From: Bacteroidota bacterium
GTDB taxonomy: Bacteria; Bacteroidota; Ignavibacteria; Kryptoniales; JAKASW01
Direction: 5' to 3'
Assembly: GCA_021811615.1 (NCBI GenBank)
Contig: JAJZNW010000001.1
Coordinates: 29,794-93,793, forward strand
DNA length: 64,000 nt
Shown here: positions 1 through 64,000 of the stretch, in pieces
Layout: the number at the start of each line of letters is the position of its first letter
How positions within the stretch are numbered: position 1 is the first letter of the stretch
Program-made: the position numbers and the translations under genes
The notes under the pieces: generated by a model
The model's input: only the letters and a program-made list of their open reading frames with translations
The model's database searches: none
What the model was told of the DNA's origin: nothing

Positions 1-468
1 TTCTCGCTCGTCGGTGCGATATGGTTCCTGTATATACTTCACTATAACGTGAGTGTCGCAGTGGCAGTCGGGATGATCGCTCTTGCAGGACTCGATGCAG
101 AGACCGGCGTGGTGATGCTCCTCTATCTTGACATCGCGTACGACAAAATGAAGGCGGCAGGCAAGATGTTCACGTTCGAGAATCTCAAGGAAGCGATTCA
201 CGAAGGAGCTGTGAGGAGAGTAAGACCTAAGATGATGACTGCCTCTGCTATTCTCGCCGGGCTGCTGCCGATAATGTGGGCGACCGGAACAGGTGCAGAT
301 GTTATGAAACGGATTGCGGCTCCTATGGTCGGTGGCGTGGTAACCAGCGTTCTCCTTGAGCTCATGGTTTACCCGGTGATTTATTACCTCTGGAGAAGCC
401 GGGAGATTCGGCATCAAACTGCAACGATTAAGGACTCCACAATACCTCAAGAAGTGGGCCAACAATGA
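1..468 (+). CDS. CusA/CzcA-family heavy-metal efflux RND transporter, C-terminal fragment (5' end outside window)
   Basis: Open frame from base 1 (FSLVGAIWFLYILHYNVSVAVAVGMIALAGLDAETGVVMLLYLD...RVRPKMMTASAILAGLLPIMWATGTGADVMKRIAAPMVGG) with typical CusA C-terminal transmembrane motifs; stop at 466-468. Confidence 0.93.
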   Translation, partial: FSLVGAIWFLYILHYNVSVAVAVGMIALAGLDAETGVVMLLYLDIAYDKMKAAGKMFTFENLKEAIHEGAVRRVRPKMMTASAILAGLLPIMWATGTGADVMKRIAAPMVGGVVTSVLLELMVYPVIYYLWRSREIRHQTATIKDSTIPQEVGQQ

Positions 469-736
469 AACCCGGGATGGGTCCTGAAGGCGCGGCAGCT
501 CTCGCTGCCGCCCTTGCCGGCCGTGCGAAATCACCGGTCGCAACGCGTGGTGTCACCGCCGGCGCGGGAGACGAAGTGTCGATCGTCTCCGGCGAAGCAA
601 GCCCTAAGCCTTCAAAGTAAGTGATGCCGTCGGACCGAAAAGCATTTTTACTTTGCGCCATACTTCATACGTCCGGCGGAACTCCCGCGTCCTTAAGAAT
701 GTGCCTGGAATTTCCGATATAGAAACAGGAAGACAT

Positions 737-1255
737 ATGAAGAATTATCTCCTGTTCGCAATAGTTCTCGGCCTGACTCTTGACGGCTGTGGCGGAGGGC
801 TAGAATTGACGATGAAACCCGGCAAAGGCTTCAAGGTGAAATCTACCGTAGAGGTGGAGAGTGATGGATTCGACCCCGTAAACCTGCAGCACACAATCGA
901 GAGAGCCCTCTTTAAGAACGGAGTAAACATTCAATCTGCTTCACTCGCCCCGACCGGAAGTGCGCCTCAACAAGATTTGATGAGCCAGGGCGCAAGTCCA
1001 TCCACCGGAAAGAAGACCGATTCTGTCTCGACCGGTTTGTCCACAGTCAAAGGGGCGGTAGAAAATTCAGTGTACTTGCTGACGTTTGCCTACAAATCCA
1101 ATTATACATTCTCAGGTGAAATGATTACGGATTTCTCTGCAACCGTTTTCAAAGCGGGGGAAATTGTCGGAATGATAAGCTATCATGGCGCTGGAATGCC
1201 GGTAGAACAGTTGGCAGAAAATGTCGGGAAAGATCTCGCGCAGAAACTGAAGTGA
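737..1255 (+). CDS. Putative lipoprotein of unknown function
   Basis: ATG at 737 gives MKNYLLFAIVLGLTLDGCGGG, a signal peptide with a possible lipobox Cys; the listed ORF start at 653 is upstream of this. Confidence 0.6.
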   Translation: MKNYLLFAIVLGLTLDGCGGGLELTMKPGKGFKVKSTVEVESDGFDPVNLQHTIERALFKNGVNIQSASLAPTGSAPQQDLMSQGASPSTGKKTDSVSTGLSTVKGAVENSVYLLTFAYKSNYTFSGEMITDFSATVFKAGEIVGMISYHGAGMPVEQLAENVGKDLAQKLK

Positions 1256-1269
1256 GGGCTGTTTCGCGC

Positions 1270-3603
1270 TTAGTACATGTACGTTATTCCTCCTCCGACT
1301 CCGAAGTCTGAGTCGTAATTGGCCGACAGCGAAAAGTATCTCGTCAATATATAACTCATCCCTATGTCGTATTCATTATCGGTGTTCCACATGCCGCTCA
1401 GCCTTAATCGCGAAGTCAGCGCCAGATTACTCCTGCTCAGCTGAAACCTCAGGTGACCCGTATCGTCGACTCGTAGATCTGTCTGGATGAACAACGGCAG
1501 GAGGTAGCGTATGCCTGCTACTCCGACGGTTCGATTGTTGATGCGATATTCCTGAGTGCCGGGAACTATGTGGGGGAGCCTGTCGAGCCTTCTGAAATCC
1601 ACGCCGACGTATGCTTCCAGGAACTGCGTATTGCCGAACAGCCGGCCGAAACGAGCTTCGCCCCGGTAGTCACCACGATAGTCGGCCGCGCCCGTAAACT
1701 GAAAAACATAACTCCGGTTTACCTCCCGTATTATCGGGAAGATACCGTTGGATTGCGCCGCTACATTGGCGGAAGGATACCAACTGTTATCCATGCTCAC
1801 GAATTTCTGATAAGCATTCCTTATGGTATCGATCTCAGGATTTAGTGGAGCATCCGATCCTTGAGGAGAGCCTGCCGGGGCGACACTAAACACCCTTGCC
1901 ATTCCGCTGTTCATGTGATAGAGGATGTGGCAGTGGTAGAACCAGTCTCCGGTATGCGGTTCGTTGAATTCGATCGTATCGGTCTCCATTGGCGTCACGT
2001 CGAGCACATTCTTCATCGGATCGTAATCTCCGTGCCCGTTGAGAACCCTGAACGACGTCCCGTGGAGATGCATCGGGTGACGCATCATCGTCGAGTTGTG
2101 AATGATGACCACCACGTTCTCTCCCTTGCGGATTCTTATTTTGTGAGCCTGGGAAAGTGTCTTGTTGTTAATCGACCATTGATACCTGCGCATGTTTCCT
2201 GTGAGATCGAAATGCAGAGTATCTGTCGGCCAATCCGGCAGATTCGTTTTCACAGGCGACTTCAGCATGCCGTAATTGAGAATCACGATACCACCCGGCG
2301 AGTTTGTGCTCATGTCCATGTTCATACTGCTTCCGCCGGTGTCTGATCCGGCCGCGGTTGACATGCCGCTCATCCCAGTCATTCCGTTCATGCCCGACAT
2401 CCCGCTCATTCCCGACATGCCGTTCATATTGGACATACCGTTCATTTTCCGATTTGCGTCCTTACTTCTTTCCCTCGGACGACCGTCCATCTTAGGGTAC
2501 ATGGGACTAAACACATCGTATTTCTGGTCGTACATCTTCATGTTTCTCATGCCTCCCGATGAATACATCATATCGTTCATCGCCTGCATCCCCCTGAAGT
2601 AGTTGAGCTTCCCAAGTGTCGGAGCGTATACCTTCTCTCCGCTGCCGAGCCAGAGAGATGCGTGACCCATGCGGTCTTCGGCTGTCGCAAGGAACTCATA
2701 GCTCTTGTTTCCAGGAATAGTCACGATAACGTCGTAAGTCTCGCCCACGCCTATTATCATCCTGTCCACCTTGACGGGCACGACGTCACCGCCGTCGCTG
2801 GCAACAACGGTCAGCTTTCCGCCGGCAAACTGCAGCCAGAAATACGTCGATGAGGAGGCGTTAATGATGCGAAGTCTTACTTTGCTGCCCGCCTTTAGTT
2901 GAGGGATGTGCCGACTCTTTTTTCCGTTCAGAAGATACGCATCGTAGTGAACGTCGCTTACGCCCATCGCCGGCATCCTGTGCCATTCCTGCACGAACTT
3001 CGCGCCAAGGTATCCATTTATCAGCGCCCCTCCCCAGCTCTGTACGGATCCATTCTTTATGCTGTACCAATCGTTTCCGCTCTTAAGTGTTCGCATGACC
3101 TGATCAGGACTTTCGTTCGTCCAGTCGCTTAGCACCACATCATACTGCGGTATGGTATCGTCCGTGTGGCGTCTGTGCAGTATGACCGCACCATATTCGC
3201 CTATCTGCTCCTGGAATCCAAAGTGAGAGTGGTACCAGTAAGTACCATGCTGCACGATTGGGAACTTATACAGGTGTGTTGTATGCGGAAGAACGGGGGC
3301 AGTCGTCAGGTAAGGAACCCCGTCCTGTATGTTGGGAAGTATCAGTCCGTGCCAGTGAATCGACGTCGGTACGTCCATCATGTTGTGGACGTAGATTTCC
3401 GCCGTGTCGCCCTCGGTGAAGCTCAAAGCGGGCCCGGGTATGCGTCCGTTAATCGCGATGGCTCTGACTCTCTTCCCGGTATAGTTGACAGTTGTGTCGC
3501 TCACGTACAGGTCGTACCGCACAGCTCTCTGCGCATACGCCTTGACAGCTGAAACCAGAAGGATGAAAGCCGCGTATCTCACGAGAATTCTATTGTTATT
3601 CAT
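1270..3603 (-). CDS. Multicopper oxidase (CopA-like) with Met-rich segment and C-terminal CopB-like beta-barrel region
   Basis: Cu-ligand motifs IHWHGL, TYWYHSHFG, MRHPMHLHGTSF, FYHCHILYHMNSGMARVF; (M-N/S-G-M)n tract; C-terminal ~140 aa with alternating strands (EARFGRLFGNTQFLEAYVGVDFRR...YDIGMSYILTRYFSLSANYDSDFGVGGGITYMY). Confidence 0.9.
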   Translation of the reverse strand: MNNNRILVRYAAFILLVSAVKAYAQRAVRYDLYVSDTTVNYTGKRVRAIAINGRIPGPALSFTEGDTAEIYVHNMMDVPTSIHWHGLILPNIQDGVPYLTTAPVLPHTTHLYKFPIVQHGTYWYHSHFGFQEQIGEYGAVILHRRHTDDTIPQYDVVLSDWTNESPDQVMRTLKSGNDWYSIKNGSVQSWGGALINGYLGAKFVQEWHRMPAMGVSDVHYDAYLLNGKKSRHIPQLKAGSKVRLRIINASSSTYFWLQFAGGKLTVVASDGGDVVPVKVDRMIIGVGETYDVIVTIPGNKSYEFLATAEDRMGHASLWLGSGEKVYAPTLGKLNYFRGMQAMNDMMYSSGGMRNMKMYDQKYDVFSPMYPKMDGRPRERSKDANRKMNGMSNMNGMSGMSGMSGMNGMTGMSGMSTAAGSDTGGSSMNMDMSTNSPGGIVILNYGMLKSPVKTNLPDWPTDTLHFDLTGNMRRYQWSINNKTLSQAHKIRIRKGENVVVIIHNSTMMRHPMHLHGTSFRVLNGHGDYDPMKNVLDVTPMETDTIEFNEPHTGDWFYHCHILYHMNSGMARVFSVAPAGSPQGSDAPLNPEIDTIRNAYQKFVSMDNSWYPSANVAAQSNGIFPIIREVNRSYVFQFTGAADYRGDYRGEARFGRLFGNTQFLEAYVGVDFRRLDRLPHIVPGTQEYRINNRTVGVAGIRYLLPLFIQTDLRVDDTGHLRFQLSRSNLALTSRLRLSGMWNTDNEYDIGMSYILTRYFSLSANYDSDFGVGGGITYMY
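2362..2445 (-). repeat. Short tandem repeat encoding the Met-rich MNGMSGM-type tract inside the multicopper oxidase
   Basis: Repeated 9-nt-like units (cat-gcc-gct / cat-tcc-gtt) translate on the minus strand to MNGMSNMNGMSGMSGMSGMNGMTGMSGMS. Confidence 0.85.
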
Positions 3604-3785
3604 TTTCCATCAAACCTCTCTCGGCATGGTCGAAGACAGACTCTAAACGCCAAATCCGAAATGCTACTGGAAATCGCCCTTGCAATGCCTTTTGCCGATT
3701 CGAGATTTTCGATTTTAAGTTTGTTTATGGCTTTGTGCTTCATATTCAGGATTTTTCTTGTTATTCGAGATACTGTCGTGACGAC

Positions 3786-4355
3786 TTAGCGTCTGTGCTC
3801 GCCCATCTTCATATTCATCTTCATGTTCTTCATGCTTTCGTTTGCTTTTTTCATCGCTTGATAATCCTGCGGCGTCATGTCTTTCATCTTCTCGAGAAAC
3901 GCGACCATCGCCCAGATTTTATCGTCTGCGTGTGTCCTGGCAAATCCGGGCATCCCCGTGCTCTTGATCCCGTTCTTGATTACCCAGAAGAGTTCCTGGG
4001 GAGAGAGATGCTCTGCGGAACGTGCGAGGTTCGGAGCTTCCGGGTACAATCCAATTCCTGCTTCCGATTTCGACAGCCCGGGTCCCGAGTGACATGTGAC
4101 GCACATTTCGTTGTAATGGTCAAAGCCCATCGCGATCATCGAGCTGTCCGTCAAAGACGGCACCTTGATTCCATTCGCGTGATACTTGACGGAATTATCG
4201 CTGGTCGAACTGAATATCCAGCGGAGAAATCCGGGATCGGGGGACAGAGTCGAAACATTGTACAACGCACCGGAAAGTCCTGAGCCAATAACGATTACGA
4301 ATATGATCAGTTCCGCAGCAAGGGTCGCCGCCACTGTCATGATTGTCTTTTTCAT
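3786..4355 (-). CDS. Membrane-anchored c-type cytochrome
   Basis: CVTCHSGPG heme motif, downstream STGMPGFARTHADDKIWAMVAFLEKM; N-terminal MKKTIMTVAATLAAELIIFVIVIG membrane segment; terminal His/Met-rich tail. Confidence 0.85.
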   Translation of the reverse strand: MKKTIMTVAATLAAELIIFVIVIGSGLSGALYNVSTLSPDPGFLRWIFSSTSDNSVKYHANGIKVPSLTDSSMIAMGFDHYNEMCVTCHSGPGLSKSEAGIGLYPEAPNLARSAEHLSPQELFWVIKNGIKSTGMPGFARTHADDKIWAMVAFLEKMKDMTPQDYQAMKKANESMKNMKMNMKMGEHRR

Positions 4356-4583
4356 CCGTTCTCCAAAGTTTGTCGTTATTCCTATATCTGGTTTTGCCGG
4401 ACACGTAGTGATTGACAAACCAGTTGAGATATGCATAGCGGAGATGCCTGCTTCGGCTATTCCCAGGAACGCGATATGATATCTGCTGGAAGTCGTCCAC
4501 GATCTCGTCCGAACTCTACCGGCTTCTGACCCGAGAGTATTGTGTTGAACGATCAGGCCGTCCGGACGATCATGGGATGCTTT

Positions 4584-5018
4584 TTAGATACGGAGATTGA
4601 GGTTTGTTAGGTGTAGTGGTAACGGAGGGGAGTCGGTTGTTGCAAAGAGCAGGTGGTTGGAGGCCAAAGTGGTCCGGCAGGTTCCCCGACTTATGAAATG
4701 GAATAACATTATCGGCTCGAAGTGTCCCGAAAATGTCTCGAGATTCGTAAAACTGCTGACGACACTTTTGGTGTGCAATGTAAAAAGAATGCAGCTTGGC
4801 GATTCCAGGCTCATTCCATGCTCCATTGTAATTACCCCGTGGCATTCATCGCAGATGGTCGAGCCTGACGAAGTGTCGGGTGAATTCATTACCACCCTCG
4901 GCATGCTGACAGGCGATTGCCTCTCTGTGCAGAAGCATGTCGCATACGCACACTGTATCTGCCCCACGACAAAGGCGAGGGTGAGAAATGCGCGTAGATA
5001 TCGGAATTTATTTTTCAT
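4584..5018 (-). CDS. Small exported Cys-containing protein, function unknown
   Basis: Signal-like MKNKFRYLRAFLTLAFVVGQIQCAYA, then CFC and CDECH motifs; same orientation as the copper genes. Confidence 0.5.
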   Translation of the reverse strand: MKNKFRYLRAFLTLAFVVGQIQCAYATCFCTERQSPVSMPRVVMNSPDTSSGSTICDECHGVITMEHGMSLESPSCILFTLHTKSVVSSFTNLETFSGHFEPIMLFHFISRGTCRTTLASNHLLFATTDSPPLPLHLTNLNLRI

Positions 5019-5177
5019 TGTTCAAGTAAACGACATGTACTCTTCCTAACAAGAACAGATTTTCATAGTTCCGGACTCAAATTCCGGGGTAGTATGAAAA
5101 TGACGGGTAGCCGGCAAGTTCGGCCTGAAGAACAGATATCGGACTCTTCATAACGACGCGGCGGTAGTTACGGTCTC

Positions 5178-8100
5178 TCAGGCACCTTTTCCGTCAAGTG
5201 CATCGCGGACAGTGCGTAGAATGTCTGCCGGTGCATATGGTTTCTGGACATAATGTTCCACCCCTGCGCGCACAAGTTTCGCTTTGACTGCCGGCTCCAG
5301 GAATCCACTCGCAGCGATTAGCTTAACGCCGGGGGCGATCGCTCTCAGCCGTAAGAGCACTTCGTCTCCCGGCAGCCTCGGTAACCCGATGTCGGAAATG
5401 ACCGCCGCGATTTTGGCCGACCCGAGGTTGAATAGTTTGATGCCGTCCTCGCCGTTGTCGGCTGTAATCACCTCGTAACCCTTGGAAACCAGGACCATCC
5501 TCATAAGCTCCCTCAGCATGCTCTCATCTTCGATGATCAGGATCGTTTCATTTCCTTCAGGCGCGTCATGCAAAGCGACCTCCGATTCGGTATCCTCCCA
5601 TGAGCCCTTCTTTCGCACCGGCAAATAGATCGTGAACTTTGTCCCGCGATTGGGTTCTGTCTCGACGTCGATGTATCCGCGGTGATCCGATACGATGCTG
5701 TGAACGAGAGCCAGGCCGAGCCCTGTCCCTTTACCGATTTCCTTGGTCGTGAAAAACGGGTCGAAGATCCTTCGTTTGGTGGCTTCATCCATCCCTACTC
5801 CGTCGTCGGACACCGTTAGGAGCACGTACTCTCCTTCAGCCGAACCGGGAAACCGGTCCGCGAGGCTTCTTCCGTCTGCAGTGGACGTGGAGATTCTTAT
5901 TGTACCCCCGTTCGGCATCGCGTCTCTGGCGTTCACGCAAAGGTTGAGTAGAACCTGGTGAATCTGTGTCCCGTCAGCTACTATTGCGGGGATGCTTGGG
6001 TCAAGATCGCTGACCAGGTTTACCGTTTTCGGAAGTGTCTCACCGAGGAGCTTGGCCACTTCGAGTGCTACATCGTTGAGGCCGATGCTCCCCTGGACCC
6101 ACTCGCTCTTTCGCGCAAAAGTGAGGAGCTGCCTTACCAGGCCGGCACCCCTATCGGCGGCTTTCTGTATTGCCTTTAAATTTCGCGAATGTCTTTCCGG
6201 AAAATCGTCCGCCCCTTCGAGGAGCGCAGAGTAACCAATTATGATTCCGAGTATGTTGTTGAAGTCGTGCGCGATACCACCGGCCAGAGTGCCCAGGCTC
6301 TCGAGCTTCTGTGCCTGGATAAGCTGTGCTTCGAGGTTCTTCTGTCTCGTGATGTCGCGCGCGATGCCCACAATCGTCTGAGCATGGGTTATCTCGTCAA
6401 ATACCGTGGAGGCGGTGATGTTGACTACAATGTGTTCGCCGTCTTTCCTCTTGAACCCCACTTCCAGATCCTTTGCATACCTGTCACGCAAAAGGACGTC
6501 GAGCAAGTGCCGTCTTTGCTCGATGTTCAAATACATATCCTTCATGTTCAGTAGCTGCAGGTCCGCGAGCGTTTCATAGCCGAGGAGGTCCAGCGCGGCC
6601 TTGTTGCAGTCAGTAATTGTCCCGTCTGCCAGGGAGATGATGATGGCATCTTTCGACTGCTCGAAGAGCGACCTGTATTTTTCCTCAGATTCCTTAAGCT
6701 CGTCGTATGCTTCGTGCAATTTCGCTTCAGCGCCTTTTCTTTCCGTGATATCTATGAAAGACGCCATCATGCAAACGGGCTTCCCGTTCGGCGATCTGAC
6801 GATGTTCGCAGAGATCTGGTAATCGAATCGGGTGCCGTCTCTTCTGGTTGCCTCGGCGTCCCCAAAGTACCCGGCCCCGTCAAGCATGCTGTTCTCTGCC
6901 ATCCTGATCCTCTCAGGAGAATTCCCGAATTCTTCAATTCGTTTTCCAATCACCTCTTCAACGGTATTGTAACCCCATAACCTGAGGAATGCCGCATTCA
7001 CATAAAATACCCTTCCATCCATGTCTGCTAAGCCTATTGGGCTGATGGAAGACTCGATGGCGGCGTTCTTCACCAGAAGCTGTTCCTCCGCTAGTTTGCG
7101 TTCGGTGATATCTTCGACGACGCCGTCAAAGTAAGCTGTTTCACCGTCGGAATCTCTGATCGCTCTGGCGCTTTCCCGCACGAAGATGACCCTTCCGTCG
7201 GCGCGAGTCCACGAGGTTTCGAGGCCCTTGATTTCCCCCGCTTGCTGCATTATCTCGAGAAACTTCTCCCTGGAATACTTGGGGCCGTAGTTTTGATCCT
7301 GAAGATTGAGGCGCGACAAATCTTCGAATGATTCGTAACCGAGCATGGCGACAAGGGCCGGGTTTGCCATCAGGATCTTACCGTCAGGTGTGGTCCTGTA
7401 GATCCCCACAGAACTGTTCTCGTATAGGCTTCGGAATTTCTCCTCGGATTCTCTTAGTTCCCTCCTGGCCTTCAACTGTTCAGTAACGTCACGATGAATT
7501 ACTGTGTATACCTTCTTGCCCGCTACCTCGATGTGGGAGATCGACGCTTCCATGGGGAACTCTTCGCCGTTGGCCCTGCGGCCGGTAACGATCCTCATGC
7601 CAAGCATTCTCCTGGACTCGTTCGCCCCCTCCGACTTACCGAATTGCTCGATGAACCGTGGGTGTATCTCTCTGGATTTTTCCGGGATGAGAAGGTCGAT
7701 GGGTTTCCCCATCATTTCTTCGGCACTGATTCCGAACATCTTTTCAGATGCCGGATTGAACAGAATAACGTTCTGATTCTCATCGAGGCTGACGATCCCG
7801 TCCATTGCGGAATTGATGAGGCCGAGAAGACGCTGCGTTGTCATCAGGAGTTCTTCCTGAGCGGCTTTTCTTTCGGTGATGACTTCCGAAAGGAGAATTA
7901 TTCCTGCGATTTCCCCGGTGTCCTGGTACCATGGCCGGATTTCCCACTTCACCCAATCGACGGTTCCGTCAGCGCGAGGGAAGGGGTCCTCGTCGCATTT
8001 CTCGACCCTCCCTTGCAGGCACCTTGAATGGATGTCCTTCCATCGCTGCGGTATCTCGGGGAAAACTTCATAGTGCGATTTACCTATGATGTCGACATCG

Positions 8101-9362
8101 CCGATCTTGTAGTCGGAAAGATAACGCCGGCTTGCGACGACGTATTTCATGTCCACGTCGAACATAGCGATTGCGGCCGGGCTGTTCTCGATCAAAAGCT
8201 GGAGAGTCTGTTCGTGCCGCCTAAGCCGGTCGTCTGCTTCACGCCGGCTGGTGATGTCCCTTATTACGCTTATGACGGCGCGCCTGCCGTCGATGTCGAT
8301 TCCCCGGGCGCTCACCTCGACGGGGAATCTGCTTCCGTCTTTCCGGAAATGGACCGACTCGAACCGCATGCCGCTCTTGTCGGCTTCCGCCAGCTGGTCC
8401 GGTATTACCAGTCGTTCGCCGGGCTCCCTCAAATCGTCTATCTTCAATTTCAACATCTCTTCCCGTGAGTACCCGTATGTCATAAGCGCCGCCTGGTTCG
8501 CTTCGACGATCCGGTGGTCTTCGACCCTCGAGAAAATAATCGGGTCGAGTGCGTGGTCCGCGAGAATCCTGGAACGATTCCATCTTTCTTCCGCCGCTCT
8601 CAGGTCCGTAATATCCTGGTACGAACTTCGCAACTTGACAACTTTGTCGCCATCCTTGACTGCAGCTCCGATGACTCGAACTAACTTACGATTGCCATGG
8701 GGAGTGACCACTTCCAATTCCAAATCGTAAGATTTCCCGTTGTCGATCGCATCCCTTATCGCGGATTCGATCTTACCGCGTGAACCGGCCGAGTAGCTGC
8801 TCAACACGACTGAAACGTCGACATCCGGGCTGAATTCCACTTCGTGTATACGGGCTACCTCCTCGTTCCATGTGCCCTTCATGGTATCGACATCGAACTC
8901 CCATACCCCGACTTTCGCCATTTTTCCCATGATAAGAAGGAGTTCCTCCCGTTCCTTCAGCTTCCTTTCGGCCCGCTTCCTTTCCGTTATGTCGTGTGCT
9001 ACAGCCAGAACTGCATCCCGACCCTTGAAGATCAAATCCTGAGCTGTTATGTCGACGTCGATTATCGCCCCATCTTTCAGCCTGTGCCGCCATTCCCCCG
9101 ACCGCCTGATCTTCGGCCGGCCTGGCTTCATCGCAGCCAGCATCCTCTCGACGTCTTCTGGGGGACGGAAGTCCTTGAGTGTTAAACTTAGAAATTCCAT
9201 CCTGGAATAGCCGTACTTCAGAACGGCGGCATCGTTTACTTCCAGGATACGGAGCGTCTCACGGTCGTAGACGAACATAGGCTGAGGATTGGCGTCGAAC
9301 AATAGCCGGAACTGCCCGTCAGAATTGCCATCACGTGACTTCATGCGCTTCTCGCCTCCCAT
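5178..9362 (-). CDS. Hybrid sensor histidine kinase with about 8 tandem PAS domains and a C-terminal receiver domain
   Basis: Repeated PAS/PAC signatures (DITERK, DITRQK), His[25 protein letters not shown], HATPase [14 protein letters not shown] / [13 protein letters not shown], receiver [14 protein letters not shown]...[14 protein letters not shown]...QKPY. Confidence 0.95.
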
Positions 9363-10210
9363 GTAATGAGTATAACGGAATCACATTGCGGCGACATTCA
9401 GGTCCCGTACAGTGCTGATCGTCAATATCGTCCTGATACCGCTCCACGATACTTCATTGAAGGAACAGTATCGCCGCCCCACGAACCAGGCGTAAGACAC
9501 CCACCGGCTCCCACTGGTCCTCCGGATGTGAATTGGAATTTGTCGCGTCGGTTCAATTAGTCGCGAGAACGGCCCGATTTCGACACGATCCATCCCGTAG
9601 AAAACCGGAAACCAGGACCTCCAACTATAGCGCCAAGGAGTACCTTAACAATGTTTGGGTCCCGCAACAAAATCTCTCTGAGAGTTTCCCCATCATCCGA
9701 TTGCTCCTGTCACGAAATCCGTCAGGACGATGTGTGTCCGGCGATTCTGAAACTTGTGCTGCGGGTCCTTCCAGTTTGGCTCGTCTGGTAGATGGTAGGT
9801 AAATGTATCAGCGGGGTCGTAAAATGTCAAGGTTCTTTGGCCCCGGACGATCCGGTCGCGATTTGGCTAGCTTTTCCAACCGTGGACTTGTTCGGCTCCT
9901 TACCCTTGATGCGGTACATCTCCTAGCATCTCGATTTGCCGGATCGGTCGAACAATCAAGCGATGAGCGGAGTCTTCGAATGAAAGCATGAAGCCCCTAC
10001 CTTAGCATCTCAACGTGTAAGTCAACTGAAGCGGAGATGTCCTCTCCAAAACCAAAAAGACAGGAAGAAGTGTACTCGGAATGGCCCCTGCGCGGAGAAA
10101 CGCAGAAATGACAATTCAGTGGCGCTCACTTTTCTTCCCGGGTGTATCTGTGCGATCGTCAGCCTTCTGCCGGGGCGTCCGGAGAGAATCGGGAGCGTAA
10201 TGCGCCTCTG

Positions 10211-10519
10211 CTATCCAGACAACTCGTCCGTCAGCTCTTTAGCTTTTGACTTTCCTTCTTTCAGAACTCTTTTCCCCTTGGATGTGATGACGTAATATTT
10301 GCGGATCTTTCCCGCCACGGTTTGTTTTGTCATTTTGAGATAGCCCTGCCGGACGAGCGAGTGGAACATTGGGTAGAGAGTTCCGAACGACATTTCGTAT
10401 CCATGTCTCTTCAGCTCGTTCCTGAATCCCTGACCGAATATGGGCGATTGATCGGCATGGTGAAGAATATGAAGCTTCACGAAGCCGAGTAAGAGGTCCT
10501 TCAGCAGCCTGTCGTCCAT
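10211..10519 (-). CDS. PadR-family transcriptional regulator
   Basis: LLLGFVKLHILHHADQSPIFGQGFRNELKRHGYEMSFGTLYPMFHSLVRQGYLKM, winged-helix PadR pattern. Confidence 0.88.
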   Translation of the reverse strand: MDDRLLKDLLLGFVKLHILHHADQSPIFGQGFRNELKRHGYEMSFGTLYPMFHSLVRQGYLKMTKQTVAGKIRKYYVITSKGKRVLKEGKSKAKELTDELSG

Positions 10520-10570
10520 TGAATTGTCCTTGCTGATGGTTCTCAGGATATTGTGGTCAGATCACGGAAC

Positions 10571-10607
10571 GAATCGATATCGATTCTCGTTATCGAGCTT
10601 AGATAAC
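10571..10607. promoter_or_regulatory. Two inverted repeats in the PadR/OprB divergent intergenic region
   Basis: Perfect palindrome GAATCGATATCGATTC (10571-10586) and GTTATC-N7-GATAAC (10589-10607). Confidence 0.55.
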
Positions 10608-10617
10608 AGAACAGGGA

Positions 10618-11925
10618 GTGCCGGAAATTCGTTCCGCAATATTAAGGCCGTTGATCGTCAAAGCCAATAGCTCTATTTGCACGGTTGTATCTATCCTTCT
10701 GTTCTGTTTCTCGGTGGCGTATGCACGAACTGGTACGGGCACGCCATCCGGAGATGCTCCGGTCAAGACGACCGACTTTACCGCGAGTGTCGCTGATCGC
10801 ACGCCGTTCAATAACGAAGCCACCGGGAGTTGGGGAGGAGTGCGAGACGGGCTGGCAGGCAGGGGAATCTCCCTCTCGGGATCGATTGTGCTCGAAGGTT
10901 TCAATAACTTCATGGGAGGGGTTCGGAGCGGTGAAGTTGTCGGTGCATCCACAATCGATTTAAGTGTCGGGCTCGACGCGGAAAAGCTCCTCGGCATCGC
11001 GGGGGGAGAGCTCTATGCCGATCTCGAGGACCACGCGGGCCAGGATCCTTCCAACGCAATTGCCGGAGATCTCCAGGTCTTCGACAAGCTGAACTCGCCG
11101 CCATACTTACAGCTCTTCGAGTTCTGGTATCAGCAGCTGCTCTTCAACGGCGCGCTTCGCGTCAAGGTCGGAAAGATAGACGCGAATTCCGAGTTCAGCG
11201 TGGTCGACTACGGCCTGCCGTTTCTCAGCAGCTCGACACAGGTCAGTCCGACGGTTTTTCTTTTTCCAACGACTCCCGACCCGATGCCTGCGGTTAACCT
11301 TTTCTTCACCCCGAGCCGGTCCTTTTATACCAGCGTCGGCGCATTCTACGGAAACAGGTCGGACAGATTCGGCGACTTCATTGGCAATCCGGAGTTCAAC
11401 CAGCTGAGCAGATACGGCGGGTTCTTCATCATCGAATCGGGATTCAGCTGGCGCAGTTCTTTCATATCGCCGTTTGCCGGAAATCTGAAAGTGGGCGCCT
11501 GGGGACATGACGGCACCTTTCTGCGGCTTGATAATACGATGCAAACTGGTACAGGTGGTATCTACGCGATAATCGATCAGACAATCTTCGGACATAATAG
11601 CTCGCGTCCGATTCGGACATTTCTTGAATACGGCCTTACTCAGCAAACGATCAACCCGGTCTATGAACATTACGGTGCGGGATTTACCTGGACGGGTCTG
11701 CTCGCGAGCAGGCCCGCGGACATTGCAGGACTTACCGCTCAGTACGCTGCCATCGGCCCTGAGGCTGGCCTGCGGTACGATTATGAACTCGCCTTCGAAA
11801 CTTTCTACACACTCAAAGCATTCCGCTGGGGCTCTATAATGCCGGACCTTCAATACATAGTTCACCCGGGCGGGACGTACCGGAATGCACTGGTGGCTAC
11901 CGTTCACCTCTCGGTTCATCTCTGA
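10618..11925 (+). CDS. OprB-like carbohydrate porin
   Basis: WGGVRDGLAGRGISLSGSIVLEGFNNFMGGV...QLFEFWYQQLLFNGALRVKVGKIDANSEF; C-terminal DLQYIVHPGGTYRNALVATVHLSVHL. Confidence 0.85.
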   Translation: MPEIRSAILRPLIVKANSSICTVVSILLFCFSVAYARTGTGTPSGDAPVKTTDFTASVADRTPFNNEATGSWGGVRDGLAGRGISLSGSIVLEGFNNFMGGVRSGEVVGASTIDLSVGLDAEKLLGIAGGELYADLEDHAGQDPSNAIAGDLQVFDKLNSPPYLQLFEFWYQQLLFNGALRVKVGKIDANSEFSVVDYGLPFLSSSTQVSPTVFLFPTTPDPMPAVNLFFTPSRSFYTSVGAFYGNRSDRFGDFIGNPEFNQLSRYGGFFIIESGFSWRSSFISPFAGNLKVGAWGHDGTFLRLDNTMQTGTGGIYAIIDQTIFGHNSSRPIRTFLEYGLTQQTINPVYEHYGAGFTWTGLLASRPADIAGLTAQYAAIGPEAGLRYDYELAFETFYTLKAFRWGSIMPDLQYIVHPGGTYRNALVATVHLSVHL

Positions 11926-12118
11926 GATTCAGGTAGTGCGGGAAGAATTCCTCCCGCGAGAGGTGAGAAGATATAGGTCCCTCATTCGTGTCTCTTCCCG
12001 TTCGCTTATGAAGTTCCAGCTTGAAAATATGGTTTAGTTGTCGCATCTTATTTAGACCAAGTATAAACAATGAGTAAAACAGGCAAATTTCAAGCAAAAA
12101 GCACCTTTGGAGATGTAA

Positions 12119-13309
12119 GTGAGTCAAGTCATCGAAGATAGAAGGACCTCGTCAAGAATTTGGGAACTGTTAAGGATATGGGGACCGGCATGGCTGGTCA
12201 TGATAGCGGACGTGGATGCCGCCAGCGTCATAACCGCGGCTGAGAGCGGGGCAGTCTACGGAACGAAACTAATCTGGTTCCTGCTGGTGCTCATCGTGCC
12301 GCTATACATAATACAGGAAGTCGCCGGAAGAGTCGGTGCCGTGACCAACAAGGGTCTCGGTGAGCTGATAAGGGAGAACTACAGCAGGAAGACCGCCGTT
12401 CTCGCTTCCGTACCGATGGCGCTGGTGGACATAATCAGTTACATCGTAGAATATACCGGCGCCGCGATAGGCTTCGAGATCCTCGGTGTACCACCACAGG
12501 TGTCGGTTCCGATAATATTCATTGCCCACGTGCTTCTGGTTTACAAAAGGAAATACGTCCAGGCTGAGAGGCCGCTTCTCGTAATCTCGATTGTCTTCTC
12601 GCTGGCTTGTGTCGCGTCTGCGTTTCTCACTGCAAGAAAAGGAGTCGAGTTCACTCCGTTCTATTTTTCGAGTTCTCCCAACTTCTTCTTCCTATTGGCG
12701 GCTAACGTCGGGGCGGTTATCATGCCCTTCATGCTCTTCTACCAGGCATCGGCTACGGCGGAGAAGGGTATCACTTCGAAGAGTCTGTGGGCGGTAAGAC
12801 TCGAAACCGGGATAGGCGCCGCAGTCTCGGAGATACTCATGGTCGCGATAGCGATTGCGGCGATCGGTGTCTCGGCGGACTCATTGAAGTTCGCCTCCCC
12901 CGTCATCCTCTCGAAAGCTCTCTCCGGGATCGCCGGCAAATTCGCGCCCGATGTATTTGCACTCGGTCTTATCGCCGCATCTTTCATCGCCCTTATCGTG
13001 ATTTCTCTGGGAAGCAGCTGGGGGGTCACCGAGGCGATGGGATGGGGGAGGCAAAACTGGTTTAAGGTATATCTTATCGAATCAATTCCTGCCGTAATCA
13101 TCCCGATGATTACACTGAACCTGATCAACCTTGCGTTGAGCCTGATGGTACTTCAAATCGTCGTGCTCGTGGGCCCGTCAATAATACTCGGATTTATTTC
13201 TTCGAATAAGAAGCTCATGGGGAAACATTCCCTCTCCGGGTCGAACAAGGTCCTGTACTGGACTTTCCTTGTCCTCATTTTTGCAACCGGAGTCATCAGT
13301 ATCTTGTAG
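12119..13309 (+). CDS. Nramp-family divalent metal transporter with atypical metal-site motifs
   Basis: Hydrophobic Nramp-like fold (GPAWLVMIADVDAASVITAAESGAVYGTKLIWFLL...GAVIMPFMLFYQASATAEKG); GTG start. Confidence 0.82.
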   Translation: MSQVIEDRRTSSRIWELLRIWGPAWLVMIADVDAASVITAAESGAVYGTKLIWFLLVLIVPLYIIQEVAGRVGAVTNKGLGELIRENYSRKTAVLASVPMALVDIISYIVEYTGAAIGFEILGVPPQVSVPIIFIAHVLLVYKRKYVQAERPLLVISIVFSLACVASAFLTARKGVEFTPFYFSSSPNFFFLLAANVGAVIMPFMLFYQASATAEKGITSKSLWAVRLETGIGAAVSEILMVAIAIAAIGVSADSLKFASPVILSKALSGIAGKFAPDVFALGLIAASFIALIVISLGSSWGVTEAMGWGRQNWFKVYLIESIPAVIIPMITLNLINLALSLMVLQIVVLVGPSIILGFISSNKKLMGKHSLSGSNKVLYWTFLVLIFATGVISIL

Positions 13310-13336
13310 TTGACAAGTGTGTTACATTGAACCGTC

Positions 13337-14059
13337 ATGAAGCCTCGATCTCCAGACTACGGTACCGACGGCGATCCGAAAGCCATGCCTATCTCGTTCC
13401 TCGCGTTCGTTGTCGTTGATGCGATCCTTTTCCTGCTCCATTCGGAAATCCTCAGAGTGCTGGCATACCTGGTACTGGCATCCGGGATAGTCTTCCTCTC
13501 TTTTGTCCTCTGGCACTTGCTTTACGTCAGGTTCGGCAAGCTACGTCACCGGGATGCTCTTCTGTCGCTTGTGGAATGGAAGGGGAATGAGAACGTGCTC
13601 GACGTCGGGACGGGACGCGGATTGCTCCTTATCGGGGCGGCGAAGAAGCTGCGGGAAGGTAAGGCCGTCGGCATAGACATATGGCGAAAACAGGACATGG
13701 TCGGCAACGGACCTGACGGAGTTTTGCTCAACGCGAAGCTGGAAGGGATCTCCGACAGAATAGAAGTCAGGGAAGAAGACATCAGGAAGACGTCGTTCCC
13801 GGCGGAGTATTTTGATGTTGTGCTCTCCAATCTCTGCCTGCACAATATATCGGGTAAAGAAGGAAGAGAGGCCGCATGCCGTGAGATCGCGCGAGTGCTG
13901 AAACCGGCGGGGATTGCGGTCATATCGGATGGGTTTCACACCCGGGATTATCTCGGCATTTTTATGAAGCAAGGTCTCGATGGGAAGATCATCAAAGGGA
14001 ACTTCCTGTCGAAGTCGTTCTGGCTCCACACGGTGTACGCCGTAAAGAGGGGACCGTGA
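13337..14059 (+). CDS. Class I SAM-dependent methyltransferase with N-terminal membrane segments
   Basis: VLDVGTGRGLLLIGAAKKL, FDVVLSNLCLHNI, ARVLKPAGIAVISDG. Confidence 0.85.
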   Translation: MKPRSPDYGTDGDPKAMPISFLAFVVVDAILFLLHSEILRVLAYLVLASGIVFLSFVLWHLLYVRFGKLRHRDALLSLVEWKGNENVLDVGTGRGLLLIGAAKKLREGKAVGIDIWRKQDMVGNGPDGVLLNAKLEGISDRIEVREEDIRKTSFPAEYFDVVLSNLCLHNISGKEGREAACREIARVLKPAGIAVISDGFHTRDYLGIFMKQGLDGKIIKGNFLSKSFWLHTVYAVKRGP

Positions 14060-14151
14060 GAACCGTCAGGTGACCAAACCGACCACGCGACGACTCCGGG
14101 CGGGCGGGTATAGTAGACTCCCGACCGTCCTCTGAAATGCTGGAATACAGT

Positions 14152-15018
14152 TTAGATCTTCTCAGCGAAGACCATTCGCTCGACAGGAGTCGACTTCAGA
14201 TTGCGCCCGGAAGGTTTCAGAAATCCGTCGGCGAGTTCGTCGTAACCTTTATCCTCGATTATTTTCCATCTGAAATCCCCGAGGTACGCCGGGAGCATGA
14301 CAGGATCGAAAGCGGAATGCCATATTCCACCCCGAACGAATCTTTTGTACCCGCTCTCCCAACCGTAGAGAGCTTTCCCATCGAAGAAGTCCTTCCGAAC
14401 ATAAGTGAAAGCAATGAGACTCCCCTTCGCGGCGTTCGAAAGAAAACCAAAGACTTCATCTATTCCTTTCCCGGTAAGGTACTGAGTTACGGCCTCCATA
14501 ATGAAGAAGGTTCGTCTGCCCGCCGAGTACCCTTGCGACGCGAGCGCAGAGGTAAGATCTTCGCGATCGAAATCCATCGGCACGAATTTCACATTGGCCG
14601 GAATTGTTCCAAGTGCACTCCTAAGTCTGGCCTCCTTTAACCCTATATTCTCAGGCTGATCTAGCTCCCAAATCGGTATGTCCGATAAAGAAGAGAGTCT
14701 GAAGTCCCTCGTATCGAATCCGGCGCCGAGGTTTACCACCGCTTCGATGTTTCCGGCTGAGGCAGCCAGTCTGTCGTCGATGTAACGTTTCCTGCAAAGG
14801 AGACCTCCCCAAATTCCGGGCTGGGTTTTGTCGCTGAGACCTATGATCCAATCCCTCATTTGTGATGACTTCAAGAGTCTTACGAAAATTTTAGAACTCA
14901 AGGGGAGCATATGATACGCGAGGTCGTCATCGATTACTCGCAGGCTCTTCTGGTAGTATTGTTCGATCGCGATAAGTGCTATCGGGCCGATGCTGGTCTT
15001 TGCTGACGCTTCTGACAT
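14152..15018 (-). CDS. Leucine carboxyl methyltransferase (LCMT/PPM1)-like SAM-dependent methyltransferase
   Basis: KRYIDDRLAASAGNIEAVVNLGAGFDTRDFRL, ELDQPENIGLK, FIMEAVTQYL. Confidence 0.82.
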   Translation of the reverse strand: MSEASAKTSIGPIALIAIEQYYQKSLRVIDDDLAYHMLPLSSKIFVRLLKSSQMRDWIIGLSDKTQPGIWGGLLCRKRYIDDRLAASAGNIEAVVNLGAGFDTRDFRLSSLSDIPIWELDQPENIGLKEARLRSALGTIPANVKFVPMDFDREDLTSALASQGYSAGRRTFFIMEAVTQYLTGKGIDEVFGFLSNAAKGSLIAFTYVRKDFFDGKALYGWESGYKRFVRGGIWHSAFDPVMLPAYLGDFRWKIIEDKGYDELADGFLKPSGRNLKSTPVERMVFAEKI

Positions 15019-15312
15019 GAAGTAAATTTAAAGCCGTTTGTGAAAATCTGCCAGGCAAGGGATTCGTGAAACGCGCCGTGGAAGCCCTGTCAACTGCCCG
15101 GGCCGTTCAGTCTCGATCATTTCTCTTTTCGGCAAGACGATTGGAACTCTGTAGAGCGCGTCTTCATACCGGGGGGCTCACTCGTCGGGTTGTGAAGTGG
15201 AGAAGATTGAAAAATAATCCGAACCTGACCTGTTACCGCGGTGCGTCACTTGTTGTCATATCCATTGAGCCGAAAATATCGGCTAAACCGAATACAAACC
15301 AAGGAGAAAAAA

Positions 15313-15684
15313 ATGGGCGAAACAATCGGACCCTTGACGGGCTTTTTAGCGGTCCTGCTGATTTTCGGAGGAATTCCCGCCGCATTGGTCGTGGCCTACT
15401 CTTTCAGCCGGAAGGCCAGACACGCCGAAAGGCTTGCCATGATCGAAAAGGGGGTCGACCCCTCGACTTTCATGAACGAAGAAACCTCCTCGAACACCGC
15501 CCTGATGTGGGGCATGCTCATACTCGGAGTTGGACTGGGATCGTTCCTGGGCTATATTCTCTCCGTGTTCACTTCGATGTCACAGCAATATCTCATGCCG
15601 GCATTATCGCTGATATTCGGAGGACTCGGGCTGGTTGGATTCTTCATCTACCGAAACAAGAGCGAGGCTAAAAAAGCTGCTTAA
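15313..15684 (+). CDS. Small membrane protein (DUF6249-like)
   Basis: ATG at 15313 after AAGGAG; three hydrophobic segments with RLAMIEKGVDPSTF motif. Confidence 0.65.
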   Translation: MGETIGPLTGFLAVLLIFGGIPAALVVAYSFSRKARHAERLAMIEKGVDPSTFMNEETSSNTALMWGMLILGVGLGSFLGYILSVFTSMSQQYLMPALSLIFGGLGLVGFFIYRNKSEAKKAA

Positions 15685-16250
15685 TGGAAGAGCTCTATCT
15701 CCGTCTCGTTCTCGAAGGCGATGTGTCGAAGTTTTCATGGTTCATCGACAGGTACAAGAGGATGGCCTTTTCAATCGCCTATCGCATCGTGAACAACAGG
15801 GAGGACGCGGAGGAAGTGGTACAGGACGCCTTCCTGAAAGCGTTCAAGTCGTTGGGAAAATTCAGAAAGGGCTCGAAGTTCTCGACGTGGTTTTACCGCA
15901 TCGTCGTAAACACCGCGCTCACCAGAGTGCGCACCGAGACTCCGAAGCAAGAATCGTTCGACGAGACTGCCGCAGGAGACAAGCTTGTTGACGAGGTCGG
16001 GCCGGTGTATCGTGCACTCGATTTGTCAGAACAAATTAAGCTCATAAACGACGCGCTTGGCGAGATGAGCATGGACGACAGACTCCTTCTGACTCTGTAC
16101 TACCTGAATGAGAATTCAGTCGAAGAGATAACCGGGATAACCGGCATTGTCCGTGAAAGCGTGAAGATGAAACTGCACAGGGCAAGAGGGAAGCTGTACG
16201 TAATACTGAGAAGTAAGCTTAAGTCAGAAATTGACTGGGTGCTGAGATGA
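15684..16250 (+). CDS. ECF-type RNA polymerase sigma factor
   Basis: MAFSIAYRIVNNREDAEEVVQDAFLKAFKSLGKFRKGSKFSTWFYRIVVNTALT...LYYLNENSVEEITGITGIVRESVKMKLHRARGKL. Confidence 0.93.
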   Translation: MEELYLRLVLEGDVSKFSWFIDRYKRMAFSIAYRIVNNREDAEEVVQDAFLKAFKSLGKFRKGSKFSTWFYRIVVNTALTRVRTETPKQESFDETAAGDKLVDEVGPVYRALDLSEQIKLINDALGEMSMDDRLLLTLYYLNENSVEEITGITGIVRESVKMKLHRARGKLYVILRSKLKSEIDWVLR

Positions 16251-16648
16251 ATCATATTGAAAACGATGAAGAGACGAGAGAGATTCTGAGAAAGAGCCTC
16301 CTCGATCTGAGTGATCCCGAGTTCAATGCCGTGACCATGAAGAGGATTCTCCGCGAAAACAGGAAGCGTCGTATCTTGAGCAATCTTGCGACGAACCTCT
16401 TCATATTCGCCGTCATCGACACACTCATCCTGATGGCTGTTCGCGTGACCGGTCTTAGCGTATTCGAACTCTCTTACCGGGGCGTGAATTTCCTGAACCG
16501 GCTTCTGGGGCAAGCCGCTGAATTGAAGGAAGCAGTCGGTAATAATGGTATGGTAACATACCTGGTATTGTCGATAGGCGGGATTGCAGCATTACTCGCG
16601 ATCATAGAGTTGAAATTCAATTCGTCGGATAGGTTTGAACACCGTTGA
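16247..16648 (+). CDS. Small membrane protein overlapping the sigma factor; possible regulatory partner
   Basis: ATGA start/stop overlap with the sigma gene; two predicted transmembrane segments. Confidence 0.65.
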   Translation: MNHIENDEETREILRKSLLDLSDPEFNAVTMKRILRENRKRRILSNLATNLFIFAVIDTLILMAVRVTGLSVFELSYRGVNFLNRLLGQAAELKEAVGNNGMVTYLVLSIGGIAALLAIIELKFNSSDRFEHR

Positions 16649-16942
16649 CTGAATTGTGAGCTGAAATGAAAACGGAAACGAGTTATAGGAAGAGATCGAT
16701 AGTCCGGCATTTCATGAGGAGATTGAACCGCCCGGGGCGCAAATAAGGCAAAATCACGGGAGAGTTGTCCTTGAAATTTTAGGGGCAGTCTGCTAAATAT
16801 GATTCGCATCGGGGTGAAATGGCGAATCAGGTCTTCAATGCGACCGATTCCATATAAACAATGAATCGTCGCCCGGATACTCACGAGAGCGATTCGAAGC
16901 GCGAGAAGCACAGTCGTCAAACCATTAATAGCGGAGAGTTGC

Positions 16943-18178
16943 ATGAAAACTTTTACTCTTGCCCTGTTGGTCTCAATCCTTTCCTTTTTCGGAAGCGCCT
17001 TTCCACAGGTAACACAGCATGACTCGGCAATATTCGTCAAACCGACGAACGCATTCTTCGATTCCATCGAAACATCGCTGAACAGGTTCTATCAGAAAGG
17101 CGACACGAACGCCGAACCGAGGAAAGCCATCAGCGTCGATTTCAGCCAGTACGATGCTCCGAAATCCATCAGCGACTTCAAACAATACTGGCACAACCCG
17201 ACGATATCCCAGGGAAATACCGGCACATGCTGGGACTTTTCCACAACTTCCTTCCTCGAGTCCGAGGTATACCGCCTGACGGGACGTAAGATGAAGTTCT
17301 CGGAGATGTACACCGATTACTGGGAATATGTAAGGAAAGCGATGGGTTACGTCGAGACCAGAGGGAAATCGAAATTCGGCCCCGGATCCGAGGCGAACGC
17401 GGTACTCGTCGACTGGGAAAAATACGGCGTCGTCCCGGAGAAAGATTATACCGGACTGCTGAACGGCCAGCCGTTCTACGATGAAACGAAGATGTACAAT
17501 GAAATGTACTCCTACCTCCAGTCGGTGAAGGCGGAAAACGCCTGGAACCCGCCGATCGTGAAAAGCACCATCGAGTCCATTCTCGATCATTACATGGGAA
17601 CACCGCCGACGGAAATAAACGTCGACGGCAAGGAGATGACTCCGAAGGAATATCTCAAGGACGTTGTGAAGCTGAACCTGGACGACTACGTGTCGCTGGT
17701 ATCGTTCTCCGACCGTCCCTATTACGAATGGACCGAGTACAACGTTTCTGACAACTGGTGGCACAGCAAGGACTATTTCAATCTCCCGCTCAATGTCTTC
17801 ATGGAGGCAATCAACCACGCCGTTCGATCCGGATATACGATGGCTATTTGGGGAGACGTCAGCGAGCCGGGTATCTACGGAAACGCCGGTATAGCAGTTA
17901 TCCCGAGCTGGGACATCCCGTCTCAATACATCGATGCGAACGCGAGGATTTTCAGATTCTATAACCACACTACAACCGACGACCATGGTATGCACCTGAT
18001 CGGCTATACGGTTAAAGACGGAAAGACATGGTACCTGATAAAGGATTCCGATTCGGAATCGAGGAACAGCGACCATCCGGGATACGACTTCTTCAGCTCG
18101 GATTACGTGAAGTTGAAGATGCTCGGCATCATGCTTCCGAAGAGCGCAATTCCTGAGATCGTCAAGAAAATGAAGTGA
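16943..18178 (+). CDS. Secreted C1-family peptidase (bleomycin hydrolase/PepC-like)
   Basis: Signal peptide MKTFTLALLVSILSFFGSAFPQ; ISQGNTGTCWDFSTTSFLESEVYR catalytic Cys; DDHGMHLIGYTVKDGKTWYLIKDSDSES catalytic His/Asn region. Confidence 0.9.
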   Translation: MKTFTLALLVSILSFFGSAFPQVTQHDSAIFVKPTNAFFDSIETSLNRFYQKGDTNAEPRKAISVDFSQYDAPKSISDFKQYWHNPTISQGNTGTCWDFSTTSFLESEVYRLTGRKMKFSEMYTDYWEYVRKAMGYVETRGKSKFGPGSEANAVLVDWEKYGVVPEKDYTGLLNGQPFYDETKMYNEMYSYLQSVKAENAWNPPIVKSTIESILDHYMGTPPTEINVDGKEMTPKEYLKDVVKLNLDDYVSLVSFSDRPYYEWTEYNVSDNWWHSKDYFNLPLNVFMEAINHAVRSGYTMAIWGDVSEPGIYGNAGIAVIPSWDIPSQYIDANARIFRFYNHTTTDDHGMHLIGYTVKDGKTWYLIKDSDSESRNSDHPGYDFFSSDYVKLKMLGIMLPKSAIPEIVKKMK

Positions 18179-18193
18179 CCGTAATTCCAATAA

Positions 18194-18219
18194 GGGGGGC
18201 TTCGGCTCCCCCTTTTTTT
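18194..18219 (+). terminator. Rho-independent terminator
   Basis: GGGGGGC-TTCG-GCTCCCC stem followed by T7, directly after the C1 peptidase gene. Confidence 0.85.
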
Positions 18220-18321
18220 CACCCGCTCTCCTGGCAGAACTTCGTCCACTGATCAAGGTAAATTATATTTCCCTATCGATGTGCAAGGACGAATAAGTTC
18301 GATCAGAACAGGAGAACGATC

Positions 18322-18810
18322 ATGTTACCCGCGAACCAGGCGTTGAACGTATCGAGGATTGTCCAGCTGATGCTCTCTCCCGCTGTTATGATATCGGGGT
18401 GTGCGCTTCTGCTCATAAGTTCAAACGGCAGGTACACGACGGTCCTCGAGAGGATACGATTTATGATCGGCGAGAGAAGGCGCCTTCTGGCTATCGCTGC
18501 CGCCGGAGACACTGTCCCTGCAGGAAGTGTCAATCCGGACAGCGCCTGGCGGCAGATAAATTCTCTGAGTATCCGGCTGAAATATGTGAAGAGCTCTATA
18601 TTGAGCTATACAACGGCGATAAGCTTGTTCGTGGCCTCGTCCTTGCTGACGGGGATAGCGCTGGTCTCTGGAAGTACCATGGTCCAGTACGTTTCAACCG
18701 CAGCGTTCCTGGCCGGAATGCTGACGGTTTTTGTCGGCGCCGCGTTCGGCGTCATGGAGTCGAGGAAGGGATACAACATTGTCCAGCTCGAAATCAAAGA
18801 GGAGGAGTAA
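18322..18810 (+). CDS. DUF2721-like membrane protein
   Basis: VSRIVQLMLSPAVMISGCALLLISSNGRYTTVLERIRFM and three transmembrane helices. Confidence 0.75.
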   Translation: MLPANQALNVSRIVQLMLSPAVMISGCALLLISSNGRYTTVLERIRFMIGERRRLLAIAAAGDTVPAGSVNPDSAWRQINSLSIRLKYVKSSILSYTTAISLFVASSLLTGIALVSGSTMVQYVSTAAFLAGMLTVFVGAAFGVMESRKGYNIVQLEIKEEE

Positions 18811-18928
18811 TGCGAGAGAACGGCTGAGGGCGCGACTCATCTTCATGAGGTCCATTACCACATTTTAACGAAGTTTAATATCTTTATGCCGTTTGTCGAA
18901 TGACAAGAGGCAAACTCTGGAGGCTAAG

Positions 18929-20305
18929 TTGAAACGATCGCTTACATTATCGATAATCATATTAAGCCTGTTTTTTGTAAACACCCGACTCGAAGCGAAA
19001 CCGTCTCGCGATTCCGGGCCAAGTATCGGGCTCACACTTATTCCCCCCTCGCCTGTAACTACCCAGATAAGAGAAGACGTTCGCGGAGCAGTGTGGAACC
19101 ATTCGAAAGAGACCAGGAAATACGAGGTGACTATCTACCTCGACTCGGAGAAACATGGGAATCTACTGCGAAGTGAGTGGCTAACCATACGTCCGAAGTC
19201 CGCGGCGGGAGTCAGGTACATCATGCCGACCAGAGACAAGGCAGGGCATCACCGGATTATCATGGTGGTGAAGTCGGACGGAAAAACAATGCGCATCGAG
19301 CAGAACCTGACGATCATTGCCTCAAAGTTCCGCTCGACAGAGCGTATCGGAGGTGCGTGGGTTGGAATTACTCATTGGAGCGAGAAGGAAGGAAGGCATT
19401 GGAACGCCCAGATCAAAAAGATGACGGATGCCGATTGGAGGCAGCTTGTCCGGGGGATGCACGGCGTCGGGATGAACGTGATCGTGATACAGCAGGTATT
19501 CGAGAACCAGGTCTATGATTACGAAGACTCGATTATCACCCTGCACGGCTACAAGGGGCTGGCTTACTATCCTTCGAAACTCTATCCGGGTCGCATGAAG
19601 ATTACCGCCAAAGGCCCGATCGGTGCGATACTCACTGAGGCGGACAAGCTCGGGATGCATGTCTTTCTCGGCGTCGGGATGTATGCATGGTTCGACTACT
19701 CGCATCCTTCGCTCGTCTGGCATGAAAAAGTGGCGAAGGAGCTCTGGGGGCTTTACGGCTACCACCCTTCGTTTTACGGCTGGTACATCAGCGAAGAGGG
19801 AGACGGAAGCCTCGGGGATTCCACGCACCGGAGCCAGATGGTGCGATTCTTCAAGGAATTCACCCCGTATGTCCACAGTATGGCTCCCGGGAAGCCGGTT
19901 ATGCTGGCGACCAATTGCTGGCACCTGCTCGGGGCACAAAGCACTTATCTTAAACTCCTTCCTAACGTGGATATCCTGTGTCCGTTTGCGTTCGCGCGCA
20001 TGCCGAAGGGTGACGAGACGGGCGCTCAGGCCGCCGCTCTCCTTGGTCGACTTTGTAAAGAGAGCGGTACGCACATGTGGCTCGACATGGAGGCTTTTGT
20101 CTTCGATAAAGAGGGAGGCCTGATCCCGCGCCCGATCTCCGGCATCATGAGCGACATGCATAAGTACACGAGGTTTGAGGAAACTCTCTGCTATCAGTAT
20201 CCCGGCCTCCTTACCGCGCCTGACGCAGCAGTCAGGCTCGGAGGTGAGCCCGCAGTCAAGCTTTATCTCGAATACCAGAAATACCTGCGGAGCTTGCCGA
20301 GATGA
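18929..20305 (+). CDS. DUF4434-like secreted glycoside-hydrolase-fold protein
   Basis: Signal MKRSLTLSIIILSLFFVNTRLEA from TTG at 18929 after TGGAGG; IGGAWVGITHWSEKEGRHWN...GMHGVGMNVIVIQQVFE...YHPSFYGWYISEEGDG, TIM-barrel-like. Confidence 0.72.
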   Translation: MKRSLTLSIIILSLFFVNTRLEAKPSRDSGPSIGLTLIPPSPVTTQIREDVRGAVWNHSKETRKYEVTIYLDSEKHGNLLRSEWLTIRPKSAAGVRYIMPTRDKAGHHRIIMVVKSDGKTMRIEQNLTIIASKFRSTERIGGAWVGITHWSEKEGRHWNAQIKKMTDADWRQLVRGMHGVGMNVIVIQQVFENQVYDYEDSIITLHGYKGLAYYPSKLYPGRMKITAKGPIGAILTEADKLGMHVFLGVGMYAWFDYSHPSLVWHEKVAKELWGLYGYHPSFYGWYISEEGDGSLGDSTHRSQMVRFFKEFTPYVHSMAPGKPVMLATNCWHLLGAQSTYLKLLPNVDILCPFAFARMPKGDETGAQAAALLGRLCKESGTHMWLDMEAFVFDKEGGLIPRPISGIMSDMHKYTRFEETLCYQYPGLLTAPDAAVRLGGEPAVKLYLEYQKYLRSLPR

Positions 20306-20340
20306 ACTGTACGCCATTCCGGCTTGGCGAACTGTAATTG

Positions 20341-21063
20341 ATGGACAAGCAGCTTAATCTCGACGGTGTGGTGATAGACGTCGTCGTCAAGAGGATCAGG
20401 AATATCCGCCTCGGCGTCTTTCCTCCCGACGGGCAGGTCAGGCTTTCGGTACCTCACGGAATGAATCCCGAGATCGCGAAGGCGTTCGCGGTCTCCAAAC
20501 TCCCTTGGATAAAGAAGCACCAGGCGCGGTTGAAGGAACTCGCATCCCATATGTCTCGCGCGTTTCTTGACGGCGAGATTCACTACCTCTTCGGCAGAGA
20601 GTATACTCTGAAGATCGTTGAAAGCCGCGGAGCAGTCGGAGTGAAGTTGAACGGACCGGACATCGAGCTTCAAATCAGGAAAAATACCGGTACCGCCAAC
20701 CGGGAAAGGATAATGAACGAGTGGTACAGGAACGAAATGAAGATGGTTGTTCCTGTGTTGCTGAGGACGTGGGAGAATCGGATAGGCGTTTCCGCTTCCG
20801 GCTGGGGATTAAGATCTATGCGGACGAGATGGGGATCGTGCAACCCGAGAACGGGGAAAATCTGGATCAGTCTCGAACTCGCAAAAAGGGAAAAGATATA
20901 CCTGGAATATGTCATCGTCCACGAGCTTGTGCATTTACTGGAACGGCATCACAACGAAAACTTCAAGAAGTACATGGATAGGTTTATCCCTGAATGGCGG
21001 CGATACAGGGATGAGCTGAACTCGCCGATTGACGAGGTGCGAAACGGCAGCCAAAAACCGTAA
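20341..21063 (+). CDS. YgjP-like M48-type metallopeptidase domain protein
   Basis: MRTRWGSCNPRTGKIWISLELAK...YVIVHELVHLLERHHNENF zinc-binding HExxH motif. Confidence 0.9.
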   Translation: MDKQLNLDGVVIDVVVKRIRNIRLGVFPPDGQVRLSVPHGMNPEIAKAFAVSKLPWIKKHQARLKELASHMSRAFLDGEIHYLFGREYTLKIVESRGAVGVKLNGPDIELQIRKNTGTANRERIMNEWYRNEMKMVVPVLLRTWENRIGVSASGWGLRSMRTRWGSCNPRTGKIWISLELAKREKIYLEYVIVHELVHLLERHHNENFKKYMDRFIPEWRRYRDELNSPIDEVRNGSQKP

Positions 21064-21576
21064 GAAGCACTGAGGATGGTGTGGCTGAAGGCGCCGCTGT
21101 CCTCGCGGCCCGGATGATGTCGGTCGGTGTCCCGGCACAATGGATTGAATTTCGAAGAGGTCGATCCATGGAGGGACTGAACGTTTGACTTCGTGGAAAA
21201 TCGGATATGGAATGAAACACGCGCAAGTGTTATAATGACGGCGAATCGTTCCGCAATTCTCACTCCTCTAGCTGATTCCAATTCACCGGACTACGGTTCA
21301 CATCGCACCTAACCTTCACCATAAATCTGGAGGAAGAGAAGCACCAGAAGTATAGTACCGGGTATTTCGTGCCGGTATCAAGAGAGTATTCGCCCTCCGT
21401 AGTTTCCAATCCGAAAGAATACCGCCCAGCCGGACGCGTGGCCCACCGGGCAAACCGTCATACACTTGCCCGGTAGTCGAGTCTTCCTCCACCGGGAGCC
21501 TCTCCGGGCAAGAAATTTCAGCGGCTGAACTTCCTGACAAGAAAACACTTGACATTACGGAAGATGTTTTGAATAT

Positions 21577-21636
21577 TATGCAAACAAAACGAAAGTAAAC
21601 GAAACCATAGGAAAGCTTTTTTTGACCAAAACGATA
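21577..21636 (+). promoter_or_regulatory. Tandem TTTCGTTT (AAACGAAA) repeats at 10-bp spacing, putative DeoR-family operator
   Basis: AAACGAAA at 21587-21594 and 21597-21604, degenerate copies at 21577-21584 (TATGCAAA) and 21607-21614 (ATAGGAAA), AAACGATA at 21629; 46-105 bp upstream of the DeoR gene. Confidence 0.6.
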
Positions 21637-21681
21637 CAATGTGAAAATCGCGGCGTGGAAACAACCTGGTGAGGGGAAATC

Positions 21682-22464
21682 ATGAAACAACAGAACCACG
21701 ATAAGATTTTTCAGGAAGAGCGAATCCAGGAGATCATGAAGATACTCGAGAGGGAAGATCGGGTATTGATCAACGATCTCTGCGAGAACTTCAACACGAC
21801 CCCTGTGACGATCCGTAAGGATCTTGATCTGCTCGAGAAGCAGGGAGTTTTGAAGAGGACGCATGGAGGAGCCATCCTGCACAAGCCGCTTTTCCGCGGA
21901 CTCGCGTTGAACGAGAAGGAGAAGCTGAATTCGGATGAGAAGGAGCGAATCGCGGAGGAGGCGGTTAAGATGATCAACGAAGGTGATGTGATCATACTCG
22001 ATTCCGGTTCCACCACAACTTTCCTGGCCAGAAAGATGAAGGGTATGAAAGGAGTTACCGTCATTACAAACGCGGTCAACATCGCCCTCGAACTCGCCGA
22101 CAGCGATCTGGAAGTGATACTGACAGGAGGGGCGCTTCAGAAAAACTCGTCGACGCTGGTCGGCCCCCTTGCCGATGAGATGTTGAAGAAGATCTCTGCC
22201 GATAAACTCTTCCATGGTGTCGACGGCATCGACTACGATCTGGGACTTACCACGCCGGATATCGTCGAGGCGAATACAAGCCGGGTCATGATGGGGCGCG
22301 CGGGTGAAAATATCCTCCTCGTCGACTCGTCGAAATTCGGCAGGCGGAGTCTCGGCGTCATCTGTAAAATCGAAGATATAGATAAAATGATCACCACCAG
22401 AAAAATGAGCAAAACCGAGCTGAAGAAGCTCAACGATCTGAATCTCGAAGTAATAATAGTGTAA
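21682..22464 (+). CDS. DeoR/GlpR-family transcriptional regulator
   Basis: RIQEIMKILEREDRVLINDLCENFNTTPVTIRKDLDLLEKQGVLKRTHGGAIL; sensor domain ILDSGSTTTFLARKM, VDGIDYDLGLTTPDIVEANTSRVMM, LLVDSSKFG. Confidence 0.95.
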   Translation: MKQQNHDKIFQEERIQEIMKILEREDRVLINDLCENFNTTPVTIRKDLDLLEKQGVLKRTHGGAILHKPLFRGLALNEKEKLNSDEKERIAEEAVKMINEGDVIILDSGSTTTFLARKMKGMKGVTVITNAVNIALELADSDLEVILTGGALQKNSSTLVGPLADEMLKKISADKLFHGVDGIDYDLGLTTPDIVEANTSRVMMGRAGENILLVDSSKFGRRSLGVICKIEDIDKMITTRKMSKTELKKLNDLNLEVIIV

Positions 22465-22479
22465 GAACAAGAGGAACCA

Positions 22480-23418
22480 ATGGGCGAAAAAGAAGCACAG
22501 AAACGCGAATACCCCCGGTTATCTGAGGACAAAGTTATCATAAGAGGCGACCAAGGAAAGTGGGACGCCGATAAGGTTCACACCCTTTCTGTCGTCGAAG
22601 CGAATAAGGACGGTTACCGTTATTGGGGGTATTACGCTTTGTGCAACTATGGCGGAAGTCCTGATGTCAGGCAGGGCGGCCTCATCAGAAGCAACGATCT
22701 CACGAAATGGGACAAGTACGAAGGCAATCCGATTATCAAAAAGGACTGCAGGTGGCCGACGGTGATTCTGGCGAATTCGGTCTTCCATATGTTCTATGCC
22801 GAATACGATGCAAACAATGACAGCCAGATAGTCATGCTGACCAGCAGGGACGGCATCGATTTCGGAAACAAGACCGTGGTGGTACCGAGGGAACTGGGCA
22901 GGCAGAACCAGAACCCCTTCGCTTTCTACAACAAGGAAGACGGTTACTATTATCTCGCCTACTACAGCGGCATCGAGGCAAGCAATGACAAACCCCTGAT
23001 AGGAAGAGACGGTGTCGTCCAGAAGAAGGGTGTTGCCAGCGTAAAGAACGTCTGGCAGATCAAACTCAAGAAGAGCAAGGATATCGCCGGGCTTAAAGAT
23101 GCACAGCCGAAAGTCCTCATGACCGCGGACTATACAGTCGCCTCCCCTTCGATCATCTTTTACAACAACAGGTATCTCCTCCTCGTTGAGGCCATCAAGG
23201 AAGGAATGTGGGACGGCAAATGGGTGACGCTTGCGTATGAGAGCGGCAGGATTGACGGCGGCTACACAGAACTGAGCGGCAACCCGCTTCTGCCGGATAA
23301 CGACGCCTGTGCTTTCCAGCATATCTTCGACGGTCAACTCTACATCTTCTATTCACACTGTCTCGATATTGAAAACTGGTATTGGGAGATAAGGTCCGTA
23401 AAAGGAGGAGCGAAGTAA
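22480..23418 (+). CDS. Five-bladed beta-propeller glycosidase-like protein (GH43/GH32/GH130-like), cytoplasmic
   Basis: GNPIIKKDCRWPTVILANSVFHMFYAEYD...SPSIIFYNNRYLLLVEAI...CAFQHIFDGQLYIFYSH; no signal peptide. Confidence 0.65.
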   Translation: MGEKEAQKREYPRLSEDKVIIRGDQGKWDADKVHTLSVVEANKDGYRYWGYYALCNYGGSPDVRQGGLIRSNDLTKWDKYEGNPIIKKDCRWPTVILANSVFHMFYAEYDANNDSQIVMLTSRDGIDFGNKTVVVPRELGRQNQNPFAFYNKEDGYYYLAYYSGIEASNDKPLIGRDGVVQKKGVASVKNVWQIKLKKSKDIAGLKDAQPKVLMTADYTVASPSIIFYNNRYLLLVEAIKEGMWDGKWVTLAYESGRIDGGYTELSGNPLLPDNDACAFQHIFDGQLYIFYSHCLDIENWYWEIRSVKGGAK

Positions 23419-23740
23419 GCTCCTTTGACTTGGGCGCGGCCGGATGTTCACGGCTATCCGCCGCCAGGTGATGCAACATACTGAACGAAACCTATTATTT
23501 GAAAAATGAAGCAGCACAAATTGACAAGACAATTCGTTTCTGAACCACGGGGTTCTCTCTCGTCCCTTCGAGCTCATGCTGCGGCGAAGTCTGCCCGGTC
23601 ATCCGAGTATCCTGTTCTTTCAGCTGAAAGGTTTGTCATGCGGAGCGCTGACGACTCGGAGGCCTACTGCATGGCCGGAGTCTCCGCCGTCATGACCGCA
23701 ATTGATCCTGCTCGGAATCAACAACGGCAAAGGGATAAGC

Positions 23741-24793
23741 ATGAATAAATTTGTCACAGAAATTTTCTCCCAACCTGAATCTCTCGATAAAACATTGGAC
23801 TATTACCTCAGCCATGAAGGAAGAGAGAAACTTAAGTCGGTAAAAGAGCTGATTGGAAAGGGAGAATACAAGAAGGTTGTCTTTACCGGTATGGGGAGCT
23901 CGTATTTTGCCAGCTATGCCGCTTCGTGCTTTTTCAACAGGCTGGGAATCCAGGCATATGCTATCAACACAAATGAACTCCTTTACTACCATTTCTCGGT
24001 AATTACACGCGATACCCTCGTCGTGTGCTTGTCTCAGTCGGGCGAAAGTGCGGAGATAGTAAAGCTTATTCAGAAATTACCCGACGGTAAGCGTTTCATC
24101 GGCGTGACGAACGAGGAGCACGGGACTCTGGCTAAGAAAGCGGGGATCACCCTTCTGAGCAAGGCCGGCGTCGAAAAGATGACCTCCACGAAGACTTACA
24201 CCGCTATAATTCTCGTCATGTGCATCCTGGGATGGTTTCTCACCGACAGCTGGAACGACGAAAAGGCGGCCAAGATCAGGCAGCTGGTTCCCGGAACGGA
24301 AAAGCTTCTGAATAGATACAAAGACTCGATCGGCGAAGAGCTCGCCTTCCTCGGCGACATAGAATTTCTCCAGTTTATCGGAAGAGGCCCATCTTACGCT
24401 TCTGCACTTCAGAGCGAATTGATGTTCAAGGAAGCCGCGAAGATAGCGGCGTCGGGAACGATGGGAGGAGAATTCAGGCACGGCCCGATGGAGATGGTGA
24501 AACCGGGATTTAAATCGATACTCTTCGTCGCCGAAGGGAGCACTTACAACCAGAGCATAAGGATGGCGGCAGATATCTCACGGTTCCAGGGAAAGGTTCT
24601 GATCATCACCAACAAAGATCCGAGGCTGACCGACTCAAACGTTCGCGTAATTGTCGCAGATCAGCCCGATGAATACCTGTTTGTCGTTCAAAGCATAATC
24701 CCTGTCCAGCTCATGGTGAACGAGCTCGGGCTTTCCAACGGTACCACACCCGGTGATTTCATTCACGGCGGCAAAATCACCGTCGACGAGTAA
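23741..24793 (+). CDS. SIS-domain sugar isomerase/deaminase (GlmS C-terminal-like)
   Basis: VFTGMGSSYFASYAA, VVCLSQSGESAEIVKLI, FIGRGPSYASALQSELMFKEAAKIAASGTMGGEFRHGPMEMV. Confidence 0.9.
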   Translation: MNKFVTEIFSQPESLDKTLDYYLSHEGREKLKSVKELIGKGEYKKVVFTGMGSSYFASYAASCFFNRLGIQAYAINTNELLYYHFSVITRDTLVVCLSQSGESAEIVKLIQKLPDGKRFIGVTNEEHGTLAKKAGITLLSKAGVEKMTSTKTYTAIILVMCILGWFLTDSWNDEKAAKIRQLVPGTEKLLNRYKDSIGEELAFLGDIEFLQFIGRGPSYASALQSELMFKEAAKIAASGTMGGEFRHGPMEMVKPGFKSILFVAEGSTYNQSIRMAADISRFQGKVLIITNKDPRLTDSNVRVIVADQPDEYLFVVQSIIPVQLMVNELGLSNGTTPGDFIHGGKITVDE

Positions 24794-24864
24794 CCCATCG
24801 AAAAATTGCCACGAGAGAAACATGTACATGCCAATAAATCCGTTCAATACAAGGGAGAGAAGAA

Positions 24865-25779
24865 TTGACCGGTGAACTACTGATCGGAGTCGATTTCGGG
24901 GGGACGAAGATCCTCACCGGGGCGATGACGGCGGAAGGCGAAGTGGTTTGTGATCCGGTTAAGCTTCCGACGAACGGTGGCGACGCTCCGGAGAAAATCA
25001 TCGGCAGAGTCACCGCTTCCATCGACGAGGTTCTCGCCAAAACCGGGGCGGAGAGGGAAGATGTTGCAGGAATCGGGATGGGAGTTACCGGTCCCATCGA
25101 CATCAAGGGCGGTAGAATACTCGAATGTCCGCAGCTCCCCACGCTGCACTTCTATCCGCTGAAAAAAATGATAGAAGAACGTTATGAGCGCCCTGTACAT
25201 ATGAACAACGATGCGAACTGTCTCATCTATGGCGAGACGCTTTTCGGAAGCGGAGTCGGGATGAAGAATGTCGTCGGTTTCACTCTCGGAACGGGCGTCG
25301 GATGTGCGATAATTCTCGACGGGAAGATATTCGCAGGGAACACTGAGTCCGCTGGCGAGATATGGCCCTCTCCCTACCGTGACGGGACGATAGAGGATCT
25401 CGTTTCCGGTTCAGGAATTTCTACTATCTACAGAAGAATAACGGGCTGCGACAAGACCGCACTCGAGATCTCGACGCTTGCAGAAAAAGGGGACAACGGC
25501 GCTCTCGCCACATGGGAGGAATTCGGCCGTCACCTGTCCGTCGCGATGTCCTGGGCCGTCAACATCATAGATCCGGAAGTGGTGATACTCGGCGGATCGA
25601 TCGCGAACGCCTTCAAATTTTTCGGCCCTTCCATGGAAAGAAATTTTCGAAGACATGTCTGCCCGACTCCTGCGAGTCAGACCAGGGTCGTTTGCGCGAA
25701 ACTTGGCGCGAATGCGGGATTCATTGGAGCCGCCGCCCTGGCACTACAAAAAACCGAAATCGGGCAGAAGCATAAGTGA
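24865..25779 (+). CDS. ROK-family sugar kinase/regulator
   Basis: LIGVDFGGTKILTGAM, IGMGVTGPID, VHMNNDANCLIYGE, GFTLGTGVGCAIILDG; TTG start. Confidence 0.9.
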   Translation: MTGELLIGVDFGGTKILTGAMTAEGEVVCDPVKLPTNGGDAPEKIIGRVTASIDEVLAKTGAEREDVAGIGMGVTGPIDIKGGRILECPQLPTLHFYPLKKMIEERYERPVHMNNDANCLIYGETLFGSGVGMKNVVGFTLGTGVGCAIILDGKIFAGNTESAGEIWPSPYRDGTIEDLVSGSGISTIYRRITGCDKTALEISTLAEKGDNGALATWEEFGRHLSVAMSWAVNIIDPEVVILGGSIANAFKFFGPSMERNFRRHVCPTPASQTRVVCAKLGANAGFIGAAALALQKTEIGQKHK

Positions 25780-25896
25780 AAATCTCATGAGCAAGTTTAC
25801 CGGAATGCTCGTCTCTGCAATCCCTTTCCGAGCCCCGGTTTTGATTTGAAAAATAGACGAAGATACTCTCAACGAGCCAAATCACCGAAGGAGAGA

Positions 25897-28812
25897 ATGA
25901 TGTACCGAAAAATTACGACTTTAACCCGCGCCCTTGCGCTTGTCTTGTCGCTTCTCGTGATGCCTGTGTTTGCGGCACAGAGCGGGACAATAAAGGGACG
26001 CGTCGCAGACGCGCATTCGGGAGATGCGCTCCCCGGGGCCAATGTTTACCTTGTTGGTACAAGCCTGGGTGCCTCCACGGGACTGAACGGAAGTTTTACT
26101 ATTACAAACGTGCCGCCCGGCAACTATACCGTACGAACCACTTATATCGGATACAAGACTGACGTAATGCATATCCGGGTCGCGTCCGGGGAGACGCTTG
26201 AAAAGGCAATCAAGCTGGAGGCCGTCGGAGTACAGGGAAAAGAAGTTGTAGTTACTGCACAAGCGGCGGGACAGAACTCCGCAATTAACCAGCAGCTTGC
26301 GTCGAACCAGATAGTCAACGTCGTTTCTGCGGCAAGGATACAGGAGCTCCCCGATGCCAACGCAGCCGAATCTGTCGGCAGACTTCCCGGTGTGTCGGTC
26401 CTCCGGAGCGGCGGTGAAGCGTATGCCGTCGTAATACGCGGTCTCCAACCGAAGTACAATCAGGTTACCATCGACGGCGTCAAAATGGGCTCGTCCAGCT
26501 CGAGCAGCGACTACACCGACCTGAGCATGATCTCCTCGAATATGCTCGGCGGCATCGAAGTGTACAAGACGATTTCACCGGATATGAACGCGGACGTGAT
26601 CGGCGGCGTCGTCAACTTCGAGATGCGTGAGGCGCAGGTGAAGAAACCGGGCGTCCCGGAAATCAGCCTTGTCGGGCAGGGAGGCTACAACGCTCTCTCC
26701 GACGCGTATAACAAGTTCAACAATTACAAATATGTCGCCACGGTTCAGGATCGTTTCTTCGGTGAGCGCTTCGGAATATTCGCCCAGGCGGACGTCGAAA
26801 GAATCAACCTCAGTTCCAATGAGCTTGGAGCTTCATACGGGGAATATGAAAACACGCTGACACAGTACCTCACGAACAGCGTGAACCTTTACGACATTCC
26901 CCGTGACAGGCGTCGATACAATGCGGCGCTGGTTCTCGACTACAAGCTTCCGGAAGGATCGCTCAAGCTGACAAACTTCGCGAACACAGGCACTACAAAC
27001 GCGACGACATACAGCGAGTCGTTTGATCTGAACAACAACATTCGCTATTACGGAGTGGCGAACTCTAATGCGACGCTGAGCAATATCGTAGACATCCTTG
27101 ATTTCAAACAACAGCTTCCGATTTTCCACCTCGATCTGACATTGTCACATGTGTACTCTGCAACGAACAGTCCGAACAGCTGGAATGCAAATTTCCAGCA
27201 GACACAGGCAGGACTCAACCAGTTCGCGAACCAGCCGAATGTCAATCCCGAGGCCGTTCCCGTCGCGGCAAGCAACGACATTTCGAATGCTTCATTGTAC
27301 CAGTTTAACGTAACCAACAGCTTCTACTGGCAACGTGCTCTGGACGCGAAAGTCGATCTGAGCACGAACGTGAATTTCTCCCCAGATGTGTCGGCTAAAA
27401 TTAAATTCGGGGGATCCTACAAGCACGTAATCAGATCCTATACAACGGACGTCTTGAACGGAACGTTGATAGGAAGTAACGTGGCACAGTTCATTTCTCC
27501 GTATTTCAAGCTCCCTGCCGATGCGGCAAAAATGCAATACTGGGTCGACCCAAATTTCAATTTCGGGACCTTCCTCAACGGCAACTACAAGATGGTATCG
27601 CCGCTGAACTTCGGCATGTTCTCGAAGCTGCTCAACATACTCAACTCGAACTTGCAGAATTACGCACAGCAAAACCAGCAGGCGTGGTATGGCGTGAATA
27701 CGGAAGCATCGATCACCAACAACTATAACGGCTACGAGAATACCGGAGCGTTCTATGTAATGGCCGATTTGAAGGTGGGTCAGCAGTTGACGCTCATTCC
27801 GGGAGTCCGTTATCAAAATCTCGAAACGATCTACACCGCCCCCCGCGGGTTCTCAAGTGCTTTGTCATATTTCACATACGATTACTACGACACTACCGTA
27901 ACCCAGAACCACGGTTACTGGCTTCCGGACGTGTCTTTGAATTACAAGCCGCTTTCGTGGCTCAGTGTACGCCTTGCATATTCGAATACTCTCGCTTATC
28001 CGGATTTCAACACTATAACACCGCGCATAAATGTCGGTTTGAGTAACTCGATCTCATGGAACAACTCTTCCTTGATTCCCGGCCGCTCCGCCAACTATGA
28101 CCTCGCGGTCTCGGTGTACAACGATGCTATCGGCTTGTTCACAGTGGATCCTTTTCTCAAGCAAATTAAGAATCTGATATACTCATGGTCTTATTGGGTA
28201 TCGGGCACGCAGGCATTGCAGTATATACCCGCCAGTTTGCCGGGAACTCCACCGAACCCGAATCAATCATACAATATCAGTACGTATATCAACGACCCGT
28301 ATGTCATAAACGACTATGGAGTCGAACTGGATTGGCAGACTCACTTCTGGTATTTGCCGGGAGTGCTTTCCGGAATTGTATTCGGCGCCAATTACACGCA
28401 CATCTTCTCTCAGGCACAGTATCCGTATACTCTCACGGAAATTACAAGCCGCAGTGTCCAGTATATCGATACGTCATATACGGATCGTCTGATAGATCAG
28501 CCCGACGATATTCTCAATCTTACTTTAGGCTTTGATTACAAGGGCTTCTCGGCCAGGGTGGCATTTCTCTATGAGAGCAATGTTTTTTCGGGAGCAAACT
28601 TCTGGCCGCAACTCAGAGCCTATTCCCCCATATACAGACGCTGGGATTTTGCTGCGAAACAGACTCTTCCGTGGTACGGTATGCAGCTGTATTTGGATCT
28701 TAACAACCTGAATGGAGCAAATACGGTCAGCGTTATCCGGGCGGCTTCGGTCCCAACGTCGGAGCAGGATTACGGCATGACTGCTGACATCGGCATTAGA
28801 TGGACACTATAG
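25897..28812 (+). CDS. TonB-dependent receptor with N-terminal carboxypeptidase-regulatory-like domain
   Basis: GTIKGRVADAHSGDALPGANVYLVGTSLGASTGLNGSFTITNVPPGNYTV; plug SAARIQELPDANAAESVGRLPGVSVLRSGGEAYAVVIRGLQPKYNQVTIDGV; C-terminal barrel ending MTADIGIRWTL. Confidence 0.95.
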   Translation: MMYRKITTLTRALALVLSLLVMPVFAAQSGTIKGRVADAHSGDALPGANVYLVGTSLGASTGLNGSFTITNVPPGNYTVRTTYIGYKTDVMHIRVASGETLEKAIKLEAVGVQGKEVVVTAQAAGQNSAINQQLASNQIVNVVSAARIQELPDANAAESVGRLPGVSVLRSGGEAYAVVIRGLQPKYNQVTIDGVKMGSSSSSSDYTDLSMISSNMLGGIEVYKTISPDMNADVIGGVVNFEMREAQVKKPGVPEISLVGQGGYNALSDAYNKFNNYKYVATVQDRFFGERFGIFAQADVERINLSSNELGASYGEYENTLTQYLTNSVNLYDIPRDRRRYNAALVLDYKLPEGSLKLTNFANTGTTNATTYSESFDLNNNIRYYGVANSNATLSNIVDILDFKQQLPIFHLDLTLSHVYSATNSPNSWNANFQQTQAGLNQFANQPNVNPEAVPVAASNDISNASLYQFNVTNSFYWQRALDAKVDLSTNVNFSPDVSAKIKFGGSYKHVIRSYTTDVLNGTLIGSNVAQFISPYFKLPADAAKMQYWVDPNFNFGTFLNGNYKMVSPLNFGMFSKLLNILNSNLQNYAQQNQQAWYGVNTEASITNNYNGYENTGAFYVMADLKVGQQLTLIPGVRYQNLETIYTAPRGFSSALSYFTYDYYDTTVTQNHGYWLPDVSLNYKPLSWLSVRLAYSNTLAYPDFNTITPRINVGLSNSISWNNSSLIPGRSANYDLAVSVYNDAIGLFTVDPFLKQIKNLIYSWSYWVSGTQALQYIPASLPGTPPNPNQSYNISTYINDPYVINDYGVELDWQTHFWYLPGVLSGIVFGANYTHIFSQAQYPYTLTEITSRSVQYIDTSYTDRLIDQPDDILNLTLGFDYKGFSARVAFLYESNVFSGANFWPQLRAYSPIYRRWDFAAKQTLPWYGMQLYLDLNNLNGANTVSVIRAASVPTSEQDYGMTADIGIRWTL

Positions 28813-28952
28813 AGATGGAAGGAAAGAAGGAGGTGGTTGGCGAAAGTCGTCTCAACAATGGAGCAGAATCACTGAATCACCTGGTGACGGCTACAAGGCC
28901 TTTGCACCAAGTGATCATCAATAACAACTCATTTATCCTGAGGAGTCATCAA

Positions 28953-30686
28953 ATGAACAAAATGCTTACAGCGGCCACCATGCTCGCGATGGCGGCATTC
29001 CTCTGTATGCCAGGGAAGACACTGGCGGCAGGGAACGATACGCTTGTTGTTTATGCCAACGGGCCGAGTTTGGATGCCGTCATCAACGCGGACACTACAT
29101 CGACAGGCGCTCAAGCCCACAACGTCTATGAACTTGTTTCACTGGACACAACTTACCTGTATACGGGAGTAATTGCACCGAGGACAACCGATTTCTCCTT
29201 AATAGGAGTGCGCGGCGCAGACGGCAGACCTCCCTGCATTCAGCCTGGCATTCTCAAAAACGGATCTCCCGCAGGCACATTCCTTTCGATTGCCAAACCC
29301 GGAGCCGACGTTCTGGTGCAGAACATTTACTTCTTCGGCAGAGCACCGAACAATGCCTGGACAGGAAACGCTCTGATAAATCTGCCGGCCGATTCAACAA
29401 GAATAACCCTCGACAGTCTGGTCGTCGACGAGCTGCATGGTACTCCTGAAGTCTACACCGGTGTGCACGACGATTTCTTCGTCACTAACTGCATATTCAG
29501 GAATATGGTTTGGCCGAACAACTTCACTTCTCCCGGTTTAGTCAATCCCGCGTATCCGACTTCGAATCCCGCCGATACTATCCTGGTAGATAATAACACG
29601 TTCTTGTGCCATGAGGCGGGTACTGCAGGTACGGGAGGACCGCTCACGAAATACATGGAATTGGATCATAACACCTTCATGTACAACTTCGAGTACCCCA
29701 TCGGAAATTATTATTTCCAGTACTTCACGAACGAAAAAATAGAGAACAACATTTTCTACGGTACCTATGCGGCTGGCGTAACAATTAAAAGATACTTCAC
29801 AACCCACGTGACGCCGCTCCAGCCTGTCGGAGCAGTCGAGTTCGATACGCTTACTGCAGCCGAAGATACGACCTTCGATCCTGCAGACACTGCGAATTCT
29901 AATCTCAGATGGCTTGCGGAAGCAAAAAGAATCGCGATTGTAAAGGACAACGTCTGGTACGAACCCTCGGCGATAACTAACTTCTGGACCGCATGGGACG
30001 ACACCGCCTCGACGGCTGATACGCTTATTACACCGAGCTTCTTCGGCGCATCGGCCGATACGTTCTTTGCCCATCCGAATCTTTGGCCGGGCTTCCAGAA
30101 CTCCGGCAACCTCGTCGGAGTCGATCCCGGATTCGGAGCTTCATTTGCCAGCGTGCTGCAGCCGAGCAGTACTCCCGGCATCGTCAGCCTGCAGCAGTTC
30201 ATCACGGAAGTCTGGCAGGGAACCATCAAGACGGACGAATGGGGATACGAGAAGCAGACAGTTTCAGGCACAAACTGGATCCCCGCTTGGCCGCTTCCCG
30301 AAGCGCAGGACATGAAGTACACGAACGCACAGGTCAGATCGAACAGTACCGACGGACTTCCCTGCGGCGATCCGCAGTGGTTCGGCCCGCTCACCGCGGT
30401 TCAGCAAACCCCGACAGTAGCTCAGAAGTTCAACCTGGGCAACAACTATCCCAACCCGTTCAACCCGACGACGACCATCAACGTGACGCTCGCGCAGAGC
30501 GGCGTGATGAGCCTCAGGATTTACAACGTCCTCGGCCAGTTGGTGAAAGTTGTCGCGGAGGGCTTCAAGGCACCCGGCGTGTACAGATACGATGTGAATA
30601 TGGATACCTTTGCCAGCGGAGTCTACTTCTACAGGCTTCAGCAGGGCAGCAATTTCATGACAAAGAAAATGCTTCTCCTTAAGTAA
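28953..30686 (+). CDS. Secreted right-handed beta-helix protein with T9SS type A sorting domain
   Basis: Repeated strand-turn pattern (ILVDNNTFLCHEAG, MELDHNTFMYNF, EKIENNIFYGTYAAGV); C-terminal NNYPNPFNPTTTINVTL...SGVYFYRLQQGSNFMTKKMLLLK. Confidence 0.82.
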   Translation: MNKMLTAATMLAMAAFLCMPGKTLAAGNDTLVVYANGPSLDAVINADTTSTGAQAHNVYELVSLDTTYLYTGVIAPRTTDFSLIGVRGADGRPPCIQPGILKNGSPAGTFLSIAKPGADVLVQNIYFFGRAPNNAWTGNALINLPADSTRITLDSLVVDELHGTPEVYTGVHDDFFVTNCIFRNMVWPNNFTSPGLVNPAYPTSNPADTILVDNNTFLCHEAGTAGTGGPLTKYMELDHNTFMYNFEYPIGNYYFQYFTNEKIENNIFYGTYAAGVTIKRYFTTHVTPLQPVGAVEFDTLTAAEDTTFDPADTANSNLRWLAEAKRIAIVKDNVWYEPSAITNFWTAWDDTASTADTLITPSFFGASADTFFAHPNLWPGFQNSGNLVGVDPGFGASFASVLQPSSTPGIVSLQQFITEVWQGTIKTDEWGYEKQTVSGTNWIPAWPLPEAQDMKYTNAQVRSNSTDGLPCGDPQWFGPLTAVQQTPTVAQKFNLGNNYPNPFNPTTTINVTLAQSGVMSLRIYNVLGQLVKVVAEGFKAPGVYRYDVNMDTFASGVYFYRLQQGSNFMTKKMLLLK

Positions 30687-30698
30687 TGAGGATCCGAT

Positions 30699-30732
30699 CG
30701 GTAGGGGACGCCCTCGCGGCGTCCCCGCACCG
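30699..30732 (+). other. Strong intercistronic hairpin without U-tract
   Basis: CGGT-a-GGGGACGCC-CTCGC-GGCGTCCCC-gc-ACCG; perfect 9-bp GC stem extended by 4 bp across a small internal loop. Confidence 0.75.
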
Positions 30733-30883
30733 AGCCGGGTAGTCTGAAATTCAGATTTCTAACTTTCACAAAATTTATTCTTCAACCGGGAACAATCAGG
30801 TCTTGGCTCTCCCGGTAAATAACGGTGGCGGGCAATTCATCTTCCCGTGGAAGAAAAAATTTGCAAATAGTCGAATTGGTGAG

Positions 30884-33553
30884 ATGATGGTCGATGCTAT
30901 TAATTCCTTGAGAAAGCTGCTTTACCCCCGCAGGATGTCATACATTCTGGCCGCGCTTGTTATCGCATTGACAAGCATGCCTGCGTTTTCACAAGGAGTA
31001 TTCTCTTCTCCCGTTTCATTGGCATCTTATGCGACGGACGCTGACGGGAATCTTTACGTATGGGGGCAGGACAACTATCTTCAGCCGGTAGTCAGCACAA
31101 CGACTACCCAGGATTTGACGCCGGTTAAAGTGGCGTTTCCGACCGGAGTCACTTCATGGGTCGAGGCAGCAGCGGGACTTTATCATTCACTTGCTTTGGG
31201 AAACAACGGCGCCGTCTATGCATGGGGCCTGAACAACGCCGGGCAATTAGGGAACGGCACGACCACAAACTCGGAGACGCTTGTGCGTGTAAAACTTCCG
31301 GGCGGAGTCACAGCCACACAAATAGCCTGCGGCGTCGATCACAGTCTCGCGTTAGGCAGTGATGGGAATGTCTATGCCTGGGGCGATAACGCGTATGGAG
31401 AACTGGGAAACGGCACCAATACTAATTCGGACGTGCCTATGAAGGTGAGTTTTCCTTCCGGATTTGTCCCTGCGAAGATTTACGCCTACGCCTACAACAA
31501 TTATGTGGTTGGAACTGATGGGAGTGTTTACGCGTGGGGGGCCAATGGCCAGGGACAATTTGGACTCGGCAACACGGCGAACCAATTGACGCCGGTAAAA
31601 ATACCGCTCCCAAGCGGCGTTACGAAATGCCTGGGGATGTATGGCGGATATTACTTTGCTATCATGCAGGGTAACGACGGCAACTTGTACGGCTGCGGAT
31701 TTAATACCTATGGCCAGCTCGGTGACGGCACAACTAACAACGCCACCACATGGGTGAAGGCAAACATGCCTGCCGGAGTGACGGGTTGGAAGAGTATTGC
31801 ATGCACGGGAAGTTCTGTCCTCGCTATTGCTACGAATGACACTCTCTACGCCTGGGGATACGGCGGCTCCGGCGAGATGGGCAATGGAACGGGCGGCACT
31901 TCCGCCGTCAACAATACGATTCCCGTCAAGGTTGCGCTTCCCTCCGGAGTCACCGCAAACGCTCTCACGGCGCGCAGGTTCGGAGGGCTTATACTTGGAA
32001 GCGACAACTATTACTACGCCTGGGGTCAGGGCATGCAGGGACAGCTTGGAAATGGCGGAAACACAAACTCCTTCGTGCCGGTCAGGGTGATCGATTTGGT
32101 CCGGGTACCGCCCGAAGTTCCAAACCTCGTTTATCCCGCAAACGGCGATACGGGTGTCTCCACCTCGCCGACATTGAGATGGAATTCCGCCGCCGGTGCA
32201 GCGTCGTATCAATTGCAAGTATCTACAGATCCGAGTTTCACCACAGACTTGTTCTTAAACGACTCTACTCTAACTGATACTGCTTATACCTTGTCAGGTA
32301 TCGGAACGAGCTCGATATATTACTGGAGAGTCCGTTCATATAATAACGGGGTATTCAGCGGCTATTCGGCTTCGGACACATTCACGACAGTCTTCAGACC
32401 GCCATCCGCGCCTTCGTTAATCTTCCCGGGAGACAACGCGGTGAACTTCCCTGCGGTGGATACGTTGGTTTGCAGCAAAGCTGCCGGTGCGGCAAAGTAT
32501 CATTGGGAACTGTCCACCGATATCGGCTTCTCTTCATACGTAGTGAACGATTCGACCATCGACACGGCAAACGTCGTCATCCTGTCGGCGGGTCGGAAGT
32601 ATTACTGGAGAGTAAGTGCAATCAACCTAAGCGGCGCGAGTGCCTATGCCGGACCCGATTCGTTTACCGTGATGGCTGCGCCTGCCGTGCCTCCCTTGCT
32701 TATTTCTCCGGTAAACAACGCGACAGGCCAGCGTGCAGATACGCTTATCCTTAGATGGAGCGGCGTTTCTGCATCCTCTGGATATGTGTGCCAGCTGTCG
32801 ACCTCACCGAGGTTCTCGTCCCTCGTCTTCTCGTCGGATTCGACTGCCGATACGATGCTGGCAGTCTTTTCGCTTCAGAATCTCCGGAAGTATTATTGGA
32901 AGGTGCTCGCCTATAATCAGGGAGGAGCATCCGCATTTTCCGCTATCGACTCTTTTGCGACGATCATTTCCGCTCCTTCAAGGCCGCATCTCCTTTCGCC
33001 TTTCCAATCCGCGCACGTTACGCGGCGAGTGACTCTCACCTGGAATGCCTCATTTACAGCGACGGACTACAGCGTCCAGGTCTCGAGCGACAACGCTTTC
33101 AGAACTACCGTCGTGGACACGACCGTTGCCGATACTTCCGTCCAGCTTTCGATCATCCTTCAACCGAGCACAGGCTACTTCTGGCGCGTTGCCTCATCGA
33201 ATCCCGGGGGAATGAGCGGTTACTCTGCGGTCGGGAGCTTCACGACCGGGACAGGCATCCTTGCCATCGAGGCGCCGAACGGCATTCCGAAAACGTTCGC
33301 GCTTTACCAGAATTATCCGAATCCGTTCAATCCGACGACGACGATACAGTATGACGTGCCGAAGAGCTCGCATGTAAGTATAAAAGTCTATGATGTAACG
33401 GGTAGAGAGGTGGCCACTCTTGTCGATGAAAGACAGGCTGCGGGGAATTATTCCGCCGTCTTCAACGGCTCGAGGTTTGCGAGCGGCATGTACTTCCTCC
33501 GGATGGTGGCTGGAAACTACGTCAGGACAGTCAAGATGATGATGGTTAAGTAG
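30884..33553 (+). CDS. Secreted RCC1-repeat beta-propeller + about 4 FnIII-like repeats + T9SS sorting domain (RCC1-A)
   Basis: Repeats of GxDGxVYAWGxNxxGQLGxGTTTNS; FnIII-like YYWRVRSYNNG / YYWRVSAINLSGAS / YYWKVLAYNQGGAS; C-terminal NYPNPFNPTTTIQYDVPKSSHVSIKVYDVTGREVATLV. Confidence 0.9.
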   Translation: MMVDAINSLRKLLYPRRMSYILAALVIALTSMPAFSQGVFSSPVSLASYATDADGNLYVWGQDNYLQPVVSTTTTQDLTPVKVAFPTGVTSWVEAAAGLYHSLALGNNGAVYAWGLNNAGQLGNGTTTNSETLVRVKLPGGVTATQIACGVDHSLALGSDGNVYAWGDNAYGELGNGTNTNSDVPMKVSFPSGFVPAKIYAYAYNNYVVGTDGSVYAWGANGQGQFGLGNTANQLTPVKIPLPSGVTKCLGMYGGYYFAIMQGNDGNLYGCGFNTYGQLGDGTTNNATTWVKANMPAGVTGWKSIACTGSSVLAIATNDTLYAWGYGGSGEMGNGTGGTSAVNNTIPVKVALPSGVTANALTARRFGGLILGSDNYYYAWGQGMQGQLGNGGNTNSFVPVRVIDLVRVPPEVPNLVYPANGDTGVSTSPTLRWNSAAGAASYQLQVSTDPSFTTDLFLNDSTLTDTAYTLSGIGTSSIYYWRVRSYNNGVFSGYSASDTFTTVFRPPSAPSLIFPGDNAVNFPAVDTLVCSKAAGAAKYHWELSTDIGFSSYVVNDSTIDTANVVILSAGRKYYWRVSAINLSGASAYAGPDSFTVMAAPAVPPLLISPVNNATGQRADTLILRWSGVSASSGYVCQLSTSPRFSSLVFSSDSTADTMLAVFSLQNLRKYYWKVLAYNQGGASAFSAIDSFATIISAPSRPHLLSPFQSAHVTRRVTLTWNASFTATDYSVQVSSDNAFRTTVVDTTVADTSVQLSIILQPSTGYFWRVASSNPGGMSGYSAVGSFTTGTGILAIEAPNGIPKTFALYQNYPNPFNPTTTIQYDVPKSSHVSIKVYDVTGREVATLVDERQAAGNYSAVFNGSRFASGMYFLRMVAGNYVRTVKMMMVK

Positions 33554-33578
33554 AATGGAACCCAGGAGATTTTTCCAG

Positions 33579-35543
33579 ATGAACAAGTCTTTGAGTCTTT
33601 CTAAAGCAGCGGGCATACTCGCAATGATGCTGATCGTGGCTGCCAATGCCACCGCATCAATGCCTGCACCGGCTCCTCCTCAAGGCATGGTGGACCTCGT
33701 GCTCGGCAAGCCTTACACGATAACCCCGCTTGTCTCAATAGAGTATTCCTTCGGCCCGAGCGAAACCAACTATTTTACGCCTGGTGATTTGACCGACGGC
33801 AAGATCGCGTCCTCAGTGGCATATGCCGACCCGGAATGGCAGGAGTTCACCCGGGGCGGGGCACGCAGCCTTGTCATTGATATGGGGGAAGTAAACACCA
33901 TCCACCAGATGCAGGAAAGATTCCTGAACTACCCGTCGGCCGGTATCTATTTTCCCCGGACCGTTACCTATTCATTGTCGATGAACGATACCGACTGGTC
34001 GGTTGTCGGGATAGTCAATTCATCAATACCGCTTACGAGTGAAGTCGACCAGACGCAAACTTATACAGTGTCGGGCCTGAATTACCAGGCGAGATACGTC
34101 AAGATGACGTTCACGGTCGATGTGAATGAATTTGCCGATGAGTTCCAGGTGTTCGGAGATTCGGGGGTCGTCGACAACTCCACAATCCCGATTATTACTC
34201 CGCCGGTTAAATACCCCGACCAGTATATGGCGCCGGGTTCTCCACAGGTAGGCGGGATAAGGAACATGGTTCTCATTCCGAATGGTTATTACGCGGCAAA
34301 CCCCGCCATTGAAAACAATACCGTCTCTCAGCTGATCCCTTATGTCGGTTACCAGTCGCCTTCGGGGTCCATAACGGATTTCATGTTCGACGCAGTCTTG
34401 TTTACTCCGTACGGAGCTGCACCGTCGGGAGGGAATTACGGCGATAACAATTCCACTCCAACGAACATGTCCGATTGGCTGTACTACCTCAACAATACAT
34501 TTTCACCGGTATACAACCTCGCTGCTCTGGACAGCGCCACTGCAGTCGTCAAAAAAGATCTAAACGATCCCGGCTATAAGGAAAAAGTCGAAATCGCCAT
34601 ACCGTATCCTTGTCCTTCAGATACAAACTTCGGGACTATCGGCGGTGTTCAGGAAAATCTCTCGAATCTTACCGGCCAGGAACAGGTCCTGTCGTGGTAC
34701 GTCGATCAGGTGATTAGCCGCTGGGATTCGGCAGGGTACGCAAATCTTGACCTCGTAGGCTTTTATTGGTTCAGCGAAAGTGCCGGGTTCACCGTGAATG
34801 ACAGCGAGACGGCCATGCTCAATTACATCTCGAACTACATCACCGGGAAAGGGAAAGTCCTCGATTGGATCCCGTTCAAGGACGCCAGCGGTTTTGCGGA
34901 CTGGAGCACGCTTGGATTTAACGGGGCATGGATGCAGCCGAACTATTCTTTCAGCAACTATCCTCCTCAGGAACTGGCGGAGACGGCGGAGGCATGCAAG
35001 AAGCTCGGGATGGGTATCGAAATCGAGATTCATTGGAATGCACTTACCGATTCAACCCTCAGAAATAAGTATTATGCTTATCTCAATTACGGCGTCACCG
35101 ATGGATATATGACGGGAGCCAGCCATGCGTATTACCAGAATTCCGGGCCGGGCACTTTCTATACCTGCGCTGAGAGCACGAACCCGACGCTGCGTGCAAT
35201 CTACGACGCGACATATCAGTTCATAAATGGGACTTACCAGGTGCCGACCGCCGTGGAAGAAACTCCCGGCTCACTCCCTGAGAAGTTCAACTTGAGCAAC
35301 AACTATCCTAATCCGTTTAACCCTGCCACAACGATAAAAGCAACTCTTGGCCGAAGCGGCGTGATGAGTCTTAGCATATATAATGTATTGGGACAGCTGG
35401 TTAAGGTAGTGGACGAAGGGTACAAAGCGCCGGGAGTTTACACTTACGAAGTGAACATGGACAATTTGGCGAGCGGAGTGTATTTCTATCGTTTGCAGCA
35501 GGGAAACGATTTCATGACAAAAAAGATGCTTCTCCTCAAGTAA
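33579..35543 (+). CDS. Secreted DUF4855-like protein with N-terminal discoidin-like module and T9SS sorting domain (DUF4855-1)
   Basis: LTDGKIASS...SLVIDMGEVNTIHQMQERFL...YQARYVKMTFTVDVNEFADEFQVFG; GGIRNMVLIPNGYYAANPAIENNTVSQLIPYVGY; C-terminal NNYPNPFNPATTIKATL. Confidence 0.85.
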   Translation: MNKSLSLSKAAGILAMMLIVAANATASMPAPAPPQGMVDLVLGKPYTITPLVSIEYSFGPSETNYFTPGDLTDGKIASSVAYADPEWQEFTRGGARSLVIDMGEVNTIHQMQERFLNYPSAGIYFPRTVTYSLSMNDTDWSVVGIVNSSIPLTSEVDQTQTYTVSGLNYQARYVKMTFTVDVNEFADEFQVFGDSGVVDNSTIPIITPPVKYPDQYMAPGSPQVGGIRNMVLIPNGYYAANPAIENNTVSQLIPYVGYQSPSGSITDFMFDAVLFTPYGAAPSGGNYGDNNSTPTNMSDWLYYLNNTFSPVYNLAALDSATAVVKKDLNDPGYKEKVEIAIPYPCPSDTNFGTIGGVQENLSNLTGQEQVLSWYVDQVISRWDSAGYANLDLVGFYWFSESAGFTVNDSETAMLNYISNYITGKGKVLDWIPFKDASGFADWSTLGFNGAWMQPNYSFSNYPPQELAETAEACKKLGMGIEIEIHWNALTDSTLRNKYYAYLNYGVTDGYMTGASHAYYQNSGPGTFYTCAESTNPTLRAIYDATYQFINGTYQVPTAVEETPGSLPEKFNLSNNYPNPFNPATTIKATLGRSGVMSLSIYNVLGQLVKVVDEGYKAPGVYTYEVNMDNLASGVYFYRLQQGNDFMTKKMLLLK

Positions 35544-35557
35544 GGATGATTAGGAAA

Positions 35558-35587
35558 GGCGGGAAAGTTTTAATCGGCAATCCCGCC
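35558..35587 (+). other. Intercistronic inverted repeat (possible transcript-stabilising hairpin or weak terminator)
   Basis: GGCGGGA-N16-TCCCGCC directly after the DUF4855-1 stop codon. Confidence 0.5.
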
Positions 35588-35710
35588 CGCTCCTAAGATG
35601 TAAGTTAAATAATCGCCGGCGGCTTGTCGTTCACTTTGCCGCTGACAGGACGAACGTGAATTGTCCGTTTTTCTGATTCGATCGACAAAATTGAAAGTCC
35701 GTAAACAGTA

Positions 35711-38368
35711 ATGAAAAGCGTTCAAGAACCTGATGACATTCGATCGTTCGGTTTGAAGACGGCTGCAGTCGTGCTGCTGTTTGTATTGTTTTCCACTTCA
35801 AGAAGAGGAACATCGCAGGAAGTGTATTCGTCTTCGAGTTCCTTTGCGTCTTATGCGATAGACGCAAGCGGTAATCTCTATACCTGGGGGGAAGATGAAT
35901 ACCATCATCCCGTTACTGCATCCATGATGTCCCAGGATTTGACGCCGGTCAAAGTGGCGTTTCCGCCTGGCGTAACGCGATGGGTGGCTGTAGCCGCCGG
36001 ACATGTGCATACACTCGTGATCGGGAACGACGGGAATATCTATGCGTGGGGCGATAACGAGTACGGACAGCTGGGCGACGGCTCGCTTGTCAACTCCGAT
36101 AGTCTGGTGAAGGTCGATCTTCCCGGCGGCGTGACCGCAAAACAGGTCGCGTGCGGTTACTGGCACAGTCTCGCTCTCTGCAGCGACGGCAACGTCTACG
36201 CCTGGGGAGAAAACAACAACGGACAACTCGGCAATGGAACTACTACTAATTCCGACCTACCGGTTAAAGTAGATCTCCCTGCCGGCTCCAATCCTGTTTC
36301 CGTGTACGCCGGATGGTACTACAGCTTCGCGCTGGGTGCCGACGGGACCCTTTATGCCTGGGGCGGCAACGCCCAGGGACAATTGGGACTGGGCAATATG
36401 ACGAGCGAATCGTTGCCGACTGAGGTCCCATTTCCTTCGGGTGTCACGAAATGGACGGGAGTATATGGAGGCATCTACTTCGCGGCGGCAACAGGGAATG
36501 ACGGCATCCTTTACGAAAGCGGATATAACCAGTACGGCCAGCTTGGAAACGGAACGGCGACCGGCACATCATCCGGCGTTATGACTTTTCAAAAGGCCAA
36601 TATGCCTGCCGGAGTAACTGGCTGGAATGACGTAGCCTGTACCGGCAGTTCGGTCCTCGCCATCGGCAACAATGACACTCTCTACGCATGGGGGTACGGG
36701 GGATCGGGCGAAATGGGAAACGGCACAACCGTGGGCACGAACCCGATCCCTGTCAAAGTTGCAATGCCTCCGGGCGTCGTTGTGACTTCAGTTGCAGCAG
36801 GCCGAAATCACGGCCTTGCCATCGGCAGCGACGGCAACATATATGCCTGGGGCCAGGACGGACAGGGTCAACTCGGAAATAACAGCATAAAAAATTCTTC
36901 CGTACCGGTTCAAATACTTCTCAACTACACCGGCAAGATTTCCGGAGTGAGGCTGCTATCGGTGATCCCGGGATGGACCGATCCGTCCATTGAAACCGTG
37001 CATGGCCCGAGTATCGCGGTGTACGATCCGCAGATCGATACACTCGGTAAGCTGGTCCTTTTTCTCGTAGGGACAGGCGCGAGCGCGACTCCGATGTGGA
37101 CGATGGACAGCATATATGCCTCGATGGGTTACTACGCCATTACGCTCGACTACGAAGACAACGTAGTCGCGGCAAGCTTGGGAAATGACTCGGACTCGGC
37201 CGCTTTCGGAAACTACCGAGACGAGATTGTCACCGGCGCGCAGGTGAGCAATGCAGTGAATGTCGACAGCGCGAATTCCATCTTGAACAGGTTTCAAAAA
37301 CTCCTTGTCTATCTCGCCCAGTCCGATACCGCAGGAGACTGGTCTCAATTCCTGCAGAACGGCGAACCGGTCTGGAACCATATCATCGTGGCGGGCCATT
37401 CTCAGGGATCGGGACACGCTGCTTACATAGGAAAAATGTTCGATGTGAGCAGGGTCCTGATGTTCTCGGGTCCGCAGGATTTCATGACAATCTATAACAG
37501 ACCGGCTCCATGGCTCTACGAGAAAGGTGCTACTCCGCCGACAAGCTATTTTGCTTTCCTGAACCAGTATGATCCTTACAATGTCAATCATCAGATCGCC
37601 AATTGCTCGGCTTTGATGGGCACACAGCGACCGGATATTCTGACGAACGTTAGTTCGGGCCGGACGATTACCGGCAATTGGAGGATACTCGTTACCGACA
37701 CGCTGTCTGGCTCCGCGCATGGATCCACGATACTTCCGATTTTTGCGAACGTGTGGCGCTTCATGCTGTCCGCCGAACTTCCCAGCGTACCTTCGGTACC
37801 TGTTCCGGTCTCGCCGGTGGGAGGTACGGGGGTCCCCCGCAGAGCGCCTCTGAAATGGTCCTCCGCATCGCCGGCGACAAGCTACCATCTGCAGGTTGCG
37901 ACTGATGCGGCATTTGCATCCATGGTGGTCGATACGACAGTATCCGACACAGGCATAACACTCTCCGTCACTCTGGCGCCGGAAACGAGATACTACTGGC
38001 ATGTCGCGGCATCGGACATTGGACTGGACGGCTCTTATTCGGCTGTCGATTCGTTCACGACAGGTACCGGAATCGATGCGATCGATGAGCCGACCGGCGT
38101 CCCTGCGGAATTTTCGCTCTCAAACAATTACCCGAACCCTTTCAATCCGTCTACGACGATCAGGGTGAGTCTCGCTCGCGCCGGCGTGATAACCCTGAAA
38201 ATTTATGATGTGCTCGGGCGACTGGTAAAAGTGGTCACCGAGGGTTTTCAAAATGCCGGATCGTACACTTATGAAGTTGATATGGAGCGTTTCTCCAGCG
38301 GCGTGTATTTCTACTCACTCCGTGAAGGTCCGGATGCGATCACCAAGAAGATGCTCTTTGTCAAGTGA
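35711..38368 (+). CDS. RCC1-repeat propeller fused to an alpha/beta hydrolase domain, one FnIII-like repeat and T9SS sorting domain (RCC1-B)
   Basis: RCC1 repeats to ~aa 400; then VIPGWTDPSIETVHGPSIAVYDP...IIVAGHSQGSGHAAYIGKMF...VLMFSGPQDFMTIYNRPAPW; then NNYPNPFNPSTTIRVSL. Confidence 0.9.
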   Translation: MKSVQEPDDIRSFGLKTAAVVLLFVLFSTSRRGTSQEVYSSSSSFASYAIDASGNLYTWGEDEYHHPVTASMMSQDLTPVKVAFPPGVTRWVAVAAGHVHTLVIGNDGNIYAWGDNEYGQLGDGSLVNSDSLVKVDLPGGVTAKQVACGYWHSLALCSDGNVYAWGENNNGQLGNGTTTNSDLPVKVDLPAGSNPVSVYAGWYYSFALGADGTLYAWGGNAQGQLGLGNMTSESLPTEVPFPSGVTKWTGVYGGIYFAAATGNDGILYESGYNQYGQLGNGTATGTSSGVMTFQKANMPAGVTGWNDVACTGSSVLAIGNNDTLYAWGYGGSGEMGNGTTVGTNPIPVKVAMPPGVVVTSVAAGRNHGLAIGSDGNIYAWGQDGQGQLGNNSIKNSSVPVQILLNYTGKISGVRLLSVIPGWTDPSIETVHGPSIAVYDPQIDTLGKLVLFLVGTGASATPMWTMDSIYASMGYYAITLDYEDNVVAASLGNDSDSAAFGNYRDEIVTGAQVSNAVNVDSANSILNRFQKLLVYLAQSDTAGDWSQFLQNGEPVWNHIIVAGHSQGSGHAAYIGKMFDVSRVLMFSGPQDFMTIYNRPAPWLYEKGATPPTSYFAFLNQYDPYNVNHQIANCSALMGTQRPDILTNVSSGRTITGNWRILVTDTLSGSAHGSTILPIFANVWRFMLSAELPSVPSVPVPVSPVGGTGVPRRAPLKWSSASPATSYHLQVATDAAFASMVVDTTVSDTGITLSVTLAPETRYYWHVAASDIGLDGSYSAVDSFTTGTGIDAIDEPTGVPAEFSLSNNYPNPFNPSTTIRVSLARAGVITLKIYDVLGRLVKVVTEGFQNAGSYTYEVDMERFSSGVYFYSLREGPDAITKKMLFVK

Positions 38369-38587
38369 TGTCGTGCCCGAAACCGATTTCGAAATCGGAG
38401 TCGTGACAGATCACTTCGATGCACGAAATGAAATACATGCAAGTCTGATTTGTTTGGAGATCAGGACAACATCTGCCGGCTTTTGCCCGCAGTTAACATA
38501 GACCCGGATGGGAAGCAACTTTGACAAATGTGAGAGGCTATCGCCGGGGATGGTTTCGCACATTGAAGCAAACCAAAAGGTGAAACA

Positions 38588-41278
38588 ATGAGAAATGCTA
38601 AGACTGTCTGTATCACACAGCTGTTCGATTGGAAGTCCGGTCTCCTCGCGTTTTTGCTCTCCGCCGCGCTTCTGGCCAGGCCGGCTCTCGCGCAGACCGT
38701 GTACTCTTCGTCCAGTGCGTATTCATCATATGTGATAGACTCAAAGGGAAATTTATACGCCTGGGGAGAGGATGAGTTTCAGCACCCGTTTGTCGCTAAG
38801 GTATCCGCGCAGGATTCCGTGCCGGTTTCGATACCTTTCCCCGCGGGCGTAACCGGCTGGACTGACGTGGCGACAGGTCTCTTCGACAATCTCGCAGTCG
38901 GGAACGACGGCAACATCTATGCATGGGGATACAACAATTACGGCCAGTTGGGCGACGGCACGACAACCAGCACCGACACCCTTGTGAAGGTTACACTTCC
39001 GAACGGCGCGAAAGCACTCCAGGTCGCCTGCGCGCAGACTCACAGCCTTGCACTCGGGAGCGACGGAAACATCTACGCTTTCGGTTTCAATAACAACGGC
39101 CAGTTGGGTGACAGTTCGACGACAAATTCGCCCAATCCTGTCCGTGTTCATCTTCCCGCTGGCTTCACTCCCGCAAAGATTTACGCCGGATGGTATTACA
39201 GTGCGGCACTCGGCACAGACAGCACTCTTTACGTGTGGGGCGGTAACGCGCAGGGTCAGCTCGGACTCGGCAACACCACAAAGCAGCTCGTCCCGGCTGA
39301 AGTCCCGTTTCCCAGCGGCGTTACAAAATGGACCGGGGTTTACTGCGGACTGTACTTCATCGTCCTTAAAGGCAACGATGGAAATCTTTATGCCTCCGGC
39401 TATAATACTTACGGACAGCTTGGCAATGGAAAAACTACAAACTCGACTTCACTTGTTGAGGTGAATCTACCCTCCGGCGTAACCGGGTGGAAGACTGCAG
39501 CCTGTACCGGCAGCGGAGTCCTGGCCCTGGCAAGCAACGATAGTCTGTATGGATGGGGATACAATGGCGACGATGCGCTCGGAAACGGCACGTCCGGTGT
39601 TGGAACAAACCTGGTCCCCACGGCCGTCAAACTCCCAGCAGGAGTTACCGTTTCGGCACTCGCTGCGGGACGTGATCATGCCCTTGCCGTCGGAAGCGAC
39701 AACTACTATTACGCATGGGGGCAAGGAACGCAGGGCCAGCTAGGCGATGACAGCCTGACAAGCTCGACAGTCCCGGTCAGGGTATACGGCCTTCTGCAGG
39801 TACCTCCCGCTTCGCCCGTTCTCTCATCCCCCGCCAACAATTCTGTAAACCAGCCTTTGAGCGTTTCTTTGAAATGGAACGCCGTGTCAGGCGTGGATGG
39901 GTACCAATGCCAGGTGTCGACGGATCCGGCCTTTTCCACCAAGATCGTTCTCGATGATTCTTCACTCACCTCATCCTCTGTGAACCTGACAGGTCTCGGA
40001 TACAGCACGAAGTATTACTGGCACGTTCTTTCTTACCAGAACGGAGTCGTCGGCAGTTTTTCCGGGCTCGACAGCTTCACGACAATTATGCAGGCTCCTG
40101 AGGCCACCAGGCTCGTTTCTCCGGTGGATAACGCAATTGACCAGCCCGCAACCGATACTCTGAAATGCGGCTCCGCCTTAGGTGCGTCTCAGTATAATTG
40201 GCAAGTCTCCACGAACGTCTCCTTTTCCACCTTCGTGGTTAATGATTCGACCATAGACACTGTGAATGTTGTCGCCGGTCTTACTCCCGGAATGAAATAT
40301 TACTGGCAGGTGCGGTCCGTCAACCCAGGCGGAGCGAGCGCTTTCGCGGGTCCCGACTCATTTACCGTGGAAGAAATTCCCGCGTCACCGGCGCTGATTG
40401 CACCGGCCAACGGAGCAACCTTCCAGCGTGCAGATACACTTGCACTAGTCTGGCACAGCGCCCCCCTTGCATCCGGGTACGGTCTTCAGGTGTCCGACAG
40501 TATCTCGTTCAAGACTTTCATCGTAAATGACTCTACCGCCGACACAATGCAGGTGCTGACAAAACTGAACAATCTGCAGAAGTATTACTGGCGTGTACTT
40601 GCGTATAATGCTGGCGGAGCCAGCGCGTACTCGGCTATCGATTCGTTTACTACCAGGGTTGCGGTCCCCGCATCTCCAGGCCTCGTCTTCCCCAAACTCT
40701 CGACGACAGGAATTCCGCGTGCACTTACCTTCAGATGGAGCCCGTCAGTCCGCGCCGTGAAGTATCTGGTCCAGGTGGCGACGAACTCTCAGAGTTACTA
40801 CTCGGGTGACTCAGCAGGATATTTCCAGCAGGCGGTGTTCGATACGACCGTGTCCGATACGGCGGTTCAGCTTCCCGAAGCGCTTCTTCAGAACACCATT
40901 TATTACTGGCATGTCGGCGCTATCGACACCGCAGGCATGAGCGGATTCTCCACTACCTGGGAGTTCAAAACCGGCACCGGGCTTACAGCGGTGGATGAAC
41001 CCACGGGGATACCGAAGGCTTTTTCCTTGATGCAGAACTATCCGAACCCCTTCAACCCGACGACTATGATAAAGTACAGCCTGCCGAAGGCGCAGATGGT
41101 TACGCTGGAGGTGTACAATGTCCTCGGCGAGAAAGTTGCCACGCTGGTAAACGCGCACCAGGATGCCGGCTATTACGAGGTGAGCTTCAACGCCGATCGG
41201 TTCGCGAGCGGTGTCTATTTATATGTGTTGAGAACCGGCAGTTTCAGTGCGGTTCATAAAATGTTGCTTTTGAAGTAA
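38588..41278 (+). CDS. Secreted RCC1-repeat beta-propeller + about 4 FnIII-like repeats + T9SS sorting domain (RCC1-C)
   Basis: GNDGNIYAWGYNNYGQLGDGTTTSTDT-type repeats; FnIII-like YYWHVLSYQNG / YYWQVRSVNPGGAS / YYWRVLAYNAGGAS; C-terminal QNYPNPFNPTTMIKYSLPKAQMVTLEVYNVLGEKVATLV. Confidence 0.9.
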   Translation: MRNAKTVCITQLFDWKSGLLAFLLSAALLARPALAQTVYSSSSAYSSYVIDSKGNLYAWGEDEFQHPFVAKVSAQDSVPVSIPFPAGVTGWTDVATGLFDNLAVGNDGNIYAWGYNNYGQLGDGTTTSTDTLVKVTLPNGAKALQVACAQTHSLALGSDGNIYAFGFNNNGQLGDSSTTNSPNPVRVHLPAGFTPAKIYAGWYYSAALGTDSTLYVWGGNAQGQLGLGNTTKQLVPAEVPFPSGVTKWTGVYCGLYFIVLKGNDGNLYASGYNTYGQLGNGKTTNSTSLVEVNLPSGVTGWKTAACTGSGVLALASNDSLYGWGYNGDDALGNGTSGVGTNLVPTAVKLPAGVTVSALAAGRDHALAVGSDNYYYAWGQGTQGQLGDDSLTSSTVPVRVYGLLQVPPASPVLSSPANNSVNQPLSVSLKWNAVSGVDGYQCQVSTDPAFSTKIVLDDSSLTSSSVNLTGLGYSTKYYWHVLSYQNGVVGSFSGLDSFTTIMQAPEATRLVSPVDNAIDQPATDTLKCGSALGASQYNWQVSTNVSFSTFVVNDSTIDTVNVVAGLTPGMKYYWQVRSVNPGGASAFAGPDSFTVEEIPASPALIAPANGATFQRADTLALVWHSAPLASGYGLQVSDSISFKTFIVNDSTADTMQVLTKLNNLQKYYWRVLAYNAGGASAYSAIDSFTTRVAVPASPGLVFPKLSTTGIPRALTFRWSPSVRAVKYLVQVATNSQSYYSGDSAGYFQQAVFDTTVSDTAVQLPEALLQNTIYYWHVGAIDTAGMSGFSTTWEFKTGTGLTAVDEPTGIPKAFSLMQNYPNPFNPTTMIKYSLPKAQMVTLEVYNVLGEKVATLVNAHQDAGYYEVSFNADRFASGVYLYVLRTGSFSAVHKMLLLK

Positions 41279-41450
41279 CAATCCCCGAAGCCATGGATGG
41301 GAGCTCGTACGAGCCTTCACAAACCGTATGAGCTCCCTCCGATTTTTGAAATTATTATATAATGAATGCTGCATGAAAGCCGGAATCGCTCCGGAAACGA
41401 GTTCCACCGGAGATCGAGGTCGCATGAATGCAGACGATAAGGTTGAGCTG

Positions 41451-43133
41451 ATGAAAGAACATTTTTCCCTGTCCAGGCATTTACTTTTGATCGTTGCATT
41501 CGCGCTGGCCTCGGTGCCGGTGGTCCATGCATCGCTTCCCGCTCCACCTCCTCCCGCAGGGATGGTGGACCTTGTATTGGGAAAATCGTATGCCGCCACA
41601 CCGCTTGTCCCGATTAAATATTCCTTTGCCCCGATGGAAGTCGGACTTCAATTCCCGGGCGGCCTGACGGACGGCAGGATAGCTTCGTCGACGAACTATA
41701 ATGACCGCCAATGGCAGCAGTACATTCGCGGAGGAATGCGAAGCATCATAGTCGACATGGGACGCGTGAACACCGTTCACCGGATGCAGGAGAGATTTCT
41801 TCAGGATATCCCTCACGGAATAGATTTTCCAAGAGAAGTGATATACTCTCTCTCCATGGACGGGAAACACTGGGCCGTCGTTGGTACGGTGAAGAGCGCA
41901 ATATCTTTGACCGTCACTAAGCCCACGGTTCAGACATATACTCTTTCCGGCCTCAATTACCAGGCAAGATATGTGAAGATGACATTCGTCGTCGACGTCT
42001 TCACGCTCGCGGATGAATTCCAGGTCTTCGGAAACAACGGCGTTGTCGATGGCGCGACAGTTCCGGGAATGACTCCTCCGCCGGTTTACCCGGACAAATA
42101 TTGTCCCCCGGGATCTCCCGAAGTCGGCGGAACGAGGAACATGGTTCTCATCACGAACGGTTATTACAGGAAAGATCCTGCAATAGAGAAGAACAGCGTG
42201 GACCAGCTTCTCCCTTATGTGGGTTACATCAGCTCTTCCGGGAAAATTAAGGATTTCATGTTCGACGCCTTTTTATTCTCGGCTTTCGGTGCCGCGCCCT
42301 CCGGCGGGCAGTACGGCGCCGATATCAAAAAGCCCACGGTCCTGTCCGACTGGCAGTATTATATCGACAATACTTTTTTGCCGGATTACAACGTCTCGGC
42401 CTTGAATATCGCAACGGGAAAAGTGAAGAAGGCCCTCGGGAAGCCGTCGTATAGGTCGAAGGTCGAAATTGCTATTCCATATCCGACTCCAAGCGCGAAG
42501 TACTTCGGAAAAGTAAAAGGGAAGTCGATAAATATGGAAAAGCTTTCAGGCAGGGAGAGTGTAATTAGATGGTACGTGGATCAGGTCCTGAGAAGATGGA
42601 AAGAAGGCCATTACTCGAACCTTAAACTCGTCGGCCTCTACTGGATCAGCGAGAAGGCGGCCTTCACAATTGATGACAGCGAGACTGCGTTGATCAGATA
42701 TGTGGGCAACTATGTCAGGAGTAAAGGACTGGTTCTCGATTGGATACCCTTCATCAATGCGGAAGGATTTTACGAATGGCACTCGCTCGGCTTCGACGGA
42801 GCGGAGATGCAGCCGAATTATTCGTTCCACAATTACCCTGTCCGGGAACTCGGCGAGGCGGCTGAAACCTGCAAGATGCTCGGAATGGGAATAGAAATTG
42901 AAATACACTGGGATGCCCTGAAGAACGATGCACTCCTCGAAAAGTACTACCAGTACCTCAACTGGGGAATCAAGAAAGGCTACATGACCGGAGCCGCTCA
43001 TTCGTATTACCAGAATGCCGGACCGGGGACTTTCTATCAGTGCTGTTATAGTAAGAACCCCAGGATCAGGGAAGTCTACGACAAGACTTATGATTTCATA
43101 AAAGGAACATACACAGAGACCAACGTTCATTGA
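41451..43133 (+). CDS. Secreted DUF4855-like protein without T9SS sorting domain (DUF4855-2)
   Basis: Signal MKEHFSLSRHLLLIVAFALASVPVVHA; same blocks as DUF4855-1 (VDMGRVNTVHRMQERFL, YQARYVKMTFVVDVFTLADEFQVFG, GTRNMVLITNGYY); ends IKGTYTETNVH. Confidence 0.83.
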   Translation: MKEHFSLSRHLLLIVAFALASVPVVHASLPAPPPPAGMVDLVLGKSYAATPLVPIKYSFAPMEVGLQFPGGLTDGRIASSTNYNDRQWQQYIRGGMRSIIVDMGRVNTVHRMQERFLQDIPHGIDFPREVIYSLSMDGKHWAVVGTVKSAISLTVTKPTVQTYTLSGLNYQARYVKMTFVVDVFTLADEFQVFGNNGVVDGATVPGMTPPPVYPDKYCPPGSPEVGGTRNMVLITNGYYRKDPAIEKNSVDQLLPYVGYISSSGKIKDFMFDAFLFSAFGAAPSGGQYGADIKKPTVLSDWQYYIDNTFLPDYNVSALNIATGKVKKALGKPSYRSKVEIAIPYPTPSAKYFGKVKGKSINMEKLSGRESVIRWYVDQVLRRWKEGHYSNLKLVGLYWISEKAAFTIDDSETALIRYVGNYVRSKGLVLDWIPFINAEGFYEWHSLGFDGAEMQPNYSFHNYPVRELGEAAETCKMLGMGIEIEIHWDALKNDALLEKYYQYLNWGIKKGYMTGAAHSYYQNAGPGTFYQCCYSKNPRIREVYDKTYDFIKGTYTETNVH

Positions 43134-43161
43134 AAGCAATGGCGGATCAAGGTACTGTCGA

Positions 43162-45483
43162 TTGGAGATGGATTTGACTCAACTGAGAGCTGGAATAATC
43201 GCAGCCCTTTTGCTGATGCCGGTGTCCTGCACGACGGCGTTCGCCGCCGGCAAGCCGGATCACTGTGCATCTGTCAATTACAGATTGCGTAATCTCGTGA
43301 AGTACGTGAATCCTTTTGCCGGGACGAAGGCAAACGGAGAGACCTACCCGGGCGCCACGGTCCCGTTCGGGATGATACAGTGGAGTCCCGATACCGGTCC
43401 GTTCAGACGTCCTGCAGGCTACAAGTACGGTGACTCGCTCATCACAGGCTTCAGCCTCGATCATCTCAGCGGCGCAGGATGTCCTTATGGCGACAACTTC
43501 GGTTTCGTCCCGCTCACGAACACATCGGGTATCAAACCTCCGCTCGGAAGGGCAGGATTTCTCGAGCCGTTCTCCCATGCCAATGAGACCGCACACCCTG
43601 GCTACTATTCGGTTAAGCTCAATGACGGCATAAAGGTGGAGCTGACGGCCACCGGGCGCATGGGGTTCGGCAGATTCATATTCCCGGCAGACTGCACGCC
43701 CACTATTGCCGTCAACGCGGGAAGCAACGTCAACGGCACAAGGGATGTCGTCATGACGATCGATCCTGCGAAGCGCTCGATGAGCGGCGAGGTTACCGGC
43801 GGACACTTCTGCAACTTCCCGGATGTCACGACCATTTACTTCTGCGCAATTTTCAACCGGCCCTTCGCAAGTTACGGTACCTGGGCCGACTCGAGCCTCA
43901 TGCACGGGAAAACCGTCGGTGAAGGAAATACCGGTGGCGCCTGGGCCACATTTGACGCAAAGGACGGCCGGACCGTCCTCGCGAGAGTCGCGATCTCTTA
44001 CGTAAGCGTGGAAAACGCGAAACTTAATCTTGAGAATGAAAGCCCGCTCACGGAATTCACGTCGAAGGCCTTCGAAAATACCGTTCGATCTGCTGGCCGC
44101 CTTTGGAATTCCTGGCTCAACAGAGTGCAGGTCGCTGGGGGAACGAAAGCGGAATACCGTACCTTCTATACGATGCTGTACCATGCTCTCCTCGCTCCTA
44201 CTGTGTATTCCGATGTCAACGGACAGTACATGGGTTATGACGGAAAGGTTCACACCGTAAATGACGGTCAGCCGGAATATGCCGATTACTCCGGGTGGGA
44301 CATCTACAGGAGCGAATGCCAGCTTCTCGCGATAATCGCACCGGACCGCGCGAGCGCGATGGCGCAGTCGCTCGTAAGAGACTATCGTCAGGGCGGTGCA
44401 TTCCCCCGGTGGGGAGTTCCCGGAATGGACAGCGGCGTGATGATCGGAGATCCTGCCGCAGCGATGATCGCAGATTTCTACGCGTTCGGTGCGAGAGATT
44501 TCGATGCCCGCGGCGCGTTGTCAGGACTTATCCGCGCGGCAACCGATCCGTCGGTGTACGCGATCCGATCCCATACTTACGAGAGGCCGGGCATTGCGGA
44601 CTACCTCACTTTAGGTTATCTCCCTGCGAGCCAGGACGGCGGGAACGTTTCGATGACTCTCGAGTACAATTCCGCCGACTTCGCGCTCTCGCAATTCGCG
44701 GGTGCGCTTGGCGACAATCCGGACAGCGTCCTTATGCTCAAGCATGCCCAGTACTGGAAAAATCTTTTCAACAAGAAGACGGGTTTCTTCGGAATGCGTC
44801 ACCGGAACGGCGCCTGGGTTCCGGCGTCTGAAGACACCGTCGACCACTTCGGGTCGAGCCAGGCCTACGTCGAGGGAAGTCCGGAACAATATGTATGGAT
44901 GGTCCCGTTCGATCTGAAAGGTCTCGCGGAGAAAATGGGCGGGAGGAAGACGGCTCTGGCGCGCCTCGATACGTTTTTTACCGAAATCAACGGAGGTTTC
45001 AAATCGAAGTATGCTTATCTTGGAAATGAGCCGAGCATCGAAACGCCGTATATATACTGTTTTCTCGGTGAGCCTTACAAGACTCAACGGGTAGTGAGAG
45101 CGGCCATCAACAAGCTCTATCACGGACATGTCGGTGCCTATCCCGGCAACGACGATCTCGGAGAAATGTCGTCATGGTACATCTTCGGTGCAATCGGAAT
45201 GTATCCGGAACTGCCCGGCTCCGATGTGCTTGTACTTGGAAGTCCGCTTTTCAAGAAAACCATACTCCATCTGCGTGGCGGCACTGTTACGATAATCGGA
45301 AACGGAGCTGGAAAAGACTCGCCCTACATACGCGGTTTGATGGTCGACGGGCGTAAATGGAATAAGCCGTGGATACGTTTTGGAGAAATCGCGCACGGCG
45401 GCACGTTGGTATATTTTCTTAGACGGACTCCCGATAAAAAATGGGGAAGCGCCGCCAAAGACGCCCCCCCTTCGTATAACTGA
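43162..45483 (+). CDS. GH92-family alpha-mannosidase-like glycoside hydrolase
   Basis: LVKYVNPFAGTKANGETYPGATVPFGMIQWSPDTG...ITGFSLDHLSGAGCPYGDNFGFVPL...YAGNDDLGEMSSWYIFGAIGMYP-type GH92 motifs (AYPGNDDLGEMSSWYIFGAIGMYPELPGSDVLVLGSPLF). Confidence 0.95.
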   Translation: MEMDLTQLRAGIIAALLLMPVSCTTAFAAGKPDHCASVNYRLRNLVKYVNPFAGTKANGETYPGATVPFGMIQWSPDTGPFRRPAGYKYGDSLITGFSLDHLSGAGCPYGDNFGFVPLTNTSGIKPPLGRAGFLEPFSHANETAHPGYYSVKLNDGIKVELTATGRMGFGRFIFPADCTPTIAVNAGSNVNGTRDVVMTIDPAKRSMSGEVTGGHFCNFPDVTTIYFCAIFNRPFASYGTWADSSLMHGKTVGEGNTGGAWATFDAKDGRTVLARVAISYVSVENAKLNLENESPLTEFTSKAFENTVRSAGRLWNSWLNRVQVAGGTKAEYRTFYTMLYHALLAPTVYSDVNGQYMGYDGKVHTVNDGQPEYADYSGWDIYRSECQLLAIIAPDRASAMAQSLVRDYRQGGAFPRWGVPGMDSGVMIGDPAAAMIADFYAFGARDFDARGALSGLIRAATDPSVYAIRSHTYERPGIADYLTLGYLPASQDGGNVSMTLEYNSADFALSQFAGALGDNPDSVLMLKHAQYWKNLFNKKTGFFGMRHRNGAWVPASEDTVDHFGSSQAYVEGSPEQYVWMVPFDLKGLAEKMGGRKTALARLDTFFTEINGGFKSKYAYLGNEPSIETPYIYCFLGEPYKTQRVVRAAINKLYHGHVGAYPGNDDLGEMSSWYIFGAIGMYPELPGSDVLVLGSPLFKKTILHLRGGTVTIIGNGAGKDSPYIRGLMVDGRKWNKPWIRFGEIAHGGTLVYFLRRTPDKKWGSAAKDAPPSYN

Positions 45484-45493
45484 CAACTTGAAA

Positions 45494-48040
45494 ATGGTCA
45501 TGCCTATGAAACATTCTCCGATATTACCTGGCTTCGCCGCACTTCTGATTTTCCTCTTCGCGTTCCCCATGCCCGGGTACCCGGCCTCGAGGACAACCAG
45601 ACAAAAAAAGACTCTGCCTGTCTACCTCAATCCGAAATATCCGACAGATAAACGAGTGGGCGATTTGCTTCGAAGAATGACGCTGAAAGAGAAGATAGAG
45701 CTCATCGGCGGCAACGAGTTTTCCACAAAGCCTATCCCGAGGCTCGGCATACCTAAGCTCAGGATGTCGGACGGCGCTCTCGGCGTCAGAAGATGGGGCC
45801 CTTCAACCGACTATCCGTGCGGAACAGACCTCGCCGCAACATGGGACACGACATTGATCTCGAAGGTTGGCAGGGCAATAGGGCAGGAACTCAGAGCGAA
45901 AGGCGGCGACATCCTCCTCGGCCCGAATGTGAACATCGCGAGGATCCCTCTTGGTGGAAGGACATTCGAAGCATACGGGGAAGATCCATATCTCACTTCG
46001 AGGATGGCCGTGAGTTATATCGAAGGCTTGCAGAGTGAAGGCGTTGCCGCGACGGTCAAGCATTTCGATGCGAACAACCAGGAATACGAGAGAATGTTCG
46101 TAAACGAAAAAATAAACAAGCTCGCCCTTAATGAAATATATCTTCCCGCCTTCAAAGCGGCCGTCGAGCAGGCGCACGTCTTGTGTGTAATGGCCGCCTA
46201 CAATAAGGTGAACGGTCAGTACTGTACCGATAATCGGTATCTCCTCGAGAAAAAACTCCTGCATGACTGGGGCTTCAAGGGCCTCATAATGTCTGACTGG
46301 GGGGCGGTCCACAGCGCGATTCCGGTAGCGAAAGGTGGTCTCGATCTCGAGATGCCGACCGGACAGTACCTCAACGAGAGCACCTTGCTCCCCGCGATGA
46401 AATCTGGCAGGATAAAAATCAGCTCCATAAACGATAAGGTCCGCAGAATCCTGTGGGTCATGTTCAAGCTCGGATTGTTCGAACATCCTCACATGCCTAA
46501 CCCCGCTTTGATCAACACACCCGAAGACAGGCGTATCGCCTACCGGGCCGCCGTTGAAGGAATCGTTCTTCTGAAAAACGACCGTCATGTCCTTCCGCTC
46601 GACATTCACAGGTTGAAATCGATCGCGGTAATCGGTCCGAATGCGGCAATAGCCAGACCGAGCGGCGGGGGAAGTGCGGCGATAACGCCGATCTATACTG
46701 TGAGTCCCCTACAGGCACTTCGCGCGAAACTCGGGCCCTCAGTAAAAATAAACTTCGCGCAGGGAGTCGAGCTCGCAGGAGACGCTTTCCCATTGAGTCC
46801 GTCGTTCTTTTATCTTCCGGATCGCGACAGTCATGGTCTTGAGGCGGAGTATTTTGACAACGACAGCCTCGGCGGAATGCCGGCGTTCACTACCGTCGAC
46901 AGCGCGATAAACTTCAACTGGTCGGGAAAAGCGCCTGCGCCAGGAGTTCCCGGCGACTTTTTTTCGGTTCGGTGGATCGGCCGGTTCAAGGCGCCCGCTT
47001 CCGGCAATTATGTCTTTAACCTTACGAGCGACGATGGCTCTCGAATGTTTGTGGATGGGAAGCTAGTCATCGACAACTGGGGGCCGCATTCACCAGTCGA
47101 GCGATCTTATGAAATGCATCTGCAGATGGGAAAGTTCTACAATCTAAGGGTAGAATATTTCCAGGGAACAGGCGGGTCGATGGTCGTAATGGGAATGAGA
47201 GAACCACAGTCGGAAATGATCGCGCACGCTGCCGCAGTGGCGAAGCGCTCCGACGTCGCGCTCCTTTTCGTCGGCACGTCGAGCTATTATGAGAGAGAGG
47301 GACAGGATCGCGACAGCCTGGGGCTCCCTGCCGATCAGGATGCACTCATAAAGGCGGTTGCCGGAGCGAACAGGAATACTATTGTAGTCATGATTTCCGG
47401 TGCGCCGGTACAGATGAATCATTGGATCGACGATGTGCCGGGGCTTATGCAGGCCTGGTTCGGCGGCGACGAATCGGGGAATGCGATTGCCGATGTTTTG
47501 CTCGGTAAGCATGATCCATCCGGAAGACTCCCCATCACGTTCCCCGTTAAGTGGCAGGATTGTTCGGCTTACAGTTCCTACAAACGTCACGACAGCTTGT
47601 CCGTCTATAGTGACGGAGTATTCGTCGGCTACAGGTGGTTCGACAAGCATAACATCAGGCCGCTTTTCCCATTCGGATACGGTCTCACTTATACGAAATT
47701 CATTTATAGTGACTTGAAGATCCGGCCGAAGACGGGTAATTATCTGGTGACGTTCAGCGTCAGGAACTCCGGACATGTCGCAGGAGTTGCCGTCCCGCAA
47801 CTCTACATCCACGATGCCAATCCGGGAGCGGACATTCCGGTGAAAGAATTGAAGAGATTCGATCGCATTTCATTGAAACCAGGTCAGACGTCGACGGTAG
47901 CCTTTCTCGTCGACGAAAACACTTTCTCGCATTACAGTCCTCAAAAGGGGAAGTGGATCACAAAGCCCGGAAAATACGATATACTGATCGGAAGCTCGAG
48001 CAGGGATATAAAACTGCGAGGGTCCTTGAGGTTGCGGTAA
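45494..48040 (+). CDS. GH3-family beta-glycosidase with inserted PA14 domain
   Basis: LIMSDWGAVHSAIPVAKGGLDLEMPTG, KHFDANNQEYER, PA14 region FFSVRWIGRFKAPASGNYVFNLTSDDGSRMFVDGKLVIDNWG, C-terminal FnIII-like domain. Confidence 0.95.
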   Translation: MVMPMKHSPILPGFAALLIFLFAFPMPGYPASRTTRQKKTLPVYLNPKYPTDKRVGDLLRRMTLKEKIELIGGNEFSTKPIPRLGIPKLRMSDGALGVRRWGPSTDYPCGTDLAATWDTTLISKVGRAIGQELRAKGGDILLGPNVNIARIPLGGRTFEAYGEDPYLTSRMAVSYIEGLQSEGVAATVKHFDANNQEYERMFVNEKINKLALNEIYLPAFKAAVEQAHVLCVMAAYNKVNGQYCTDNRYLLEKKLLHDWGFKGLIMSDWGAVHSAIPVAKGGLDLEMPTGQYLNESTLLPAMKSGRIKISSINDKVRRILWVMFKLGLFEHPHMPNPALINTPEDRRIAYRAAVEGIVLLKNDRHVLPLDIHRLKSIAVIGPNAAIARPSGGGSAAITPIYTVSPLQALRAKLGPSVKINFAQGVELAGDAFPLSPSFFYLPDRDSHGLEAEYFDNDSLGGMPAFTTVDSAINFNWSGKAPAPGVPGDFFSVRWIGRFKAPASGNYVFNLTSDDGSRMFVDGKLVIDNWGPHSPVERSYEMHLQMGKFYNLRVEYFQGTGGSMVVMGMREPQSEMIAHAAAVAKRSDVALLFVGTSSYYEREGQDRDSLGLPADQDALIKAVAGANRNTIVVMISGAPVQMNHWIDDVPGLMQAWFGGDESGNAIADVLLGKHDPSGRLPITFPVKWQDCSAYSSYKRHDSLSVYSDGVFVGYRWFDKHNIRPLFPFGYGLTYTKFIYSDLKIRPKTGNYLVTFSVRNSGHVAGVAVPQLYIHDANPGADIPVKELKRFDRISLKPGQTSTVAFLVDENTFSHYSPQKGKWITKPGKYDILIGSSSRDIKLRGSLRLR

Positions 48041-48123
48041 CCGAATGGGTGGACTTCACGTCGGCCTGCTTTCTGATCCGGACGAGGACGAAAATCGCAT
48101 TGAATGTGAAAGAAGGAAATAGG

Positions 48124-50310
48124 ATGAATGTTAAATCGATGCTGTTGACAGCATTTTTGATGAGCCTAGTGATCGTGGCGACTTCTTCAGCAAGTACCAG
48201 GATCGATCCTGCGAACGGCCTCGTACTCAGGAACAACCGCGTCGAATTCAAGTTTGCTCCGGAGGGAATGGGACTTGAATCAATGATCGATTTGAAGACC
48301 GGATATGAACACATTCACATAGAGAAGGGTAAACCGCTCCTCTGGAAGGTTGTCTTCGGAAAGGGACTTCAGAGAGGGAGTATCACGAACAACTACAGTC
48401 CCTGCAGTTTTGCTTCGGAAGAAACCCGTGCAGACGGGACACAACATGTGGTCCTTGAGTGGGACAACATGAGGTGGTGGAAGGAAAAACGCGTGGTAAG
48501 CGTTCGCGTGACGGTCGATCTCCCGAAGAACTCGGGCGTGGCGAAGTGGAACATCTTTGTTCAGAACAATTCTGACTACTGGGGATTGTGGGATGTGCAG
48601 TTCCCGAAAGTCAACGGTTTCCCGGCACCGGGCCAGTACGATATTGCCCGGCCTGCCTTCGCCACTGGAGGACTCCTGTATAAGGACTGCCGCGAAAATG
48701 TCGAAGGCACTTTTCACGGCCGCTATCCGTCGGGCGGTTGGGCAATACAGATGATGGCATTCACACACAAGGACAATTCTGTGTATCTGGCCACAATGGA
48801 CGGAAACGGGATGGCAAAGGATTTCGAAGCCGATGCGGCCAAGGGCGACCTTGCCGTGATCAACTATCCCGAAAACATGGGAGTTGCCGGATCCGATTGG
48901 CCGGGATGGTATCCCATTTCGTTCGGCGTGTACCAGGGCGATTGGCTCCAGGCTGCACTCCGTTACAGGAAATGGGCAATTCATCAGAAATGGGCGAAGC
49001 CGCTCGCAGATCGCCACGATATTCCGGAAGCCATGAAGAACGTGGGGCTCTGGGTGCGTGACTTCTGGGTGTGGGACAGCACGAGAGGAACCCCAGAACA
49101 AATGGATGCGCCTCTTATCAGGGCGAGGAAAGAAATAGGCGTCCCGATCGGACTTCACTGGTATTTCTGGGAAAAGAATAAATTCGATAACGACTATCCA
49201 CATTTCTTTCCTCCTAAACCGGGCTTCGAACAGAGGGTGAAGGAACTTGTCGACAAAGGGTTCCTTGTCATGCCATATATCAATGGCAGAAGCGCCGACA
49301 TGAATATTCCCGACTGGAAGAAGTTCGCACCGTATGCGACGTACGACCAGGCAGGTGGATTCATAATGGACACGACAGGGCTTTCGGGAAGGCTTGTCGA
49401 GATGTGCCCGTCCCAGGCCTACTGGCAGAACAAGGTGGCACAGGACGCCGATAGTCTAGTCAGCTATTACGGCTGCAACGGCGTCTACGTCGACCAGGTA
49501 TCGGCTATGAGAGATGAGCTCTGCTTCAACCCCCACCACGGACACCCTCTTGGCGGCGGACGCTGGTGGATCGACGGCAACAGGGAGATGCTGCGGAAGA
49601 TTCAATACGTAGCTCACCGCGATGGGCATGACGCGGTCATCACCACGGAGGGGGCAGACGAAGTCTTCACGGATCTTGTCGACGGTGACCTTATGTGGGT
49701 CGGCCCCACCGACAGGGAAATCCCCCTTATAAATGTAGTGTACTCGGGTTATGCGATTTTTTTCGGCAGCCCGTGCAACTTCGAGAAATGCAGCGACAAC
49801 ATGTTCAACTTCGCCGAAGGGCAGGCTTTTATTTTCGGCAGGCAGAACGGCTGGATGACACTCGACCTGTTTAACGGTAAGTACGCGAGCAAAGTGAAAT
49901 TCCTTCGACAGTGTGCCCGCTACAGGGTTGCGACGAAGGATTTCTATCTTTACGGCAGACTTCTCGGACTCGTCCGGCCCACGAACGAAATTCCCACATT
50001 CACTTCGTCTCACTTCGGCCGCTGGAAACAGAAGCACACAGGGACCGTCCCGGACGTCAAAGCGACAATATGGAGGTCGGACCACGGCAACCTTGGAATT
50101 TTTATGGCGAACTTCGCCGGAAAAGATGTCCCATTCTCGTTTTCAATTGACCCAAAAGAATATGGAATGAAAGGCGACAAATACGAGTTGATAGAGATAA
50201 CGCCGCACGGGAGGGTGCCGGTTAGAACCTTGTCCGGAAAAGTAGATCTTACGGAAACGCTCCGTCCCGCTTCAATCAGGGTAATAGAAATAAAACCGGA
50301 CTCGAATTAG
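48124..50310 (+). CDS. DUF6259-like secreted TIM-barrel glycoside-hydrolase-like protein
   Basis: Signal MNVKSMLLTAFLMSLVIVATSSAS; VGLWVRDFWVWDS, GVPIGLHWYFWEKNKFDNDYPHFFPPKPGF, YGCNGVYVDQVSAMRDELCFNPHHGHPLGGG. Confidence 0.75.
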   Translation: MNVKSMLLTAFLMSLVIVATSSASTRIDPANGLVLRNNRVEFKFAPEGMGLESMIDLKTGYEHIHIEKGKPLLWKVVFGKGLQRGSITNNYSPCSFASEETRADGTQHVVLEWDNMRWWKEKRVVSVRVTVDLPKNSGVAKWNIFVQNNSDYWGLWDVQFPKVNGFPAPGQYDIARPAFATGGLLYKDCRENVEGTFHGRYPSGGWAIQMMAFTHKDNSVYLATMDGNGMAKDFEADAAKGDLAVINYPENMGVAGSDWPGWYPISFGVYQGDWLQAALRYRKWAIHQKWAKPLADRHDIPEAMKNVGLWVRDFWVWDSTRGTPEQMDAPLIRARKEIGVPIGLHWYFWEKNKFDNDYPHFFPPKPGFEQRVKELVDKGFLVMPYINGRSADMNIPDWKKFAPYATYDQAGGFIMDTTGLSGRLVEMCPSQAYWQNKVAQDADSLVSYYGCNGVYVDQVSAMRDELCFNPHHGHPLGGGRWWIDGNREMLRKIQYVAHRDGHDAVITTEGADEVFTDLVDGDLMWVGPTDREIPLINVVYSGYAIFFGSPCNFEKCSDNMFNFAEGQAFIFGRQNGWMTLDLFNGKYASKVKFLRQCARYRVATKDFYLYGRLLGLVRPTNEIPTFTSSHFGRWKQKHTGTVPDVKATIWRSDHGNLGIFMANFAGKDVPFSFSIDPKEYGMKGDKYELIEITPHGRVPVRTLSGKVDLTETLRPASIRVIEIKPDSN

Positions 50311-50398
50311 CGTAGATGTACCGGATGAATCATTATATTACTTCTTCAGTTTCGCGCGTCGAACGACTCTCTGTCAAAATTAATTTCAGGATCATACC

Positions 50399-52663
50399 AT
50401 GAAACGAGCTTACTTTGCCATCCTATGTCTTTTTATGCTCTCTGTTTCTTCCTCGGCAGAGGTAAAAGACAGCCGTAATATAAATGAAAGGGTGAAAGCC
50501 CTCCTCTCAAAAATGACGCTTGAAGAAAAAGTCGGGCAGATGACCCAGCTGACCATTCAAACGGTCCAGCATTCAAAGGGCCCGGACGCGGGCATGATCG
50601 ACATGAAGAAGCTTGATAAGGCCATCCTTGAGTACCATGTCGGTTCTCTCCTGAACGTATCCGATTCAGCGTTGTCAATCAGAAGCTGGAACGGTCTGAT
50701 AACGACGATAGAGAACGTCGCGATGAAGTCTCGTCTCAAGATACCGGTCATTTACGGCATCGATGCGATTCACGGTGCGACTTACACGAAGGGTGCGACG
50801 CTGTTTCCACAACCACTGAATATGTCGGCAACATTCGACACGACGCTGCTGAAGAAAGAGGGTGCCATCACCGCACTCGAAGTGAGGGCCTCGGGCATTC
50901 CGTGGATTTTTTATCCGTTGATGGGACTCGGAAGGCAGCCGCTCTGGTCGAGGATTTACGAGACGTTTGGAGAAGACCCGTACCTCGCAAGCAGGATGGG
51001 TGTGAGTTATATCGAAGGCGCTCAGGGAAAAGACATCGGCGCGCCGGACAAAGTCGCCACGTGCCTCAAGCACTACGTCGGCTACGGCTTCCCGCTCACC
51101 GGGAAAGACAGGACCGAGGCATTGATCCCGTGGCGCATGATGGAACAGTACTATCTTCCGCCGTTCAAAGCCGGCGTCGACGCGGGCGCCCCGACGATAA
51201 TGGTCAATTCTGCGGAGGTGAACGGCATCCCGGGCCATGCCAACTACCGCCTTCTCACCGAAGTCCTCCGAAAGCGCTGGCATTTCAAAGGCTTCGTGGT
51301 CTCCGACTGGGGAGATATCAAGAATTTGTATTCGAAGTACCACATCGTCTCTTCTCCCGAAGAGGCGGTCAGGGTCGCCGTCATGGCGGGCGTCGATATG
51401 AGCATGGTGCCGACCGACTACAGCTTCTACAACTATCTCATACGGCTTGTCAAAGCAGGCAAGGTGCCGATGTGGCGAATCAACCAGGCGGTGAGCCGGA
51501 TACTGAAGGTCAAGTTCGAGCTCGGTCTTTTCAAAAACCCTTTCCCTGACAAACGGCTCGCGGCAAAATTCGCTTCTCCTTCTTCGGACAGTACCAACCT
51601 GGAAGCTGCCGAGGAGTCGATAACGCTTGTCAAGAACCAGGGCCATTTCCTGCCGCTGTCGAAGAATATCAAGGTCCTTGTTGCCGGGCCCAATGCCGCT
51701 GAGCTCGCGACGATGAACGGCGGTTGGACAATCACGTGGCAGGGAAATGCTGAAAACCTGTACCCGAAAAACAAACCTAATCCTCTTCAGGCGATCGAGG
51801 CGAAAATCGGCAAAGGGAACGTGACTTATGTACAGGGCTGCACTTACGACTCGCTGACGGATGCGGACTCGGCAGTCGCCGCCGCGAAGAATGCGGACGC
51901 AGTAATTCTTTTCCTCGGTGAGCATACGTATGCGGAGACCGCGGGGAACATAAATAGCCTTGCTCTGCCGTGGGCCCAAATAAAACTTGCCAGAATGCTC
52001 ATTGCCACAGGAAAACCTGTCGTGCTAGTGATGCTCGAGGGAAGGCCGAGAGTCATCAACCCTATAGTCGGCGGTTCGAAAGCGATTCTGGCTGCATTCC
52101 TCCCGGGAATGGACGGCGGCGAAGCTCTGGCAAACATCCTCTTCGGCGATGCAAACCCGAGCGGAAGACTCCCGATAACGTACCCGAGATTTGTAGATGC
52201 GCTGTACCATTATGATCACGGCCGCGCTTCGGTTATGGGCGGAAATGTCTACGATCCTCAGTGGAATTTCGGCTATGGGCTGAGCTACACGACATTTAAA
52301 TACAGCGATCTCAGACTCTCAAAAGAGAAGATCGATGAGCGCGAAAATGAAATTGTTACTGTGAAAGTCACCAACACGGGAAACATGGCCGGGAAAGACG
52401 CCGTTCTCCTCTACCTTGGTGAAAATTACCGGCAGGTTTCGCATCCGGTGAAACAGCTTGAAGGATTCGGGAAAATTTATCTCGAACCGGGACAGTCGAA
52501 GGAAGTGACATTTACGATTTCACCAAAACAATTGTCCTTCATAGGGATTTCAGACAAGAGAATAATTCAACCGGGAACGTTCAAAGTCTCCGTCGGTGAC
52601 TTATCCGGCCAATTCGAGGTCGTCGGCCCGCGTGTAAGGTTCTTTCCCGGATTTTCAAGATGA
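50399..52663 (+). CDS. GH3-family beta-glucosidase-like protein (BglX-type architecture)
   Basis: MTLEEKVGQMTQLT, IPVIYGIDAIHGATYTKGATLFPQPLNMSATFD, FVVSDWGDIKNLY, NGGWTITWQG, NFGYGLSYTTFKY. Confidence 0.95.
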   Translation: MKRAYFAILCLFMLSVSSSAEVKDSRNINERVKALLSKMTLEEKVGQMTQLTIQTVQHSKGPDAGMIDMKKLDKAILEYHVGSLLNVSDSALSIRSWNGLITTIENVAMKSRLKIPVIYGIDAIHGATYTKGATLFPQPLNMSATFDTTLLKKEGAITALEVRASGIPWIFYPLMGLGRQPLWSRIYETFGEDPYLASRMGVSYIEGAQGKDIGAPDKVATCLKHYVGYGFPLTGKDRTEALIPWRMMEQYYLPPFKAGVDAGAPTIMVNSAEVNGIPGHANYRLLTEVLRKRWHFKGFVVSDWGDIKNLYSKYHIVSSPEEAVRVAVMAGVDMSMVPTDYSFYNYLIRLVKAGKVPMWRINQAVSRILKVKFELGLFKNPFPDKRLAAKFASPSSDSTNLEAAEESITLVKNQGHFLPLSKNIKVLVAGPNAAELATMNGGWTITWQGNAENLYPKNKPNPLQAIEAKIGKGNVTYVQGCTYDSLTDADSAVAAAKNADAVILFLGEHTYAETAGNINSLALPWAQIKLARMLIATGKPVVLVMLEGRPRVINPIVGGSKAILAAFLPGMDGGEALANILFGDANPSGRLPITYPRFVDALYHYDHGRASVMGGNVYDPQWNFGYGLSYTTFKYSDLRLSKEKIDERENEIVTVKVTNTGNMAGKDAVLLYLGENYRQVSHPVKQLEGFGKIYLEPGQSKEVTFTISPKQLSFIGISDKRIIQPGTFKVSVGDLSGQFEVVGPRVRFFPGFSR

Positions 52664-52712
52664 ACTGTAAACAATCAGGAATAGCACAAATCAGATCAGG
52701 AGTGATCGCACC

Positions 52713-54035
52713 GTGAATAAAAACCTTCTCTTTGCCACAGTTGTGTCGGCGCTCGGCAGTTTCCTCTTCGGCTTCGACACTGCCGTAATTTCCGGTACTA
52801 CAAAGTTCATCACGCAATATTTCAGCCTTACCGACGCGACACTCGGCATAACGGTGTCGATGGCGCTGTGGGGGACGGTAGTCGGATCTATCATCGTAGG
52901 CAAGCCCGGCGATATTTATGGCAGACGGGCCATGCTCCTGATAACCGGCGCGGCGTACTTCGTCTCGGCGATCGGGAGCGCGCTGGCAACAGGCTGGTAC
53001 ACGCTCCTGGCGTTCAGGTTCCTCGGCGGTATCGCGATCGGCGCTGCCTCGGTGATGGCTCCCATGTACATTGCGGAGCTTGCGCCCGGCAGGCTTCGTG
53101 GAAGGCTGGTCGCAGTATCCCAGTTCAACATAGTCATCGGAATCCTCGTCGCCTTCTTCTCAAACTACCTGCTGGTGGGCATCGGACCCGCAAACTGGAG
53201 ATGGATGTTCGGTGTCATGGCCATCCCCGCCGCGGCGTTCTTCGGACTTCTCTTCGTGGTTCCCGAGAGCCCCCGCTGGCTCGTCAAAATGGGAAGGGAG
53301 AAAGTGGCGAGAGCCGTCCTGGAGAAAGTGGGCGCTGAAAACATCGATTCGGAGCTGAACGATATCGCTCGCTCGCTGCAATCCGAAGAAGGCTCGACAA
53401 AGCTTTTCCAGAAGAAGTACAGCTTCGTGATCTGGTGCGCCGTACTCCTCGCGTTCTTTGCCCAGATGTCCGGCATAAACGTCATCATGTACTACGCGCC
53501 GATGATTTTCGAAAAGGCAGGCGCAAGCACAAGCAACGCGATGCTCCAGGCAATCGCCGTGGGCGTGACAAACCTTATCTTCACTATAATCGCCATGTTT
53601 CTCATCGACAAGCTCGGGCGCAGGCCGCTTCTCATGATAGGCGCGGTAGGGATGTTCCTGTCGCTCGCCGGTGCGGCGCTCCACTATTACGACGGCCATC
53701 TCGTCAGCGATCTCGCGATGGTCGGATGCGTCATAGGCTTCGTCGCTTTCTTCGCTTTCTCCCAGGGCGCGGTCATCTGGGTGTTCCTGTCGGAGATTTT
53801 CCCGAACAGGATCAGGTCGAAGGGACAGGCGCTCGGCTCGTTCGTCGACTGGATTGTCAACGCCGTCATCGGCCTGGCCTTCCCGATAGCCCTTTCCAGT
53901 TTTGGAGGCGGGGATGTCTTCATGTTCTTCGCTGTGCTCATGATACCGTTCTTCTTCTTCGTATTGAACGTGATGCCTGAAACCAAGGGAAAGTCGCTCG
54001 AGGAACTCGAAAAAGTAGTTGTCCTCGAAAAGTAA
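52713..54035 (+). CDS. MFS sugar porter (XylE/GalP-like)
   Basis: SFLFGFDTAVISGT, GRRAMLLI, RFLGGIAIGAASVMAPMYIAELAPGRLRGRLVAVSQFNIVIGI, VPESPRWLVKMGREKVAR, PETKGKSLEELE. Confidence 0.95.
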   Translation: MNKNLLFATVVSALGSFLFGFDTAVISGTTKFITQYFSLTDATLGITVSMALWGTVVGSIIVGKPGDIYGRRAMLLITGAAYFVSAIGSALATGWYTLLAFRFLGGIAIGAASVMAPMYIAELAPGRLRGRLVAVSQFNIVIGILVAFFSNYLLVGIGPANWRWMFGVMAIPAAAFFGLLFVVPESPRWLVKMGREKVARAVLEKVGAENIDSELNDIARSLQSEEGSTKLFQKKYSFVIWCAVLLAFFAQMSGINVIMYYAPMIFEKAGASTSNAMLQAIAVGVTNLIFTIIAMFLIDKLGRRPLLMIGAVGMFLSLAGAALHYYDGHLVSDLAMVGCVIGFVAFFAFSQGAVIWVFLSEIFPNRIRSKGQALGSFVDWIVNAVIGLAFPIALSSFGGGDVFMFFAVLMIPFFFFVLNVMPETKGKSLEELEKVVVLEK

Positions 54036-54124
54036 TTGATCCACGGGCCGGTCAATTGCTCGTGGTAGGCTTCAACACCAAAGAGATGGTTTTTTCAAAA
54101 AATAAATCGATGACTGGAGGTAAC

Positions 54125-55039
54125 ATGCATTTCAAAATTTCATTTAATAAAATTGCGGCGGCTGTCGTCGTCTCCTTTTTCGTCGCTGCGAGCTTGTCCG
54201 CTCAGGTTAGAATCCTTCATATCGCCCCGCCAGCTACCGATCCCGCCATCGAAACAGTTCACGGCCCGAACATTGCCCTTTACGATCCCACTGTCCCTTC
54301 GAGGCACCTCCTCTATTTGTTCATAACCGGCACCGGTGGAAGCGCCACTGGCAGCCAGAGGGATGACAGCATCTTCGCCACGTGGGGATATCACGCGATC
54401 AGTCTCGACTATGAAGACAACGTCATCGCCGTCGCATGCGCGCACAGTCTCGACAGCACGAGCTTCGGACGTTACCGTGATGCGATCGTGACCGGCGCTC
54501 CCGTCAGCAAAAAGATCAAGGTAAACAAGGCTAACTCGATACTAAACCGGTTCCAGAAGCTCCTCGTTTATCTTGTTAAACACGATCCCAACGGCGACTG
54601 GGGACAATTCGTCAAAGACGGGCAGCCTGACTGGAGCAAGGTTATTGTCGCCGGGCACTCTCAAGGCGCCGGTCATGCACCTTACATCGCGAAACTCTTC
54701 AAGGTCAACAGGGTGCTAATCTATTCGGGTCCCCAGGATTACATGGACAATCTTCACAGACCGGCACCGTGGCAGGCAATGAAAAGCGCTACGCCACCGT
54801 CCAGATTTTTCGCTTTCCTGGCGATGAAAGATCCTTTCAACGTTCATCACCAGATTGCCAACTGCATGGTGCTCATGCATCTCACGAAGCCGGATACACT
54901 GCTGGTGAAACCTGGTGAAGCGATCCGCGGCGACTATCATATTCTGATCAACACTCTGCCGACGAAGTGGCCGCATGCGTCCACGCTCTTTCCCCAGTTC
55001 AAGAACGTGTGGGCCTATATGCTTTCGGCCGCAGATTAA
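54125..55039 (+). CDS. Secreted alpha/beta hydrolase, free-standing paralog of the RCC1-B hydrolase domain
   Basis: VRILHIAPPATDPAIETVHGPNIALYDP...VIVAGHSQGAGHAPYIAKLFKVNRVLIYSGPQDYMDNLHRPAPW; aligns block by block with residues ~415-680 of the 35711-38368 product. Confidence 0.88.
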   Translation: MHFKISFNKIAAAVVVSFFVAASLSAQVRILHIAPPATDPAIETVHGPNIALYDPTVPSRHLLYLFITGTGGSATGSQRDDSIFATWGYHAISLDYEDNVIAVACAHSLDSTSFGRYRDAIVTGAPVSKKIKVNKANSILNRFQKLLVYLVKHDPNGDWGQFVKDGQPDWSKVIVAGHSQGAGHAPYIAKLFKVNRVLIYSGPQDYMDNLHRPAPWQAMKSATPPSRFFAFLAMKDPFNVHHQIANCMVLMHLTKPDTLLVKPGEAIRGDYHILINTLPTKWPHASTLFPQFKNVWAYMLSAAD

Positions 55040-55056
55040 AACAATCGGGTGACGTT

Positions 55057-57843
55057 ATGAGAGCAAGAGTCATCGTATCTTCGAATGAAGGAAAAGTGAA
55101 AGAAAAGTCGGGCAAATCCGGATTCCTGTTTTCCCTTGCCGCATCGGTATCGATCATCGTGGCGGCGTTTTCCCCGTCCCACGCCACCGAACTCCACTCC
55201 TTCACCATTTCCAACCGGGTCGCAGAACTCTCCGTGGCGATCGACTCCGGTAGAATAGCGTACGACAGGCTCGCTCTCAACCCGTCTTGGGTGCGGAACA
55301 ACGAGGGAACTCCTGTGTCGGTCGAAACGGACGGCGATTTTGCTATAGATATCTTCTGGACAGGATGGAGCGCCCCCGGCAAGGTGAACAATGCCGATAA
55401 TGCCGTTACTTTCACGAAGAAGAACTTCGAGCTGACAGGTACCAATGTCGAAGAGACTCGCGACGGTGGGAAACAGCTCGACCTGTTCTTCCGAGGAATC
55501 GGCCTCCCGTTCCGGCTCGAAGTGAGTTATGAACTGGACTCCGCTGCGTTTTACGTTCACCGAAGGATCTCGATCCGCGATACGGTAAACGGGCTTCAGT
55601 ATCTGAGGCGAATATGGGCGACTGATCTTGCGATCACACGCGGTTATAAAGCGGTTAAAGACGGCGGTTTCGGACAGCCGATCGCGCTCACGGGCCGCCA
55701 CGGCGGCAGCTTCTGGGGACTCGAATATCCCGCAGGAGAAAATCAGGTGACCACTCGCGGCAACGATATTCGCATCAAATGCGGCGAGGTATTCGGGAAG
55801 CGAATCGGAAGCGACTGGACCAGGAGCCACTGGGTGGTCGAGGGCCTGACTCCGAACAAGTTTGTGAAGTTGTGGTTCATGAGATACGTGAAGAGGATTC
55901 GCGTAGCGCCCGCCGAACCGTATACACTCTACAACACATGGTACGATCTTCGCTCGCCGCGTTACCCTGGGATTACTCCGGACCATGTCATGAACCAGGC
56001 CAATATAATGAGAATCATCGGCGAGCTGCGCAGGAACATGATCGAAAAACACGGGATCAGGCTCAACGCGTTTGTGCTCGACGACGGCTGGGACAAATAC
56101 GAAAGCGGCTGGAAGCTGAGAGCTACGACCTTCCCGAACGGACTCAAGCCGATCGTCGACGACCTCAAGAAAACAAATACCGCCCTCGGCCTCTGGCTCA
56201 GCCCGATTGGAGGATACTCCTTCAGAAACCTGCGCGTCGATTGGATGAAGGCCCACGGATTCGAGACGGTCGGCGACGAAATGTGCCTGGGCGGCCGACA
56301 TTACAGCCAGCTTTTCAAAAAGAGAGTCGTTGATTTCGCTAAGGACGACGGCGTGGGGTACTACAAGTGGGATGGCATCCAGTTTTCCTGCAGCCAGCCG
56401 GACCATGGCCACCCGGTCGGCATCTATTCCAGAGATGCTATCCTCGATACGCTGATCAACATCTCCCGCGCCGTCCGCAAAGCGAATCCGCACGCTTATC
56501 TGAATATCACTTCCGGCACATGGCTCAGCCCGTGGTGGGTGAAATACGCCAACCAGATCTGGATGCAGGGAGGTGACTATGGTTACGCCGATGTTCCTTC
56601 CATAAGTCCCCGCGATGCGGCGATGACTTACCGCGACCTTGTCCTATATGACGACTTCAGGACCAATGACTTCTGGTTTCCAATCGCTAACCTGATGACG
56701 CACGGAATTATCAAGGGAACACTCGAGCAGCTCGGAGGCAGCAGGGAACCGCTCGACCGGTTCACTAATGAAGCCGTCCTGTATTTTGCGCGCGGCGTCT
56801 CGATGTGGGAGCTTTATGTCTCGCCGGATATTTTGACGGAAGGAGAATGGAACGCGATATCGAAGTCGATCCTCTGGGCCAGGGACAGATTCCCGGTATT
56901 GTCGAACACTGACATGATCGGCGGAGACCCCGGCAAGCGGGAAACGTACGGCTACGTCCACTTCAAGGGCAATGAGGGCATCGTCGCTGCGAGGAATCCG
57001 TGGATTGAACCGTCGACATTGAAAGTCGCTCTATCGGCATCTGAAGGATTCTCACTAGACGCGAAGTCTCTCGTCCTCGAACGTGTGTATCCCGACCGGT
57101 GGATATCTCCGCGGCTTTACGCCTCCGGACAAAGCTTCGAGATACCTTTGGAAGGCTACGAGACTGCCGTTTACGAGATATTTCCTCTGGACAGCGCGCA
57201 CACTCCGCTGATCTCCGACGTGCGATTCGAAAGGAAAGACTTTCGAGGCAATACCTACACTCTAGATTTCTACGATGCGGGCCGGAATGTAAGGCTCCTG
57301 AATCCGTGGACTATGGATCTGAAGCTGAACAGAAACGAGTTGAATAAGGAACTTTCAGGTCTGAAACGATCGCCGGGGCCGGTTTCAATCTCACGAGTTA
57401 CAGATGCGAGGAAGGGGAGTAACTCGCTTCTCCGGTTTGATTTGAATGTCGACGGGTCTGTCAAAAAGTCCTCACTCGATCTTCTTCTCGAACCAGCGGA
57501 AGCGTCACGTGACACGAAGTTACCTGAAGTGACTGTATCGATAGATGGAAAAGATCGGTCGGTTGCACAGTTGAAATCGGATTCGAAATCAAAGTGGTAC
57601 ACCGTTCCTCTCGTGCCGGGCAGACACACGATCGCCATCGGCCTGTCAAGTTCATCCGCGGATTCCGGTTGGAGAGGAGAGGCTTCCGTTTGGGTAACGT
57701 GCCGCCAGACTCATCTAAGCAGGTCGTTGACCTTCGAGCTTCTTAAAGCAAGCACGGCGCGGCCGATGCCTCCGAGGGAACTCCCTTCGAATGAGACCGA
57801 ATCTAACACAAGAATACTCCGGACTAAGGTCGATCTGAATTGA
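55057..57843 (+). CDS. GH36/melibiase-like clan D glycoside hydrolase-like protein
   Basis: IRLNAFVLDDGWDKYESGWKLRATTFPNGLKPIVDDLKKTNTALGLWLSP, GVGYYKWDGIQF (KWD nucleophile-like), NITSGTWLSPWWVKYANQIWMQGGDYGY; ATG at 55057 with signal region MRARVIVSSNEGKVKEKSGKSGFLFSLAASVSIIVAAFSPSHA. Confidence 0.75.
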   Translation: MRARVIVSSNEGKVKEKSGKSGFLFSLAASVSIIVAAFSPSHATELHSFTISNRVAELSVAIDSGRIAYDRLALNPSWVRNNEGTPVSVETDGDFAIDIFWTGWSAPGKVNNADNAVTFTKKNFELTGTNVEETRDGGKQLDLFFRGIGLPFRLEVSYELDSAAFYVHRRISIRDTVNGLQYLRRIWATDLAITRGYKAVKDGGFGQPIALTGRHGGSFWGLEYPAGENQVTTRGNDIRIKCGEVFGKRIGSDWTRSHWVVEGLTPNKFVKLWFMRYVKRIRVAPAEPYTLYNTWYDLRSPRYPGITPDHVMNQANIMRIIGELRRNMIEKHGIRLNAFVLDDGWDKYESGWKLRATTFPNGLKPIVDDLKKTNTALGLWLSPIGGYSFRNLRVDWMKAHGFETVGDEMCLGGRHYSQLFKKRVVDFAKDDGVGYYKWDGIQFSCSQPDHGHPVGIYSRDAILDTLINISRAVRKANPHAYLNITSGTWLSPWWVKYANQIWMQGGDYGYADVPSISPRDAAMTYRDLVLYDDFRTNDFWFPIANLMTHGIIKGTLEQLGGSREPLDRFTNEAVLYFARGVSMWELYVSPDILTEGEWNAISKSILWARDRFPVLSNTDMIGGDPGKRETYGYVHFKGNEGIVAARNPWIEPSTLKVALSASEGFSLDAKSLVLERVYPDRWISPRLYASGQSFEIPLEGYETAVYEIFPLDSAHTPLISDVRFERKDFRGNTYTLDFYDAGRNVRLLNPWTMDLKLNRNELNKELSGLKRSPGPVSISRVTDARKGSNSLLRFDLNVDGSVKKSSLDLLLEPAEASRDTKLPEVTVSIDGKDRSVAQLKSDSKSKWYTVPLVPGRHTIAIGLSSSSADSGWRGEASVWVTCRQTHLSRSLTFELLKASTARPMPPRELPSNETESNTRILRTKVDLN

Positions 57844-57916
57844 AATACTTACTTGCTCAACGCCGGACATCGAATTGCCGACTCCATACTTGCGAGATAC
57901 TTTGGAAAAAGGACAC

Positions 57917-59902
57917 ATGACCCGACAAGCTTTACTATCCTGGAGAGATCTCGTTTCATTCGCCGCGCTGTCATTCGTATTGACTGCATCGCCTGCCTTC
58001 GCGGCTTCATCGGCGCCCGCGCCTCCGGCGGGAATGGTCAATCTTGTGCAGGGAATGGCTTATACCGTCACGCCGCTCGTGTCGACTCAATACTCCTTCG
58101 CGAAAGCTGAAGCGAAGTATTATACTCCCGGCGCACTCACGGACGGGATCATCGGTTCCCCGACGAGCTTCGGCGACGGCGTTTGGCAGGGCTTCTATCA
58201 CGGCGGTAACTGCTCCGTGGTGATTGACATGGGGCGCGTGAACACCGTCCACCGGATGCAGGAACGATTTATCCACGATCCTGCTGCGGGAGTTTACTTC
58301 CCGAGAGAAGTGACTTATGCTCTGTCGATCAACGACACCGATTGGTCGGTGGTCGGCACCGTCTATTCGCAAATCCCGTTGACGTCGCCCACGGTTGAAA
58401 CTCAGACTTATCTCCTGTCCGGTTTGAATTACCAGGCGAGATACGTGAAGATGACATTTACCGTTGATGTATGGGTGTTCGCCGATGAATTCCAGGTGTT
58501 TGGAAACACTGGAATAGTAGACGGCGCGACGGTCCCGCCCGTGACTCCGCCAACGACATATCCCGATGCTTATCTTCCGCCGGGCTCTCCGAAAGTTGGC
58601 GGAATAAAAAACATGGTCCTCATGTACAACGGTTATTATCCGTCGAATCCTGCAGTCGGCCAGAATACCGTGGCAGAACTCACTCCATATGTCGGGTATG
58701 AATCGACGTCAGGGAACATAAGTGACTTCATGTTCGACAGCTTCCTATTCCTCCCGTTTGTCGCGGCCGGTGCCCCTTCGGGCGGAATGTACTATTGCAG
58801 TACTGTTCATCCGACCGTTCTTTCCGACTGGGAGTATTATCTGGACAACACATTTCAGAGCACTTACAACCTCGGGGCCCTGAATACTGCGACGGGCAAT
58901 GTCAAAAAGATTCTGGACCAGCCTTCATATAAGGCAAAGGTCGAGATCGCCATCCCTTATCCTACTCCGACGGCTACGAATTTCGGAAACGTGAACGGTG
59001 TACCTGAGGACCTTTCCATGCTTTCGGACAGAGAGCAGGTGATAAAATGGTACATCAATACCGCTATCAGTAAATGGGATTCTGCCGGTTACTCCAATCT
59101 TGACCTCGCAGGCTTCTATTGGTACGAAGAGGGGGCCGACTTCGATGTGGACGACAGCGAAGCTGCCATGCTTCAGTATACCGGAGACTATGTGCGGAGT
59201 CTCGGCAAGGTCTTTACATGGATCCCATCCTACCAGTCTTCGGGATTTGAGGACTGGGACTCGCTTGGATTCGACGGCGCCATCATGCAGCCGAACTATG
59301 TCTTCGACAATTTCCCCGAGCAGGAGCTCGGCGAGGCCGCGGATGCATGCAAGAAACTTGGGATGGGTGTCGAGATCGAAGTTCATTGGGACGCGACCAC
59401 GGACTCTACCTATAGAAACAAATACTACGCCTACCTGAATTACGGCGTGACGAAAGGTTACATGACCGATGCCGTCCATGCCTTTTACCAGAACGGTGGT
59501 CCCGGTACTTTCTACGATTGTTGCACAAGCACCGATCCCCAGCTGCGGGCAATATACGATCAAACGTACAAGTTCATAAAAGGGATATACACTCCGCCGA
59601 CCGCTACCGGGATAGGAGAGGCGCCGGTTAGAGATCCGGGAAGATTCGATCTCGGTGACAACTATCCCAATCCTTTCAACCCGTCGACGACCATCGATGT
59701 GGCCCTGTCAAAGAACGGGGCGATGAGCCTCAAGATTTACGATGTCCTCGGACAACTGGTGAAAGTTGTCGACGAAGGATACCGGGATCGCGGCGAGTAC
59801 ACATACGATGTGAACATGAATGATTTTGCCAGCGGCATATATTTCTATACCCTGCGGCAGGGAGCGGATTCTATGACAAGAAAAATGATCCTAATCCGAT
59901 GA
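57917..59902 (+). CDS. Secreted DUF4855-like protein with discoidin-like module and T9SS sorting domain (DUF4855-3)
   Basis: VIDMGRVNTVHRMQERFIHDPAAGVYFPREVTYALS, YQARYVKMTFTVDVWVFADEFQVFG, GGIKNMVLMYNGYYPSNPAVGQNT; C-terminal DNYPNPFNPSTTIDVAL. Confidence 0.87.
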   Translation: MTRQALLSWRDLVSFAALSFVLTASPAFAASSAPAPPAGMVNLVQGMAYTVTPLVSTQYSFAKAEAKYYTPGALTDGIIGSPTSFGDGVWQGFYHGGNCSVVIDMGRVNTVHRMQERFIHDPAAGVYFPREVTYALSINDTDWSVVGTVYSQIPLTSPTVETQTYLLSGLNYQARYVKMTFTVDVWVFADEFQVFGNTGIVDGATVPPVTPPTTYPDAYLPPGSPKVGGIKNMVLMYNGYYPSNPAVGQNTVAELTPYVGYESTSGNISDFMFDSFLFLPFVAAGAPSGGMYYCSTVHPTVLSDWEYYLDNTFQSTYNLGALNTATGNVKKILDQPSYKAKVEIAIPYPTPTATNFGNVNGVPEDLSMLSDREQVIKWYINTAISKWDSAGYSNLDLAGFYWYEEGADFDVDDSEAAMLQYTGDYVRSLGKVFTWIPSYQSSGFEDWDSLGFDGAIMQPNYVFDNFPEQELGEAADACKKLGMGVEIEVHWDATTDSTYRNKYYAYLNYGVTKGYMTDAVHAFYQNGGPGTFYDCCTSTDPQLRAIYDQTYKFIKGIYTPPTATGIGEAPVRDPGRFDLGDNYPNPFNPSTTIDVALSKNGAMSLKIYDVLGQLVKVVDEGYRDRGEYTYDVNMNDFASGIYFYTLRQGADSMTRKMILIR

Positions 59903-60025
59903 AGTTGCCGTGGAAGGCGGAATTCGCATGTCACCTCCCGGCATGTGGCTCTTCCCCCCGGAGCCCGGCTTTGCCTGACGTCGGGAGGATGCTCAAAATT
60001 AAGTCCTGGAGAAACAGATAACATT

Positions 60026-62074
60026 ATGAGATACGCAAAGATACTTGCAACCGTCGCCATGTTCGTATCCTTCATGAGCATCGCGGGCTATGCGGAAGGA
60101 AATATGTCGAAGCTGAACCTCATGCCCTGGCCGGCGAAAATCGAAATGACTGGCGGCAGGTACAGGTTGAATCAGAATTTCGAGGTCCAGGTGACAGGGA
60201 AGCCGACCGGACGCCTTTATCGCGCGGCGAGCAGAATGCTCAGAAGGCTTTCCCAGAGAACCGGACTCTTCTTTTCACAGGACTACCTGTCCCCGGACTC
60301 TTCCGTTGAAAATCCCGGGATGATCATAAGTGCCGATCGACGCGGAAGGCTCAGACTGTACATGGACGAGTCCTATCGACTCGACGTCACTCCTTCACGG
60401 ATTCTGCTGAAAGCGAACACCGACATCGGGGCGCTCAGAGGAATGCAGACCTTCCTCCAGCTTCTCGAGGCCGACAGCTCGGGATATTATTTCCCATGCG
60501 TAAGGATCGAGGATCATCCGAGATTCCCCTGGCGAGGGTTGATGATTGATGCGGCCAGGCATTTCATGCCCGTCAACGTGATCGAGAGAAACATACGCGG
60601 AATGGCGGCGGTGAAACTCAACGTGCTTCACTGGCACCTGAGCGACGACCAGGGCTTCAGGGCCGAGTCGAAGACGTTTCCGAAACTGACCGGAATGGGA
60701 TCCGACGGCCTGTTTTACACTCAACAACAAATCAAGGCGGTCATAAAATACGCCGCCGACAGAGGTATCCGCGTAGTTCCTGAGTTCGATGTCCCCGCAC
60801 ATTCCACTTCGTGGTTCGTTGGATATCCGCAATACGCGAGCGCGCCGGGTCCCTATACCATCGAAAGGAAATGGGGGATCTTCAACTCGGTATTCAATCC
60901 GACGCTCAACAATACCTATGTGTTCCTCGGCAAGTTTTTCAAAGAAATGTCGGGACTCTTTCCGGACAAGTATATGGATGTAGGCGGCGACGAGAACAAC
61001 GGGAAGGATTGGAACGCGAATCCGGAGATACAGGCTTTCATGAAGTCACACAAGATTCCGAACGACGTCGCGCTTCAGACCTATTTCGAGAATCGCCTCG
61101 TCCCGCTCATAATGAAAGACCACAAGGATGTAATGGGCTGGGAAGAGATATTGAACCCGCGTTTGCCGAAGTCGGCAATCGTGCAGTCATGGCGCGGCAA
61201 CGAGAGCCTGGAGAATGCGGTCAAACAGGGGTACCGCGTAATACTCTCGAAAGGATGGTACCTGGATCATTATTTCACGGCTGAACAGTATTATCTAGTC
61301 GACCCTGTGCCCGGCAGCGGGCTCACCCCTCAACAGAAGAAACTGATAATAGGCGGCGAGGCCTGCATGTGGTCGGAGTATGTCACTCCAGAAAATATCG
61401 ACTCCAGGATCTGGCCGAGAGCGGCTGCCATCGCTGAAAGACTCTGGTCGCCGCGGGATGTGAGAAATGTGAGAGACATGTACCGGCGGCTCGACGCGGT
61501 GTCGCTCGAGCTCGACAGGCTCGGTCTTACACAGATAAAGAACCAGGGAACCATGCTGAGGAACCTGGCCGGCGGATACGACGTCGCTCCTTTGAGAACG
61601 CTCGTGAATGTCGTCGCGCCGTTCAACATATATGAACGCGTAAAAGCAAAACCTTATTCGTCTTTCGCGCCGCTTACGAGGGTTGTCGACACGGCGGTGC
61701 CTGACCCGATGGTCGCGAGAGATTTTTCATCCATGGTAGAGAAGATACTTGCAGAGAAGGAAACGGCTGGAGACACAATTGACATAATCGGGCGTGAACT
61801 CGCCAAGTGGAAAGAAAACGACGCGCGGCTCGAAAAGATCATAGAAAGATCGCCAATCTTAAAGGAAATTCAGCCCATCTCCAGGAATCTCTCGGCCGTT
61901 GCTTCCATCGGCCTCGATGCACTGGACTACATCAGGCATAATACCAAAGCGAATCCGGACTGGGTGAAGGCAAATCTCGCGGCGATCGGCACGGACTCCG
62001 CACCGTGCGCAGAAGTTAAGCTCATGGTCGTCACTCCCATCGAGAGCCTCGTCAGGTATGCCGGCCAAAAGTGA
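60026..62074 (+). CDS. GH20-family beta-N-acetylhexosaminidase
   Basis: HPRFPWRGLMIDAARHFMPVNVIERNIRGMAAVKLNVLHWHLSDDQGFRAESKTFPKLT, RGIRVVPEFDVPAHSTSW, YMDVGGDENNGKDW catalytic Asp-Glu, GGEACMWSEYV. Confidence 0.97.
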   Translation: MRYAKILATVAMFVSFMSIAGYAEGNMSKLNLMPWPAKIEMTGGRYRLNQNFEVQVTGKPTGRLYRAASRMLRRLSQRTGLFFSQDYLSPDSSVENPGMIISADRRGRLRLYMDESYRLDVTPSRILLKANTDIGALRGMQTFLQLLEADSSGYYFPCVRIEDHPRFPWRGLMIDAARHFMPVNVIERNIRGMAAVKLNVLHWHLSDDQGFRAESKTFPKLTGMGSDGLFYTQQQIKAVIKYAADRGIRVVPEFDVPAHSTSWFVGYPQYASAPGPYTIERKWGIFNSVFNPTLNNTYVFLGKFFKEMSGLFPDKYMDVGGDENNGKDWNANPEIQAFMKSHKIPNDVALQTYFENRLVPLIMKDHKDVMGWEEILNPRLPKSAIVQSWRGNESLENAVKQGYRVILSKGWYLDHYFTAEQYYLVDPVPGSGLTPQQKKLIIGGEACMWSEYVTPENIDSRIWPRAAAIAERLWSPRDVRNVRDMYRRLDAVSLELDRLGLTQIKNQGTMLRNLAGGYDVAPLRTLVNVVAPFNIYERVKAKPYSSFAPLTRVVDTAVPDPMVARDFSSMVEKILAEKETAGDTIDIIGRELAKWKENDARLEKIIERSPILKEIQPISRNLSAVASIGLDALDYIRHNTKANPDWVKANLAAIGTDSAPCAEVKLMVVTPIESLVRYAGQK

Positions 62075-62119
62075 TCGGTGGCTTGGATGCCTGTGATTTG
62101 AGTCTCTCCGGGACCGGCA

Positions 62120-62151
62120 TTTGTCGAAGGCCGTGTGCGGTAATATGTTTG
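62120..62151 (+). promoter_or_regulatory. Bacteroidota-type promoter candidate (TTTG-N20-TATGTTTG)
   Basis: TTTG at 62120-62123 and TATGTTTG (TAnnTTTG) at 62144-62151, 45 bp upstream of the FucP-like start codon. Confidence 0.45.
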
Positions 62152-62196
62152 GTTTGGTATTTTTAGTAATAATGAACTTAAAACAAAGGAGTTGTT

Positions 62197-63540
62197 GTGG
62201 AATCAGAAAAAACGGAATCGGCGGCGAAAGGATATTTCGTCTCGATAAGCATAATCGGTCTTCTGTTTTTCATATTCGGCTTTGTGACGTGGCTTAACGG
62301 CTCATTGATCCCGTTTCTTAAGATAGCCTGCGAGCTGAACTCGGCGGAGGCCTACCTGGTGTCTTTGGCTTTTTATATTTCCTACACGGTCATGGCACTC
62401 CCGATGTCTGCAGTGCTCGTGAAGACAGGCTACAAGAACGGCATGGTGCTCGGACTGCTGGGGATGGCTGTAGGTGCCCTCATATTCATTCCCGCTGCGC
62501 ACACACGGATCTATCCGATCTTCCTCTTCGGACTTTTCGTTATGGGAGCGGGACTGACGATACTACAAACTGCATCGAACCCGTATGTGGTGGTGATCGG
62601 ACCCCGAAAGACGGCGGCTGTGAGGATCGGCTTCATGGGGGTTGCAAACAAGGCCGCCGGCATTTTAAGTCCGCTGGTGTTCACAGCATTGATGCTGGGT
62701 GGAATCGCCAAGTACAGCGATGCGAACCTTAAGCTCATGACTGCAGCTCAGAAGACCGTTGCGTTCAACGAGCTTGCCAACAGGCTGGTCGTCCCCTATC
62801 TCGTCATGGCGATCATACTGGTATTTCTCGCCGGGATGATAAAGTTCTCTCCCCTGCCTGAAATTAACGACGAGGAAGACGAGGACGGATCGGCCGGAGA
62901 CACCGGGAAGACAAGCATATTCCAATTTCCCCAGCTTATTCTCGGTGCCATCGCGCTGTTTTTCTATGTCGGCGTTGAGGTTATGGCAGGTGATACAATA
63001 GGCATGTATGGAAGATCGATCGGCATACCATTCTTCGGAAAACTTACTTCTTACACGATGTCGTTCATGGTCCTCGGCTATCTCGTCGGCATCGTGGCTA
63101 TACCGAGATTCATAAAGCAGGAGACTGCACTCATCATTTCGGCGGTGATGGGCTTTGTCTTCGCAGTTTGCGTAATGACGATGTCCACCGTAAACACCGG
63201 CATATCTGCGGCGCTGCTTGGGTGGTTGGGTGTGGCTCCCATACCAAACTCTGTGATGTTCGTGGCGCTCCTCGGTTTCGCAAACGCCATGGTTTGGCCG
63301 ACCATCTGGCCGTTGGCTCTGCAGGGTCTTGGAAAATTCACGAAGATAGGATCGGCGATACTCATTATGGCGATTGCAGGCGGAGCTACCATCCCGCCGC
63401 TGTACGGCGTGTTGTCAGATACGCATTCGCCGCAGCTGTCGTACTGGATACTTCTTCCGTGCTACTTCATCATAACCCTGTATGCACTGAAGGGACATAA
63501 GATAAGGTCGTGGAAGTCGGAACCGGCAGCCGCCAAATAG
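62197..63540 (+). CDS. FucP/GluP-like sugar MFS transporter
   Basis: FFIFGFVTWLNGSLIPFLKIACELNSAEAYLVSLAFYISYTVMALPMSAVLVKTGYKNGMVLGL, ILQTASNPYVVVIGP; GTG start after AAAGGA. Confidence 0.93.
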   Translation: MESEKTESAAKGYFVSISIIGLLFFIFGFVTWLNGSLIPFLKIACELNSAEAYLVSLAFYISYTVMALPMSAVLVKTGYKNGMVLGLLGMAVGALIFIPAAHTRIYPIFLFGLFVMGAGLTILQTASNPYVVVIGPRKTAAVRIGFMGVANKAAGILSPLVFTALMLGGIAKYSDANLKLMTAAQKTVAFNELANRLVVPYLVMAIILVFLAGMIKFSPLPEINDEEDEDGSAGDTGKTSIFQFPQLILGAIALFFYVGVEVMAGDTIGMYGRSIGIPFFGKLTSYTMSFMVLGYLVGIVAIPRFIKQETALIISAVMGFVFAVCVMTMSTVNTGISAALLGWLGVAPIPNSVMFVALLGFANAMVWPTIWPLALQGLGKFTKIGSAILIMAIAGGATIPPLYGVLSDTHSPQLSYWILLPCYFIITLYALKGHKIRSWKSEPAAAK

Positions 63541-63709
63541 CAATCGGCTGAAGGCGTGGCTGGTTAAGATTCAGCGCGGAATTTGATCATGATCACGGAA
63601 GTCCGCGCACACCCTTTCAATCGATGAGCATCCGTGACTAAACCGTGAACTGTTTTCTATTGCTTCAGGAAAAGAATAAACATCATGTGGAGGATTAGTA
63701 AGAAAATAA

Positions 63710-64000
63710 ATGGGTAATTCAAAGTCTAGAGTAGAAGAGAAAGCCCTGTCGAGGTCGGGCCAGGAGCTGAAATATTCGCCGACCGAGAAGGCGGCAGTAA
63801 TAACGGTGGAGAACTTCCCGATGCTCGGGAAGCTTACGGCACTTAGGTTCATCGAGTGGGTACAGAATAATGCAGGCGGAGTGGTGTCGCTTCCGACGGG
63901 TAAGACGCCGGAACATTTCATAAAGTGGGTGACTCATTACCTGAAGAACTGGAACGAGAAGGAAGTAGTGCGCGACCTGGAAGAGGGCGGAGTCGACCCG
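63710..64000 (+). CDS. NagB-like glucosamine-6-phosphate isomerase/deaminase, N-terminal fragment (runs off window)
   Basis: MGNSKSRVEEKALSRSGQELKYSPTEKAAVITVENFPMLGKLTALRFIEWVQNNAGGVVSLPTGKTPEHFIKWV, NagB/6PGL-like LPTGKTP motif; open to the window end. Confidence 0.75.
   Translation, partial: MGNSKSRVEEKALSRSGQELKYSPTEKAAVITVENFPMLGKLTALRFIEWVQNNAGGVVSLPTGKTPEHFIKWVTHYLKNWNEKEVVRDLEEGGVDP

Follow-up and report, generated by a model that had tools for sequence, protein, structure and literature searches.

The window analysed here, a stretch of 64,000 nucleotides from a Bacteroidota genome, holds a glycan-degradation cluster that includes three genes for RCC1 propeller proteins, and the middle one, RCC1-B, joins its propeller to an alpha/beta hydrolase domain of the BPSS1187 family (Table 1). 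Alignment of RCC1-B with its paralogues RCC1-A and RCC1-C showed that the propellers and the C-terminal parts match throughout, with four FnIII units in the paralogues set against the hydrolase and one FnIII in RCC1-B. A preliminary description of this DNA had proposed that a hydrolase of about 270 aa replaces FnIII repeats 1-3 of RCC1-B, that RCC1-A and RCC1-C keep four repeats in that position and that the nucleophile elbow reads GHSQG. Our alignment bears out all three points, with a domain of about 284 aa and the motif at aa 562-566 (window positions 37394-37408). The single FnIII and sorting domain described as following the hydrolase are both present in RCC1-B, but the FnIII is optional, as the fused gene of a sister species (G001) consists of propeller, hydrolase and sorting domain without it; the number of FnIII units is thus a loose trait. 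The claim that the hydrolase is embedded in the propeller was not upheld, as the structural model places it C-terminal to a closed, seven-bladed propeller.

Table 1. Features of RCC1-B and its surroundings, in window coordinates.
Feature	Position	Strand	Description or basis
SIS (GlmS/GlmD-like) and ROK sugar kinase genes	23702-25779	+	
TonB-dependent receptor of the cluster	25846-28812	+	
RCC1-A paralogue	30803-33553	+	Propeller, four FnIII and sorting domain, without enzyme
RCC1-B, whole gene	35711-38368	+	Single open frame, 885 aa: propeller, BPSS1187-family hydrolase, FnIII and T9SS CTD
RCC1-B signal peptide-like N-terminus, aa 1-36	35711-35818	+	Hydrophobic aa ~15-28 (sequence); helix 14-30 (model)
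RCC1-B seven-bladed RCC1 propeller, aa 37-402	35819-36916	+	Pfam repeats, AF2 model, Foldseek to UVR8
RCC1-B alpha/beta hydrolase domain, aa 405-688 (~284 aa), BPSS1187 family	36923-37774	+	NCBIfam, alignment, AF2, Foldseek
RCC1-B Ser564, nucleophile in GHSQG	37400-37402	+	Invariant, 39 members
RCC1-B Asp621, triad acid	37571-37573	+	Invariant, 39 members
RCC1-B His670, triad base (AHGS)	37718-37720	+	Invariant, 39 members
RCC1-B single FnIII-like unit, aa 695-783	37793-38059	+	Equals the fourth unit of RCC1-A and RCC1-C (alignment)
RCC1-B T9SS type A C-terminal sorting domain	38108-38365	+	Por_Secre_tail (Pfam), TIGR04183 (NCBIfam)
RCC1-C paralogue	38588-41278	+	Propeller, four FnIII and sorting domain, without enzyme
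DUF4855 paralogues, three in cluster	33555-35543, 41328-43133, 57875-59902		Two with T9SS sorting domains
GH92, GH3, DUF6259, GH3 and sugar-porter MFS genes	43162-54035	+	
Stand-alone BPSS1187-family hydrolase	54056-55039	+	Carries a signal peptide but lacks a sorting domain; 56% identity with the hydrolase of RCC1-B
DUF4855 (with sorting domain), GH20 and NagP-like MFS genes	57875-63540	+	

Pfam recognizes seven RCC1 repeats in RCC1-B (PF00415, 1.1e-69). An AF2 model of the full-length protein, which at a pTM of 0.50 was used for the propeller and the domain boundaries only and not for domain orientation, shows a closed propeller with strands spanning residues 37-402, the last of which (395-402) completes the blade formed by the N-terminal strands. 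A linker of low confidence (404-411) separates this propeller from the hydrolase, and the C-terminal FnIII/CTD part of the model has pLDDT values mostly below 50. Foldseek aligned the propeller with UVR8 at a TM-score on the target of 0.91, an rmsd of 2.0 and 29% identity. Pfam, the model and the UVR8 match together identify the tandem repeats and closed seven blades of an RCC1-like propeller.

The sorting domain of RCC1-B scores above the cut-off both for PF18962 (Por_Secre_tail, aa 807-881; 41.7 bits against 27) and for TIGR04183 (38.5 against 23), and its C-terminal position marks the protein as T9SS type A cargo. Presence of a T9SS in this genome is supported by two SprA homologues over the cut-off; PorU-like matches scored below the curated cut-off, one of them being a 333-aa frame on contig C49. 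In P. gingivalis the CTD of T9SS cargo is cleaved and the cargo is anchored to the outer membrane (PMC8545088). Judging from these sequence features, RCC1-B is very likely displayed on the cell surface.

The hydrolase scores about twice the curated cut-off of 125 for BPSS1187_fam (NF047580, NCBIfam), with 244.3 bits for the whole of RCC1-B and 248.1 bits for the domain alone, and aa 448-686 cover profile positions 1-243 of 244. In an alignment of 39 sequences, comprising the window sequences and genome-scan loci only, Ser564, Asp621 and His670 (S160, D217 and H266 of the domain) are invariant in all 39 members, as is domain residue Asp186. Loss of the catalytic His or Asp, which the preliminary description had named as a ground for refuting its proposal, is therefore excluded. 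The AF2 model of the domain (pLDDT 93.8, pTM 0.92) found 611 PDB matches at E<=0.001 in Foldseek, with alpha/beta hydrolases at the top, and this fold, together with the nucleophile elbow and the Ser-Asp-His order in the alignment, identifies the domain as an alpha/beta hydrolase. Esterases, cutinase/PETase, phthalate esterase, ferulic acid esterase and acetyl esterase are the nearest solved folds (E ~1e-6 to 1e-7), with a likeness at the level of the fold only (TM-scores of 0.41-0.51, 10-15% identity). At such values the substrate cannot be read from the structure, while there is good support for the class of fold and for the catalytic residues. Sequence searches of the PDB yielded no direct relatives by phmmer and, with a profile, nothing beyond weak matches in the area of the nucleophile, to PETase-like hydrolases and RBBP9. 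Among Pfam and NCBIfam families, the domain matched BPSS1187_fam and, weakly, DUF3089, and no carbohydrate esterase family. The accessible parts of the literature describe no activity for the BPSS1187 family; BPSS1187 figures there as a PCR target for B. pseudomallei, in papers on the diagnosis of melioidosis or on related strains. The domain is in all probability an active serine hydrolase, and there is a good chance that it performs ester chemistry.

Three other species of the genus (G010, G003 and G001) have the same hydrolase at 89, 85 and 80% identity within frames of 923, 749 and 823 aa, and keep both the fusion and the gene order. The conserved order runs from the TonB receptor through the beta-helix protein, RCC1-A, DUF4855, RCC1-B and RCC1-C to DUF4855, and continues with GH92, GH3, DUF6259, GH3, MFS, the stand-alone hydrolase, DUF4855 and GH20. 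The fused gene of G003 is cut by the start of its contig; another contig holds a match to the first 156 residues. For the hydrolase, dN/dS was 0.074 between the window's genome (G000) and G010, and the remaining pairs with estimable dS gave 0.067-0.100; several pairs had high or saturated dS. Judged by these values, the fused hydrolase is under purifying selection. In G002, the cluster and the stand-alone hydrolase are present, with no RCC1-B between the DUF4855 genes. A reverse-transcriptase-like frame (L022:3843-4964; group II intron type by eye) occupies the place of RCC1-B and RCC1-C, and the absence of these genes is possibly a loss associated with an insertion. A PF04185-type phosphoesterase lies just before the second DUF4855 gene in G003 (L018:4742-6235, the copy identified with Pfam), G001 (L020:15763-17286) and G002 (L022:5401-6924); the window lacks this gene, and none was seen in G010.

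The cluster itself comprises a TonB receptor, GH92, two GH3, GH20, DUF6259, three DUF4855 proteins, a beta-helix protein, a sugar-porter MFS, a NagP-like MFS (481 bits, below the cut-off of 625), ROK and SIS. The combination of GH92 and GH20 with genes for uptake and phosphorylation of GlcNAc-type sugars indicates a mannose- and GlcNAc-containing glycan as its probable target. For DUF4855, we found no function in the literature and no solved relative. Elsewhere in the same genome, a fourth RCC1 protein, whose C-terminus resembles a sorting domain, is encoded at a contig edge near two further GH92-like genes (L024:15434-17971, contig C88).

The preliminary description omitted the second, stand-alone copy of the hydrolase. 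A maximum-likelihood tree of 58 domains unites the four fused copies in one clade (100/100), whose sister (joint branch 97/93) combines the stand-alone copies of the cluster with stand-alone genes of MAGs that are labelled as Acidobacteriota, Verrucomicrobiota and Planctomycetota. This placement indicates that the fused and the stand-alone copies are either ancient paralogues or relatives that were acquired separately, and did not arise by recent duplication. The closest stand-alone relatives (L048, L049, L050, L053 and L054) come from MAGs of other phyla and are 64-71% identical to the stand-alone copy of the window. Such a mixture of phyla suggests gene transfer between phyla or, alternatively, errors in MAG binning. 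Some stand-alone relatives in other phyla adjoin GH31/MGH1-like, GH116, GH30/GH5 or DUF6259 genes; the neighbours of L049 and L054 have no CAZyme look by eye. Adjoining the stand-alone hydrolase in the window is a gene for a 958-aa protein (54967-57843) that is conserved in G010, G003 and G002 and has no sequence match in Pfam, NCBIfam or the PDB.

A search for the RCC1-hydrolase architecture, as the preliminary description had advised, found the combination of RCC1 and BPSS1187 only in this genus. A BPSS1187 match over the cut-off was present in 11 of 398 Bacteroidota genomes, and inside a frame of RCC1 size only here; among 47 loci of the family in the genome collection, RCC1 occurred only in congeners. 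The family was also detected in 8/297 Acidobacteriota and 12/249 Planctomycetota genomes, none of which held an RCC1-BPSS1187 fusion as judged by frame length and by reading five longer frames. Two of the longer frames have C-terminal Ig-like regions (by eye; one weak HYR match) and one appeared to be a stop-to-stop extension; L087 and L088 were likewise rejected by eye as stop-to-stop extensions. Two Planctomycetota proteins (L145:1926-4043 and L146:1927-3837) combine an N-terminal DUF4886 or GDSL-lipase domain with the BPSS1187-family domain. Esterases with carbohydrate substrates are common among GDSL/SGNH domains, and these two proteins are possibly bifunctional esterases, which makes them a lead to the function of BPSS1187 and not a test of it. 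A plasmid collection yielded no match.

From the observed architecture, conservation of the fusion, triad, fold, sorting domain and cluster content, we infer the ester chemistry, the glycan substrate, targeting by the propeller and a periplasmic second copy. In the mechanism that we propose, the T9SS would export RCC1-B to the cell surface, where its propeller would serve as a binding or display module and the Ser564-His670-Asp621 triad would remove an acyl (acetyl-like) group from a glycan, opening the way for the GH92, GH20 and GH3 enzymes of the cluster, while the stand-alone paralogue would perform the same step in the periplasm on imported oligosaccharide. We give about even chances to this proposal, namely that RCC1-B is a T9SS-exported surface serine esterase that deacylates a glycan and has a periplasmic counterpart in the stand-alone paralogue; that the substrate is a glycan is, taken alone, a slightly better bet. 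An esterase or deacetylase-like enzyme targeted to a surface polysaccharide had been suggested before, and of this suggestion the serine-esterase type is well supported (by the invariant triad and the closest folds) and the saccharide setting is supported (by the cluster and some relatives). A broader reading, in which BPSS1187 is a carbohydrate esterase family that has gone unrecognized and the genus has a paired system with one copy on a glycan-binding surface propeller and the other in the periplasm, strikes us as rather unlikely.

Glycan targeting by the propeller is a tentative assignment, and a role as a protein-protein scaffold is nearly as likely. RCC1-A, RCC1-B and RCC1-C might assemble on the surface with one another or with the DUF4855 proteins, and the hydrolase would then ride along. 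This would fit both the alternation of the three RCC1 paralogues with DUF4855 genes in a conserved order and the binding of proteins by RCC1 propellers of known function, such as RCC1 and BLIP-II (PMC9218822), but the lectin-like Laminin_G_3 domains on other Bacteroidota RCC1 proteins fit glycan adhesion equally well, and any such complex is hypothetical. Such a scaffold concerns targeting only and is compatible with the esterase.

Alternatively, RCC1-B may be an active serine hydrolase whose substrate is something other than a carbohydrate ester (a lipid, polyester, peptide or small-molecule ester), with the glycan cluster a mere genomic setting. The presence of cutinase, PETase and phthalate esterase among the nearest folds, and the sparse distribution of the family with its varying neighbours, favour this possibility. 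Nevertheless, four species each retain two BPSS1187 copies within a single glycan cluster and several relatives in other phyla adjoin glycosidases, and we consider a non-carbohydrate substrate unlikely, though a serious contender.

A catalytically silent binding or structural module might be imagined because RCC1-A and RCC1-C bear binding-type modules in the same position; however, the triad is complete in all four fused genes as well as across the alignment and dN/dS is low, which rules out a degenerate hydrolase and leaves silence very improbable. Finally, joining of two genes by an assembly or frameshift artefact, raised in the preliminary description as a possible refutation, has a negligible probability and is ruled out by a single open frame, by conservation of the fusion in three separately assembled congener genomes at 80-89% identity and by the single clade of fused copies. 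The architecture of RCC1-B is thus real and conserved, combines a familiar propeller with a hydrolase family that is known but has no described function, and has no earlier description that we could find.

For BPSS1187, a family without a described function, these results provide a testable context, in that two copies, apparently sorted to different compartments, belong to a conserved glycan-degradation cluster. Bacterial RCC1 propellers, whose ligands are known in few cases only, become open to a specific biochemical question, since an enzyme attached to a propeller reports on the ligand of that propeller.

RCC1-B can be compared with four known systems. It shares seven RCC1 repeats in a closed propeller with the superfamily of RCC1, UVR8, HERC RLDs and BLIP-II, but is further equipped with an enzyme domain and a sorting domain for the T9SS and shows no sign of acting on Ran or chromatin. 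With the BPSS1187 family it shares a conserved triad, whereas the members found outside this genus are stand-alone proteins (~300-450 aa) or, among the few long proteins examined, fusions with Ig-like or DUF4886/GDSL regions, and none has an RCC1 propeller. T9SS-exported RCC1 proteins of Bacteroidota resemble RCC1-B in combining a propeller with Por_Secre_tail, to which FnIII or lectin-like modules are often added. The 16 long RCC1 proteins of other Bacteroidota that were scanned bear LRR, Laminin_G_3, FnIII, SprB or carboxypeptidase-regulatory-like domains and, in contrast to RCC1-B with its hydrolase, no enzyme domain recognized by Pfam, from which poorly covered families such as BPSS1187 could escape. 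Finally, unlike the modular carbohydrate esterases of polysaccharide utilization clusters, RCC1-B matched no recognized carbohydrate esterase family in Pfam or NCBIfam, and a SusD was not seen among the scanned proteins of the window, but like them it appears to set a serine esterase-type fold, with a possible binding module, beside glycosidases.
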